Shown here in pieces: positions 1 through 64,000 of a stretch of DNA of 64,000 nt; position 1 is the first letter of the stretch; every line of letters begins with the position of its first letter. The notes beneath the pieces were generated by a model. It had not been told where the DNA came from and did not search any database. It was given only the letters and a program-made list of their open reading frames with translations. The stretch covers positions 2,542,001-2,606,000 of the forward strand of contig NC_003282.8 in NCBI RefSeq assembly GCF_000002985.6, written 5' to 3'. The DNA comes from Caenorhabditis elegans (Eukaryota > Nematoda > Chromadorea > Rhabditida > Rhabditidae). The position numbers and the translations under genes are program-made.

Positions 1-325
1 CTCATTTTTGAAAAAAAAAATTTGCCAAAAAAGATCAAAGAGGCGCCGCCGACAGAGAAGTGCACATGAATTATATTCAGCTGGAAATTGGAAACTGAGA
101 GAAATCTGAATAAAACATAATTTTTTTCTCTTATTTCCGTTGCTTGCAGTGTTCCCTTTGCCAATTTCCTCTGAGCTCCCCGAGCCCGTCAAGAGCTCCT
201 CCTATTTTTTCTTCGATTTTTCCCATTATTCGCTGGTTTTCTTGATTTTTTTCGATTGGAAAAATGAGAAATATAATTATTTAAGTAATAAAATTGTAAT
301 TTTCAGAAAATTCGGGAATGACAAA

Positions 326-3300
326 ATGACCGATTTGGAGATTTGCGATTATGACGAGGTGGGTAATTTTTTTGCTGGAATTTTTTTTTCAAAAAAAATT
401 TCAAAACTTTTATTTTGATAACAAAATTCTGATTGGTCTTGCCAAGGGCTTTAATTTAAGTATAATCATGACCTACTTCCCACAAATTTGGAAAAAGTTG
501 GGTCCTGCCACGAAATCCTCGTCGTGTTCGTGGTGGGACCCAATTTTGAAAAATTGTGGAAAGTAGGTCATACTTATACATAAATTAAAGCTCTTGACGT
601 GCAGAAATTGAATTTTGTATTGGAAAATATTGAAAAATAGTAAAATTTGAGAAAAGTTTTTTTTTTCGGAATTAAAAAAAATCTTCTTCCAGACCACCAA
701 CAATAGGCAAAACTGTACCGAAGACTACGGCGTATACGATGGATATACACAGACATGCGTTCCTCTACAACTTATACAATTTGAAGATGTGGTTAGTGGA
801 AAATTTTAAAAATAAGAAGCAGAAAGATTTTTGAACATTTTTGAAAATGTTTTTTTTTTAATTCAGAATTTTCCCAATTTCTGAAATCCACAATTTTAAA
901 TATTGTTTTTGCACTCAGCTTGCCGAGAGCTTCAATTTAAGTATAATCATGCCTAGGTTCCTATTACTTTGGGTCCCGCCACGAAAATCTACAGTAACAT
1001 CGGGATTTCGTTACGGGACCCAGAATTCTCAATTTCATAGGAAGTAGGTCATGGTTATACTCGAATTAAAGCACTTGATGAGGAAAATTTAGTTTTAATA
1101 ATGAAATCTGAGAAAAAGTGGAAATTTTTTTTGTTCAAAGTATTCAAAATGTATTTAAAATTTTCAAAAATCACAATATTAACTTTTACTTTTGCATCAA
1201 GCTTGTCGAGAGCTTTAATTTAAGTATAATCATGACCAAGTTTGCTTCAAATTGGGTCCCGCCACGAAAACCTACAGTAACCAAGGAATTTCGTGGCGGG
1301 ACCCAACTTTTTTAAAAATTAACGGAATATGGTCATGATTATACTTAAAATAGAGCTCTTGGTATGTAAAATTCAGATTCAATAACAAAATTTGACAAAA
1401 AGCTGAAGATTTTTCGAAATTTGAAAAAAAACATTTTTTTTTCAACTTTCAAATTTTTTATCATATACTTTTAGAATCTACTTTTTTAACTCAAATTTCA
1501 CTACAATTTGACCTAACTGACACATTCGAACTAATTCCAGCTCCACTAATCTCTGAATTGCTCCAATTAAATTAAAACGCGGTTTCCCGACTTGTTTTTG
1601 TTATTTTCCATCACTTTTTTTGCAGGAAAATGATGTGAAATTGCAAATAATCTATGGAATTATATTGCCAGTTCTTGCGGTTCTTGTTGTTGTTTCCAAT
1701 AGTGTTGTTATATTGGTCTTGAGCCAGCAAAAATCGGTAAGTGTGGGGGGGGGGGGGGTGAGTTGGGCCTCTACATCTTGAAAAAAAAATTTCCGAATGT
1801 AATCTTCCGAAAAAGATATAGAAAATTTTGAATTCAGCTTGCCAAGAGCTTCAAAATGAGTATAATCATGACTAGGTTCCGTTAAGATTGAGAAAACTTG
1901 GGTCTCACCACGAAAAATGAAATTCCTTGGAAAATTCCTACTGTAGGTTGGTTTTCGTGGCGAGACCCGGATTTTCAGAACCTAGTCATGATTATACATA
2001 TTTTGAAGCTCATAACCAGCTGAACTTGAGTTTAAAGCTATATTCCTGCAAATATTGTAAAATCTCGGAGTACTGTAGGTTTTCGTGTCGAGACCTAAAT
2101 TTTTTAGTTTCACACAATTTAACTATTTGCATCGGCTTTTTTCTTTTCTAGCGCATCGATTCAAGTACAAACATGACCTAGTTTGGTACAATTTCGACAA
2201 TATTGGGTCTCGCCACGAAAACCAACCTACAGTAACCAAGGCATTTCGTGGCGGGACCCAACTTTTTTTTTGATTTTATGAAACCTAGTCATGATTATAC
2301 TTGAATTGAAGCTCTTGCCAAGGGGAATACAAATTTTATTATTATTATTAGATAGAAAAATTATATTGCGAAAAAAAGAGTTTTCAAAAAATTCATTGTT
2401 TTTCAGAAAAGAGCCAGCGTGGAGCCTTTACTATGGATGGCAATATGCTCATTATTAATGGCAATTTCACCACTACCATTTACTATCTATTACTACAATT
2501 TAAGCCATCATTTGGACTTCAATCAGACACTTTTCCTATGCTATTTGCAAAAAGTTGGTGGAAAATTTTGAATTTTCAGTCAAAAATTTAATAAAATTTG
2601 ATAATTTTTTCAGGTTTGCATGGAAATTATGCCGTTTTTCTTCAATAACTTAGTTCTGTTGTTCACAATTTTATTAGGGGTTCAAAGGTGAGATTTTTTC
2701 TTAAAAAAACAACTATTTTTTACAAAGTTTCAAAAAGTTATTTGGGTTCCTAAAATGTTCAATTTTGAAAATTCCACAACGTACATTCTATTTTCGTACT
2801 GAGCATTGCGCTAGCTTCAATTTAAGTATAATCATGACTATGTTCCGTTAAGTTTCAAAAAAGTTGGGTCCCGCCACGAAATTCCTTGGTTACTGTAGGT
2901 TTTCGTGGCAAGACCCACTTTGGAGCAAATTTTGTCATGATTATACTCAAATTAAAGCTCTTGGCGAACTAAATTCAAAAATGTAAAATACAATTAAAAA
3001 AAATTTTTATCCATCTTTTTTTTTTGAGAAAAAAATATTTTTTCCAAAACTTCACTTTTCCCAAAAAAAAAAACATTATTTTATTTTAACTCAACTCATG
3101 AGAACAATAATTCAAGTGACCAATTGCGTCCAGTTTGAAAAATTTGGGTCCCACCACGAAAACAAACCTACCTACAGTTACTTCGTGGCGGGACCTAAAA
3201 ATTATCAAACTGGTGCGTTTTTTGGGGAAAATTTGAGAAATTTCAAATTATTGATCGATTCATCGATTTTATTCGGTTTTTGCTTATCAAGAGCTTTCAT

Positions 3301-6300
3301 TTAAGTATAATCATGAGCAGGTTTCGATTAAGTTGGGTCTCGCCGCGAAAACCACGAGCAACTACAGTAACCTCGTGGCGGGACCCAATATTTTTTAATC
3401 TTATCGAAACCTAGTCATGATTATACTTAAATGAAAGCTCTCGGCGAGCTGAGTTCAAAAAATGTTACTAAAATGGGTCTCACAACAAAAATTACTAGTT
3501 TTTTCAGATTCATTGTTGTTCAGTACCCTCTTCAATCCATCAGATGGTGCACACCAAAAATGGTTCGAAGATATTCAAAATTAATATTAATACTGGCCAC
3601 ATTTCTAACCGGTTTTCATTCTCTTTATGATATCCGTTTATTATACCATTTTTGTATAAAAGTGAGTTTTTGTGTGGATTTACGGTAGTGTCGATTTACG
3701 AGATTTTTTTAAACAACAGGAAAATTTATTTCAATCTAAAAAAAATTTTCAGTATCGAGATGAATCATTCTGGGTGGCGAGATGTTTTATTGGGTACTCT
3801 TCGTTAACTTCTGCTTTTGGCGCAGACGCTTTTTCGGCGGTACGTACATAGTTTTTCGCTTCGAGACCCAAAATCTCCCTGAAATTTTGTTTCAGCAAAA
3901 ATTGAACAAAATTTTTGGCACCAGCTCGGCGAGAGCTTCAATTTAAGTATAAGCATGACCAGGTTCCGTTAAGTTTGAGAAAACTTGGGTCTTGCCATGA
4001 AATTCATTGGTTACTGTAGGTTGGTTTTCGTGGCGAGGCCCGATTTGTATATATTTTTTAAACATAGTCATTATTATACTTATTTTGAAGCTCTCAACTA
4101 GCTGAATTTGAATTTAAAGATTATAATTTAAAAAAAAGGAAGTTTTCGAAACTTACAGACCAATTTTCAGCTCTTCGACTATTTTCGAATTACCATCAAC
4201 CTACTGGCCAGTGGGTTATTATTCGTTGTGACCATTTTGCTGATCCAGACAATAAGAACACATGATCATCCAAAACAGGGGTGAGGTTTTACAGATTTTG
4301 AAAGAAAAATTTTTTTTTTCCTGAAATTTTCCAGAGTTCACCGTCACAAAAATCGGAAAACTTCAGCGAACACGACTATAATGTTGACAGTAATCATTAT
4401 TATTTATATGCTGGCGAGGTATGACATACAATTAAAAGTAGAAAAAGTAAAAAAAAAAGTTTGAATTTTTTTTTCTAAAATAAAAAAAAAATCTTTCTAA
4501 TTTTCGTTTATTACCGAAAATTTTTAATTCCGCTTGCCTAGAGCTTCAAGTAAAAACATGCGAAGCTTCCCTGAAGAAAGTGGGTCCCGCCGCGAAATCG
4601 CCTGGGTTACTGTAGGTTTTCGTGGCGGGACCCCAAATCGAAGGAAACCTGGTCGTGATTATACTTAAATGAAAGCTCAAAGTGAGCTGAATTTTAAAAC
4701 TGAAAAAAGAAATTTAATAATAAAAATTTTCAAAAAAAAAATCGTAATTTTTCGGAAATTCGTAACTTTCTCAGTTTTTTATATTTTTTCTTAAAATTTT
4801 CTATAAATTAACCCTAAAAATGTAATTCAATTTTTAAAATTGTATTTCAACCAAAATTTGATGCAACTACATTACAAAAAGAGTTTTCGTGGCGGGACCC
4901 AAAAAGTAAAAACCAATTTACATAAATGAGAAACCTAGTCATGAGTATACTTAAATTGATGCAATTTGTGAATAGAATTTAAATAATCTGATAAAAGTTA
5001 AAAATTTCAACTATTATTTTGGGTCTCGCCACGAAAATAGTAGTTTTTAGTTTATAAACTTAGCTAGTTACCTTAAAACTTTAATTTTCAAATAAAATTT
5101 TTCCAGAGTACCTACCACACTGCTATTCCTACTTGTAAAACTGATGGACTACATTTCAGTGCCAACAATAGCATTTGAAGTGATGAATAATATCTATCTA
5201 CGGGTATTTGCAAATATCACCACAATATCTCTACATCCCATATCATTTGCGATTTATATGTTCATGTCGAGGAAATTTCGAGTTTCAATGAGAAGGTTGT
5301 TAGGTAGGTTAAAAAGAGCAAAAAATTTGAAGCACTTTGACAGAAAAAATTGGTTGAAAATGTGTAAAATTTATTGAAATACGAGGGTTTAAAAAAAAAA
5401 TTGGAAATTTTTATAAAAAATTTTTTTCAAAAAATTTGTAAATCTGAAAATGAGTGCAATTTTCACAAAAGAACTATGTGTTGCATTGCCAAGAGCTTTA
5501 ACTTGAGTATAGACATGCCCAAATTTGAAAAAAGTTGGGTCCCGCCACGAAAACCCCTGAGTACTGTAGGTTTTCGCGGTGGGACCTAACTCTTTCAAAT
5601 TTTAAGCGAAGTAAGTCATGATTATACTTAAATTGAAGCTCTCGGCAAGATAAATATAGTGGAATAAGTATAAAAACGATATACTTCGAAAATAAGAAAA
5701 AAATTAATTTTGACAAAAAAAATTCCAAATTTTTTAAATACTTTTTATAAAAATTTCCTTTTTAAATTAAATTTTTCCAATATTCTAGGTTGGCGATTTC
5801 TTGCATCCGACGAAGAATTTAATGCATTCACATCATCCACCAGAATCCACACGGCACATCCAAAAATGACTCTAATGGAGAAGGAAAGCATAGGGTTAGT
5901 TTTTCAGATTTTTCGGAAAATTGGTTTTTGCACCTAAACCCAAAAATTCAACTTTTTTCTTCGATATTGACTTTAAATTCAAATTCATCTCGCTAAAAGC
6001 TCTCATTTAAGTATAATCATGACTAGGTTTGAATAAGTTTGAAAAATGTTGGGTCCCGTCACGAAAACTCTCGTTTCACTGTAATTTTTTTTTAATTTTC
6101 ACGGAAAATACAATTTTGAAAGTGAATTTTCGAAATTACGCGTATTTGAAAACAAAAATTATGTGAAAATATCACAAACTGAAAAAGTTACAGATTTTCG
6201 AAAATTTACAAAAACAATTTTTTTTGAAATTTTTGAATTTTCGGAAAAAAATTTGAAAATTCTTCATAAAATCGTTTCAAAAACTTTGATGCGAATATAA

Positions 6301-6719
6301 TCATGACTGGGTTCCCAAACATGGGTCTCGCCGCGAAACTTTTCCGGGTACTGTTGGGTACTGTAGGTTTTCGTGACGGGACCAAAAATATTCCAAACTT
6401 GAGCAAAACTAGCCATGATTATACTTAAATCAAAGCTCTCGGTGAGCTGGGTTCAAAAATTTGTATAAAAATCAATAATATTTCGTAAAACCGTCTGTAA
6501 AATCGGTGTGAACCCAATTTCAGCAGCAGTGGGAAAGGTACTCCATCAGTCGGACAAAAACGTGGAATGTCCGTCGATTTTAAGATTTCGTTTGACGTTG
6601 AGCCCCAACGTCGTCGCCGAGCAACCACCGCCGACACGAATCATGTAAATTTCCGAAGATTCGCTGAAAAATCGGAAAAAACGACGGAAATTTTGAAGAT
6701 TCGAAGAGAAAATTCGTAG
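326..6719 (+). CDS. Rhodopsin-class GPCR, possibly sex-peptide/myoinhibitory-peptide receptor-like (465 aa, 12 exons)
   Basis: Exons 326-358, 693-791, 1626-1736, 2407-2553, 2614-2687, 3508-3661, 3753-3839, 4171-4280, 4335-4418, 5107-5303, 5789-5894 and 6524-6719 join in one frame to a TAG at 6717 (465 aa). Seven hydrophobic segments are visible. TM1 carries the expected Asn (VVVSNSVVILVL). TM3 ends in VQRFIVVQYPLQ in place of E/DRY. TM7 carries SLHPISFAIYMF, a variant of NPxxY, before a basic C-tail. The ectodomain has Cys and an N-glycosylation site (NCT). The TM3-loop pattern QRFIVV...P...WCT resembles sex-peptide/myoinhibitory-peptide receptor relatives, so a neuropeptide ligand is inferred. 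That subfamily call is weaker than the GPCR call. ATG 326 follows a 3' splice-like site and gives a short first exon. Introns are loaded with inverted repeats but the coding frame is intact. Confidence 0.85.
436..6450. repeat. Burst of intronic inverted-repeat elements (gggtcccgccacgaaa family)
   Basis: About a dozen copies of one element of about 160 bp sit in the GPCR introns. Approximate positions are 440-600, 918-1080, 1200-1365, 1840-2015, 2140-2325, 2808-2968, 3285-3455, 3925-4100, 4535-4690, 5488-5650 and 6285-6450, with fragments near 3110-3200, 4870-4970 and 5998-6080. Each starts like CCGAGAGCTTTAATTTAAG, continues TATAATCATGAC, and ends in the reverse complement. A second inverted pair around GGGTCCCGCCACGAAA lies inside, often with TACAGTAACC. 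The form is a fold-back, non-autonomous DNA element (MITE-like). Orientation cannot be assigned. The ORFs inside are repeat artefacts. Confidence 0.8.
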
Positions 6720-6849
6720 TGCAATAACAATTTAAATGGTGTGTTTTTAAGTTGCTTTCTGTGTAAATTATTGATTTTTTTGTGGATTTTTAGTTTGAAA
6801 TTCAAAAACTACATAGAAAATCGGTATATTACCGTAAAAATTGGGTAAA

Positions 6850-7790
6850 ACAAAATATTGTTTTTTCAAACGGTGATCGATTTTTCCAATTTATTGATTT
6901 TTCCAAAAAATTATTGATTTTTCCGAAAAATTATTGATTTTTTCGAAAAATTATTGATTTTTCCGAAATTTTTTGATTTTTCCGAAAATTTATTGATTTT
7001 TTCAAAAATTATTGATTTTTCAGAAAATTGTATTGATTCTTCCAAAAAAAATTATCGATTTTTAGTTTGAAATTTGAAAAAATAACGTTAAAAATCGGCT
7101 TTTTACTGATTGATTGGGAAAAAATTTATTGATTTTTCCAAAAATTAATTAATTTTTTCAACAATTATTTATTTTCCGAAAATTATTGATTTTTCCGAAA
7201 ATTTACTGATTTTTCCGATAATTTATCGATTTTCCTGAAAAATTATTGATTTTTCAGAGAATTTATTGATTTTTCAGAGAATTTATTGATTTTTCCGAAA
7301 AATTATTGATTTTTAGTTTGAAGTTTGAAAAAATAAAGTTGAAAATCGGCGTTTTACTGCTTGATTGGGAAAAAATTTATTGATTTTTCCAAAAATCTAT
7401 TGACTTTTTCAAAAAATTATTGACTTTTCCTTAAAAAATATTGATTTTTTTCCGAAAATTTATTGATTTTTCCGATAATTTATCGATTTTCCCGAAAAAT
7501 ATTGATTATCCAAAAATTTATTGACTTTTTTAAAAATTATTAAAAATTATTCCGTGAATGTATTGATTTTTTCTTTAAAAAAATATTTTTCCGAAAAGTT
7601 ATTGATTTTTAGTTTGAAATGTGAAGAAATAACGGCGTATCGATTTTTGAAAAAAATATTGATTTTTCCGAAAAATTATTGATATTTCAAAATTTTATTG
7701 ATTATTCCAAAAAATTATTGATTTTTCCGAAAATTTATTGATTTTTTCCGAAAATTTATTGATTTTTCCAAAATTATCGATTTTTCAGCA
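6850..7790. repeat. Degenerate ATTGATTTTTCCGAAAA minisatellite
   Basis: Nearly 1 kb of imperfect tandem units of about 20 bp (TTATTGATTTTTCCGAAAAA and variants). Longer blocks starting TAGTTTGAAATTTGAAAAAATAA recur near 7060, 7310 and 7610, so there is a higher-order period of about 250-300 bp. No coding signal was found. Confidence 0.75.
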
Positions 7791-7846
7791 AAATCATGCA
7801 CCGATCTCCATGTCAAATGCAAATCACCGCCGGCACAATTCTGTGA
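7789..7846 (+). other. Possible alternative last exon of the GPCR
   Basis: After the minisatellite there is a TTTTTCAG acceptor and an open stretch that ends in TGA. It would be read in the same phase (2) as the regular last exon at 6524, giving GKIMHRSPCQMQITAGTIL. This would swap the basic C-tail for a short one. No transcript evidence is available, so a chance match is likely. Confidence 0.2.
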
Positions 7847-7952
7847 TAATTTTATTTTTTTTTCACTTTTTCAATTTTTAAAAATTTAAGAAATTTACGA
7901 CTTTTTCAATTTTTAAAAATTTAATAAAAATCAATAATTTATTCCAAAAAAA

Positions 7953-9642
7953 CTACAAAGGAGATCTCTTTTTCATCGGCGATAGTCCAATTGCGGATGG
8001 GCTCATCGGACCCTTTTTCGTCGGAGTTCTGGCAGTTTGTGGGGTTCTTGCAATTGGCTTTGGGGACAATCCAACTCGTGGGGACATCCCAATCCGTGGT
8101 GACACTGGGGACCTGGAAATTAGAAGTTTTAGGAGGAAAAATTGATTATCGATTTTTTCTAGATTTTTTTAATTTTCCAAGAAAAATTGTCCAAATTTGA
8201 GGTTTTCAACCTCACTAATACGTTTAATTTGTGTATAATAGGCTCCGCTCACTTCGGGTCCCACCACGAAAACCTACAGTACCACAGCATTCTCGCGGCG
8301 AGACCAAATATGCCGAATTTGATCAATGTTTTTTTTACCGCTGGCCTAGAAGTCTCAAAACTAAAAAAATAAAATTCCTCTTGCCGAGAGCTTTGATTTA
8401 AGTATAATCATGCCTGGGTTTGGATAAGTTAAAAAAATATCGGGTCCCGCCACGAGGTTACTGTAGTTGTTCGTGGTTTTCGCCGCGAGACCCAACATAA
8501 TCAAAACCTGGTCATGATTATACTTAAATGAAAGCTCTCGGTGAGCAGAAACCGAATAAAATCAATAAATCGATCAATAACTTGACATTTCTCAATTTTT
8601 CTCGAAAAAAAAACGCACTTAGCCTTTGGAAAAGGTGAAGCTGCTGGATGTTGAGGGCTTCTTTGTTCCTCTTCATCCTCATCTGGAATCTCAATTTCCT
8701 CATTCACGTGCTCCGACGACATGAAGCCTCGTTTTTTGAAACAACAGTAGACCGGGCCGGCGATAAGTATACCGAGGCACAGGATTATTCCGATTGTGAT
8801 GAGAAGTGTAGCGTGGACGGCAAAACTAAAACTGAATCAGTTAAAAATCGATAAAAATCGATAAAACCCATGAGTTATCGATTTTCCCAAAATTTTCTCT
8901 TCGAGACCCAATTTTTCACACATTAAAATTTATTTTATTTAAGAATCTGAGTTTAGAAAATTTGCAGAACATTTATCGATTTTTATAGAAACTAGAAACT
9001 ATTGATTTTTCAAAAATCGATTTTCGAGATTTTCTGGAAAAAGTCCAAAAACAAAAAAATAAACATTTTGAACTACCAAGAAATTATTAATTTTTCGTAA
9101 ATTATCGATTTTTTGCAGAAAATTCTAATTGGAAAATAAATCGATTTTTGTAAAATTTGGGTCCCGCCACGAAAACCTACAGTACCCCCAATTTCCGTGG
9201 CGGGAACACAAAGTTTCTCAACTTGAACAATATAGGCCATGTTTATACTTAAATCAAAGCTCTCAATGTGCCACAATCAAATTATTCCATCAAAAACTTG
9301 AAATTGTGGGTCTCGAAGCGACAACAAAACAAAATCCTACAATCCTTTCGGCTCCTCGACTGGCTCAACGCGTATCGGTTGATTTCGAACAGTTTCCGCA
9401 TTTTTCTCAATATTTTCAGCCGCCTCTCGGATTTCAGTAACAATTGTCCGGAAAAACTTGTAAAAGTCGTTCTGAAGACGGCCTATAGCATCTTTGGGTT
9501 TGCGAGTTTCTGTAAAAAAATCGATGAAATTTCAAAAAATCAATAATTTTACGAAAAACAAAAAAAGTACCCTGAAAAATCAATAATTTTCTTCAAAAAA
9601 TCAATAATTTTCCCCAAGAAAATCAATAAACTCACTATTCAT
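7953..9642 (-). CDS. Gene B: small single-pass membrane protein with Ser-Pro-rich cytoplasmic tail (180 aa)
   Basis: Exons on the minus strand, in transcript order: 9642-9636 (ATG), 9509-9341, 8825-8619 and 8112-7953 (TAG at 7955). They give a continuous 180-aa frame. The N-terminus is charged and helical (residues 1-58, with RLQNDFYKFFRTIVTEIREA) and has no obvious signal peptide. One transmembrane helix (about residues 62-82, LLITIGIILCLGILIAGPVY) is followed by CCFKKRG, an acidic stretch and a tail of repeated SP/TP motifs (MSPRVGLSPKP) ending in KKRSPL. The SP repeats suggest proline-directed phosphorylation. A possible trans-splice acceptor (CAATTCAG) lies 13 bases upstream of the ATG. 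The gene is divergent from gene A, with 274 bp between the two ATGs. Family not recognised. Confidence 0.7.
8205..9270. repeat. Three more inverted-repeat element copies in gene B introns
   Basis: Copies at about 8210-8350, 8385-8545 and 9140-9270, of the same family as in the GPCR introns. They share the internal GGGTCCCGCCACG hairpin and the TATAATCATG ends. They lie between coding exons of gene B and do not disturb its frame. Confidence 0.7.
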
Positions 9643-9916
9643 GTCTCTTTTTTGTCTGAATTGAACGACTGAATATTGAATCAAAAATTCTAAAAATGAT
9701 TGAAAAATTCACGGGAAATAAATCGAATTTTTTTTGAAAATTCAACGTAATTTTATCGATTTTTTTTTTGCTAAAAATTTAAGTAATTTTCCGTGACCCC
9801 CTGTTTTTCTGAACTTTGAACTTCGCGAAGAGATGCATAAAAAATCGATAAAACAATCAGTTCTTGATATTGGAGTTTCGAAAACGGATCGTTTTTGGGA
9901 TAACAAGTTAATCATC
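9643..9916. promoter_or_regulatory. Divergent promoter region between genes B and A
   Basis: This 274-bp gap between two head-to-head start codons must hold both 5' ends. It contains the block ATCAGTTCTTGATATTGGAG just before the gene A start. Related blocks (AGTTCTCGATTCTGGAATC) precede the other family first exons at about 15,260, 19,660, 20,340 and 30,370 and, inverted, at about 17,990 and 22,090. The block is therefore family 5' UTR or promoter sequence. Confidence 0.45.
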
Positions 9917-12900
9917 ATGATACGTAAGTTGATGCTCCGATGTTCCGGCGGCGTGTGTTGTGAGCGAGTAATTGGGCTTCCATGTGATGAGAGCGGTGCC
10001 GGCGCCGGCGCCTCCGCCGGTCTTCGCAGTCGCCGCTCGCCGCTGTTGCGCGCAATAATGTGAAAGGTGGTCATTTGGCAGCGGTCGACACAATTGGAGC
10101 ACTATGCCTACGGTGCGAATGGCTGTGTTAGACCGCCGGCGGAGGCGCCTCACCGGAGCCCATATGGAAGTCCTACAAGAAATGGAAAATCGATAATTTC
10201 GGCGTTTTTAATAACGCTCTAATATCTCGCCGGAATTGTTGTTAGATACCAGGAAGCGCGAAAGTTTCGGTTTAACTGCAAAAATAACGGTTAAAAATCA
10301 ATAAACCAGTTATCGAATTTTCGGCTGATATTCCGCTAGGCTGCTATTATTTAAATGCTCCGATATTCCGCCGGGGAGCAAGAAATGAAAAATCGATAAT
10401 TTCAGGAATTTAAAACAAGTCTCTGATACTTTTCGCTTGTAGTTTAAAACGTGGTAATTCGAATTTCAAGTCTCATTTATCGATTTTTCTTCATTGAAAA
10501 TAGGAAGTTATCGATTTTTTTAAAAGTAATTTTCCAACTTTGCATTCTTAGTGCATTTTTAATAGCATAAACTTTAAAAAAATTATAAAAATGTACGAGT
10601 TAGTTTTAAAAATTTGATGTACAACTAGCGAAAAATGCTCAGCGAAAAATGCAATTTTTCACAGATCAATTTAATTAAGTTTCTTTTGCAGGTGGTACTG
10701 AAAAATGCCTTATCATAATGATAATATTGATAATGGCATTCACATCAATTATCAATCCTTTGGAAGCGAGTGATGACGTGGATGTTCAATCCGATGATTC
10801 TGACTATCAATTCAATCGATTTGTTAATCCGAATTTTGTTTCTAATAGAGGACTGAGAAAAAGGAGAAAAGGTTCAAACCAAGGTAAGTATGAAAAGCGA
10901 GACCTTTTACCTGTTTTCTGCCTTTTGACGTGAATTAACTAAGGCTACCACGTGGGAGCGGCGCGGTGTCGGCGCATCACCGGCGGTCTTGGCAGGCGTT
11001 GTGCGCAACGTAGTGAGAAAGGTAGTTATTTGGAAGCGGCCGACACGTTCCGGGTCCCACGCCGCACTATACTTGCGGATACATTGCGGCGTTTGTGGCG
11101 CCGTGAGGCTGTTCGAGGTGCCTCACCTACCGGCGAAGGTGCCTCGCCGGCGCCGGAATGGAAGCCCTAGAGAGAAAGGAAAAAATTAGAAATTTGTAAA
11201 TTTAATTAGAAATTTTTTATTTTCTCATTTCTCTCAATTTGTTGAAAATATCATTTGAAAATTAAAAAATATATCGCGTTAGTTTGGAGGGCCCCTTGCG
11301 GTCAGGCAGGCAGAGTTTTTAACGCCTACATAAACCGTAATGTACAGCAAGTGAGCAAGTGACTGACATCATGTAGATCTAAAATTTTTTTCTACGGTTA
11401 ACTTTTTTGACGTCGTTGATCTCCACAAAAATGTGGTTGCGGAAAAATTCTAAATGTATCTAATTTCAGACAACCAAAAAACGTCGTGTGATTCCGGAAA
11501 GTATGAGAATTGCAGAAAGTTGAAACTCAGAAAATCAACATTTTAAGAATACATTTTCAGTTTTCGTTCCATATTCGAAAATAGAAACGGATTATTGCAA
11601 GAAAAACCTCACCGATCAGAGATGCCCAGGTTGGTTACAAAGCTATTAAAAATTAAATGTTTTCAAAAAAACAAAAATAGTTGTTTTATTACTAAGAACC
11701 TAAAAATCGATAATTCTTAAAAAAGGTCAATATTGTTCTTTTCAGGAACTAAAGAGAACTATGGATGCAAGAAAATTAAAGATCTTAACTGTCACTCAAG
11801 TTGGTGTTTTTTCCACTTGCAAACTGTTCAGCACTTAATTTTCAGAGCTTTCCGAACAAGATTCTGAAGACAGATGTAACAGTTCTGTACTAGATCAACG
11901 GTGTCCAGGTGAGCGCCGATTTTTCATAAATCAATGAAGAGATTAATAACTTTCAGGCACTTCTTGGTACTGCACGGTTTCGGTCAACACAACTAACGAA
12001 TTATACAATAAAGCATGTGATGGAGTACTTAAATTGGATGGTTTGTATTTATTTTGATTGCCGAGGTCCAAAAAAAATCTTTTCGATTTTGTTTTTGAAA
12101 GATCAAAAAATCGAAAAAAAAAATCGAAAATAATATTTCGACAGTACCCCTGTGTAGGATGCAGATACTTCTTCCCATGCACCAATTTTAGATTTTAAAC
12201 AAGAAGATCTGGAGAAGCTATGGTTCTTAAAAATTAATGTATTTTATAGGTGAAAAGTATTGCTACAACTTGAAAAATGGTGCTTGCCAGAAGCGTGAGT
12301 GAATGTATATACAATTTCGAGAAACATCGTTTTATTTTTAAGCTATTTCATCAACAAGGGAGGATAAAGCTTTCTGTAAAGAAAATCCTAACGATTTGCG
12401 ATGCTATTCATTGAAAAACGGTGAGTGAAATTCATAATATTTTCGACATTTGATTAATCTGTAAAAATGGTAAACTTCCAGAAAAGCGATAACTTTTGCG
12501 CAGCCGCCGGATTATTTTAATTTTATTTATTTCTAAGATACTATTTTATAAAGCTGAAAAAACGCATCTACAAAGATGCGTTTTTTCTAAAAAAAACATC
12601 TCTGCTGTGCTCACAGTTCTGCGCCTTATAATGGGATTATTCAAGTAGTGTCGCGAAATTTCGCAAAATGTATTTCAATATGAGTACATTTAAAATCGAG
12701 AATATTAATTTTCGAAAAACTAGCCCAAAGGATACTTTTTTCCAGGATTCATGTCTGTCTTTCCAAATTTGGCGTTTTGCACGTGGCTTCGTGATTTTGG
12801 AAATCATTGGCCGATTGAATGCTCCTTCAAACAAGAAGGTTTGCAAATTTGTTTTCTAATTAATATATATCTGGGCACATTTTCACGTTTACGTCGCTTT

Positions 12901-15106
12901 TTAAAACCGCCGTTAAAAAATAATCGATAAATTAAAAATTTCACAGGTAAACTTGGACAAGGATGCTTTGAGGATAATCATAAAGACTGCAGCTCTGGTT
13001 AGAAATTTGTTTAGCATTATTAAATTAAAATACAACATTTTCCAGTTCTTTCAATAAAAGAAACCAAATAGTTGTGTAAAGGAAACCCGAATGGATGGGA
13101 TTGTCGATGTCCTGGTTTGTGCATTCATGGTCTTAATAGTCTGAAATGAGACCGACTTTCAGGAAGCACTTCTCCCACTTGTCCAAAAAATGCTACCGCG
13201 GTTGCATCTGGTTAGTTTTGATAATCTGAATTATCGATTTTTCATTAAACAAATTCAGTGAAAAAAATCTGAAAAAATCTTTAAAAGTTGATAACTTCCA
13301 AGTTTTTTTGAAATTTTTAATGGAAAACAGATTTTGAAATTCAACCAATTTTATGGAAACTGCCGATTTTTCGGGATTTTTTGAAAAAACCGGTCAATTC
13401 TGAACAAAGACAATAAATTTTGGAAAAATATGGACTTTTGAAACAAAAATTTCTACATTTATTGATTTTCCAGACTACCGATTTTTCAAGACTTATTGAT
13501 TTTTCGTAGTTTGTAGACATTGCTCCAAAATAAACACATTTTTTCAGTAACTACTACTGCAAGCACATCCACAACAAAGACAAGTCCAACGAAGCCGGTG
13601 AGCATTTTTTAAATCGTTTTTTTTTTCAAATTTTCAAGCTCTGAAGCTTTTTATTGAGAAATTTTGTTGTATTTTCGTTGCGAGACCTCAAGAAAATAAT
13701 ATTTCAGCCAACTCCAACATCTCGTCCGACATCTGCTCCCACGATTCCCCCACAGCCTTCCGCAAACTCTACCCGAGCACCGGATATTGGAAAGACCCTG
13801 AGTACCCAACCACCCAGAAGAACGCCTCAGCCACATCCAAAGCCACCACCACCACCGCCTCCACCAATACATGAAGCGCAACCAGAGGTTTCCGATTCAA
13901 ACAAACTCGGAACAACTGCAGCATCTAGGAAGGATTGTGAGGTGAGAAACTTCACATCAAAAAATCAATTATTTTCAAAACAAAATTTAAAATTTAAAAA
14001 CTTGATAAATCGATGAATTTTCATAAAAATACCGAAAAGTATATCTTGAAAAGTCGATAAATGTTTTGTAAAAATCGATAATTCTTGAGATAAACACGTT
14101 TTTTGAAGTGTTCAATGATTTCCTATAAAAATCAATAATTTTGCAATATTCCAGCAGTCCGATGAGAACTGCAAGACGCCCACGTCAGCTCCAGCAGAAT
14201 CATCTTCAACTGCAGGAATTATTGGAGGAGTTGTTGCTTTGGTGGTGGTATGTGCTCTTGCAGTGCTCTTCTTCTTCTGCTGGAGAAATCGTAAGAAGGA
14301 GAAGCCGAAGGTCGTCAGGAAAGCACCACTTAGAGCACCCATCCGTCCCAGACAGCCGCCGAATCAGAATATCAAGCCTATTACGGTATCGATTATTTAC
14401 TGAAAAAATCAATAATATTTCTAAATTATTGATTTTTCAGCCTGCGACTCCCACACCATCTCAGCCATCAGAGGAAAATAAGGCTGCATTGGCCAAGCAG
14501 ATTGAAATGATGAAAATCCGGGCCCACATGAGAAAGGCAGAAGAGCGGCACAAGTGGGACACGAGAACCTCTAAGTTCAAAAAAAAAGGAGCAATCTTTA
14601 TCCCGATGGAGCCGGACGTACGTTTATTTATTGTTTTAATATTGAAATTGAAGCCAGCATGTCGACGGATTTGATTTGAATATAATCATGACTAGTTCCC
14701 TCAATTTTGAGAATTATGGGTCTCACCGCGAAGGTTACAGTAGCTTTGCACGGAGAGACCTGTGATGTTTAAATTGAGCGGATTCTAGTCATTTTTATAC
14801 TTAAATTGAAACCACTGACTTGATATATTGAAATAATTTTCAAAAAATATCAATAAACTTTTGCAGATCTTGCCAGCTGGTCCACTCCCCAACGACATCG
14901 TTCTGAAGAAAGTGGAGTATGATCCATCCGGCAATGAGATGTTTGATATTGGATCCGATGTCGATGACATCGAGCTGGATGCGTCTTTTATTGTGGATCC
15001 AAGCACGATCACGGAGGACGAGCCAACGAAGAACACACCATCGACAAAGGGAACGGAGACAACAGAGGATACAAAGAAGCCGACGGGAGGAAATAAGAAG
15101 AAATAA
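9917..15106 (+). CDS. Gene A: Cys-rich cassette receptor-like protein, single-pass, with cytoplasmic tail
   Basis: Usable exons: 9917-9923, 10692-10883, 11561-11629, 11746-11799, 11846-11908, 11957-12040, 12250-12294, 12343-12420, 12947-12997, 13163-13210, 13548-13597, 13708-13941, 14155-14385, 14441-14617 and 14867-15106 (540 aa, in frame). An N-terminal signal/anchor helix (CLIIMIILIMAF) is followed by short Cys cassettes, several ending R-C-P-G, all in phase 1. Then come a Thr/Pro stalk (13548-13941), a transmembrane helix (IIGGVVALVVVCALAVLFFF) with a basic stop-transfer, and a tail with DIGSDVDDIELD. Two further cassettes are damaged. The one starting at 11470 has its donor GT changed to GA by comparison with C. 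The one at 13046-13114 has an in-frame TAG. Both are 1-1 phase and can be skipped. Expression and function are unknown, and a decaying gene is possible. Confidence 0.65.
9945..10165. repeat. GC-rich dispersed repeat in gene A intron 1
   Basis: A GC-rich island of about 220 bp in AT-rich surroundings (GGCGCCGGCGCCTCCGCC). It is related to the copies at 10,943-11,171 and 31,155-31,409 and to a fragment near 16,230-16,320. Shared marks are GGGCTTCCAT at the edges, GGCAGCGGTCGACAC and GCGCCGCACTAT-like blocks. The long ORFs across it on both strands come from base composition. Confidence 0.6.
10943..11171. repeat. GC-rich dispersed repeat in gene A intron 2
   Basis: Second copy of the same GC-rich element, just after the exon ending 10,883. 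It keeps GGAAGCGGCCGACACG and CGCCGCACTATA and ends with GGAAGCCCTAG. It is non-coding. Confidence 0.6.
12430..12940. other. Intron between gene A cassettes; no gene seen
   Basis: This roughly 500-bp stretch holds a block (AAGATGCGTTTTTTCTAAAA) that looks like a decayed insertion, and short ORFs on both strands. I see no splice-bounded coding exon. The flanking cassettes join in phase across it. Confidence 0.4.
14660..14820. repeat. Inverted-repeat element in the last intron of gene A
   Basis: A copy of the gggtcccgcc-type fold-back element, with TATAATCATGACTAG and its inverted partner near 14,790. It lies between the exons ending 14,617 and starting 14,867. Confidence 0.65.
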
Positions 15107-15297
15107 GAGACTGATGGAATTGATTTGAGAACAGTTATTTCATTCAATCAATAAATGATTTTACTAGATTCCGATTTTTTTGGCTTTACACATACAGTTT
15201 GCAGCTTTTCAGAAAATCAGTTGCAAATTTAACGGAAATCGAGAATAAAAATTGAATTAGTTCTCGATTCTGAAATTTTCGAAACGGACGATTTTTG

Positions 15298-15695
15298 ATG
15301 ACAAGTGAGTTTATTTTGCTACTTTGAAACGATGCTCCGAGGTTCCAATGGGGGTGCTCTTTTCGATGCTCCTGCATTTCAAGTGTTGTTTAGCAACAGA
15401 AAAAGCGGGAATTCAAAATTTCGAATGAGAAGCAGGGTCCAGCGGCTGGCTGATTTTTTCGGCTGGCGCCGACAGCTGACTGCTCACAATTTTTCGGCTG
15501 TCGGCTGGTGCTCAGTCGGCTGTCGGCTGGTGCTACAAGCCGAAAATCACCAAATTTTCGGCTGGCGGTTGGCTGCGCAATCTTATATATATATGTTCAA
15601 TTTGTCTTTCAGGGTTCACTGGTGGAGCAAAGGAGAAGACGGCGGCTACGGAGGAGTCCAATGAAAAGAAGATTAATTTTAATGAACTATTTTAA
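15298..15695 (+). pseudogene. Mini-gene remnant: family first exon plus short last exon
   Basis: ATGACAA at 15298-15304 is followed by GTGAGT, matching the tiny first exons of genes A and D (ATG, six to seven bases, phase 1). After an intron, an acceptor at 15611-15612 opens a frame ending TAA at 15693, giving a 29-aa product (start MTRFTGGAKE). This looks like a family member reduced to its first exon and a terminal fragment. Related blocks exist at 30,407, 19,697 and 20,368 and, inverted, near 17,950 and 22,060. A functional peptide is unlikely. Confidence 0.35.
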
Positions 15696-15719
15696 TTATA
15701 TATATATGTTGTTTTTTTA

Positions 15720-16330
15720 AACAATATTATTGATTAGGGCTTTAAAAACGCCAAAAACGTTTGTTTATTATTTTGAAACTAAACTTAAATCTTTATTGAT
15801 GCAGCGAGCCCATTCCAGCAATATTCGGCAACTCGCCAAATGTTCCATTCATCTTTTGAAATTTCTCAACAAAATTGGCGATTTCCGACTGTTTCAGCAA
15901 TTTGAAGCAATATTTAATATTTTTAAACAAATTTGTTAATTTCGGCGTCCTTGGAAGCTTACGATACTTTGTCAACTTTCGATTATAGTTGGCAACTTTT
16001 GGAACATTTTTGGCAATTTCTGAAAGCTCTCCGCAATCGGCGGCAATTTTAACAGCTTCTGACATTCATCGTAAAATGTATAGCAAGTTGATAAATAGAG
16101 GTCTTTAATAGCAAACAAGTTTGATATTTTTTGTCCATTTCTGGCAACTTCCGACAGCTTTCAGAGATTTCCTCCTATTGTTAAAAATTTTCGACATCTT
16201 TCCCCAGCTTTCTGTAGCTGTTGAAGTTTTTTCCACGAGTAACGGTAGACTAGGGCTTCTATGAGAGGTAGGCGCGGTTTCAGTGCTTGACACCTGCCTC
16301 CAGCCTGCCTGCCTCAACAATATGAAAAGA
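15720..16330. other. Downstream half of the family 3' repeat; no gene
   Basis: The sequence starting GATTAGGGCTTTAAAAACGC recurs at about 30,735 and inverted at about 21,700. It is followed by degenerate GCAACTTTCGGCAA-type runs and a fragment of the GC-rich repeat near 16,230-16,320. No coding structure was seen. Confidence 0.5.
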
Positions 16331-17672
16331 GACTGATGGGATTGATTTGAGAACAGTCGTGAGATTTGAATAAAACTAACTGGTATCTTACAATTATTAA
16401 ATTCGATCAATAAACGATTTTACTAAATTCCGATTTTTTGGCTATAAACATACAGGGTGACAATTAATTGTAGCAACAGAATTCGCGCTCTTTTGCACAG
16501 TTACATTTGTCATTATATGCAATTTTTTTTATTTTAAACAATTTTATCTGACCCATGTTTTCAATGAAGTTATGGGGGTTAAAACAAAAAAAAGATTTTC
16601 ACTGCCATTTAACGGGAATTGGAGGAGCTCCAGGAGCTCAAAATAATTCCAAAGTTAAACTGTAACTGGTATTTTATATTTTCGAAGTCTTATCTTGTGA
16701 ACATAACATCCCAAGCCAGCAGATACAAAAAATTATGATCTGGTTTAACAGATTCCGTCAATTGACCGGTATGGCTGATATTGTAGGTTTTGTCATTACT
16801 AATAGTCTTCTATACAATGCAAAAAACCTGGATAACACTCATTGGACGGGCTAATAGTTTTTTTCCTCTATTGCTTCTGGGGTCTCCTTGGGGACGAGAA
16901 GACAATGGCGCCCCTACTTGCCGACAGTTTACTGTCACTCCCCACTGTGCACATGATGCCTCAGTAAGCTCAATAAACAGGGTGCCATCGCGATGTGAGC
17001 ATCACAAAACGACAATTCGTAGAGGCCACATGAGTGCATTACGCCCCAAATGAAATAAAAATTTGAAAAAATATCAACAGATTCGTTTCCACTTTAGTAC
17101 CATTTTCAGGAAAAAAAATCTACTTTGTGAGAAGTTTTTGATTTTAGAAAAATTGTGGCCTGTGGAAAAAATCGTGGCACAAAAATTTTCGATTTTCAGC
17201 AGACCCTACAATATCAGCCATACCGGTCAATTGACGGACTCTGTTAAACCAGATCATACTTTTTTGTATCTGCTGGCTTGGGATGTTATGTTCACAAGAT
17301 AAGACTTCGAAAATATAAAATACCAGTTACAGTTTAACTTTGGAAACATTTTGAGCTCCTGGAGCTCCTTCAATTCCCCTTAAATGGCAGGGAAAATGTT
17401 GTTTTTTTTTAATTTGGACCCCCATAACTTCATTGAAAACATGGGTCAGATAAAATTGTTTAAAAAAATTGCATATGATGACAAATGTAACTACCGTAGT
17501 CTGTGCAAAAGAGCGCGAATTCTGTTGCTACAATTAATTGTCACCCTGTATGTTTATAGCCAAAAAATCGGAATTTAGTAAAATCGTTTATTGATCGAAT
17601 GTAATAATTGTAAGATACCAGTTAGTTTTATTCAAATCTCACGAATATTTTCAAATCAATCCCATCAGTCTC
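16329..17672. repeat. Inverted repeat centred near 17,000 carrying a fold-back transposon
   Basis: Left arm (about 16,329-16,800) and right arm (about 17,200-17,672) pair with a constant coordinate sum of 34,001 and no indels at the points checked. The outer 120 bp of each arm is gene-family 3' sequence (GACTGATGGGATTGATTTGA), and the inner part is the terminal repeat of the element at 16453-17548. The insertion therefore sits exactly at the axis of an inverted duplication of flanking DNA. Confidence 0.65.
16453..17548. mobile_element. TA-flanked non-autonomous DNA transposon with long terminal inverted repeats (about 1.1 kb)
   Basis: Ends are CAGGGTGACAATTAATTGTA and its exact reverse complement, with TA on both outer sides (TA at 16451 and 17549). 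This fits Tc1/mariner-type target duplication. The terminal inverted repeats run about 330 bp. The unpaired middle (about 16,800-17,190) has no intact transposase. An inverted fragment related to the middle lies at about 20,840-21,000. The subfamily is not identified. Confidence 0.7.
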
Positions 17673-18060
17673 TCTTCTTATTTTTACTATTTCCTCCCTG
17701 CGACTCCTTTGTATCCTCCGTTTTTTCCGTTCCCTTTGTTAATGGTCAACACTGAAAAACAAATTCAAAATATACATGGGATTGATTTTGATTTTTTTTA
17801 AACAAAAAATCAATAACTTTGCGGTCTCTCATTCAAAATTTTGAATTCCCGCTTTTTCTGTTGCTAAACAAGACTCTTGAAATGCAGGAGCATCGAAAAG
17901 AGCACCCCCATCGGGACCTCGGAGTATCGTTTAAAAGTATAAAAATAAAAAAAACTCACTTGTCATTAAGAATCGCCCGTTTCGAAGATTCCACAATCGA
18001 GAACTGATTTAATTTTTGATACTTTCAATTCAAATTTAAAAAAAAAGATTGCGTGGCAGG
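17580..18060 (-). repeat. Inverted copy of the family 3'-end/first-exon segment
   Basis: On the minus strand this reads like the region after gene A. It carries TTTGAATAAAACTAACTGGTATC, the AGTTCTCGATT... block, and an ATGACAA|GTGAGT first exon near 17,955. Compare 15,110-15,400 and 30,060-30,500. No complete gene remains. Confidence 0.55.
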
Positions 18061-18124
18061 AGTTCACGGTGAAATTGAATTTTTTTGAATGAAATTTCAA
18101 AAGAAAATATCGATTTTGATCCCT

Positions 18125-18851
18125 AAAATTAATTTAATTTAATTTAATTGAATTTAATTTATTACGATAGTAAGATATCTTGAGTTAAAACAAAGACACA
18201 TAATAATTAATACAAACCATCACAAGTGGTTACATAAACAAAAATGGAAAAAACAATAAGAAAGAGACAAGAAAAAAACGTAATGGCTACAGTGAAGAAG
18301 CAACAAGAAGCACAAAATAAATGGGTAAAAAGCAGGAATAACTGATGAATAAAAGTGAAGATAAGGTAACATTAGATCAGTGTTGTTTCATTGTAGGTAG
18401 TGTTCTGTTAACAAAAAAGTGCCTCCTGAGTTTAGTGCTCCAGACATATTTATTTTTAGAACGAGTGCGGGTCTCGTGATGTTCAAATAACTCAGATGTT
18501 TTAAGTCCACTTTACCAGAGTTCATTCTGATTACTTGGATTCTGTCAATTATTTTGCGTCTTGTGCTCAAGGTTTGGATGTGGAACAACTCGTTACGTTC
18601 TATGTCTAATTTGTAATCTTTATCGGTTGGATTAATTTTTTTTTTTTGATTCTACTATAAAGGCGTCTAGTGAATGCGTTTTGTACAAATTCTATGGTTT
18701 TCTCGTCCGATTTTTTCAACGGAGAAGACACTACAGTCTCATATTCTGAACGGGGACGGATGAAAGTTTTGTATAAGAGAGTCATTAGTTTCGCATTGGA
18801 GGTACTGTACTGGTTGAATATGTTGAGGTTATTACAAAAAATAACAAACAT
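18125..18851 (-). mobile_element. 5'-truncated antisense LINE fragment
   Basis: The fragment begins with the (TTAAA)n-like tail at 18,125 (minus-strand 3' end). It is related throughout to the last roughly 700 bp of the LINE at 46.7-49.5 kb. The minus frame at 18606-18851 carries LYKTFIRPR and FVQNAFTRRLYSRIK, matching the C-terminal part of that element's protein. Frameshifts and substitutions make it a dead copy. It shows the usual 5' truncation from incomplete reverse transcription. Confidence 0.75.
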
Positions 18852-18985
18852 TTCCGATTTCCTTCAAGCATTTTCTTGAAAAGTTACTTGCGGCAAAAAT
18901 GAAAATTTTCATGGTGCATCTGTGAGCTCGTTGTTGTCAGAGAGAATCTAATTTTGTGAAATATTGATGAATTTCTGATTGTGAA

Positions 18986-19400
18986 TACCGTATATCTCCT
19001 ATTAATATGGCCTCCCTATTAGACTTGCACTCCCTATTAGTATTGCCCCTCGGAGACCTTCCGAAAATTAGTATGGCACTCCCTAATAGCCTTGCGTTTA
19101 CTCTTTTTTATTGCAGGCCCGTCTTCAGGATTTCAACGAAAAAATTTGCCTATTTTGCAACAGTTTTTCACAACATTTCTGCGAGATTGAAGTTTTTGAA
19201 CTTATATGTTACAATTAAAATCAAATTTTCTGAATTTTTACATAAGATTCGAGCTTTTTCAGAAAAAAACTAGTAAGCTCAAAGTCAGAAAAATGTTCTG
19301 AAAATTAGTATTGCACTCCCTAATAGTCCCTATTAGTATTGCAAGCGGGAAGGCCATCGAAAAATAGTATTGCAGCCATATTAATAGAAGAAATACGGTA
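18986..19400. mobile_element. MITE with TACCGTAT...CTATTAATA terminal inverted repeats
   Basis: Left end TACCGTATATCTCCTATTAA and right end TTAATAGAAGAAATACGGTA are inverted partners. Inside are several direct and inverted copies of CTCCCTATTAGTATTGC-like units. There is no coding capacity. It is non-autonomous, with transposase family not assigned. Confidence 0.6.
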
Positions 19401-19619
19401 GTTGTTTGCTGTTCAGTTAAATCTTTGTGGAATTATCTTTATTCTGAACATTTTTATGACAACAAAAGAGTGTTGCTATAATAATTTGTCACTAGCTTTC
19501 ATGAAAATCGATATGTTTCAAGGAAATCTGTGTAATTTTAGGGATGAAAATCAATTTTTTTTTGAAATTTAATTCGAAAAAAATTAAATCTCCCCGTGAA
19601 CTCCTGCCACTCAATGTAA

Positions 19620-20160
19620 TTTTTCAAATTTGAGTTGAAAATATCAAAAATTAAATCAGTTCTCGATTGTGGAATCTTCGAAACGGGCGATTCTTAATGA
19701 CAAGTGAGTTTATTTTGCTACTTTTAAACAATGCTTCGATGCTCCGATGGGGGTGCTTTTTTTTCGATGCTCCTGCATTTCAAGAGTGTTGTTCAGCATC
19801 AGAAAGAGCGAAAAATAAAAAATTTTGAATGAAAGACAGCGAAGTTAATTTCACACAGCTTTATTGTTTTGATTGGTGGCGGTGTTTACCGAGAAGCAGC
19901 ATGTTTGAAGAAAACCATCAATTGAAAATGTTCAGGTACTGAATCAATGTCTACTATGCTTACGATATTCATATCAACAAAGGTCAACAGAGGATACAAA
20001 AGCGTCGAAGAGTGGAAACAAGAAAAATAAGAAGAGAGACTGATGGGATTGATTTGAGAACAGTCGTGAGATTTGAATAAAACTAACTGGTATCTTACAA
20101 TTATTGCATTCGATCAATAAACGATTCAATTAAAATCCAAGTTTTTGGTTTTACGCACAC
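19620..20160 (+). repeat. Family first-exon/3'-end segment, plus orientation
   Basis: Carries AGTTCTCGATTGTGGAATC, an ATGACAA|GTGAGT first exon at about 19,698-19,704, then a short 3'-end block (AACAGAGGATACAAAAGCG...) ending in the shared AATAAA context near 20,120. The middle of the gene is absent, as in the other remnants. Confidence 0.5.
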
Positions 20161-22487
20161 AGTTTGCAGAAATGGATAGTTTTCAGAAAATCAAGGAAAA
20201 CAGTACAATTTTTAGCGATGAAAATCGATATTTTCTTTTGAAATTTCATTTAAAAAAATTTAATTTTACCGTGAATTCCTGCCACGCAATGTGTTGTTTT
20301 TCAAATTTGATTTGAAAATATCAAAAATTTGATTAGTTCTCGATTCTGGATTCTTCGAAACGAATGATTCATGATGACACGTAAGTTTATTTTTCTACTT
20401 TCAAACCATGCTCTGAGGTTCCGATGAGGGTGCTCTTTCCGATGCTCCTGCATGTCCAGAACGTTGTTTAGCATTAGAAAGAGCGGGAATTCGAAATTTT
20501 GAGTGAGAAATTGCAAATTATTGATTTTTTGTTCAAAAAAGCTCAAATCAATCCTATGTTTATGTTGAATTTGTCTTTCAGGGTTGACCATCAACGAAGG
20601 GAACAGAAACAACGGAGGATGCAAAGGAGTCGCAGGAAGGAAATAAGAAGAATAAGAAGAGAGACTGATGGAATTGATTTGAAAATATTCGTGAGATCTT
20701 AATGAGAATAACTGGTATCTTACAATTTTCACATTCGATTTAATAAACGATTTTATCGAAAAGTTATTTTGATTTTTGTTCACATTGAATAACATTTTTC
20801 TAAAATCGAAAACTTCTAGCAAAGTAGATATTTTCCCTGAAAATGGTACTAAAGTGGAAACGAATCTGTTGATATTTTTTCAAATTTTTATTTCATTAGG
20901 GGCATAATGCTCTCATGTGCTCTCTACGAATAGTCGTTTTGTGATGCATCGCGATGGCACCCTGTTTATTGAGCTTACTGAGACATTAAGTGCACATCAC
21001 GGGAGTGCGGCAAATCTCAAAATTTGAAGAGGTCGGCAAATTCGGAAAATTGGGCATATTTGCCGCCCCTGGACGAAAGCTTGCTATGTGCCAAGTGAAA
21101 GATATATGTTGCATTACTAGAATGTCCAAATATCTTGCCGCTAAGCGGTATAAAGTTGCCCATGTATTGTGCAATCTATATCTGTAACTTGGCACATATC
21201 GACATACATGTTATCCACCTTTTCACTGCCGCCCAACTTCCAGATTATTGAAAAAAATTATCGATTTTTTTTTGCAATTCTTTCTGAAATCAAAACCTTT
21301 GTATGGGTAGAGGTAATAGGCAGTGAGTTTAATGAAATTATTAAATTCCAAATTCAGAAATAGCTGATTCTTTTCAATTTCAGATGATTCAACATCTTTC
21401 CAAAGTTCCGAAAATGCTTACAAAAATTCATTTGAGCGGCGTAAAAAAATTGCCGAAAATGTTCTAAAAAATGCCAAATATCGTCGAAAGTTCACAAAAT
21501 GTGTCTAAAGTTTCCGAAGACGCTGAAGGTTATGAAGGTTATTGAAATTGTCGGTAACAGTCAAGTTTGTCGAAAAAGTTTAAAATAAATAGTTGGAACA
21601 TCTGAGAGCAACCGACTTTTGCCGGAATGGGCTGGCTGCATCCATAAAGCTTTTAAGTTTAGTTTCAAAATATCAAACAAAAGTTTTTGGCGTTTTTAAA
21701 GCCCTAATCAATAATATTATTGAAATCAATATTTACAAAAAAACCAACAAATAAATAATTAAAATAGTTAGATAAAATTAATCCTCTTTCATTGAACTCC
21801 TTCGTATCCTCCGTCTCTTCCTTTGCTCCACCAGTCGAGTCAACCCTGAAAGACAAATTCAATATAAACATAGGATTGATTTGAGCTTTTTTGAACAAAA
21901 GCCAATAATTTGCAATTTCTCACTCAAAATTTCGAATTCCCGCTCTTTCTAATGCTAAACAACGTTCTGGACATGCAGGAGCATCGAAAAGAGCACCCTC
22001 ATCGGAAGTTCCGATTCGGAACCTCAGAGCATGGTTTGAAAGTAGCAAAATAAACTTACGTGTCATCATAAATCGTTCGTTTTGAAGAATTCAGAATCGA
22101 GAACTAATCAAATTTTTGATATTTTCAAATCAAATTTGGAAAAACAACACATTGCGCGGCAGGAGTTCACGGTAAAATGTAATTTTTTTCGAATGAAATT
22201 TCAAAAGAAAATATCGATTTTCATCGCTAAAAGTTGTACTGTTTTCCTTGATTTTCTGAAAACTATCCATTTCTGCAAACTGTGTGCGTAAAACCAAAAC
22301 CTTGGATTTTAATAGAATCGTTTATTGATCGAATTTAATAATTGTAAGATACCAGTTAGTTTTATTCAAATCTCACGACTGTTCTCAAATCAATCCCATC
22401 AGTCTCTCTTCTTATTCTTTTTATTTCCACCCTTCGACGTTTTTGTATCCTCTGTTGACCTTTGTTGATATGAATATCGTAAGCATA
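19955..22487. repeat. Diverged inverted repeat (arms about 19,955-20,585 and 21,845-22,487)
   Basis: The left arm and the reverse complement of the right arm align for about 630 bp (TATGCTTACGATATTCATAT to the GTCTTTCAGGGTTGA block), with scattered differences and small indels. Each arm contains an ATGATGACAC|GTAAGT first-exon copy (about 20,370 and, inverted, 22,065). The arms are clearly older than the perfect inverted duplication at 24.1-28.8 kb. The spacer holds the 20,840-21,000 transposon fragment and no gene. Confidence 0.6.
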
Positions 22488-22813
22488 AAATCTTCTGATA
22501 AAAAACATTATAAAAAATAGGAGCGTTTTAGAAAATTTAAATTTTTCGTTGAAAAATATTTTTTTGTTGGAAAATCCTCAAATAGTGTGAAACATTGGCA
22601 ATTTCTTGAAGAAAAAAGTGTAAATTGACCGAGACTTTTTTTGATAATTGATATACTGTTAGAAAAAAAGACACATTTTGGAAAATTCAATAAATGTTAG
22701 GAAAAATCCAAATGTTTATTTTAGAGAAACAGTGAGCCTTACTTAATTTCCATTTATTTTATAAACAGTTCTGAGTTTTTTTAGCTAAAGGTTTCGAATA
22801 TCTTTTTATTTCA

Positions 22814-22917
22814 GAAAGATCGAGATGATCAGCCGTTTCCTTGGTTCGAGATTTTTTTTACCATAATTCCAATTTTTGTGCTTTGTTTTTGCCTTCTGTG
22901 TAAGAGTAATATTTAGA
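22814..22917 (+). pseudogene. Orphan last exon: transmembrane C-terminus
   Basis: A TTTTTATTTCAG acceptor ends at 22,813-22,814 and is followed by an open frame, KDRDDQPFPWFEI then FFTIIPIFVLCFCLLC, ending KSNI-TAG near 22,917. This is one hydrophobic helix with a very short tail, like a membrane-anchor exon. No in-phase upstream exon was found on the plus strand within 2 kb. It may be the anchor left from a lost family member, lying tail-to-tail with C-L. Confidence 0.4.
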
Positions 22918-22929
22918 AAACGAGGATCT

Positions 22930-23830
22930 GGCGGAATTAAAAAGTATCGTTGCCTTTATGAATCATGATAATGAATATTTGAATTATTCGAATGTCTACG
23001 TGTGTTATTTTTTGTGGAAAATTGATATAAACTAACTTAATTTCCAGTTAAATGTTATAATCTTTTAAAAGTATTTATAAATTTCCTTGACAGCAAAAAA
23101 ATTAAAATTTAATATTTTCACTGTTTTTGACAGCTGAATTGCATATTTCGGGTATTTGTATCAATAAGAAGTTTCACTCCAAAGTAAATAAAAATTGCTT
23201 TTCCGAGTAAAGCCACTTGCACGGAAATTCGAATTTCGCATTTTTTTGGTTTTTCTCCTACTTTCATGTTGTTTCTCAAAATCTAATTGTAAGCAAAATT
23301 ATACTTCTCTGGAGAAACAAAATTTCAGAATGAATTTAAAAATTTTTTAATGATAAATATTTTGTAGTTTATTACTGGTCGTCGGCCACAAACAAAATCT
23401 ACAAAATAGAGTAAAAAATGACTAAGACTTGCGTTTTGGATGCTGTGATACAACAGTTATTGCAGAAATTCGCAACTTCTTTTCAGATTTTAGTAACTGT
23501 TTAGCCAAGTTTTGCCAACCTTAGAACTTTTCAGTGCCAATTTCTGAGAGAATCCCCAACTTTCATCAATTTTACCCAACTTTAAAGGTCTGCAAGAGTG
23601 CTTCAAAACCTGGGTTGGGAAGACTTTTGATGTTTTTTAGGATGACTGAGTGTAGGTTAACATTCAGAAAACCTTGGCGGAATGAAATGTAGACATTTTC
23701 TTGATCGACATAAAAATCTACACAATTTTTGGAGTAATTTTGCAGTCACCTATTTCAACGGCTCTTTTTTTTTAAAGTAGAACCTGTTATATATTTCCAT
23801 TTTTTCTAAAACTTCATTGGTTTTCAAAGT
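22930..23830. other. Intergenic, AT-rich; no gene seen
   Basis: Between the orphan exon and the C-L stop codon I see only AT-rich sequence and a weak run of CCAACTTT-type repeats (about 23,510-23,590). There are no splice-bounded frames. Confidence 0.5.
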
Positions 23831-23840
23831 GTTGTGAGTT

Positions 23841-26367
23841 CTAGTAAGCAGTAAAAATGACAAATGCGGAGACAATTCCAATTGACAGCGAGATGATCGA
23901 AGACTGATGACTTTGAAGAGAAGTTTGTTCCACCGGAGCTGACGTGGCCACATCCAATTTTGAATTCGATTTCTGAAAACAGAAAGTTCATATTGATTAA
24001 AATACTACATTAAGAATGCAAAAAATCTAAATTGTGCGCAATCATAATTTTTGTAACTAAACGTTGACTCTGAATTTATGAAATAAAATTGATCCGTCAG
24101 AGCTTAGCAGACTAATCTAAAGCTGTTTGAAAATCACCTTCATCGAAGTAGTAGGGAATGTAGTTGTCACCGTGGTTGTGGGTTCAGGAGTCGTTGCTGT
24201 AAATTGAGTTTTTAACAATTTGAATGAAATTGAAGATTCAAAACATACTGCAATCGGCATCAACAGGCTTGTCACAACCTTCACCAGAGAGTCCTAAAAA
24301 AAGTGAATGATTTATCGAATTGTGAAAAATTAAAACAAACTAGGACATCTCAAGTCTCTAAACTCAAATTCATCAATGCACAGGTATTTTGCTTCTGCCT
24401 CAGTCATTGCTTAAAAAATATTTTTGGAATAAAAAGTTAGAAAATTGTCATACTCGTATTGTGATTGCAATCATGGTCGGTGTCTTTGTAACACCCTGCA
24501 CCAATATCCCCTGCAATTATTTTTTTCAATAATAGAATCACATTGTCAATTTTTGGCAGAATAACACACCACTTTTTACAACGCATGCCCAAATCCATTT
24601 CTTTATTTCAGCGTGATGCAACTTGCAGAGTGCGCGGTTTGGATAAATAGGCAAGAATCCTGAAAAGTATATTTTATCGACTTTTCAGAAATTAGAAAAT
24701 TTGTTGAATACCAAGACGCATTGAGTAACATTGGCAATCATTGGTATACTTTTTGCAGAAATCCGTGCCATATGATGCTGTCGGTGGGATAGCTGAAAAT
24801 TGAAAGCTTTATTCAAAGTACAGAAAAAAACTATTAAACTTACGTTTTACACACGCAGGATCACCTGCTGCATAACACACTTCTGGATCTGAAAAATCAA
24901 TAAGTTCTAAAGAGCATGCTGCCTGAGAATTAAAATATTTCAGAGATAGATTCAGATGGATTGACATTAGAAATAATCACTGTACAACGACGAAAATTTT
25001 CTGAAATCCTGATAGAAGCATAGGCTTAAAACAGTTATTTTCAAAATCAGCAGGATAAATTATCGATTTTCCTGATAACAAACCATGTGTTGTATTGACA
25101 TTATTGCACAAGTTCCTATCGGCATGCTTTGGTGCGATAGTACAGTACCAGATCGTTCCTAAAAATATAGACGTATATTATGAAATGAATATAATGAAAC
25201 GACTGATTTCCTACCCGGACACCTGTGATCTTGCTTAAAATCCTGACACTTTTGATTAATTTCCTCCTGTTTGAGTGCTGAAATTATAAATTAGGGAATA
25301 TGTTCAAGAATAACTTACGGAAATGACAGTCCTTATCAGTGATTTTGAGACAATTATCACCTGGTTCACTCCCTGAAAAAAATTGATTATTCTTTAAAAA
25401 TTGTCGAGTTCTCATTTGAAAATTATAGAATTTATTCAATATAAATACAAAAACTGAGAGATCTTATTCATTTTTTTGTAAAAAAAACATTTTCTGAAAA
25501 CGATCAGTTTTTGAAATCAATGTGTACCTGGGCAACGCGGGTCTTTTTTGTTCGCATCCATATTACAATATGAAGTTCCATCTGATGAATCGGCTTCGAA
25601 AACTGAAAGGTAATTACATTTTTGTGTGAGTTTCTTGTATTGCTCCAACTTACCACACTTTTTATTTACTGATGGATCGCATGGTTGTTTTTTGGTAGAT
25701 GTGTCTAAAATTTTATAGTAATTTATTATGTGATTTCTATTCAAAAGTATTAACAGCTAGTCTGATTGACAATGTTTTATACGATTTTTGAAAAGTTAAA
25801 AAATCTCCGTTGTCCCCTAATTCCTATTTGAATCAATTGGGTTTGTGCGATGGTGGTGAAATATTTTTGAAAATATTTACCTTTACATGTACCGAGGGGG
25901 CGCCACCTTTGCTAAACTATACAGCTTTACAGCTTTTGCTATACAGCTCTCAGGCAAACGATACCACGCAGGCGCGCGCTCCCATCAAGCAGGAGATGGC
26001 GGGCTCTGGCATGGTGGGAACGCGCGCCTGTGTGGTTTCGTTTGCCTGCGATAATGAGGCTGTATAGCAAAAGTGACGCGCCTTTTCGAAAGGCGCCCGT
26101 AAGGCGCCGGGAATTTTCTCCCACCGAGCGTTTAAAATTGACAGAATTTGATTTAGGTACTTGCTTTACGCTCACAACTTAAAAGTGGTCTAATGTTTTA
26201 TAAAAATATGACAACGCTAATTGCTTTTATCACATTTTTCGAAACGAACCTTGACGTTTTCCGATGCTTTTGAATCCAATATTCGAATCCTTAAACTGAA
26301 AATCAGTGCTCTTGGTACCAAAATCAACATTTTCATGAACCGTCAAAGCGTCCAAATTTTGAGGCAT
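23841..26367 (-). CDS. Gene C-L: Cys-rich cassette protein with GPI-anchor-like C-terminus (337 aa)
   Basis: Transcript-order exons: 26367-26250, 25704-25654, 25602-25528, 25372-25319, 25277-25215, 25158-25084, 24888-24844, 24792-24712, 24659-24570, 24510-24454, 24409-24341, 24293-24249, 24196-24138 and 23972-23841. All join in frame to TAG at 23843. Cassettes (CDPSVNKKCG, DPRCPG, DHRCPG, DLRCP) are phase 1-1 and identical to C-R within the inverted duplication. The last exon lies outside it: Ser-rich (TSLQSHQSSIISLS), then a hydrophobic end (IGIVSAFVIFTAY) with no cytoplasmic tail, as in GPI signals. The N-terminus in this frame (MPQNLDALTV) has no signal peptide. An overlapping frame from ATG near 26,335 is hydrophobic (MLILVPRALIFSL) but one base out of phase. 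Start therefore uncertain. Confidence 0.6.
25931..26070. mobile_element. Fold-back insertion in C-L intron 1 (left-arm copy)
   Basis: A hairpin whose arms begin CTATACAGC and contain CAGGCAAACGA and GCGCGCGTTCCC-like GC-rich parts. It is embedded in a larger inserted block of about 400 bp. It is the mirror copy of 26,866-27,005, so it inserted before the inverted duplication. Reading frames across it on both strands are artefacts of the palindrome. Confidence 0.6.
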
Positions 26368-26613
26368 TGCGGTTGTTAACCTTAAAAACCTTTAAAAACC
26401 TTGGTTAAAAAATAGAAGATTCAATCAGTTCTTGATTTTGATTTTTTGAAAGTGACGGGTTCCCTTCGAAATTTCAACTCAGTCGTGTGATTAAGTAAGT
26501 TTTCAATTTAACAAACTAGATTTATCGTGGTCTTCGATATTCAGAGAGAATTTTCTAAATTTTTTTCTGCACTTTTATGTTATTGACTGAAATTTTGCAG
26601 GACTCATAGAAAA
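26368..26613. promoter_or_regulatory. Shared divergent promoter region of C-L and C-R
   Basis: These 246 bp lie between the proposed starts of two head-to-head copies. They include TCAATCAGTTCTTGATTTTG and a GTAAGT at about 26,495, matching the gene A first-exon region. Here the expected ATG of the tiny first exon reads GTG, so the ancestral first exon appears lost on the C-R side. Confidence 0.4.
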
Positions 26614-29600
26614 ATGGCTCATCATTGCACTGATTTTCAGTTTAAGGATTCGAATATTGGATTCAAAAGCATCGGAAAACGTCAAGGTTCGTTTCGAAAA
26701 ATGTGATAAAAGCAATTAGCGTTGTCATATTTTTATAAAACATTAGACCACTTTTAAGTTGTGAGCGTAAAGCAAGTACCTAAATCAAATTCTGTCAATT
26801 TTAAACGCTCGGTGGGAGAAAATTCCCGGCGCCTTACGGGCGCCTTTCGAAAAGGCGCGTCACTTTTGCTATACAGCCTCATTATCGCAGGCAAACGAAA
26901 CCACACAGGCGCGCGTTCCCACCATGCCAGAGCCCGCCATCTCCTGCTTGATGGGAGCGCGCGCCTGCGTGGTATCGTTTGCCTGAGAGCTGTATAGCAA
27001 AAGCTGTAAAGCTGTATAGTTTAGCAAAGGTGGCGCCCCCTCGGTACATGTAAAGGTAAATATTTTCAAAAATATTTCACCACCATCGCACAAACCCAAT
27101 TGATTCAAATAGGAATTAGGGGACAACGGAGATTTTTTAACTTTTCAAAAATCGTATAAAACATTGTCAATCAGACTAGCTGTTAATACTTTTGAATAGA
27201 AATCACATAATAAATTACTATAAAATTTTAGACACATCTACCAAAAAACAACCATGCGATCCATCAGTAAATAAAAAGTGTGGTAAGTTGGAGCAATACA
27301 AGAAACTCACACAAAAATGTAATTACCTTTCAGTTTTCGAAGCCGATTCATCAGATGGAACTTCATATTGTAATATGGATGCGAACAAAAAAGACCCGCG
27401 TTGCCCAGGTACACATTGATTTCAAAAACTGATCGTTTTCAGAAAATGTTTTTTTTACAAAAAAATGAATAAGATCTCTCAGTTTTTGTATTTATATTGA
27501 ATAAATTCTATAATTTTCAAATGAGAACTCGACAATTTTTAAAGAATAATCAATTTTTTTCAGGGAGTGAACCAGGTGATAATTGTCTCAAAATCACTGA
27601 TAAGGACTGTCATTTCCGTAAGTTATTCTTGAACATATTCCCTAATTTATAATTTCAGCACTCAAACAGGAGGAAATTAATCAAAAGTGTCAGGATTTTA
27701 AGCAAGATCACAGGTGTCCGGGTAGGAAATCAGTCGTTTCATTATATTCATTTCATAATATACGTCTATATTTTTAGGAACGATCTGGTACTGTACTATC
27801 GCACCAAAGCATGCCGATAGGAACTTGTGCAATAATGTCAATACAACACATGGTTTGTTATCAGGAAAATCGATAATTTATCCTGCTGATTTTGAAAATA
27901 ACTGTTTTAAGCCTATGCTTCTATCAGGATTTCAGAAAATTTTCGTCGTTGTACAGTGATTATTTCTAATGTCAATCCATCTGAATCTATCTCTGAAATA
28001 TTTTAATTCTCAGGCAGCATGCTCTTTAGAACTTATTGATTTTTCAGATCCAGAAGTGTGTTATGCAGCAGGTGATCCTGCGTGTGTAAAACGTAAGTTT
28101 AATAGTTTTTTTCTGTACTTTGAATAAAGCTTTCAATTTTCAGCTATCCCACCGACAGCATCATATGGCACGGATTTCTGCAAAAAGTATACCAATGATT
28201 GCCAATGTTACTCAATGCGTCTTGGTATTCAACAAATTTTCTAATTTCTGAAAAGTCGATAAAATATACTTTTCAGGATTCTTGCCTATTTATCCAAACC
28301 GCGCACTCTGCAAGTTGCATCACGCTGAAATAAAGAAATGGATTTGGGCATGCGTTGTAAAAAGTGGTGTGTTATTCTGCCAAAAATTGACAATGTGATT
28401 CTATTATTGAAAAAAATAATTGCAGGGGATATTGGTGCAGGGTGTTACAAAGACACCGACCATGATTGCAATCACAATACGAGTATGACAATTTTCTAAC
28501 TTTTTATTCCAAAAATATTTTTTAAGCAATGACTGAGGCAGAAGCAAAATACCTGTGCATTGATGAATTTGAGTTTAGAGACTTGAGATGTCCTAGTTTG
28601 TTTTAATTTTTCACAATTCGATAAATCATTCACTTTTTTTAGGACTCTCTGGTGAAGGTTGTGACAAGCCTGTTGATGCCGATTGCAGTATGTTTTGAAT
28701 CTTCAATTTCATTCAAATTGTTAAAAACTCAATTTACAGCAACGACTCCTGAACCCACAACCACGGTGACAACTACATTCCCTACTACTTCGATGAAGGT
28801 ATAAAAATCAGCGAAGCGCAACAATATCAGTATTTTCCTGTCCTATTTGCTTCAAGTTTTTAACATTTTCTCTTTTTTTCTCACATCTAAAACAACCGGG
28901 TTTTTGCTGCGAGACATAAAAACTTAAATTTTTCAAAAACGAGGACATCTTTCAGAGGAGACCGCCACCACCACCGCCTCCACCAATACATGAAGCGCGA
29001 CCAGAGGTTGGCAATTCGAATCAACTCAGAACAACTGCAGCATCTAGGAAGGATTTTGAGGTGAGAAACTTTAGGAAAATGCATGTATTTTTCCGAGAAA
29101 ATCAATAATTTACAAAACAAAATTTAAAATTTAAAAACTTGATAAATCGATGAATTTTCATGAAAATACCGAAAAGTATATCTTGAAAAGTCGATAAAGT
29201 TTTGTAAAAATCGATAATTCTTGAGATAAACACGTTATTTGAAGTGTCCAATGATTTCCTATAAAAATCAATAATTTTGCAATATTCCAGCAGACGTCCA
29301 CGTCAGCTCCAGCAACGTCAACATCATCAACAGCAGGAATCATTGGAGGAGTTGCTGCTTTGGTGGTGGTATGTGCTCTTGCAGTGCTCTTCTTCTTCTG
29401 CTGGAGAAATCGTAAGAAGGAGAAGCCGAATGTCATCAGGAAAGCACCACTTAGAGCACCTATCCGTCCCAGACAGTCTCCGAATCCGAATAGCAAGCCT
29501 ACTACGGTATGGGTTGGGAGATATTTTAAGCACAAAAAAAAACTAAAACTATGATTTCAGCATCCATCTGAAAAGAGTGAAAAGGGCGGGGCAACATCTG

Positions 29601-30031
29601 CACCTCCAAAGAACACAGAAATGAGGGAGAAGCTTCTGGAGACTCAAGCCAACCTTCAGAAGATCCGGGCCCACATGAAGAAGAACGCTCTACGGCACAA
29701 ATCGGACACTAGAACATCGAAGTTCAAAAAGATGGGAGCAATCTTCATTCTCATGGAGCCTGATGTAAGTTTTTGAGGCTCACGCAAAGAGCCTTTGGCT
29801 AGCCTACCTCATATTTTCAGAGACAACTGAAAAAAAATCATGTATGTTTTGCAGATTCTCACGCCGCCGGTACTTCCCAACGTTGCCCTCGACAAAGTGT
29901 TTTATGATCCGACATACAACGAGATGTACGATATTGGAACCGATGTTGATGACATCGAGCTGGATGCGTCCTTTATGGTGGATCCAAGCACAATCACGGA
30001 GGACGAGGCAACGAAGAACACACCATCGTAA
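26614..30031 (+). CDS. Gene C-R: Cys-rich cassette receptor-like protein, single-pass, with cytoplasmic tail (512 aa)
   Basis: Exons 26614-26686, 27232-27282, 27334-27408, 27564-27617, 27659-27721, 27778-27852, 28048-28092, 28144-28224, 28277-28366, 28426-28482, 28527-28595, 28643-28687, 28740-28798, 28956-29060, 29291-29506, 29561-29764 and 29855-30031 (TAA) join in frame. The ectodomain is identical to C-L up to 28798. Beyond it the gene adds a Pro-rich exon (PPPPPPPPIHEA), a transmembrane exon (IIGGVAALVVVCALAVLFFF) and a basic/coiled tail ending with DIGTDVDDIELD. The first coding exon in this frame (MAHHCTDFQFK) has no signal peptide. The overlapping frame LIEKWLIIALIFSL is hydrophobic but out of phase by one. 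The tail is shorter than in gene A because of a TAA where A reads ACA. Downstream A-like tail sequence persists to about 30,090. Confidence 0.65.
26866..27005. mobile_element. Fold-back insertion in C-R intron 1 (right-arm copy)
   Basis: Mirror of the left-arm hairpin. Arms begin and end with GCTATACAGC-type sequence around a GC-rich stem (GGCGCGCGTTCCCACC against GGGAGCGCGCGCC). There is no coding content. Confidence 0.6.
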
Positions 30032-30059
30032 AAGGGAACGGAGACAACAGAGGATACAA

Positions 30060-31170
30060 AGAAGCCGACGGGAGGAAATAAGAAGAAATAAGAAAAATTG
30101 ATGGGATTTGATTTGAGAACAGATTTTGAGAACGTCAGAACAGATTTTTGAGAACAATATTTTACTAGATTCCGATTTTTTTGGCTTTACACATACAGTT
30201 TGCAGCTTTTCAGAAAATCGATATATTTCAAGGAAATCAGTGCAATTTTAGCGAAAATTGAGAATTTCTTATAAAGTTTCATTTGAAAAACATTTTATTT
30301 TAAAGTGAACTCTTGCCACGCAATCTTTTTTTTTCAAATTTGATTTGAAAATATCAAAAATTGAATTAGTTCTCGATTCTGGAATCTTCGAAACGGGCGA
30401 TTCTTAATGACAAGTGAGTTTATTTTGCTACTTTGAAACGATGCTCCGAGGTTCCGATGGGGGTGCTCTTTTCGATGCTCCTGCATTTCAAGAGTGTTGT
30501 TTAGCATCAGAAAGAGCGGGAATTGGAAATTTTGAATGAAAGACCACGGAGTTATTGATTTTCTGTTCAAAAAAGTCCTAATCGATTCTATGTTTATGTT
30601 CAATTTGTCTTTCAGGGTTGACTGGAGTGGTGGAGCAAAGGAGGAGACGGCGGATGCGATGGAGCCAATGGAAAGAAGATTAATTTTAATGAACTATTTT
30701 AATTATATATTTGTTGGTTAAAAAAAATATTATTGATTAGGGCTTTAAAAACGCCAAAAACTTTTGTTTGATATTTTGAAACTAAACTTAAAACTTTATG
30801 GATGCAACGAGCTCATTCCGGCAAAAGTCGGTTGCTCTCAGATGTTCCAACTATTTATTTTAAACTTTTTCGACAAACTTGACTGTTACCGACAATTTCA
30901 ATAATCTTCAGCAATTCAGCATTTTTGAACGAATTTGTTAATTTTGTCGTCTTCGGAAGTTTATGACATTTTTTTCCAACTTTTGAAAACTCTCCGCAAT
31001 CGGCGGCAATTGTCAACAGCTTCAGACATTTTTCTCCATTTCCCGCAACTTTCGGCAGTTTCAAGCAGTTTTCGACAGCTCATAAAAGTTTTCGCTTATT
31101 CTGGAAATTTTTCGGCAACTTCGCACATTTCCTCAGCTTTCTATTTTTAGTTTTTCCATAAGTAACGGGA
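30060..31170 (+). repeat. Family 3'-end/first-exon segment downstream of C-R
   Basis: Collinear with 15,060-16,240. It has the tail end (GAGGATACAAAGAAGCCGAC), the AGTTCTCGATTCTGGAATC block, an ATGACAA|GTGAGT first exon at 30,407-30,413, the GTCTTTCAG acceptor near 30,615, and GATTAGGGCTTTAAAAACGC. Read from the acceptor in family phase, the last exon is altered and gives a basic 24-residue product, so it is a broken mini-gene. Confidence 0.5.
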
Positions 31171-31409
31171 GACTATGGCCTCCATGAGAAGAAGGCGTGC
31201 TTTCAGGGCCTGGCGCCTGCCTCCAACCTGCCCGCCTCACGCTGCCTCGCCTCATCTCTGCACTTGGGCGAGAAGTCTGCGGATTGATGTTTACGTCGCG
31301 GCCAACACTTTTCTGGTTCAGCGCCGCACTATAGGGCTATACAGGAGGCGCGAGGCAGGCGGAGGTCGGGCGCGGCTCGCGCTTCGGCGCCTGCATGGAA
31401 GCCCTAGCC
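31155..31409. repeat. GC-rich dispersed repeat
   Basis: Third large copy of the element seen in gene A introns 1 and 2. It has GCGCCTGCCTCC and GGCGCCTGCATGGAAGCCCTAG, with the central AGCGCCGCACTATA. Its long plus-strand ORF (from 31,175) is base composition, not a gene. Confidence 0.6.
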
Positions 31410-31670
31410 AGTTTCCCATAGTTTCTGCAAACATTGGCCAACTTGCTCCCAGTTTTCGATAACTTTCATCAGCTTTTGCTCAATTCTGGCAATTTTTGAC
31501 AATAACAAAAGACTGTTTGAAAGAACATTCGCCAACTTTAGATGTTCGTTTTATATTTTGAAGACGCTTGCCAACTATCACTAATTAAAATTTCCGGCAA
31601 ATTGTCGGAGTTTAAAATGTCCGGCAAATTGGCAAGCCGGCAATTTGCCGAAAACTCTCTCCTCAAAATG

Positions 31671-31847
31671 CACGTTGTGTCAGAAAGTCTCATCGCGGTT
31701 TGATCTACAAAAAATGCGGGAATTTTTCACCAGAGAAATTGTGACGTCAGCACACTCTTAACCACGCGAAATCAGATGAGATGTCTGCGTCTCTTCTCCC
31801 GCATTTTTCGTAGATCAAAGCGAAATGGGACTTTCTGACACCACGTG
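31671..31847. mobile_element. Short MITE (GTGTCAGAAAGTC...GACTTTCTGACAC)
   Basis: Terminal inverted repeats CACGTTGTGTCAGAAAGTCTC and GACTTTCTGACACCACGTG flank inner inverted parts (GATCTACAAAAAATGCGGGA against TCCCGCATTTTTCGTAGATC). I recognise it as a common C. elegans repeat form. Non-coding. Confidence 0.7.
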
Positions 31848-31879
31848 AAAATGTGTGGTGATGAGTATGTTTTATCAGA

Positions 31880-34060
31880 TAATATAAAAGTTATCAGGGA
31901 ACCGAAAAATCATATGAAGTGCTTTTTTCTTTTAAAAAACTATTCAGCATAGTCATATTTATCAAAAAAATTATTTTTTTAAAGATTATTTTTAAGAAAT
32001 TCAGAAAATGCATCTAAAGCTTCTTTTCAAAAATTCAAAAGTACCGGAAAATCATATAAAGTGCTTCTTTTTTCTTTTATAAAACTGTTTAGCATAGTCG
32101 AATATACCAGAAAATACCAAACAAAGTATGCTATCTTGTACGAAAGATTATTTTAAAAAATTCAGAAAATGCATCTAAAGCGGTTTTTTTTCAAAAATTC
32201 AAAAGTACCGGAAAATCATAAAAAGTGCTTCTTTTTTCTTTTATAACACTGTTTAGCATAGTCAAATATACCAGAAAATACCAAACAAAGTATGCTATCT
32301 TGTACGAAAGATTATTTTAAAAAATTCAGAAAATGCATCTAAAGCGGTTTTTTTTCAAAAATTCAAAAGTACCGGAAAATCATATAAAGTACTTCTTTTT
32401 TCTTTTATAAAACTGTTTAGCATAGTCGAATATACCAGAAAATACCAAACAAAGTATGCTATCTTGTACGAAAGATTATTTTAAAAAATTCAGAAAATGC
32501 ATCTAAAGCGGTTTTTTTTCAAAAATTCAAAAGTACCGGAAAATCATAAAAAGTGCTTCTTTTTTCTTTTATAACACTGTTTAGCATAGTCAAATATACC
32601 AGAAAATACCAAACAAAGTATGCTATCTTGTACGAAAGATTATTTTAAAAAATTCAGAAAATGCATCTAAAGCGGTTTTTTTTCAAAAATTCAAAAGTAC
32701 CGGAAAATCATATAAAGTGCTTCTTTTTTCTTTTATAAAACTGTTTAGCATAGTCGAATATACCAGAAAATACCAAACAAAGTATGCTATCTTGTACGAA
32801 AGATTATTTTAAAAAATTCAGAAAATGCATCTAAAGCGGTTTTTTTTCAAAAATTCAAAAGTACCGGAAAATCATAAAAAGTGCTTCTTTTTTCTTTTAT
32901 AACACTGTTTAGCATAGTCAAATATACCAGAAAATACCAAACAAAGTATGCTATCTTGTACGAAAGATTATTTTAAAAAATTCAGAAAATGCATCTAAAG
33001 CGGTTTTTTTTCAAAAATTCAAAAGTACCGGAAAATCATAAAAAGTGCTTCTTTTTTCTTTTATAACACTGTTTAGCATAGTCAAATATACCAGAAAATA
33101 CCAAACAAAGTATGCTATCTTGTACGAAAGATTATTTTAAAAAATTCAGAAAATGCATCTAAAGCGGTTTTTTTTCAAAAATTCAAAAGTACCGGAAAAT
33201 CATAAAAAGTGCTTCTTTTTTCTTTTATAACACTGTTTAGCATAGTCAAATATACCAGAAAATACCAAACAAAGTATGCTATCTTGTACGAAAGATTATT
33301 TTAAAAAATTCAGAAAATGCATCTAAAGCGGTTTTTTTTCAAAAATTCAAAAGTACCGGAAAATCATATGAAGTGCTTCTTTTTTCTTTTATAAAACTGT
33401 TTAGCATAGTCGAATATACCAGAAAATACCAAACAAAGTATGCTATCTTGTACGAAAGATTATTTTAAAAAATTCAGAAAATGCATCTAAAGCGGTTTTT
33501 TTTCAAAAATTCAAAAGTACCGGAAAATCATAAAAAGTGCTTCTTTTTTCTTTTATAACACTGTTTAGCATAGTCAAATATACCAGAAAATACCAAACAA
33601 AGTATGCTATCTTGTACGGAAGATTATTTTAAAAAATTCAGAAAATGCATCTAAAGCGGTTTTTTTTCAAAAATTCAAAAGTACCGGAAAATCATATGAA
33701 GTGCTTCTTTTTTCTTTTATAAAACTGTTTAGCATAGTCGAATATACCAGAAAATACCAAACAAAGTATGCTATCTTGTACGAAAGATTATTTTAAAAAA
33801 TTCAGAAAATGCATCTAAAGCGGTTTTTTTTCAAAAATTCAAAAGTACCGGAAAATCATAAAAAGTGCTTCTTTTTTCTTTTATAACACTGTTTAGCATA
33901 GTCAAATATACCAGAAAATACCAAACAAAGTATGCTATCTTGTACGGAAGATTATTTTAAAAAATTCAGAAAATGCATCTAAAGCGGTTTTTTTTCAAAA
34001 ATTCAAAAGTACCGGAAAATCATATGAAGTGCTTCTTTTTTCTTTTATAAAACTGTTTAG
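31880..34060. repeat. 164-bp tandem satellite with two alternating monomer types
   Basis: GTACCGGAAAATCAT recurs at 32041, 32205, 32369, 32533 and so on every 164 bp to 34009, giving about 13 monomers. Type 1 reads CATATAAAGTGC/AAAACTGTTT/GTCGAAT and type 2 reads CATAAAAAGTGC/AACACTGTTT/GTCAAAT. They mostly alternate as 328-bp dimers, with a run of type 2 at 32861-33352. Late units carry CATATGAAG and GTACGGAAG variants in register, so a higher-order unit is spreading. A diverged edge monomer lies at about 31,880-32,040. Non-coding. Confidence 0.9.
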
Positions 34061-36000
34061 CTCTCAGCTTTCTTCTTTCTCCGGAGTCTCTTCGAACCGC
34101 CAGCTTCTCCTCCACGATCGACTGGCTGACGACGTTGTCTGGGCCTTCTTCTTCGTCCTCTGCAGCGTCTTCTTCGTCATTCGTTGGATTTGACACTAAA
34201 ATCCTTGCGTTCGGAGCCATGCAACTGTTTGAGATCCGAACCAATTGTCTTCTCTCTCGAATTTCGCATCGACCATCAGAACCACGTCCTTTTTGTTCCA
34301 AATAATCGATCGGTTGAACCATTGGCGCACTCTTCAGTATCAGCTTTATTTCACTCTTCCGCTCGTTTCCATAGAAACCTCATTCCTTAAATCTCGAAAA
34401 CTTCGATCTCGATTCTCCTTTGAATGCTGCTGCATCGTCCTCAGTCATCGACACAAGAGCATCTCCTTGATATTTGCTCGAAAATCTCCGCTGGGATCTT
34501 CATGTGCATCCTCCCAGCCACCTCGAACTTCTTCGATCAGAAAAAAAAAATTTCTAAAATTCTTCAAAGATTTGCGTTCAAAATGTTGAACCTCAATGGT
34601 TTTCAATCACCTTTCTTAACGGAAAAATTTCTGTCTCGAAAATGTATGATTAATGTGGAAAATAAAACCGGTTCTGAGACCGGGAGGAAGAAAACAAACA
34701 AAAATTTACCTTACTCGACAGGATGACGTCTTTCTTCTTCCGCTTCCACAATCAAATATGCTGAACTGCATTACGCTGACTCGCCACATCCGATGCTCTT
34801 GGATCCTCCGTTGGCGATCAGCAAGACTTTCCAAAGTCAGGTACGGCAAAAATAATTGCCCAATCCATACTGGATTCTTTTACAGCGTTACAGACGCTGT
34901 ATCGATTTTAAAATCACACACTGACACATTATATCAGTTTTCACTTTGTCAACTGGCTTCACGAATAAAGGCACGGTCATGATACCGCAATATTTTGAAT
35001 GAAATACTTACATTAGAATCTTAGATTCTTCCTGCGTTCCTCCGCTAGCCATTGACCATCGACTTTCCGTCTTCTTGATGCTCTGGACCCGATCCTCGAC
35101 TGCCACTTGTCTTGATCTTCATGTGAACTTGTTGTTCCGTCCCGCATCCTCTTCCACGACCGACCTCCGATCGTATGAGCTCCTCGATTGCTCACCGAAT
35201 TTCTTGTAGAAATACATCCTGATTTTCGCCACTCTTGGGTCTCCCAAAGGACACTTGAGAAATCTCATTTCTCTACCTGTATCATCATCTCTTGCGACCT
35301 TCTTGAACAAACTTATCGATTGTCTGAACAAGATGAATATAAACTGGAATTTTTCCGCTACTGACAACGGACTCACATCAGTAACGAAATTATTGCATTC
35401 GAAACCCGTGAACTCATCTCTCACGATGATTTTTAATTATTTTCCCATCGAGCTACCTGCTGTCAAACATACTCCTCTTATGCTGACACGCCCCATCCGA
35501 CGCGGTACTCGGTTTTGCTGCTTTTGCAACGATTGATTTCTCGAGGACTCCTCGATCATCTCACCTCCTTCTGCGCCACCTGCGCTTCAGGAATTAACAA
35601 ATTTTCCTCCACCTCTAACACCAATTATAAAATGCACGGAATTGAGTCCGCAGAGTGAGACTCTCACAAGCCTCACTAGAAATTTTCAAAAACAACCGAA
35701 ACCTTCAGTTACCTGACTCTCCAAATCCTTTATGCGAAACTCTGACCAACTCGTTAATCATCACCGACGCCGCTTCAGCCAAATGCCACGTTGAAGCACA
35801 ACCAATCTCCATCTGAGTTCGCTCCACTGCATACCGGTCTTCTTCAGGAAGGAAATTCAGCTCGGCGGATTTGCCAGTCTGCCACTACTGCATCCATGAG
35901 CACGAAACACTATTTTTAATAGAGGAGAACCCGTGCGGAGACGGTTGGAAAGTGAATTTGAGTTGGAGCTCGAAATCCTGATTTGTGGCTAATCGGTCTT
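34061..36000 (-). other. Unidentified, possibly decayed minus-strand gene or element
   Basis: GC content and minus-strand frames are higher here than in the flanks. Stretches at 34,020-34,322, 35,013-35,195 and 35,119-35,424 encode charged, low-complexity protein, for example PTNDEEDAAEDEEEGPDN. Plausible minus donors lie near 35,011 and 34,709. I could not join these into one frame or match a family. A degenerate transposon or pseudogene is as likely as a gene. Confidence 0.25.
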
Positions 36001-37149
36001 GAAAAATGAGACACTACTCAAACCCGTCTGCAACATTTTATTAAAAGTTTTTCCTAAAATAAGAGGTAAACATAATGAGCGAAAATTGTTAAATTTTGAC
36101 CCCAGAGTGCTAAACATATTTGATTTTAACACTCCCCGACGAAGTTACGAAATCCAGATGTGTGAATACTTCCCCTGAGGAGGCAGGGAAAGCATTCGAT
36201 GTGACCCTACAGCGGTGTCGTGCTTATAAGATAGATGGTTCTCTTACCAGTACGTCAGGTGTACTACCCCTAACTTCAGCCGACCTTCACTAAACTGACC
36301 TTACTTTCCACCGAATCCATCGTCGCTCGACTTGCAAATGTGCTCCTAAGCTTCCCGAGTGTTAGCTACCAATCCATTGAATCCGAGAATCCTCTTGAAG
36401 ATACAGCACGAGAATAGCGACTAATCGCACTGCCAGAATAATCAGAAAACGGGAAACGGTAAAACGAGAAGAACATTCGAGGGGACTACTTTTAAAATAA
36501 ACGAGAAACTAAAGCTGGTGGATCGCAACTACCACTGATACGCGTTAGCAAAAATCAGTGACACTCGCTGACTACCAGTAAAGGTTTAAGTGTTCCCCAC
36601 AGTTTATCTTTATGACAAATGCAGTTGTTGCATCCCATACTACACCCAAATTCTGTGGAAAGTGAAGAGGTAGGCTGGAATTTTGTAGAAATTGTTGGAA
36701 AACTTAGACTTTTCAGGTTCAAACTCGCAATTGAATAATTTGGGACAATTTGTAAAGTTTCATTTGAACTTGTGACTATTTATCAGAATCACAAACTGGC
36801 CCATGTTTATGTACAATTCTCCGTGACTTTTGCTAATCAGTGAAATTGTAAGAAGTGTATTAACGTATTAAATGGGATCTAGGTGAAAAGATCAGTTCTA
36901 ACATTCAAAAAGACTATTATCGACTACAGCAGTAAATGTAATTTTCATTAATATTAGTGAGTGTTTTGATTGTTATAAACTCGAGAAAGATTAAATCACA
37001 ACATATTCAAACACAATGCGTAAACGTTTACAGATGAGCAATTTTTTAGAAACCGCTTTTCCTCGTCCCTCGTTCAAAAAATAAGTTGCAGTGTAGTTGT
37101 TTACTCTCAATTTCGACATTTTTAAAATACATAAATCAAGTTAACAAGT
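36001..37149. other. No gene seen
   Basis: AT-moderate sequence without splice-bounded frames. The part from about 36,150 to 36,645 has an unusual, less AT-rich texture and could be an LTR relic, but I found no matching second LTR, primer site or protein. Confidence 0.35.
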
Positions 37150-39619
37150 TCAACAAGCCATATTATTCCTAACAAAATAACTAAAATTGAGAACATTGAA
37201 AAGGTCTGAACGTTTCGTTTGGTTATAAAATAATTTAACTGAACTTCTAATTGAACCGATTAGTAAAATAATTTCTCCAAACCGTTCTGGATCATTTCTG
37301 TGTTGTAGCATTTCTGTTAAACATTTTGCTCGAGATTGCTGTGAGTTTAGTTGCACTTCGCCAGGAAACGAGGCTGGAATCAGCAAAAAAATAAGTTAAG
37401 TACTCATTAAATTTAGAAAAAAAACTAACAAGACAGCAGAAGCAATGATTTCAGCAGGCCACATTCATATTCATCTAGTTCTAGACGTTTCAATGGCTGA
37501 CTGATATTTGCAATCAACTGGTTGACCAAGTCAGCACTGAAAAACTTCAGACTAAAAGTATATTCAATTCAAGAACTCACTCAGAACTGTTGAAAAGTTG
37601 CTCACAATGCAGCACACTGCCATTCTGAAGTAACCAGCATTGTTCATCAGCATCGCGTGCCGTCTTGTAACCTTGATCAATAAGTGTGAATGCAATACCA
37701 TATTCTGATAAAATATTCTGCTTGTCTACATGGCTTAACATTGAAAAAGACTCGAGTTGATTTGCCCATTCCAATGCATTTTGAAATCCTATATGTAGGC
37801 ACATTGCACATTCGCTCGAGGTTGCAGCGTTATATTGCTTTTGGCTGAACTGAAGCAGTGGTTTTTGCAGAATTAAAGCATACCGATTGAAAATTATACA
37901 CCAAAGGTGGAGTAGCGCCAGTGGGGAAATTGTTTAAAACTACTCCTTTGGTCCCAAAATGACCAAATATCATGATAAAACTTTTCAATACAATTTTGAA
38001 AACTTTTTATTTACTGTCAAAAAGTGGCAATTACTCAGATTTTGACACTCATAATTTTGGAAGCCGACCAAAAAAAAAAATGTTTTTTTCGACATTTTTT
38101 ATGTTTTAATTATGTTTTAATTAAATGTATTAAAACATTGTAGGGGCCGGAACATGCGAGATTGGTTTAAATTTCCTCAAAAGCTCGTATTTTTCAAAAT
38201 TTCGGCAATTTGCTAAAACTTTCAGCGGAAATTATGAAAAATCTAAATTTTTTTGAGTGTTTTATTATGATATTCCGTTGTTTTGGATCATTATAAGTGC
38301 ATTTAGACAAAATCCCCACTGGCGCTACTCGACCATCTCGGCAAAACGGCCTAAATTCATAGCATACTCTTGCAACTTCTTAACAACAATTAGGCATTTT
38401 AGCTTTTAAGCAAACTTCTGCAGCTTTTCAGACGACTTTTGCAATTTCTTAGCAGATGTAAAGCTAAATTTCGCTCACAATCCCGTCGGTTTTCGCAAAT
38501 TCTTAACAGCTTTTTACAAAGTTATATAAATGTTTTTATTAAGTTGCAGGAGTATGCTATGAAGTGAATGTTTCAGTATAAATTACATCCCTTTTATTTT
38601 TGTGTAATAGTTTGAAGGAATTCAATTTGAAGATATCAGTTGGTGTTCTACAGTAAAATTACTACACAAGCAGGGGTGTGTGGCAATCGGAAATTTTTAC
38701 AGTTGCCAAACAAAAATTTTTCGGGCAATCGGCAACTCCGGCAATTGCGGAATGTTATGTTTCGGAAATTGAAAATGTTTCACCTTGTTTTTCAGTATTC
38801 GATTAGTCATTTTCTAACAGAAAGCGTTCAATCCAGCAAGGATTCAATGATTTTAAATATGAAAAGATAAAATTTGTATATGCTCTTAAATCTACAAAAA
38901 TTATCAAATTTATTTTTCCGGCAGTTCTGATTTCCGGCAATTTTTTGGCAATCGGCAGCAATTGCCGAAATTGCCAAAAGTTTGATTGCGCCTTCCCCTG
39001 GTTTCGAGTCACTGCTGAATCTCGTTACTATGCTCTTATCGTTAGTAAGATTGGCAACTCACATTGTTCTGTGTTTCTCCCGAAAAACTAAAATTTTGAG
39101 CGCAAGTTAGCCGATGCTGCATTTAGTGGTTTTGTTGTAGTTGCAACAAACCACTCAAGTTTCTTACCTTAGAAACCTTCGGTTTTCTCGGCCCAATTTC
39201 GTCCCGTCGCTGAATGGCTGAAAATTGGCCTTGTTGGCTAGATTTAATATAAAACTAACCATTTGGATTCATTCCTACGTTCAGGCATTTCTGAAGTCGG
39301 CATGCACGGCATGTGTTTCTTGTAGCTAAAGAACACCGATTGGTTGTTATTGCGCTTCAAAACTCTTATGTAAATAGTTACCTATATTGATCTCGCAATT
39401 CCGATTCCGCAGGCAATACCACTTTTTCTCGCCGCAAGTCATTCTTCGGAAGAATACAAGACATCCGATACAAGACAAGGCTCCATACCGACTGCTACTC
39501 GCTTTCCCACCACAAACAGCGCATAGTTCAGAAGTTTGGCTTGATGGAGTGGAAGAAGAAGTTGTGGAGCCTAGGGATGACATTTTTTTGCAAGAGCTTC
39601 TCTCAATTGTGCACCTCAC
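37150..39619 (-). CDS. Nuclear hormone receptor (317 aa, 6 exons), worm-type
   Basis: Transcript-order exons: 39619-39382, 39325-39260, 39217-39168, 37849-37581, 37536-37430 and 37373-37150. They join in frame to a TGA. The DNA-binding domain has both C4 fingers: CAVCGGKASSSRYGALSC, then the recognition helix CIGCLVFFRR, then NTCRACRLQKCLNVGMNP and RRDEIGPR. The ligand-binding part has the worm NHR signature (FQNALEWANQLESF, DKQNILSEY, AFTLIDQGYKTARDADE, NGSVL). The linker between domains is very short (about 25 residues), so N-terminal ligand-domain helices are missing or an exon in the 1.3-kb intron was overlooked; that intron also carries a MITE. Start could instead be the in-frame ATG at 39583. 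It should act in the nucleus as a DNA-binding transcription factor. Confidence 0.8.
37905..38340. mobile_element. MITE in the nhr intron (GAGTAGCGCCAGTGGGG ends)
   Basis: Left TGGAGTAGCGCCAGTGGGGA and right CCCCACTGGCGCTACTCGACCA are inverted partners about 430 bp apart. The interior is AT-rich with no ORF. It lies between nhr exons 3 and 4. Confidence 0.65.
38690..38990. repeat. CGGCAATTGCCG-type dispersed repeat in the nhr intron
   Basis: Runs of GGCAATCGGCAACTCCGGCAA at both ends in inverted order, the same simple family as at 31,600-31,660, 49,540-49,950, 50,930-51,240, 55,150-55,430, 56,170-56,330 and 58,430-58,735. Non-coding. Confidence 0.55.
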
Positions 39620-39639
39620 CCATAGCTCTCCTCTTTTTA

Positions 39640-41200
39640 TTCGAAAATTCTAGGAATCAAACAATGGACCTTTTTATTTACTCTTGCTCAGTTTCTACAT
39701 AAATTATCCGATTCGACTCGAAAATTAACATCCTAACAGTTGTTCAAACATTCTAAACATCACTGGCCAATAATTTTACACGTAGTTTAGTCATCTGTGG
39801 CGGAAATTTTCATTTATTGTCTATAAGGATCATTGTCTTTAACTGTATCTCACTATCAGAACAGTTGTTTGAAGTATATCAAACTACTAGGAAGACGGTG
39901 ACTGTATAACAGTTTAAATGGTTCACGTACTCAGCAATTCGTGGCCACTTCTCAACCAATTTTAGCCACTTTCTAACATTCATTAGATTTCAACTATTTT
40001 CCAAACAAATTTTTCTGTATTCTAACCAACTTTGTTCACTTCTTAACCAACTTTCGCCAATCTTCGTCAACTCTCACCAAGTTTTTTCCAGTTGTTCAGA
40101 GCGTGAAAATACTGCCCAAATTAACCAACTTCGACCAATTTTAACCAACTTTTCCACGTGGCTAAAGTTTGTGAAGAAGTGGTTCCGACTTGCCAAGTGT
40201 AGCTGTTTTTTGTTTGTATGTCGTGGTTTTGTTACAGTCAATGTATTTTGTCAGATGTCATGATGGTAGTCCATGAAGCTTTTCATAGATATTTGCGGGG
40301 ATAATTATACCATAATCATCAAGTTGTGGTAGGACCCTCATGTAATCTTCACCCTTAAAAATAGGCCTACCTCAACTTGCGCTCGAATTTAAAAGGTCAT
40401 GTTGCCTGTGTAAACACTACAAAGATCTCTACCAGCTTAGTGAAGCAGAATCAAAATGGTTCAAAAAAAGAACGCCACCCCCAGCAGCCGATAGGTAGAC
40501 AATACAGTAGTCTTTTAATGCAAATTGGGACAATTTTGGAATAAAATCAGCAATTTGTTAAAGACAACTGGAGTACATAAAGCTTTTTTTTAATTTTAGC
40601 ATTCATTAGATTTCTAACCAAGTTTATACCACGTCAGACAAAACTTTGAGTTTTCTAGCGCAACCTATCTTACCATCTTACCAACGATTATTGCACTAGG
40701 CAACTTTGAAATTCGAAACTTAATTACAACTGAAAAAAAATTATTTTTTTGAAACTTCAAAAATTGATCTTCATTTTACACAGCGCCGCGTGATAAAAAG
40801 TTGGTGAAAGCTTAAAGTGAATGCCAAGTATTCTATGTATTCCCGTTGTCTATAACTTGATTTTAAAATAAGTCCTAATTTGTATGAAAAGAGTACTGTA
40901 TTGTTTACCTACTGAGGGTGGCGTTCATTCTATTTTTAGCGTTTTTATTTTGATTTTTTTTTTGGGAGTGGTAGAGATTTTTGTGATTTTTGTAGTGTTT
41001 ACACAGACTTTTTGCGAAATGTCCGTTTAAATTGAAAGTGTTTAAATTGGCTTAGATCTCATTTCAAAAACAAAGAAAAGCAAAGGCAAAGCCGGAAATA
41101 CAGGAAAGAATTCGTTGAAATTGGACGGATCTTCTATTTAAGCTAGAATTTTGTAAATAATCCGCAAATATGCAACTTGGCGAAGAAAATTATTTCTGCA
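39640..41200. other. Intergenic; CCAACTTT runs and an inverted-repeat element, no gene
   Basis: Degenerate CCAACTTTC runs lie at about 39,950-40,150. An inverted repeat with arms near 40,390-40,520 and 40,880-41,030 shares TACTGTATTGT(C/T)TACCTA, GGGTGGCGTTC and GTGTAAACACTAC with inverted partners, and looks like a MITE. No splice-bounded frame was found. Confidence 0.45.
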
Positions 41201-42570
41201 AAAATGGTATGTTTTGTCTCAGACACATCAGTAAACTTGTTGGGACACATTTGGACGGATGTTTGTGCGAAACTATGATGATCCTGAAGTATTAGAGTTT
41301 TCAGTATTTAAACTTTGTTATAGGTAGTATTAATAAATGGTCTCAAATATATGAAGTGATTTTCTTGGAAAAATGAATATTCAGATTTGAACAACGAATC
41401 ACATGAAGATCATCTGAGTGTTGCTAATGCTAATGGCAACCACATCTCAACTTGAGAGTACTTCAAACTCGAAAACCCACGATTTTTGTTTGATTTTTTG
41501 ATTTCATAATCCTTTCATCGTGTTTTTGTATACTTTTCAAATGCTTACAAACTTGTTGTCTGCACCGTTTTGAATGGTTACCTGAAGGCATTTCTAAAAG
41601 GGTGTGAAATGTCTATAAACAAAAATTTTGTGTTTTGATAGAGGAAACATTTATTGCATTTTTATAAATATGTGAAACAATTGTGAAGGTTTTCAAGAAA
41701 CTGAATGAAATTTTTACTTTTTATTTAAATCTGGTGAATGTTTAATACATTGTATAATTCAAAATTCTTGTTTTAAAACAACTGGAAATATTTGCACTGC
41801 TGTTTTATCAACGCTGGTTAACATATAAAGTCATTCTGATCGTTTTATTTTTATTCATATCCATGCCTATTAGTTAAAACGTAGTTCACTTCTACAACAC
41901 TTCCTTTACTTTTACGACTCATTTTCCACTGATAAAAAGGAACCTATGGAAAAATAGTGAATTCTTTGGTATGGAGGTGCTCTTTGCGATTATTTTTATG
42001 GTTCTTTTTATAGTATAACCTTAATCTATAAACGTTGAAAAGCAGCATTACATTTGTTGAATTTGAATTTTAATAAATGTCCTTTGGTTTTCAGTATTTA
42101 AATTTTATATGGGTAGTGTAATAAATGGTCTCGAATAAATGAATTTGCCCTATTCCGATTTTATATTTATTTCATAATGCTTCCAGCTATTTATTTTGCA
42201 ATATCATGTATTTTTCAAAATAAACATGCTTGCAAACTCGCGGTCATCACTTTTTTGAATGATTTCCTGAAGCAATTTCTAAAAGGGTGTGAAATGTGTA
42301 CTGTTGTGTGCTGATAGAGGAAAAATTTATTGCATTCTTAGGAATGAAATTAACTATTGGATAGTTGTGAAGGTTTTCAAGAAACGGGATGAAATTTGTG
42401 CTTTTTATTTGAATTTGGTGAACATTAAGTGCACTAGAGAATTCAAACTTCTTGTTTTAAAACGACTGAAATATTTGGACTCTCGTTTTATCAACCGTGG
42501 CTCACTTTTTAATCTGAAGAGCAAACATTGAAAGAGTTTCTTATTCGGACAATTGGCATTTTTTCTTTTT
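41200..42570 (+). pseudogene. Decayed 3' ends of oac-type acyltransferase genes (tandem remnants)
   Basis: At about 41,240-41,276 the DNA matches the last codons of the oac gene ending at 45,688 (ACATTTGGACGGATGTTTG, CGAAACTATGA). The following roughly 600 bp (41,300-41,900) is repeated with divergence at about 42,080-42,540 (GTATTTAAA(C/T)TTT..GGTAGT, AGGGTGTGAAATGT, GTGAAGGTTTTCAAGAAAC). These look like 3' end/UTR relics of lost upstream oac copies. Confidence 0.45.
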
Positions 42571-42776
42571 TTTCAACGATTTATTTTCCACGCATAACTC
42601 AACCTGATTCTATAGAGACATGTATGTTCCGTTTTTTTTTATGTAGGGAGGTATATTCAATTTGTGTTTCGTTTTATTGTGAGTTCATAACACAAACATA
42701 TATGTTTCAGTTTCCGTGTTCACTTTTAATTTCTTAAATTTCTATTTTCATCTCAAAATAACATAGAAAATTTCAG

Positions 42777-45688
42777 ATGGGTTACTCGCCAATAAAACCA
42801 TCACAAAAAAGATTTGACCTACAAGGTATACGTGGTTTGGCTATAATTGCAGTTCTCGGTTTCCATTTTTACCCTGACACTTTTCCAAATGGATATTTAG
42901 GTGTTGATCAGTAAGTGTACCAATTTTTCTAATTTATGAAACTATAATTATTATTTTCAGATTCTTTGTATTATCTGGATTTCTTATGTGTATGCTATTA
43001 AAGAGAGCTGAGAAGGAGCCACCATGTACTCTGATAACTATATTCTATAGCAAAAGATTTAAAAGAATTCTACCACTTTACTACTAATCATATTTTGTTC
43101 CATGATTTGTCTCTATTCATTTTTCCCGGACATCGTAGTTGAAACAAATCAGGAATCTGCGATACGGGCTCTATTGTTTGTGTCAAATACTCCAAAAACA
43201 GAAGCACAGGATTACTTTATGATGGTATATAATTCCGATTTGATTGATACATCCTATAATTCCAGCTCACAAAAGCAATAGACATATTCACTCATACCTG
43301 GTCGTTGTCAGTTGAAATTCAATTTTACTTTTTAATTCCTTTCATCTTCCTGTTAGCCACAAAATTGCCATCAAAATTTGAAAATGGGTACTACGCATTT
43401 ATAGGTTGGTTTTATAGGTACCTTATATATAGTATATATATATATACTTATATATACGTATACATACTTATATATATATTTATATAGGCACCTTCAAGAG
43501 CGGCTGAAATTGAATTTCCAGGTCCAAAAATGTACCCATAATATTACATTTAAAAAAATTCCTATCGAATGCTATGAAAATTCTACCGAAAATCCAAGAT
43601 TTTTATTTTTGTTTTTTTAGCCAAGACTAGTCTTATATATTTATAGTCTTATATATTATATATAATCTTATACCTTCTATAACAAAGCTGAATTCCAGGA
43701 ATTGTGTCATATTCTTTTTTCTTCTCATCCCCTCAATCGGTAGCATTCAATAGCGTTTTTGCGAGGATTTGGCAGTTTTCAATTGGTTAGTTGCGTGTTT
43801 TTTCCAAAATTTTTGATAGGTAGAAATTTTCAGGAATAATTGTGTATCTACTTGATTATTCTGAGCAGCAAAGAGGTGTGAAATACGTCGAGCTTACAAA
43901 AGAGACAGAAGCTTTTGAGAGCTTGCTCACTGATGACGACAGCAAATATGTTAGCAGTAAATCCAACACGCATTCTGAGCGTTGTGATCCTACAACGATC
44001 ATCGCATATTTGCTATTAACCGGCCTAGTCCTCATAACTTTACTTCCAACCTCATTAGATGCGTCAGTTATAAGGTACAACCTCTTTTTTCTAATAGTTT
44101 TGTACATGGCTTAAGCAGCCGTCAGTATAATTTAATATTTCTGGCAATAAGAAAGTTTAATTTCGTTATTATTCTGTCCTATGTATATAAACATTTGCAG
44201 ACCACTTGTGACTATTGGGACGGGATGTTTAATGCTTATATCTGAAGATAATGCAGTTCTGTCAAATAGAGTGTTAACCTACATTGGAGATATCTCATAT
44301 TCACTTTATCTAATTCACTGGCCTATTTATTCCTACTGGAAGCTCACTTACGAAGGCAACAAGCTATGTAAGTCTAAATGGCAATAACGGAACTCCTTGT
44401 CGTGTAACAAACGCTTAGGATTAGATAAAACAATAGTAAAACGTTCAACTTTCATCTTTTTTTCAGTGCTTGTTGCTGCATTGCTCATCTCAATTCTACT
44501 GGCTGCCCTTATATTTGAAACTTTTGAGAAATGGTACCTCAAACTAACATCTACAAAACTTGCACTGCTCGTTGTATTACTATTCGCTCTGAATATAGTT
44601 CTGGTAGAACGTGATCAATTCGCAATTCAAAAGAAAGCTAACTTGACGTCGACTGACAATATTACAATTGACGATGTAATCCGACAGAACAACAACTGGA
44701 ATAGAGGAGACACTGGGAATCTGTATGTGAAAAATTGTAAATATGAGCAAAACGGTCCATTTGGATGGTGCAATCACACGGTATTAGGATTGATTCAAAA
44801 CTACCACATTAGGCTCATAGTTTAGGGTTTGAATGCGACTTCGAAATACAAATTAATGATCATTGGTAATAGCTGGACAGCAAATCACGGCACCCTGTTT
44901 CATCAAGAATGTGGCTACAAAGCAAACACAATTATACAGGGATCTTACTCAAGTGAGTCAAGTCACATAAAATTTGAAATCACTCTAATTTTTAAGAGTG
45001 TGAAATGATTTATCCCACCGAAAACCTGAAACACTGCAAAGAATACTACAACAGTTTCCAAGATCGCGTTAAAAAGGAAAAGCCAGATTATCTGTTCATA
45101 GTTTTTAGGTAGCCGAAAACAATTGGTCAGCTTTACTTAAGCTTCACTTCGGTTTCAGGTACATTTCCATCGGTGATCCCATGCCGAAAAATGTCACAAA
45201 GTTCCGAGACGACCCCATTTATAAATCTATGAAAGCTCAGTTACTCGGGTTTCTGTCGAATACAAAGTACATGGTTTACATCCTGAATGTCATTCCAGCA
45301 CACAATTGGGACTTGACAAAGAACATCGGTAAATGGCTCAAAGAAGGGGTGAAGCCTCTAGAAGTTGAGGTACGGAGTAATGAGCTAAATTTCTAACACC
45401 CTCATATCACAAGAAAAATTTCAGAAACGCTTGGGTGATGAGGTAGGCAAGCCGTACAAACAGGCGACCTACGAAATGGCGCGAAAAAGATATGCGGAGC
45501 TAGTGAAAGAGTGTAATGGGCGATGTGCTCTTGTGGATTACAAGCTCGAATTCTATAACAATGCTACTAAAACCTATAAAATATTTGATGACAGAGGATT
45601 TGCGTACCTAACCTCAACATTACATTTATCACCACTTGGTTTGGAAAAAGTGCGGCATATTTGGACGGACGTTTGTGCGAAATTATGA
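42777..45688 (+). pseudogene. O-acyltransferase (oac family; acyltransferase 3 + SGNH domains) with a frameshift
   Basis: Exons 42777-42910, 42961-43224, 43266-43404, 43699-43785, 43834-44074, 44201-44367, 44467-44780, 44826-44952, 44997-45108, 45159-45369 and 45425-45688. Motifs of the multi-pass acyltransferase-3 domain are clear: FDLQGIRGLAIIAVLGFHF, GVDQFFVLSGFL, RFKRILPLYY, HTWSLSVEIQFYFLIP, FNSVFARIWQFSIG and YIGDISYSLYLIHWPIY. The C-terminal SGNH-type part has IIGNSWTANH and HLSPLGLEKVRHIW. The one defect is in exon 2: after ILPLYY the frame runs into TAA at about 43,087, and the family frame (IIFCSMICLYSFFP) resumes one base off, consistent with a 1-bp deletion. Every other junction is in phase, so the loss is recent, or the base is a sequence error. 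Expected location is an internal membrane, transferring acyl groups. Confidence 0.75.
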
Positions 45689-45812
45689 TGGTCCATGATG
45701 GCCAACTATGGAAAAACTTTAGTATTGTATTAAAATTATACATGGGTAATATAATGTAATGGATTGTTATGATATGATTGTAAATATAAAATCAAAAAAT
45801 AAACGTGTAAAA

Positions 45813-45947
45813 TTAAAACTGATCCTCGTTCTCATCATCCTTCACATTCCAGAATCGGGTTCTCATATTTTTAGCGTGTTTCTCGCACTTTCCACCATCG
45901 ACACAGTGATAGCCGGCTGGGCAGCAAGTGTTCTCACAGCAGATGGC
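45813..45947 (-). CDS. Last exon of a small Cys-rich, granulin-like secreted protein (partial)
   Basis: A CATTTCAG acceptor (minus strand) is followed by a 44-codon frame with CCENTCCPAGYHCVDGGKC, then a charged tail ending at TAA 45815-45813. The CC...CCP.G..C.DGG.C spacing resembles granulin repeats. No upstream exon in phase is evident before the LINE at 46.7 kb. It may be far away or lost, so this could be a gene end or a relic. It lies convergent with the oac gene, 124 bp past its stop. Confidence 0.4.
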   Translation of the reverse strand, partial: AICCENTCCPAGYHCVDGGKCEKHAKNMRTRFWNVKDDENEDQF

Positions 45948-45959
45948 CTGAAATGAATA

Positions 45960-46740
45960 TGGCTTGATCTTAGCCTAACCTAGGATCTAGGATCTATGTT
46001 TCTTTGTGTCAGATTCACTTTTAAATGGAAATTCATAGTGAATTGTGGATTTTCAGCATTTTCAAAGAGCTATTTTATAGTCAGGGATTTTAATAAAAAC
46101 ATGTTATCTAGACATCACAGCAGGAGGTGGAAAATCGTATCTGAAACTGAAAAAATGTTTTTATTGGATAGTTGTTATGGACTTTAATAAGCCAATTCTT
46201 TTATTGTGATATAATTGGTATATTTTCTGAATTTATGAAAAATAGAAAATCACGCATCAAGTTATGCAAAAAATCTGGATTCTGGAATTGAGGTGTGTCA
46301 CCCCTGCTGAATTCTTCGAGTATCCCTACAGTACCTCAACGGTACCCCTATAGTCCCATATATTACCCGACAGCCGAAAACCCCCAAAACTTGCATCGGT
46401 ATGTATGCACGGGATGTAATCTCAGAAACAAGCACAGTTAAGTATATTTTTAGTTAATTTACTGAAAAAACATAGTAGGAAACCTATTTATAAATTTTTA
46501 ACTTTGTCAAGATTTTTCGATTTGGTACTGAATTTCATTGATTTCTTTTGATTTTTCAAACTGTCTAACATACTTTGAGCACAATTTTTGTGAGTTATTT
46601 GTTGTCACTACGTTAAATAAATTAATTCCGCACATTTGAACAATTTCGGGCAAACTTTGTGAAGTAAGTTAATTTGTATGTTTTCCAATCACAAACCTAT
46701 TTAAAATTTAGGATTATTACTGATAATTTCAGAAGTTTGA
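45960..46740. other. No gene seen
   Basis: AT-rich stretch between the orphan exon and the LINE. A short minus-strand block near 46,100-46,140 (TCCTGCTGTGATGTC) has adjacent Cys codons but no usable splice sites. Confidence 0.35.
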
Positions 46741-46745
46741 AGTAA

Positions 46746-49475
46746 ACTTTCGTTTTTCAGTTGAAAACGCTTAACGCTTATGAAATTCTCGTAAATGACC
46801 TGAACATTGACGTAGTTCCCTTTAGAATCATAAACATATATCGTGCTCCTTCTTGCACTTATCAAAATACTGTTAGATTAATTAGTAAAATTGAAGACCT
46901 TGTGGAACATCAAGGCAAAGTTGTAGTTGTGGGAGATCTTAATATTGGAGGTATCGACTGGGGCCTCAACGACTCTAAAACTAAATTAGGTTCTTTATTA
47001 GTAGATCTGTGCAAAAACTATAATCTGGAACAATATGTCAAAATGCCAACCCGCAAATCGAAAATACTGGATGTTGCTCTTTCTAATTCCGTAATCAGCA
47101 ATTTAAACATCATGGCCCCAATAGGGTCTAGTGACCACAATACCATTAAGTTTACGGTGCAGCTCTTACAAAATATATCAGTCCCTAAGAAAATGATACC
47201 AGATTTTTCGAAACTGGACTGGCCCTGCTGTGCAACATACTTTGAAAACATAGAGTGGGGTAAGGTATTTGATACCCATTCCCACGTGAACGATATTTAT
47301 GAATGCTTTCTAGGCCACATTAGAACAATGTTCTCTCAGGCAGTCCCAACTATGCCGATGCCAGAGACTTCAAAACCAGTGCCTCAATATTTAAGGTCTT
47401 TTGAACAAATGGTAAAAAACCAATTCAGCAAAACGATAATGTCGAAAACTATGAATGATTTTATAGAATATATTTACCTAGCGAGAAAATATAGAAAAAA
47501 GTTGCGGAAGTATCTAAGTAACCTGGAGGTAAAGTTATTTAAAAAAAAGGGCAATAGTAAGTTTAGTAAACACGCAAAAACTCTTCTGAAACCGCGAAAC
47601 TGTAGTGTTCCAGCCCTGATAGATAATGACGAAAATGAAATTGTCTCTGAACTAGACAAAGCAAATCTTCTAGCATCCTACTTTGAAGCTCAGTATACAA
47701 ATCAAAATAACACGAATTTTGCTCTAGATGATGATTTTGTATCAGATCAACCAATTCCCTGGGTTACTGATGCAGAAGTTCTAAAAGTGATCATGGCCTC
47801 GAAAAAGTCGTGCTCTGTAACAAGCGACCAGGTCCCATTTACTTTTATAAAAATACTATCGCCTCTCATCAGTAGCGTTCTGGCCCAGATTTTCAACTTG
47901 AGCATGATGAGAGGGCAAGTCCCGCACGCTTGGACCGAATCCATTGTAATACCTCTTGATAAAATCACTAACGCTAACAATCCAACCGACTTCAGACCCA
48001 TTAGCTTGACCTCGCACTTGTGCAGAGTTTACGAAAGATGTATATTAGCAAAAATTGAGTTATTTCTAATAGATAACAAATTTTGGTCACAAAATCAACA
48101 TGGATTCCGCCCCAAAAAATCAACGGTGACTAATATGTTAGAATCTTTGAATGATTGGTCTAAAAGTATTGATCTCGGAGAGCAAATCGATATCATATAC
48201 CTAGACTTTTCCAAGGCTTTCGACCGGCTCCCACATGACTTACTTTTAGATAAACTCGTATCTTTAAGAATGAACAAAAATTTACTGATATGGTTGAATG
48301 AATTTCTGTCAAATAGAAGCTTTAGGGTTAGAATTGGGCAAACGCTGTCATCCAGAAAATTGGCCACCTGTGGCGTCCCACAAGGCGCAGTTCTGTCACC
48401 ACTTTTGTTTGGTATCTATGTTAATGATATATCATCAATATTGCCCGAAAAAGTAGCATGTAAACAGTTTGCAGATGACACGAAATTGTATGTATCGACC
48501 CCTAAGACTGAAAGCGAAAACAATTTACAGTCTGCTCTAGATGCTGTAGTAGATTGGACAAGGGGATCAAAACTCACTCTAAACCAATCTGAGACAGTTC
48601 ACGTCACAGTAGGAAAACGTAGAACAGATTTCAAATACCACCTAGACGGTTACCCTATTGAGCGAAAAGCTATTACCAGAGACCTTGGATTTTTAATCTC
48701 TGAAAAGCTGGATTTCTCTGAGCATTGGAGGAAATGTATCAATCTAGCTAAATTTCAACTGGCCAACATGTTCAACCAGTACAGTACCTCCAATAAGAAA
48801 CTAATGATTCTCTTATACAAAACTTTTATCCGCCCTCGTTTAGAATATGGAACAGTAGTGTCTTCTCCGACAAAAAAATCGGATGAGAAAGCAATAGAGT
48901 CTGTACAAAACGCATTCACTAGGCGCCTTTATAGTAGAATCAAAAAAAGATATATTAATCCAACTGATAAAGATTACAAAACTGCCATGGAACGTAACGA
49001 ACTATTCGACCTCCAAACCTTAAGCACGAGACGTAAAATAATTGACAGAATCCAAGTAATCAGAATGAATAATGGTAAAGTAGACTTAAAAACATCTGAG
49101 TTTTTTGAGCAACAAGAGACCCACACTCGTTCTAAAAAGAAATATATCTGGAGCACAGGTAAATCTAAACTTAGGAGACACTTTTTTGTCAACAGAACAC
49201 TAGCCACAATGAAGCAACACTGATCTAATGTTACCTTATCCTCACTTCTATCCATCATTTATTCTTGCCTTTTATACATCGATATTTGTGTTTTTTGCTT
49301 CTTCTCCAATGTAGCCATTATTTTCTTCTCATCTCTTTTTTATTTTTGTTCCGTTTTATTTATGTAATTTATTTATGTAACCACTTGTGATGGTTTGTAT
49401 CTATTTATGTGTGTTTTTTTTCTACCTCACGATATCTTACTATCGTAATAAATTAAATTAAATTAAATTAAAACT
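46746..49475 (+). mobile_element. 5'-truncated LINE retrotransposon (CR1/jockey-like)
   Basis: Spans the open frame below and a 3' UTR ending in TAATAAATTAAATTAAATTA, a short tandem tail typical of CR1-like LINEs. There is no A-tail and no LTR. The 5' end lies inside the endonuclease domain, so the element is a truncated insertion. An older, shorter antisense copy is at 18,125-18,851. Confidence 0.85.
46761..49223 (+). CDS. LINE ORF: partial endonuclease plus reverse transcriptase (820 codons)
   Basis: The open frame has no internal stops. It starts within an APE-type endonuclease (VVVVGDLNIGGIDW near residue 55, GSSDHNTIKF near 120) and lacks the N-terminal catalytic part. The reverse transcriptase follows: FRPISLTSHLCRVYER, QHGFRPKKSTVTNM, YLDFSKAFDRLPHDLL, GVPQGAVLSPLLFGIYVND and the catalytic QFADDTKLY. 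The C-terminal domain has LYKTFIRPRLEYG. The marked start is a TTG, not an ATG, and a stop lies just upstream, so translation of this truncated copy is doubtful. The intact frame implies a young insertion. Confidence 0.85.
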   Translation: MKTLNAYEILVNDLNIDVVPFRIINIYRAPSCTYQNTVRLISKIEDLVEHQGKVVVVGDLNIGGIDWGLNDSKTKLGSLLVDLCKNYNLEQYVKMPTRKSKILDVALSNSVISNLNIMAPIGSSDHNTIKFTVQLLQNISVPKKMIPDFSKLDWPCCATYFENIEWGKVFDTHSHVNDIYECFLGHIRTMFSQAVPTMPMPETSKPVPQYLRSFEQMVKNQFSKTIMSKTMNDFIEYIYLARKYRKKLRKYLSNLEVKLFKKKGNSKFSKHAKTLLKPRNCSVPALIDNDENEIVSELDKANLLASYFEAQYTNQNNTNFALDDDFVSDQPIPWVTDAEVLKVIMASKKSCSVTSDQVPFTFIKILSPLISSVLAQIFNLSMMRGQVPHAWTESIVIPLDKITNANNPTDFRPISLTSHLCRVYERCILAKIELFLIDNKFWSQNQHGFRPKKSTVTNMLESLNDWSKSIDLGEQIDIIYLDFSKAFDRLPHDLLLDKLVSLRMNKNLLIWLNEFLSNRSFRVRIGQTLSSRKLATCGVPQGAVLSPLLFGIYVNDISSILPEKVACKQFADDTKLYVSTPKTESENNLQSALDAVVDWTRGSKLTLNQSETVHVTVGKRRTDFKYHLDGYPIERKAITRDLGFLISEKLDFSEHWRKCINLAKFQLANMFNQYSTSNKKLMILLYKTFIRPRLEYGTVVSSPTKKSDEKAIESVQNAFTRRLYSRIKKRYINPTDKDYKTAMERNELFDLQTLSTRRKIIDRIQVIRMNNGKVDLKTSEFFEQQETHTRSKKKYIWSTGKSKLRRHFFVNRTLATMKQH

Positions 49476-49539
49476 TTAGAAATGCCAAGTGCAAAAGTTG
49501 CTAAAATTTGGTAAAAAAGTTGCCAAAGTTGGGCAAAAT

Positions 49540-49950
49540 AGGTTAAAGTTGGGATCGGCAAATTCCCGGAATGGATTGTTTCAGGCAAATTAGCAAGGCA
49601 AATCGCCGGAATTAAAATTTCCGGCAAATCGGCAAATTGCCGGAGTCGAAAATTGTCCTTTTTCTTTTAGCAAATTGTGGTTTTGCACATTTTTAAATTT
49701 CAAACTTTAGACTTCAATCGGCAAAACTGTACGCATCCTATGAATGTTCCTACATCTATATTGAAAAGCAAGCAAATGCTATGAAAATATCTGAAGAAAA
49801 CGGGAAAAAAAATTCAAAATGGCACAGTCTCGAGTGTTTCCGTCTTATAAAAAATTCATCCAAAAACTTCCGGCAAATCGATGTACGGAAAATCGGCAAA
49901 TTGCAATTTGCCGAAAATCAAAATTCAAAATTTCTGGAAAATCGGCAAAC
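49540..49950. repeat. CCGGCAAATCGGCAAATTGCCG dispersed repeat
   Basis: Clusters of GGCAAATCGGCAAATTGCCG and inverted forms at about 49,555-49,650 and 49,865-49,950. No gene is seen between the LINE and gene D. Confidence 0.6.
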
Positions 49951-50394
49951 CTGCTTTAAATCTCAATTTACTTTGCAAAAAATTCAAAATAAATATCCCA
50001 AAAATTTTGAAATAAAATAGTTTTCAACATTTTTCAAGCACGAGTTATCATGTTCAATTTGAAATTTTAAGTTCGCGCTAATTGAAACCTGTGGACATTG
50101 CCAAAAATCTATAATTTTACTGGTTACTTTGCACTCCCGTGGGAATAATAAAAATTGAATAATTAAATAATTAAATTTCATCACGTAAAAATAAAATTAA
50201 TTTAATTTTCCGTAAACTCTCGTTCTCGACCTTTTGCCAAATGTCAAATCTAGCCACGTGGCAAAAATGTGCATAAAAGGAGCGAAAATCGTCATAAATT
50301 CATAATTCTATCGATATTTTACTGTTGAAAAACAAGTTAATCGATATTCTCATCATTCTTGCGAACAATTATCGGAATAGTTCCAAGAATTGCA

Positions 50395-53300
50395 ATGGAA
50401 GGTTAGTTTTGTTCAGGTTTTGTTCAGGTTTTTACAGGGTCTTGCAGCGAAAATCTGAAATTTTTTACGGAAAATGGCGTTTTCCACCAGAAAATCGATT
50501 TTCAAACGGCACTCCGTTATAAAGATAGCGCGCGTTGTTTAGTAATGTGATGCGCTTTGGCGGCAATTCAAATTTTGAATTTAATAATTTATCGTTGTTT
50601 TTTTTTTTGCAGTTCCGATCAAACATCGAGTGTTTCAAACGTTCATCCTCTTGATGGTCCTTGTTCAATTTTCAATTGGCTTGGGCAATTTTGCACGGGA
50701 TATTCGTAATTTTGGCGGAGCCGGATCAGGAAACAAAACTTGCGATCCAAGCAGAGACAATGATTGTGGTAATTACAGCATACATGAAGACAAAGAAGGT
50801 GCCAGGTTGTACACAATGTTAATGTTATTAAAAATGCCATCTCAAATTGTAGACACCTGTCAGATAATGTATTTGTATAAAACGTGTTTAAATCCCACAT
50901 GTCCATGTCACGTGGATATGGCTGTGCGGGAACCGGCAACCAAGTTGCCGGTTGCCGATTTTTTTGGGTTTGGCAACTTCGGCAACTGCCGATATCAATG
51001 TCAAACATTTTGAAGCTCAGAAAGAAACATTCAGAATGTCTGAAAAACGCTATAATTTCACTCTAAACGAAAAAAAAACGCTTAAAATTATAATTGCAAC
51101 AAAAAATTTTGAAACCTGGTTGCCGGTTGCCGAAATGTTGCCGAAGTTTCGGCAACCAAAAGTTGTCGGCTGCCGAAAATTTTAGGGTTCGGCAACTTCG
51201 GCAATTGCCGGTTGTCGAAAATCTCGGTTGCCGCACAGCCGTACTTGCCTATGTCTCCCAATTTAAAGGGGGTATTCAAGTACTGTCGGAATATTAAAAA
51301 GTGTAAATAAGTTTCTTAAACTTTGATTTTACAGACTCTCCAGCCACTGTACCCTCTTCTACAACAAAAGGTAAAAAATCGATAATGTTTCACATAAATA
51401 AATAAATTTCTTTCAGCTCCAAGATATCGTAATAATACTACCGAGAGTCCTCCACCTACACCACCATCATCACCACCAGCCCCAGAAGGTATATACTCAT
51501 TTTTGCAAAACAACTTTATCCCGAGAAAAATCAATAATTTACCGGTTTTTCAGGATGTCACAACGAAGGGAATTCAGCATGTGATACTGGTGAGTTCTAG
51601 ATTACGGACAAGTTTGCAGACTGAAAAGTCTAGGATTTCTCAAAATTCAATATCATATTTAATTATTGATTTTCTTAAAAGTATAACATTGGAAATTGAG
51701 GCTCTGACAAATACGAGCAATTGTAAACCGAACTCAAAAGACTTGAGATGTCCAGGTTTGTTGTGATTCCTCAAGAAAATCGATTCTTTATTGATTTTTC
51801 TCAATTCCAGGTAAACCCTTATTCTGCAAATTCAAGAATTTTGATGCAGCAGAATGCAAGTGTTCAGAACCACGCGCTAAAGTCTGTAAAGAAGGTATGT
51901 CCTTCAAGCCCCAGGATCAGGCGGCAATTTGAATTTATATGAATTTATTGCAGATTTTGAGTTTGATGCTCAGAGAGAGTACTGTACGAAATCGGTCAAA
52001 CATCCAAAAGACTTGAGATGCGAAGGTTTGTTGTGAAATGTCTAATGATTGTTGATTGATTTTTTTCAATTTCAGGCGAACTCTTATTCTTCAAATTCCA
52101 CTGGAACACAACGGCTTGTCACTGTATAAACCACCAGCGTGACAGAGTTTGTGCACATGGTGTGTTGGTTCTTTTGCAAGAGGGACTTTTTAATTTTTTT
52201 TTTCAGACTTCCAGTCGGATGAAGATAAGAAATATCAATGCAATAAAAAGCCTACAGACTTGAGATGCAAAAAACAGAAACTCTACTGCAAATTTCATTT
52301 GGATGACAAGGATTGTCGGTGTTTTGAGTCGAATCAGAAGGCTTGTAAAAAAGGTGTGTCGGGATTTTATTCAAGCAACGATACTTTGAAATTTCCCTCT
52401 TCTATTTGGCGGCAATTTAAGTTATACTTTAAAAAAATATTGCAGATTTTCAATCGCCAGATGAGAGGGATCTTCAATGTAATTCATCACAGACTACACC
52501 ACAGCGCCCGAAAGACTTGAGATGCAAAGGTTTGTTAAGCTCTAACTGTAGGAAAAAAAAATCGATAATTCATTGATTGCAAGGGAAAAACTGTATAGCA
52601 AATTCGAACGTGAACCGAGAGATCGCGTGGATGAATGCAAATGTGATAATCTGGAAGATGATCGTGTTGCTTGTAAAAAATATCCCGAGTTGGACGAGTC
52701 TTTCATTAATGATTTCTGTCTCAAAAACGAGAATGATCAGAGATGTCCAGGTTTGTTTATTCTAGTTTAAAATCCATAGATTATTTCCCTTTGCAGGAGG
52801 TTCGATCTATTGCGACAACAGCACGCATTTTCGTAACAGTAGTTGCTTGTGCACAACAGGGAATGAGACAGTTTGTGATAAAGGTATTCTTTTTCAAAGT
52901 TTCATAAGCCCTGCTATAGAGAACTTGTTTTGCTCTTGATAAGAGCTGAGAGCGGCCGAATAGTTAAATAAATTACAGTCCTTCCCTTCAATCAAAAGGC
53001 AGCCGTGGTACTAATGGAACGCAAAAGAATGCATCTCTTGAAGATGAACGATGTCCAGGTTTATTTTTATTCTGAAAAACTTTGAAAATTAAATATCGAT
53101 TTATTACAGGAGGATCCATATATTGTAAAAATAACTCTTCATCTCCTGACTGTTTAACCACGATTGCTCCATCTGGTTAGTTTTAGAGGAATCAAAAAAT
53201 GTCATAGAAAATTCTACATTTAGAAGACAACTCCACCACTACTGCATCCTCGACTGAAGCCACCACATTCTCGACAACTACTTCCGACGAGAAGACCTCA

Positions 53301-54786
53301 ACGACAGAGAAGGTTTGTGGGTTGAACATCGATTGGGTGCCGTCGCTAAGAGTACTGTAGCTTCGTGGGCAAAGTTCGAATTGAACAGTCCAACAATGTT
53401 CAAACTGGACAGGCTCTGGGCCAAGTTCTGATCAACTCTAGATTTATGCAAAATTTTGTAGTAACAGAAGAATTTCTCAACGGAGCGCACATTCAGACAC
53501 GAAAAATTTGATTTTCCAAATCTAAACCACTACTTAACTTTTTGAAATTTCAGACAAATCCAGGACCAGCACCAGGACCCGGACCAGGACCCTTTGCCTC
53601 CTCGCCATCTCCAAAGGATGTCACAGCGGAAGCACCGACTCCTCCTAAGACTACGAAGACTACACAAACGCCAGGTCGAACACTGCCGCCGGAAGAAAGG
53701 CAAGAAGAAACTGATCCTCTTGCGAATGGCCCATCGAACATCGAATCTGACGAGGTGTACAGCAATATGACTTGTTCGGTTAGTATGAAATTTTAATTCC
53801 GCTTTTATTTGAATCTAATCATGACTAGGTTTCGTTCACTTTGAAAATTTTCGGGTCTCGCCACGAAACTAGAGCGGTGAGGCCCAACTTTCTTCAAATT
53901 ACAGAGGAATTAGTCATGATTATACTTAAATCGAAGCTCTTGACGAGCTGAATTCAAAATGGTATGTATCAAAAATGTAAAAAGCTTCATAATTGCAGAT
54001 GAACGTCGACATTTGTGATGAGAATTACTGTAAGAAACTTGCTGCTGGAAGGAAGAAGGCTGACAGTGGTGATGGTGGTGTTCAGTTGTATCTCTGGATT
54101 GGTCTAGCTTTTCTCCTGGCAATAAATGTTGGACTTTTTGCTAAAAACTACAAGAAGTACTTCAAGAAGAAGCGAGCTGCTCCGGTGACTCCAGCTGCTC
54201 CGAAACCTGGTGCAAAACTTCGAGAGGCTCAGGCAAAGAAGGAAATTCTAACGAAGAAAAAGGTATGGATTTAGGAAATATTTTAAGCACAAAAAAAAAC
54301 AAATCGGACACTAGAACATCGAAGTTCAAAAAGATGGGACCAATCTTCATTCCCATGGAGCCTGATGTAAGTTTTTGAGGCTCACGCAAAGAGCCTTTGG
54401 CTAGCCTACCTCATATTTTCAGAGACAACTGAAAAAAAATCATGTATGTTTTGCAGATTCTGCAGGCGCCGGTACTTCCCAACGTTGTTCTGGACAAAGT
54501 GTTTTATGATCCGACCTACTATGAGATGTATGACATTGGTTCCGACGTGGATGACATCGAGTTGGATACTTCTTTCATGGTCGATCCAAGCACGATGACG
54601 GAGGAAGAGGCCACCAAAAAGAGTAAGAAAAGCAAGAAGAGCTCAAAGAGCAAGAAGAGCACCGACAGCAAGAAGGAAAATAAGGATCAGAAGGAAGAGC
54701 CGAAGAAGGGAGAAGATGAGAAGACTAAGGAAGGATCCAAGCAGAAGAGTATCGAGAAGGAGAAGAGCGTGGAGAAAGAAAAATAG
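50395..54786 (+). CDS. Gene D: Cys-rich cassette receptor-like protein with Lys-rich tail (612 aa if damaged cassettes are skipped)
   Basis: Exons 50395-50401, 50613-50768, 51335-51370, 51417-51488, 51554-51589, 51811-51894, 51954-52025, 52076-52159, 52207-52353, 52446-52529, 52797-52883, 53110-53175, 53224-53312, 53554-53778, 53999-54262 and 54457-54786 form one frame. A signal peptide (FQTFILLMVLVQFSIGLG) is followed by CDPSRDNDCG, phase 1-1 Cys cassettes (DLRCEG, DLRCKG), a Thr stalk, a Pro/Gly-rich exon, a transmembrane helix (LYLWIGLAFLLAINVGLFA) and a tail with DIGSDVDDIELD and Lys/Ser/Glu repeats. Three RCPG-type cassettes (ending 51752, 52750 and 53058) are one base out of phase, and a tail exon ending 54366 has lost its acceptor. 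All can be skipped in frame. Poly(A) signal AATAAA at 54817. Confidence 0.65.
50930..51240. repeat. GGCAACTTCGGCAACTGCCG repeat in gene D intron 2
   Basis: A fold-back of the CGGCAA family. The left (about 50,932-51,010) and right (about 51,117-51,235) halves are inverted copies built from GCAACTTCGGCAACTGCCG units. It abuts a possible decayed Cys exon at about 50,854-50,926. Confidence 0.6.
53805..53950. repeat. Inverted-repeat element in a gene D intron
   Basis: Single copy of the gggtcccgcc-type fold-back family, with AATCATGACTAGG and its inverted partner ATTAGTCATGATTATACTT, between the Pro-rich and transmembrane exons. Confidence 0.6.
54300..54366 (+). pseudogene. Truncated tail exon of gene D lacking its acceptor
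   Basis: The stretch starting AAATCGGACACTAGAACATC and ending in GGAGCCTGAT|GTAAGT matches the last third of C-R exon 29561-29764. In D it directly follows intron-like CACAAAAAAAAAAC, so a deletion fused intron to exon and removed about 160 bp including the 3' splice site. Confidence 0.7.
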
Positions 54787-54859
54787 ATGATTATTGATAG
54801 AATAGAACTCTACTAGAATAAAGAACTTTATAGTTCAATTTGTTTTATTGATTTTTTCT

Positions 54860-55440
54860 GTCACAACATTAAACACATTTGAAACATGCGGCTAACTTGG
54901 GCAAAAGTTGGGCAAGACTTTGGCCAAACTTTGATTCAGCCCGAACCCAAGCTTTTTCCCAACTTTTTTTGTTTCGTTTCAAACTTGGGTAGAAGTTTGG
55001 CAAGAGTTGAGTGCAACTTGGAGTGAACTTTGGTGCAGCCTGAAGCTCAACTTACCCAAGTTTAGCCAACTTTCGATCCAAATAAAAAATATTTGGGCAA
55101 AACTTGGGCAAGAAGCTTGAGCTAAATGCCGAGTTCAGCAAAGCAACTATGTAAGGGGTGGGTGGCAAAATCTCCTGTCGGCAAACTCGGCAATTTGCCG
55201 ATTTGCCGTTTGCCGAACGTAACTTTGCCGGGAGTATTTAGAGCGGTTTTTTTTATAAGACGGAGTGTGCCTTTTTGAAATTTTTTCCCCGTTTTCTTCA
55301 GAAGTTTTCGTAGAATTTGCTTACTTTTCAAAATAAATGTACATTCATTCATAGTATGCGTACATATTTGCCGATAATTTTCGGCAAATCGGCAGCTTGC
55401 CGGTTTGCCGATTTGCCGGAACTGTGTATCATCAAATTGT
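54860..55440. repeat. TTGGGCAAAACTTGGGC and CGGCAAATTGCC repeats
   Basis: From 54,895 to 55,120, runs of ACTTGGGCAAAAGTTGGGCAAG. From 55,150 to 55,440, an inverted pair of CGGCAAATCGGCAA-type blocks. No gene. Confidence 0.55.
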
Positions 55441-55690
55441 GCAGTACCTTCTCACAAGAAACGAATTTTTGGTTTGAACTGTATGAAATATAATTAAATC
55501 TACTTTTCAAAATTCCACGGATGCAAAGGTCATCCGGCACGTGGTAGATTGAATTATCGATAAAAATCAATTTGAAAATTTAATCAGTTCTCGAAATTTT
55601 CGTTATGAGTTTCTGATTGATTATCGATTTTGGTGAGTTATCTTCATTCTCTTTAAGTTTTTTTTTTTCAAAAAATAAATGCATTTTAGA

Positions 55691-55929
55691 GTAAGAAAAG
55701 TAAGGAGAACAAATAAATGGCTGAGGTGGGATTGGATCAATCCCAGGCAATGGGTCCAGGCAGGATGAGCGAGGAAAAGGTCCCCAGAAAGAGCAAGAAG
55801 AGCAAGAAGGGGAACGACGGCAAGGACAATAAGGAGAAGAAGGAAAAGCCGAAGAAAGGAGAGGATGAGAAGACTAAGGAAGGATCCAAGCAGAAGAGTG
55901 TCGAGAAGGATGAGAGCGTGGATAAATAG
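55691..55929 (+). pseudogene. Duplicate of the gene D lysine-rich C-terminal tail
   Basis: After an acceptor-like ATTTTAG, the frame ending TAG at 55,927-55,929 shares KPKKGEDEKTKEGSKQKS with the gene D tail, and the 3' flank (TGATTATTGATAGAATAGAA) is also shared. The upstream 110 bp has the family block AATCAGTTCTCGAAATTTTCG. The longest ATG frame starts at 55,717 (70 aa, MAEVGLDQSQ). It is probably a partial duplication. A small expressed peptide cannot be excluded. Confidence 0.45.
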
Positions 55930-56169
55930 ATGATTATTGATAGAATAGAACTCTACTAGAATAAAGAAAAAGATTGAGAAGAAGTACCTCTGTTCAGGTT
56001 GAGAACTTAATTTATTGATAAATTAATAATATTGAATAAATACTTACTTTTCCCCCGGCGTTTACAGCTTTTGTAAAAAATAGCAAAGGATCTACTTACT
56101 ATCATAGTTTTTAAATATAATACGTCGGACTATTCGGAAAACGAAATCGCTTTCTGGTTGAGCTCACAA

Positions 56170-57510
56170 TATGCCGATTTGTGTAAAATTTCAATTCCGG
56201 CAACTTGACGATTTTCCGGAAATTTCAATGCCAGCAACTTGCCGATTTGCCGGAAATTTCAATTCCGCCAATTCGCCGATTTGCCGGAAATTTCAATGCC
56301 GGCAATTTGCCAATTTGCCGGAAATTTCAACCGGATTTCCCATAATTTTTTACCAAAAAAAATGATATTCAGCCTATCGAACGTTTTAATTTGCGTATGA
56401 TCATGCTCTACTTTGCAGAAACTCGTGTTTTCTGGGTCTCGCTGCGAGGTTACTGTAGTTTCCGTGGCGGGACCCAATCTACTTTAGAATGGAGCGAATC
56501 GGGTCATGTTTATACTCAAATCAAAGCACTTTGCGAGCCCAACTCGAATTTCTAAACAATTTACAATTTTTTGTTTTTTTTTGTAAAATTTAAGGGAAAC
56601 CCGGTTTTCACGCGAGATTACTGTACTTTTCGTGGTGGGACCCAACATTTTCAACTATTGAGAGCATTTTGTCATGATCATGTTTAATAGGAAACTTTTG
56701 GTAGACTGAACTGAACTTTAATATTAAATATTTAGTTTTTATTCAATTTTGAGGTAAAAAATATTGGGCAAAAATTGTTTTGAATTTTTTTGCAGAAATT
56801 TAACGTTTTAGTCAAATTCGTTGAAAAAAACTGATTTTCCCACAAATTTTTCATTATATTTTGAATTCAGCATGCCAAGAGCTTTAATTTAAGTATAATC
56901 ATGAACCACTTTGCTCAAATTCCAGTTTTTTGGGTCTAAACGCGAGACTACTGTACTTTTCGTGGTAGGACCCAATAATTTTAACGTTTTAGTCAAACTC
57001 GAAAAAAGACTGATTTTCCTACAATTTTAAACAGATATTTTTGAATTTAGTCCACTGAAAACTTCAATTTTAATATAATAATGTTCTAATGTTCTCAAGT
57101 TCACAATTTTGTGTCCCACCACGAGATTACTGTAATTTTCGTGGCAGGACCCAATTTTTTTCTAAATTTAGGAAATTGGGTCATGTTTATTCCCAAATTG
57201 AAGGTCTCGGAAAGCTGGACTCGAATTTCAATGTAATTTTTTCAGTAACATTTTTTTTCAACATTTTTCCTATCTTTCCTCAAATTTAATATATCGGCTA
57301 TTTTTCGGAATTCAAATTCAGGGAAAACATATTTTCTGCAAACTTTTTACTATAATATTCAAATTCAGCCCATCGAGAGCCCCTACTCTGCTGAAAGTCG
57401 AGTTTTCTGGGTCTCGCCATGAGATTACTGTAGTTTTCGCGGCGGGACCCCGCAATTTCCAATATCAACAAAACATAGTCATGATTATACTTAAATTGAA
57501 GGTCTCGGCA
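56170..57510. repeat. Mixed repeat block: CGGCAA repeats and five inverted-repeat elements
   Basis: CCGGAAATTTCAATTCCGGC runs lie at 56,170-56,330. Fold-back element copies or parts follow at about 56,370-56,530, 56,580-56,720, 56,870-56,970, 57,060-57,220 and 57,370-57,510. Each has the GGGTC(C/T)CGC hairpin and TACTGTA core. No gene. Confidence 0.65.
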
Positions 57511-57639
57511 AGCCGGATTCGAATTTTCAAATTTCAGTGTGTAACTTACTAGTTGGGCAAAAAATTTTGTGTGAAAAAATTTATTTTTTCCAATTTATTT
57601 TTTGTCAAATTGCATTAATCGATATTTTTTTGGATTTTT

Positions 57640-58010
57640 GGATCCCCGCAGACGCTAAACGTACAAATTATCGGATTTGTCAGGTCCATGCATTGTGCTC
57701 GCCGAGTCCATTGTCTCCCCTTTCTCTCTCGGCACTCTCCACCAGTCTACACACTATTTTCATACATATTCCATTCCCCGTGACACAAATAGTGCATTCG
57801 TCCTCCACCCATTGATTCCAGCTACTGTGTCTGCGTCTCTCTGTTCTCTGTTCTCATGTTCTATGTCTTCTCTAACTTCTCTCTCTCTCTCTCTCTCTTT
57901 GCCCGCCCGCACCTCGAGGGTTTTCTTCTTTCAGTTTGTGTGTCTTCGGGACGAGACACTCGATTACTTTTCAGTTTTTTATATCGATTTTTTCAAAAAT
58001 ATGTAGATGA
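57640..58010 (+). promoter_or_regulatory. Pyrimidine-rich region, possible promoter/5' UTR of epg-9
   Basis: A less AT-rich, CT-rich island with TCTCTCTCTCTCTCTC at about 57,880-57,898, rare in this window and 1.1 kb upstream of the epg-9 coding start. CT runs are frequent in worm promoters. The role is inferred from position and composition only. Confidence 0.3.
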
Positions 58011-58429
58011 ATAAGTAACACTACATTTTGAAATATTTCTGGAAAAAAATTCGAAAAAAAATGAAATTTTTTTAAGCGAATTTATATAGTAATTTTAAGA
58101 AATAGCAGAAGTAGTACTGCTTTATAAAACTCAAAAATATGCTAATATCCACGAATTTTACCAGAGTTTTTTTTTATTTAATGTTAGAATTTTCTCAGAA
58201 TTTTTCGTCTAATTTTCAGAGAAAATTTGAATATATCTTTTAAAAAATAACCAAATTCCGGTTTTTTTGCTGAAAATTATAATTTTTTCCGACCTGAAAA
58301 TTGGAAAAAGAAACACTGTTTTTTTTAAAGTTCTTCTTGAAAATCCAAATTAAAAAAAAATAATTGAATCAAGATTCAATTATTTTTTTGATATTTTCAA
58401 AAAATTTGCAGGTTTGTCAGAATTTTTAA

Positions 58430-58735
58430 TGCCGGCAATTTGCCGATTTGCCGGAAATTTAAATTCCGGCAATTTGCCAATTTGCCTGAAATTTCAATTC
58501 CGGCTATTTCCCGAATTGCCGGAAATTTCAATTCCGACAATATGCCGATTTGTGTAAAATTTCAATTCCGGCAATTTGCCCACTTGTCGGAAATTTCAAT
58601 TCCGGCAATTTGCCGATTGGCCGGAATTTCTCAAATCCGGCAATTTGCAGGTTTGTCAGAATTTTCAATGCCGGCAATTTGCCGATTTGCCGGAAATTTC
58701 AATTCCGTCAATTTACCGATTTGCTGGAAATCCAA
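58430..58735. repeat. Tandem AATTCCGGCAATTTGCCGAT minisatellite
   Basis: About ten imperfect units of about 32 bp (TTTCAATTCCGGCAATTTGC, then CGATTTGCCGGAAA). The long ORFs across it are repeat translations. Confidence 0.75.
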
Positions 58736-59149
58736 ATTTTTCGACGGTTTTTTCTGTAAAACTCAAATAATTTTAACTTAAAATTACAAAAAAAAATCAG
58801 GATTCAATTATTTTTTTGATATTTTCAAAAAAAAAATTCTGAAAAAAATTGTTTGAGAAATTTTTTTGAGATTTTCAAAAAATTTCGAATTTTTTTTTGA
58901 AAATTGTATTTTTCTCCGATTTTTTAATTCAGATCCCATTTATTGCAAAATCCAAAAAAAATCTGAAAAGTGAATGAAGTTCTATTTTTGATGAAATTAT
59001 GGTGCATCGATAATCGACGAAAAATAATTTCGAAATATATTGGTATATACCAAATAATTATTTCTTCATTTTTTATCGGAATTCCTCTCAATTTCCTCCC
59101 GATTTTTTTTCCGAAAATTTCCAATTTTTTCTCTTTTCAGGTTAATGGA

Positions 59150-62100
59150 ATGAATATCCGACAGAATGAGCTGCGACTGGTTAGTTTTTCGATTTTTTTA
59201 TAGTCCCAAAAATAAAAATAAAAAGTTCATTTTCCGGCCTAAAAAATCAATTTTACGCATTGAAATATTGCGAATTTCAAACTTTTCACCAAAAACCCAA
59301 TTTTTTTTCAGACTGTCGAACTTCGTCAGGTGACCGACGCCGTTGAATGCATCTTCCACTCGTTGCTCCTTCACAGAACACTTGGAAGGGTAGGTTAAGC
59401 TCGGAAATTGACTACAAATCTGAAAAATTCGGGAAAAAAGGTTTTTAATGCAAAGAATAGGGAAATGGATTTTTTTTTTCAAAAAAGTTGATTTTTTTTT
59501 TAAATTTTCAAGTAAAATTTTTGAATTTTCCCCGTTTTCAAACATTTTGGGCATTTTTTTTAAATAAAAATAAAGTCATATCAAGTTTTACGCTAAAAAT
59601 GTCAAAATACGACACACGGAATTCTGGCTTCCCTCATAAATCGAAATGGCAGAGTTTGCCGAACTAGGCCATTTTGGGTCGGAGAGATTTTGTGTAGATT
59701 TACGGCGCGTTGCGTGTCGCGTCGCGGCTCGTTTTTAGTTGTAAAACTGATGTATTTGTCCGCGTGGAGTAAACGACACTTTTCCACGCGCTGTCCGGCA
59801 GACAATTGTCAATGGAGCGCGAAAATTCAATGAGAAAGGCCAGAACCCCGTGACGACAGTGAAAAAATACTTAAAAATCAATTATTTTCGTTTAAAATAT
59901 CACTTTTAGACTGATTTTTAGGTCAAATCTTCTCAAAAAAATTAAATTTCAACGGTTTTTAAATCGATTTTCGTCAAAATCCCCCTGAAAAAGGCGATTT
60001 TTCAGCTTTTTTCTCTTTAAACCCAAACATTTATCGATTTCTTAAAAACTCTTCAAAAATCATATTCCATTTTCCCGCCTATAATCAAGTGTTCAATCAC
60101 GTGAAAACTCATCACCCAAAGTCATGCAATAGTGTATCTTTTGATGTCTGCGTCTCACCAGTGTCTCTTTGCCTGTCTGCGTCTCCTCCGTAGTCATATG
60201 ATCTCTCATCACGGGGGGAGAATCAACAGTTTTTTCGTCGGCAGCACGGGATGACGACCTTATGAGAGCGGCAGGGGAGGCTAGAGACAGACATGGAAAG
60301 AAGGCTTCTTATCAAATCATATATAAACATTTTAGACGTTCTATGCACCTTTAAACACGGAACACATTTTTTTTTTGAAATATAAAATTCTGAAAAAAAT
60401 GGTTTTCTAAAAAACTATTTTTTAGACATTTTATTTTTTTTTAACATCTCATCAAAAAAATCATCGAAAATAATCAAAAAATCCCGACTTTAAATCATTT
60501 TTAGAACCTCAAAATCAATTTTTAAAAACCGACATCAAAAAATGCTCGAAAATTTTTTTTCTCAGTTTTTTTTCCAAAATGTTCTCCTGTCTAGCTATGG
60601 CAGAAGGTTTTTTTTTCAAATGTTCAAGATCGTTTTCAAAAAGTGAAAGGGTGGGTGTCCTCGGTCTCGAGGTCGCCCGCCGATCATTATCTATCTGTCG
60701 TCGGATTGTGCAAGCAAACTACAAGATTTCATCATTTTTGATAGCAAATTTTGAAAAGCGGAGAGGCATGTGATTGCACAAGTGCAATTGATACGATTTT
60801 TGAGATCAAAAAATTAAATTTGAGGGGGATTTCGTCAATACAAAACCCTTAAAAAATCATTCCCTGTTGTTTGCAAGGTTTTTAAGTTAAAAATTCGAAT
60901 TCTCCAGCCTAAAAAGCCTATTAAACCACCAGCTAAAGGACTCGAACCCGGGACCCTCTGCACCATAGTCTTGCCTGTTACCGGCTGCGCCATTCGCGTC
61001 TACCTTCCAGAAGCTGTGAAGCCTGGCACTGGTGGCGAGTGGCGCAACTGGTAACGAGTTGGGCCTTGGTGCAGACGGTCTCGGGTTCGAACCCCTGTGG
61101 CGGTTACTGGGTTTTCACACTTGGGGAATTCGAATTTTCAACTTTCAAATCTGAAAAACCTGCGGGAAATCGATTTTTAGCTACAATTTTCTAATGTTTT
61201 TGTCTTTTTTCAGTTCCAATACAACGATGAGAAGACGTTCTCGATGGGATCGATCGGTATCAAGGAAGTCAGTTGTGAGCAGATTGATATGACTTATGTA
61301 CGGTTTTTTCTTCTTTGTGACCCAATTTCTTCTCCTCGTCATTGAGATCTTTGAGAGTCAAAACAACACTATACGATAACATTGCGCTATTGACACAGTG
61401 AAGTGTTGGGGGAAACTCGTTTTATTGGAACAAAACAACCCCGTTTAATAAATTTTCCATTGATTTTCACGCTTTTAAACTTGAAAATTCGAATTTCCCA
61501 CATGCGAAAACCTAGAAAAAGAAGAAATTCAGCAGAAGGACTCGAACCCAGGGCTCTCTACTCCAAGACCCAACCCGTTACCGGTTGCGCCATGGTGCAA
61601 CCAGCACGCCAAACGCCATCTAGCGCCGGGCGCACGGATGGCGCATGAGGTAAAAGGTTGGGATTTGGTGTGAAGGGCCCGGGGTTCGAGTCCCGCCGGC
61701 ACATTATAGGTTTTCGTACACGGAGAATTCGAATTTTCAACTTTAAAATAATGAAAATTGACGGGGAACTTCTTTTTCCTCACTTTTTTCCTTCAATTTC
61801 TGGTCTTTTAATCCCTAGACTGACCCCAAAGTACGCACCTTTTGCCTCCTCGTCCAAATGAATCAGCTGACGCAGGCATAGAAGAGACGCAGACACACCT
61901 ACTCTTATCCCTGACATCCTCCGCCGTGTCTATTTGTGGCTGGTTCTGAACTCACGGAGCCCCCCGTGTTGTCTATGTGCTCCGAGAGCTCAATAGATAA
62001 GGGGTAAGGTGTTCGAAAATTGAACCTTCACGGGATAGAGGGGGGGGAGGTCTGGTGATGTTTTTAAAAACTTAGAAAACATTTTAAAAATCGAAAAAAA

Positions 62101-64000
62101 AAACAACAAGTTTATTTGGTTTTTGAGGTCTTAAAGTGGAATGATCTTTTTTAAAAATGCAGAAAATCGTGGTTAATTTTTTTTTTCGAATAAAACATGG
62201 AAAGCTGGCCTAACTTCTTTACTGGTGGCCTAGAATTCTCAAACTCACAAAAATTATAATTCAGCTCCCCGAGAGCTTTAATTTGAGTATAATCATGGCC
62301 AGGTTCCGATGGATTTAAAGAATTTTGGGTCCCGCCAGGAGGTTACTGTAGGTGTTCGTGATTTTCGCGGTAAGACCCAAACATAGGCATGATTATACGC
62401 AAATGAAAGCTCTAGAAGAGCTAATATCAGATATTTCACTAAAATTTTATAGTATTAGGATCTCGAAAGAAATAATACTAGAATGAATTAAAAATGTCGC
62501 TTCAAGACCTTGTTTCACTCTCAAACTTCAATTTTACCGAATTTTTATAAGAAATTTGAATTTAGCTTGTCCAGAGCTTTGATTTAAGTATAATCATGAC
62601 TATGTTCCCGTTATTTCAAACAATTTTTGGTCCCGCCGCGAGGTTACTGTAGGTGTTGTGATTTTCGTGGCGAGACCCAAATTTTCCCAACTTGAGCAAA
62701 GGTGGTCATGATTATACTTAAATGAAAGCTCTCGATGAGCTGAATTCGAATGTTCAAGTTTCAAAATTTTCTAGGTCACCACTGAAAAGTTAGGCCATCA
62801 ATTAATATTTTAAATTTTTTCGTTTTTCAGGTTCGCGTGAACTCTACGGAGCTGGCGATGTGCGTCGACGAGGACATTCGTCAATTCAAATGTGAAGTGG
62901 AAGAAGCCACGTGCTCTGGCTCGATACCACGTCGCACGCCGACAGTCGGAAGTCCGACAGACAGTGCGATTCCACTTTTGTCCGCACAAATCGGACTCCA
63001 ATTTTATACAAAATCCAAAAAGCCCAACTCTGTCATTGGAACAGCCGTCACGTGGTTCGGAGGTGCGGCGGCAACTGCTACCGGCGCCACGGTCGCCGAC
63101 GATGGAACGTCATGGGAAGAATGGAAGCTTATCTTGGGTAGGTTTTTAAATTTCCAAAAAAAAAAATGAAAAATCGATAAAATACGTTCTCTAATGAAAA
63201 AAAAATTTATCTTAAACCAAAAAATGTCTGAAAAAAAAACAATAATTGTTTCGAAAAAATATTGTTTTTTTGTAAAAAATTGATTTTTAACTAAACACGA
63301 ATTCACGTCACGGCCCGGCAAAGGGTACATCAGTGTAAACGCGCTCTACTGATAATTGCAGTTTAGCTAGGTTTGGGCGCGTTTTAAGGAAAAAAGCTTT
63401 GGTCCAAAAAATTTTGAATTTATTTTCGAACATTTTTTATATGCATATCATCACAAAAAATCTCTTGGCGAATTCAAATATTTTTTCCCGCCTTTTTTTT
63501 GAAAATTTTCGAGGCGTTGGTCGAGAGCGAATACACGTGGAATTTCTGGCTTCCCTCATAAATTGAAATGGAAGAGTTTTTGCCGAACTAGGCCATTTTG
63601 GCTCGGTCATATCTGGGGTCGATTTACGGCGCGTTGCGTGTCGCGTCACGGCTCGATTTTAGTTGTAAAACTAAATTTATTTGTCCGTGTCTTTCCCACG
63701 CATTGTCCGGCGGGCGATTGTCAATGGAGCGCGAAAAATTCAATGAGGAAGGCCAGAACCCCGTGAATTTTTTTTAAAGAAACTTTAACATAAATTTTTC
63801 AAAAACATGCAAAAAAAGTTTTAAAAATCGATATTTTATCGATTTTTCACGACTTTTAAACTCAAATTTCCCCAAATTTTCAGACGTTTTCCGTGTCGAA
63901 TCGATAGATGAGCTTCAAAAAATGCGTCAACGCGTCGCTGACGATATTGGCGAAAAAGTGCTGGATATTTGCGAGCACATTAATCACAATCACTATACGC
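59150..64000 (+). CDS. epg-9: EPG-9/ATG101 autophagy protein, HORMA domain (5' part, 205 codons; runs off the window)
   Basis: Exons 59150-59179, 59312-59389, 61214-61297, 62831-63137 and 63884-64000 (window end) are in frame. The protein (MNIRQNELRL, TVELRQVTDAVE, HSLLLHRTLGRFQYNDEKTF, SMGSIGIKEVSCEQIDMTYV) aligns by eye with ATG101, the HORMA-fold partner of ATG13 in the ULK1/UNC-51 initiation complex. Residues W139-F140 sit where the ATG101 WF finger is expected, but the loop around them is expanded (VTWFGGAAATATGATV) before SWEEWKLIL. The start is set by homology (Met-Asn) and by a TTTTCAG at 59,140, which could be a trans-splice site. Introns 2 and 3 (about 1.8 and 1.5 kb) are full of repeats. 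Confidence 0.85.
59595..59860. repeat. Dispersed repeat in epg-9 intron 2 (copy 1)
   Basis: Contains TTCTGGCTTCCCTCATAAAT, GATTTACGGCGCGTTGCGTG, TGTCAATGGAGCGCGAAAA and GGCCAGAACCCCGTG. It shares at least 80% by eye with 63,530-63,770. It is a common C. elegans repeat, possibly Helitron-derived. The class is not proven from sequence here. Confidence 0.65.
60886..61146. mobile_element. Fold-back element carrying two inverted tRNA-like units (copy 1)
   Basis: The ends are inverted (TTAAAAATTCGAATTC and GAATTCGAATTTTCAA). Inside, the minus strand at about 60,930-61,000 and the plus strand at about 61,030-61,106 each carry a perfect-looking pol III A box (TGGCGCAGCCGG / TGGCGCAACTGG) and B box (GGTTCGAGTCC / GGTTCGAACCC) at tRNA spacing. 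Acceptor stems do not pair well, so these are tRNA-derived, not functional tRNA genes. Confidence 0.65.
61478..61750. mobile_element. Fold-back element carrying two inverted tRNA-like units (copy 2)
   Basis: Same plan as copy 1. Ends are CTTGAAAATTCGAATTTC and GAGAATTCGAATTTTCAA, with a minus tRNA-like unit at about 61,530-61,600 (TGGCGCAACCGG, GGTTCGAGTCC) and a plus unit at about 61,630-61,706 (TGGCGCATGAGG, GGTTCGAGTCC). The two copies are diverged from each other. Confidence 0.65.
62265..62745. repeat. Two inverted-repeat elements in epg-9 intron 3
   Basis: Copies at about 62,265-62,420 and 62,565-62,745, with GAGAGCTTTAATTTGAGTAT and TATACTTAAATGAAAGCTCT ends and a GGTTACTGTAGGTGTT core. 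Same family as in the GPCR introns. Confidence 0.7.
63530..63770. repeat. Dispersed repeat in epg-9 intron 4 (copy 2)
   Basis: Second copy of the 59,595-59,860 repeat in the same orientation (GATTTACGGCGCGTTGCGTG, GGCGATTGTCAATGGAGCG). ORFs on both strands across it are not genes. Confidence 0.65.

Follow-up and report, generated by a model that had tools for sequence, protein, structure and literature searches.

Two genes, here called C-L and C-R, lie head to head within the 64,000-nucleotide stretch of Caenorhabditis elegans DNA that was analysed (the window), in a perfect inverted repeat that stops at the edge of the stalk exon and beyond which each gene continues into a different 3' end. 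We consider it probable that they are a divergent pair of paralogues whose common part is young or recently homogenised and is joined, at that exon edge, to 3' ends that evolved separately within one family. This reading is supported by the perfection of the arms, the in-register homology of the C-L terminal exon to a transmembrane (TM) exon of the family member gene B, the mosaic tail of C-R, a C-R exon 1 start that resembles that of gene B, the phase fit of the C-L terminal exon and a family relic downstream of C-L.

The inverted repeat and the gene models

The repeat and the genes modelled on it comprise the following features.

24136..26309, minus strand: left arm, shared exons of C-L (inverted-repeat search and string test)
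26627..28800, plus strand: right arm, shared exons of C-R (inverted-repeat search and string test)
26310..26626, no strand: spacer of 317 nt containing both 5' ends; its single genome match is itself
23841..26336, minus strand: gene C-L, 14-exon model, 328 aa, exon 1 requiring the weak donor GTTTCG (exon modelling)
26601..30031, plus strand: gene C-R, 17-exon model, 13 exons matching C-L and four 3' exons, no ATG in the signal-peptide frame (exon modelling)
26601..26626, plus strand: start of C-R exon 1, inside the spacer; in register, 17/26 nt agree with the first nucleotides of gene B exon 1

An inverted-repeat search of the window returned two arms of 2174 nt each, 100% complementary and separated by a gap of 317 nt, and in a letter-for-letter string test arm 1 was the exact reverse complement of arm 2; the identity asserted in the preliminary description thus holds at base level. 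At the outer edge the identity extends 2 nt past the stalk exon on both sides, just where breakpoints a base or two beyond the donor had been proposed, and since these two bases form the donor GT, it effectively stops at the stalk-exon edge. A genome copy-number search with the initial 1001 nt of the arm as query gave two locations, both inside the window. Among the best candidates scored, the arm ectodomain had no relative elsewhere in the genome (22 matches, all within the repeat and the spacer edge), while a looser search within the window revealed, among the matches listed, weak ectodomain relatives in genes B and D. No ectodomain relative was found in the PDB up to E = 1, and Pfam returned no match at the gathering score for the C-L and C-R proteins or for the parts of the B, D and E models that were searched. 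We take Y69A2AR to be the clone name for this area. That name is absent from the main text of PMC1803023.

The two models have twelve exons wholly and exon 1 partly in common and are unlike at their 3' ends; the C-L terminal exon and the C-R module at 28956-30031, both proposed earlier, were recovered in them. In the joined models the exons downstream of exon 1 are open, exons 2 to 12 each have a length divisible by three, and the C-L terminal exon is phase-compatible with the stalk exon. Exon 1 is problematic: on splice scores from hand-entered weight tables, applied to gene models without RNA support, donor 26686 scores 3.0 and gives a frame (MAHHCTDFQF..) without a hydrophobic N-terminus, whereas the frame with the signal-peptide-like stretch is reached only through the very weak donor 26690 (-5.9). 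With the better donor neither gene has an in-frame signal peptide, which is not assured for C-L or C-R, and no frame-restoring middle exon between exons 1 and 2 was found in 26720-27200 at the score limits used.

The interval from the C-L model start codon (26336) to the first exon of C-R (26601) measures 265 nt, in keeping with the roughly 250 bp of shared promoter first suggested, and is a putative promoter. The spacer halves have no detectable mutual homology (633/1000 shuffles as good), nor was old homology detected in the 60 nt adjoining the arms within the spacer (285/1000). Compared in register, the start of C-R exon 1 resembles that of gene B to a degree equalled by 1/20000 shuffles, whereas the corresponding 26 nt of C-L, with 6/26 matches, are not B-like; unanchored alignment to gene B gave a weaker result for C-R (21/1000) and 150/1000 for C-L. 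For the exon-1 part inside the arm, homology to gene B is suggestive only, with 187/2000 shuffles as good for DNA and, for the peptide, 308/2000 in the canonical and 619/2000 in the other frame.

The two 3' ends and their relatives

Beyond the arms, and among the neighbouring family members, the relevant features are these.

23841..23972, minus strand: C-L terminal exon, homologous to the TM exon of the family and truncated, with a hydrophobic C-terminus, GPI-signal-like at best (register comparison, C-terminus rules)
28956-29060, 29291-29506, 29561-29764 and 29855-30031, plus strand: the four 3' exons of C-R (exon modelling)
28956..29506, plus strand: C-R proline exon, intron and TM exon, respectively 90, 97 and 94% identical to gene B outside gaps
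29561..29854, plus strand: C-R cytoplasmic exon 1 and next intron; exon 95% identical to gene E (203/204 nt aligned), intron 100% to D and E (90/90 nt)
30032..30910, plus strand: C-R 3' flank; three segments match gene B at 86-94% identity, one with a coverage of only 187/350
10692..15106, plus strand: gene B, a family member comprising an ectodomain, a TM exon and a tail (window searches, exon 1 comparison)
50654..54786, plus strand: gene D, family member with the common tail end (gene model)
21533..22457, minus strand: relic of a family last-exon end and 3' flank, downstream of C-L, 78.9% identical to C-R 30045-30910

When the C-L terminal exon and the gene B TM exon are compared in a common register counted from the acceptor, they agree at 34/60 nt in the first 60, at 56/132 over the entire exon and in a longest run of 13 nt, values equalled by 0, 5 and 0 of 20000 codon shuffles, respectively. 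In an ungapped register scan of 9982 AG sites the C-L exon ranks second after B itself, the next best site reaching 29/60 with a run of 5, and the 13-mer common to the two exons occurs 3 times in the window against an expectation of 0.02. The stop of the C-L exon falls where the basic RNRKKEK of gene B starts; being homologous in register and ending after the hydrophobic segment, the exon reads as a diverged, tail-less version of the gene B-type anchor. The C-R TM exon, which is 18 nt shorter at its start, was missed by the same ungapped scan, and its protein-level resemblance to the C-L exon is not significant (313/2000 shuffles as good). The introns past the arms gave no alignment between C-L and either C-R or B (533 to 938/1000 shuffles as good). 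Genome searches proved too insensitive to reveal the homology to gene B: the C-L exon protein matched itself only, as did the exon in a search with the exon and its flanking DNA, which returned five other short matches outside the exon. Two whole-DNA comparisons were rejected, that of the C-L and C-R 3' regions, whose score of 38 was reached by the top one among 200 shuffles (shuffle mean 26.8), and that of the C-L and gene B 3' regions (score 36, best shuffle 39); the C-L part of the alignment, being rich in AT and overlapping a repeat found on contig 3, was not counted as a relic of the other module.

The GPI-signal-like end attributed to C-L stands in part. Up to the stop, the C-terminus is hydrophobic and carries no charge, with a Kyte-Doolittle mean of 2.06 for the final 15 residues; such an end was found in 2/455 other acceptor-to-stop frames with a minimum length of 28 aa. 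It fails, however, on the spacing of small residues at omega and omega+2, judged by a crude rule of our own. A role for C-L as a GPI decoy is possible but unproven, and the sole basis for a signalling role of C-R would be the tail common to B, D and E, which has no Pfam match at the gathering score.

The 3' half of C-R is a patchwork, 90-97% gene B-like through the TM exon and then 95-100% like E and D, in identities computed with gaps excluded; by BLAST, C-R 28962-29510 is 87.0% identical to gene B. As a mosaic of B and D/E sequence makes up its anchor and tail, the two 3' ends have separate histories. Ectodomains and anchors, too, have different histories, and the pattern points to ectopic gene conversion. 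The relic downstream of C-L also carries a tail-end peptide match (E = 0.005); family 3'-end fragments are, however, scattered between 15 and 22.5 kb, so that it need not be C-L's own.

Origin of the pair

These observations may be accounted for by assuming that C-L and C-R are head-to-head paralogues from a small C. elegans family of Cys-rich single-pass membrane proteins, and that their 2174-nt common part is young or recently homogenised, having arisen either by an inverted duplication of the front of C-R or by a long conversion tract replacing the sequence of an older inverted paralogue. The stalk-exon edge would then join two 3' ends evolved separately within the same family: C-L would retain a TM exon, old and diverged, in which a stop directly behind the hydrophobic segment has removed the cytoplasmic tail; the C-R tail would be a composite of gene B and D/E sequence, and the border between stalk and anchor would be the point at which ectodomain is uncoupled from anchor. 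As the introns beyond the arms do not align, an old resident gene would rest on one exon and one relic. Conversion as the agent, its direction and any function of the proteins are inferred. In the portions of PMC3966223 available, conversion tracts in C. elegans paralogues are reported to span 12-2958 bp, which speaks for this explanation. The reported tracts have a mean of 117 bp and a cluster at 50-200 nt, and conversion is suggested to favour same-orientation pairs, so that a single tract longer than 2 kb between inversely oriented genes would be out of the ordinary and counts against it. The lack of old homology between the spacer halves, the dispersal of family 3'-end fragments and the non-significant protein-level match of the C-L exon to the C-R TM exon count against it as well.

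It is unlikely, in our view, that a copy of the C-R front came to lie beside non-coding DNA that was exonised by chance as a terminal exon, as in fog-2. Such recruitment would suit the failure of the C-L exon to find anything but itself in the genome, a C-L 5' end that is not family-like and the frequent structural inequality of young C. elegans pairs (39% complete, 21% partial and 40% chimeric, n=290, in the part of PMC3449122 available), yet the exon has a genomic relative, the gene B TM exon, in register and in phase, and uncharged hydrophobic C-termini are rare among the other frames. That source defines chimeric duplicates by at least two donors, at least one of them genic; C-L, whose front is common to C-R and whose terminal exon is akin to the TM exon of the family, may or may not qualify, depending on the direction and number of the events. 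Very improbable is an ancestral gene with alternative GPI and TM 3' ends that split into a decoy and a receptor. Two open, phase-compatible 3' ends and the precedent of CD16B and CD16A, described in the available part of PMC8183472 as near-identical paralogues with GPI and TM anchors, speak for it; the C-L exon, however, is homologous to a TM exon instead of being a separate alternative, the C-R module is B- and D/E-like, and the C-L and C-R 3' regions align only over the AT-rich stretch of ~50 nt. The preliminary description, which saw an isoform choice fixed as two genes, is not supported on this point, as the tail-less C-L exon requires no isoform choice; what remains of it is a pair of diverging genes, identical in the middle, separated at the 5' ends by a short gap and unlike at their 3' ends, but not the two anchor types.

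Compatible with any of these origins, though rather doubtful, is decay of the pair, such that neither gene makes a secreted protein. The disagreement between the good donor and the signal-peptide frame, and an in-frame TAG within an ectodomain exon of gene B, fit this possibility, against which stand the open exons after exon 1 and the multiples of three, as well as the provenance of the models and splice weights, which are our own; worms can use weak donors. An assembly artefact in which one arm was duplicated in silico is scarcely credible: short reads alone cannot place a perfect 2.2 kb repeat, but the arm flanks differ on both sides, the spacer is found once, and a locus of similar size, its arms 2207 bp and its spacer 126 bp long, has been published (PMC1803023, in the part available).

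Returning to the preferred reading of a young or homogenised common part with separately evolved 3' ends, C-L would be, provided that both genes yield secreted proteins, the C-R ectodomain without a tail, either GPI-linked or weakly anchored. It is conceivable, if rather far-fetched, that this is a family in which gene conversion repeatedly re-pairs ectodomains and anchors across the stalk exon, placing an identical ectodomain on tail-less and tailed anchors and keeping a receptor and its built-in decoy ligand-matched while neighbours exchange tails.

Relation to known systems

With outward transcription, a short spacer and near-identical arms, C-L and C-R belong with the divergent paralogue pairs in long inverted repeats, a type of rearrangement already known and of which they are a fine example. 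In the available portion of PMC1803023, which discusses gene conversion as one mechanism, such head-to-head pairs include F44E5.4/F44E5.5 (2207-bp arms, 126-bp spacer for F44E5.4) and, in C. briggsae, CBG13231/CBG13232, whose first 297 nt are identical and whose C-termini diverged; unlike these, C-L and C-R have a 317-bp spacer and a boundary at the stalk/anchor exon edge, which divides the Cys-rich domain from the anchors. In the hsp-16 locus of C. elegans, too, a short spacer of unique sequence lies between perfect inverted gene copies, but whole genes are repeated there, and the accessible parts of PMC1803023 and PMC3966223 describe no exchange of 3' ends. As presented in the available text of PMC3449122, the C. 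elegans paralogues fog-2 and ftr-1 also have a common front and an unlike 3' end; that of fog-2 has no genome hits, whereas the terminal exon of C-L has its homologue in the TM exon of the family. FCGR3A and FCGR3B (CD16A/CD16B) offer like ectodomains, one transmembrane and the other GPI-anchored and called unlikely to signal, with anchoring that was tested (PMC8183472, as far as available), whereas the anchoring of C-L and C-R, arranged as an inverted repeat, is putative.

The pair is a clean nucleotide-level case of an outer domain and a membrane anchor with separate histories and a switch at an exon edge, and it should be easily genotyped in wild strains. If the two genes are not both expressed, it would be a good example of how inverted repeats mislead gene models; if both are, C-L and C-R could test whether gene conversion keeps a receptor and a tail-less partner ligand-matched.

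The inverted arms and the gene models they carry

Base-by-base comparison bears out the claim of the preliminary description that the arms of the inverted repeat are identical, as 2174 of 2174 nt in one arm are the exact reverse complement of the other across a 317-nt spacer, and a search with the arm's first 1001 nt hits two places genome-wide, both in the window. At 2.7e-9 mutations per site per generation, zero differences over 2174 sites place the age of the arms, or their last homogenisation, below approximately 2.6e5 generations (95% bound).

24136-26309, minus strand: left arm
26310-26626: spacer
26627-28800, plus strand: right arm
23841-26336, minus strand: left gene model, C-L (terminal exon 23841-23972)
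26601-30031, plus strand: right gene model, C-R, head-to-head with C-L (3' half 28956-30031, with a proline exon, a transmembrane (TM) exon, cytoplasmic exon 1 and a last exon)
10692-15106, plus strand: gene B, family member
50654-54786, plus strand: gene D, family member

When exons are joined by splice signals, C-L comprises 14 exons (328 aa) and C-R 17, of which 13 match the first 13 of C-L; exons 2-13 are common to both in full and exon 1 only within its arm part. Each of exons 2-12 has a length that is a multiple of three, and the stalk exon (exon 13, 59 nt), the last that the two share, ends in phase 0, with which both 3' ends are compatible. With approximate splice weights, the better exon-1 donor (26686, score 3.0) gives C-R a frame that begins MAHHCTDFQF and lacks a hydrophobic start; the frame that includes a signal-peptide-like stretch requires donor 26690 (score -5.9), and a search of that frame in C-R exon 1 found no ATG. 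C-L does have an ATG in the signal-peptide frame, at 26336, yet requires the same weak donor. Within the first intron, at 26790-27080 and mirrored in the left arm, lies a strong palindromic element (RNA fold z-score -10.05); its sole reported match outside the arms is partial and falls at 16.84 Mb of this contig.

Two different 3' ends

We read the C-L terminal exon as a putative family TM exon minus its tail, because of its in-register likeness to the TM exon of gene B and because its stop codon aligns opposite the first residue of gene B's RNRKKEK. The window contains the 13-nt word CCACGTCAGCTCC three times (0.02 expected): once in gene B's TM exon, once in that of C-R and once in the C-L terminal exon. 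Its offset from the exon start is 25 nt in B and C-L and 7 nt in C-R. In the same register, C-L and B agree at 34 of the first 60 nt (0/20000 codon shuffles as good) and at 56 of 132 nt over the whole exon (5/20000), shifts of 1-12 nt in either direction yielding at most 45 identities. This register was picked after the word was known, and scanning every AG site gives a fairer test: among 9982 of them, from the window plus four retrieved loci, the C-L acceptor ranks second, after B itself, the next reaching 29/60; being ungapped, the scan misses the shorter TM exon of C-R. In protein comparisons the C-L exon scores 41 against B (13/2000 split shuffles as good) and only 30 against the C-R TM exon (313/2000).

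The earlier view of this exon as GPI-signal-like holds in part: its C-terminus is hydrophobic and uncharged, as is that of 3 of 456 acceptor-to-stop frames of at least 28 aa (out of 1856 acceptor-to-stop frames in all, from the window and the four loci), C-L's own among the three, but the exon fails a crude GPI rule (hydrophobic end with small residues at omega and omega+2) that 0 of the 456 satisfy. An isoform choice fixed as two genes, as formerly proposed, finds no support in an exon that reads as a tail-less TM exon.

Judged segment by segment on nucleotide likeness, the C-R 3' half is a mosaic of stretches resembling B, D and gene E of locus L003.

Segments of the C-R 3' half and the family genes they resemble (identities counted outside gaps)
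Proline exon: 90% to B (99/105 nt aligned)
Intron between proline and TM exons: 97% to B (193/230 nt aligned)
TM exon: 94% to B (215/216 nt aligned)
Cytoplasmic exon 1: 95% to E (203/204 nt aligned)
Intron after cytoplasmic exon 1: 100% to both D and E (90 nt)
Last exon: tie, 85% each to B, D and E
3' flank: B-like once more

By BLAST, with gaps counted, 28962-29510 is 87.0% identical to B. The C-R tail stops (30029-30031) 20 codons before that of B, the DNA past the stop being still homologous, and a satellite (31981-34061; 164-bp unit, 12.7 copies, 97% matches) lies about 1 kb past the 3' flank. One ectodomain exon of gene B contains an in-frame TAG (13069-13071, position by eye) at a codon that reads TAC in the C arms; either this exon is skipped or gene B is decaying. 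The cytoplasmic tail has a distant relative on contig 5 (L004, about 7044-7448; best match E = 5.8e-7), whose gene model includes the peptide DIGSDIDDIEM and which suggests an older tail family. Elsewhere in the window, an open frame of 825 codons (46746-49223) with a FADD motif, which we take to be reverse-transcriptase-like, is probably a non-LTR element.

Origin and meaning of the pair

It is fairly probable that the locus is a head-to-head paralogue pair in which a young or homogenised shared part is joined, at the stalk-exon edge, to separately evolved 3' ends. It is of the same kind as the inverted-repeat pair F44E5.4/F44E5.5 (arms of 2207 bp, spacer of 126 bp, 99.7% identity), and its switch point is unusual; the account of that pair also describes a C. 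briggsae pair with 297 identical nt and diverged C-termini, and considers both gene conversion and selection on repeat structure (PMC1803023). The family 5' end appears to have been retained by C-R but not by C-L, because the 26 nt of C-R exon 1 that lie in the spacer match the gene B exon start in register at 17/26 (1/20000 shuffles), whereas the corresponding 26 nt of C-L do not match it (6/26); an unanchored comparison of the C-R 5' end with B gives a weaker signal (21/1000 shuffles as good). Downstream of C-L lies a relic of the family tail end and 3' flank, 78.9% identical to that of C-R, whose tie to C-L is uncertain because family 3'-end fragments are dispersed over 15-22.5 kb in both orientations. 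A second inverted repeat nearby (19955-20424 / 22016-22487, 95%) is mostly family 3'-end sequence.

Two routes would fit such a history: the front of C-R may have been recently copied in inverted orientation and joined to an older 3' end already resident there, or an old inverted paralogue may have been converted by C-R. The location of the switch at the stalk-exon edge, the failure of introns past the arms to align and the mosaic nature of C-R's own tail argue for conversion; however, reported conversion tracts, which range from 12 to 2958 bp, average 117 bp and cluster at 50-200 nt, somewhat disfavour a single long event, and same-orientation pairs have been suggested to convert more (PMC3966223). 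Partial duplication with recruitment, of which fog-2/ftr-1 is an example, seems to us an unlikely origin for C-L; among 290 young C. elegans pairs 39% are reported as complete, 21% as partial and 40% as chimeric, the chimeric share being probably overestimated (PMC3449122).

A GPI-anchored paralogue described as unlikely to signal is CD16B (PMC8183472). That conversion repeatedly re-pairs ectodomains and anchors, and would thereby keep a receptor and its built-in decoy matched to the same ligand, strikes us as having a slim chance of being correct. If both genes are expressed, C-L may serve as a tail-less partner of C-R.
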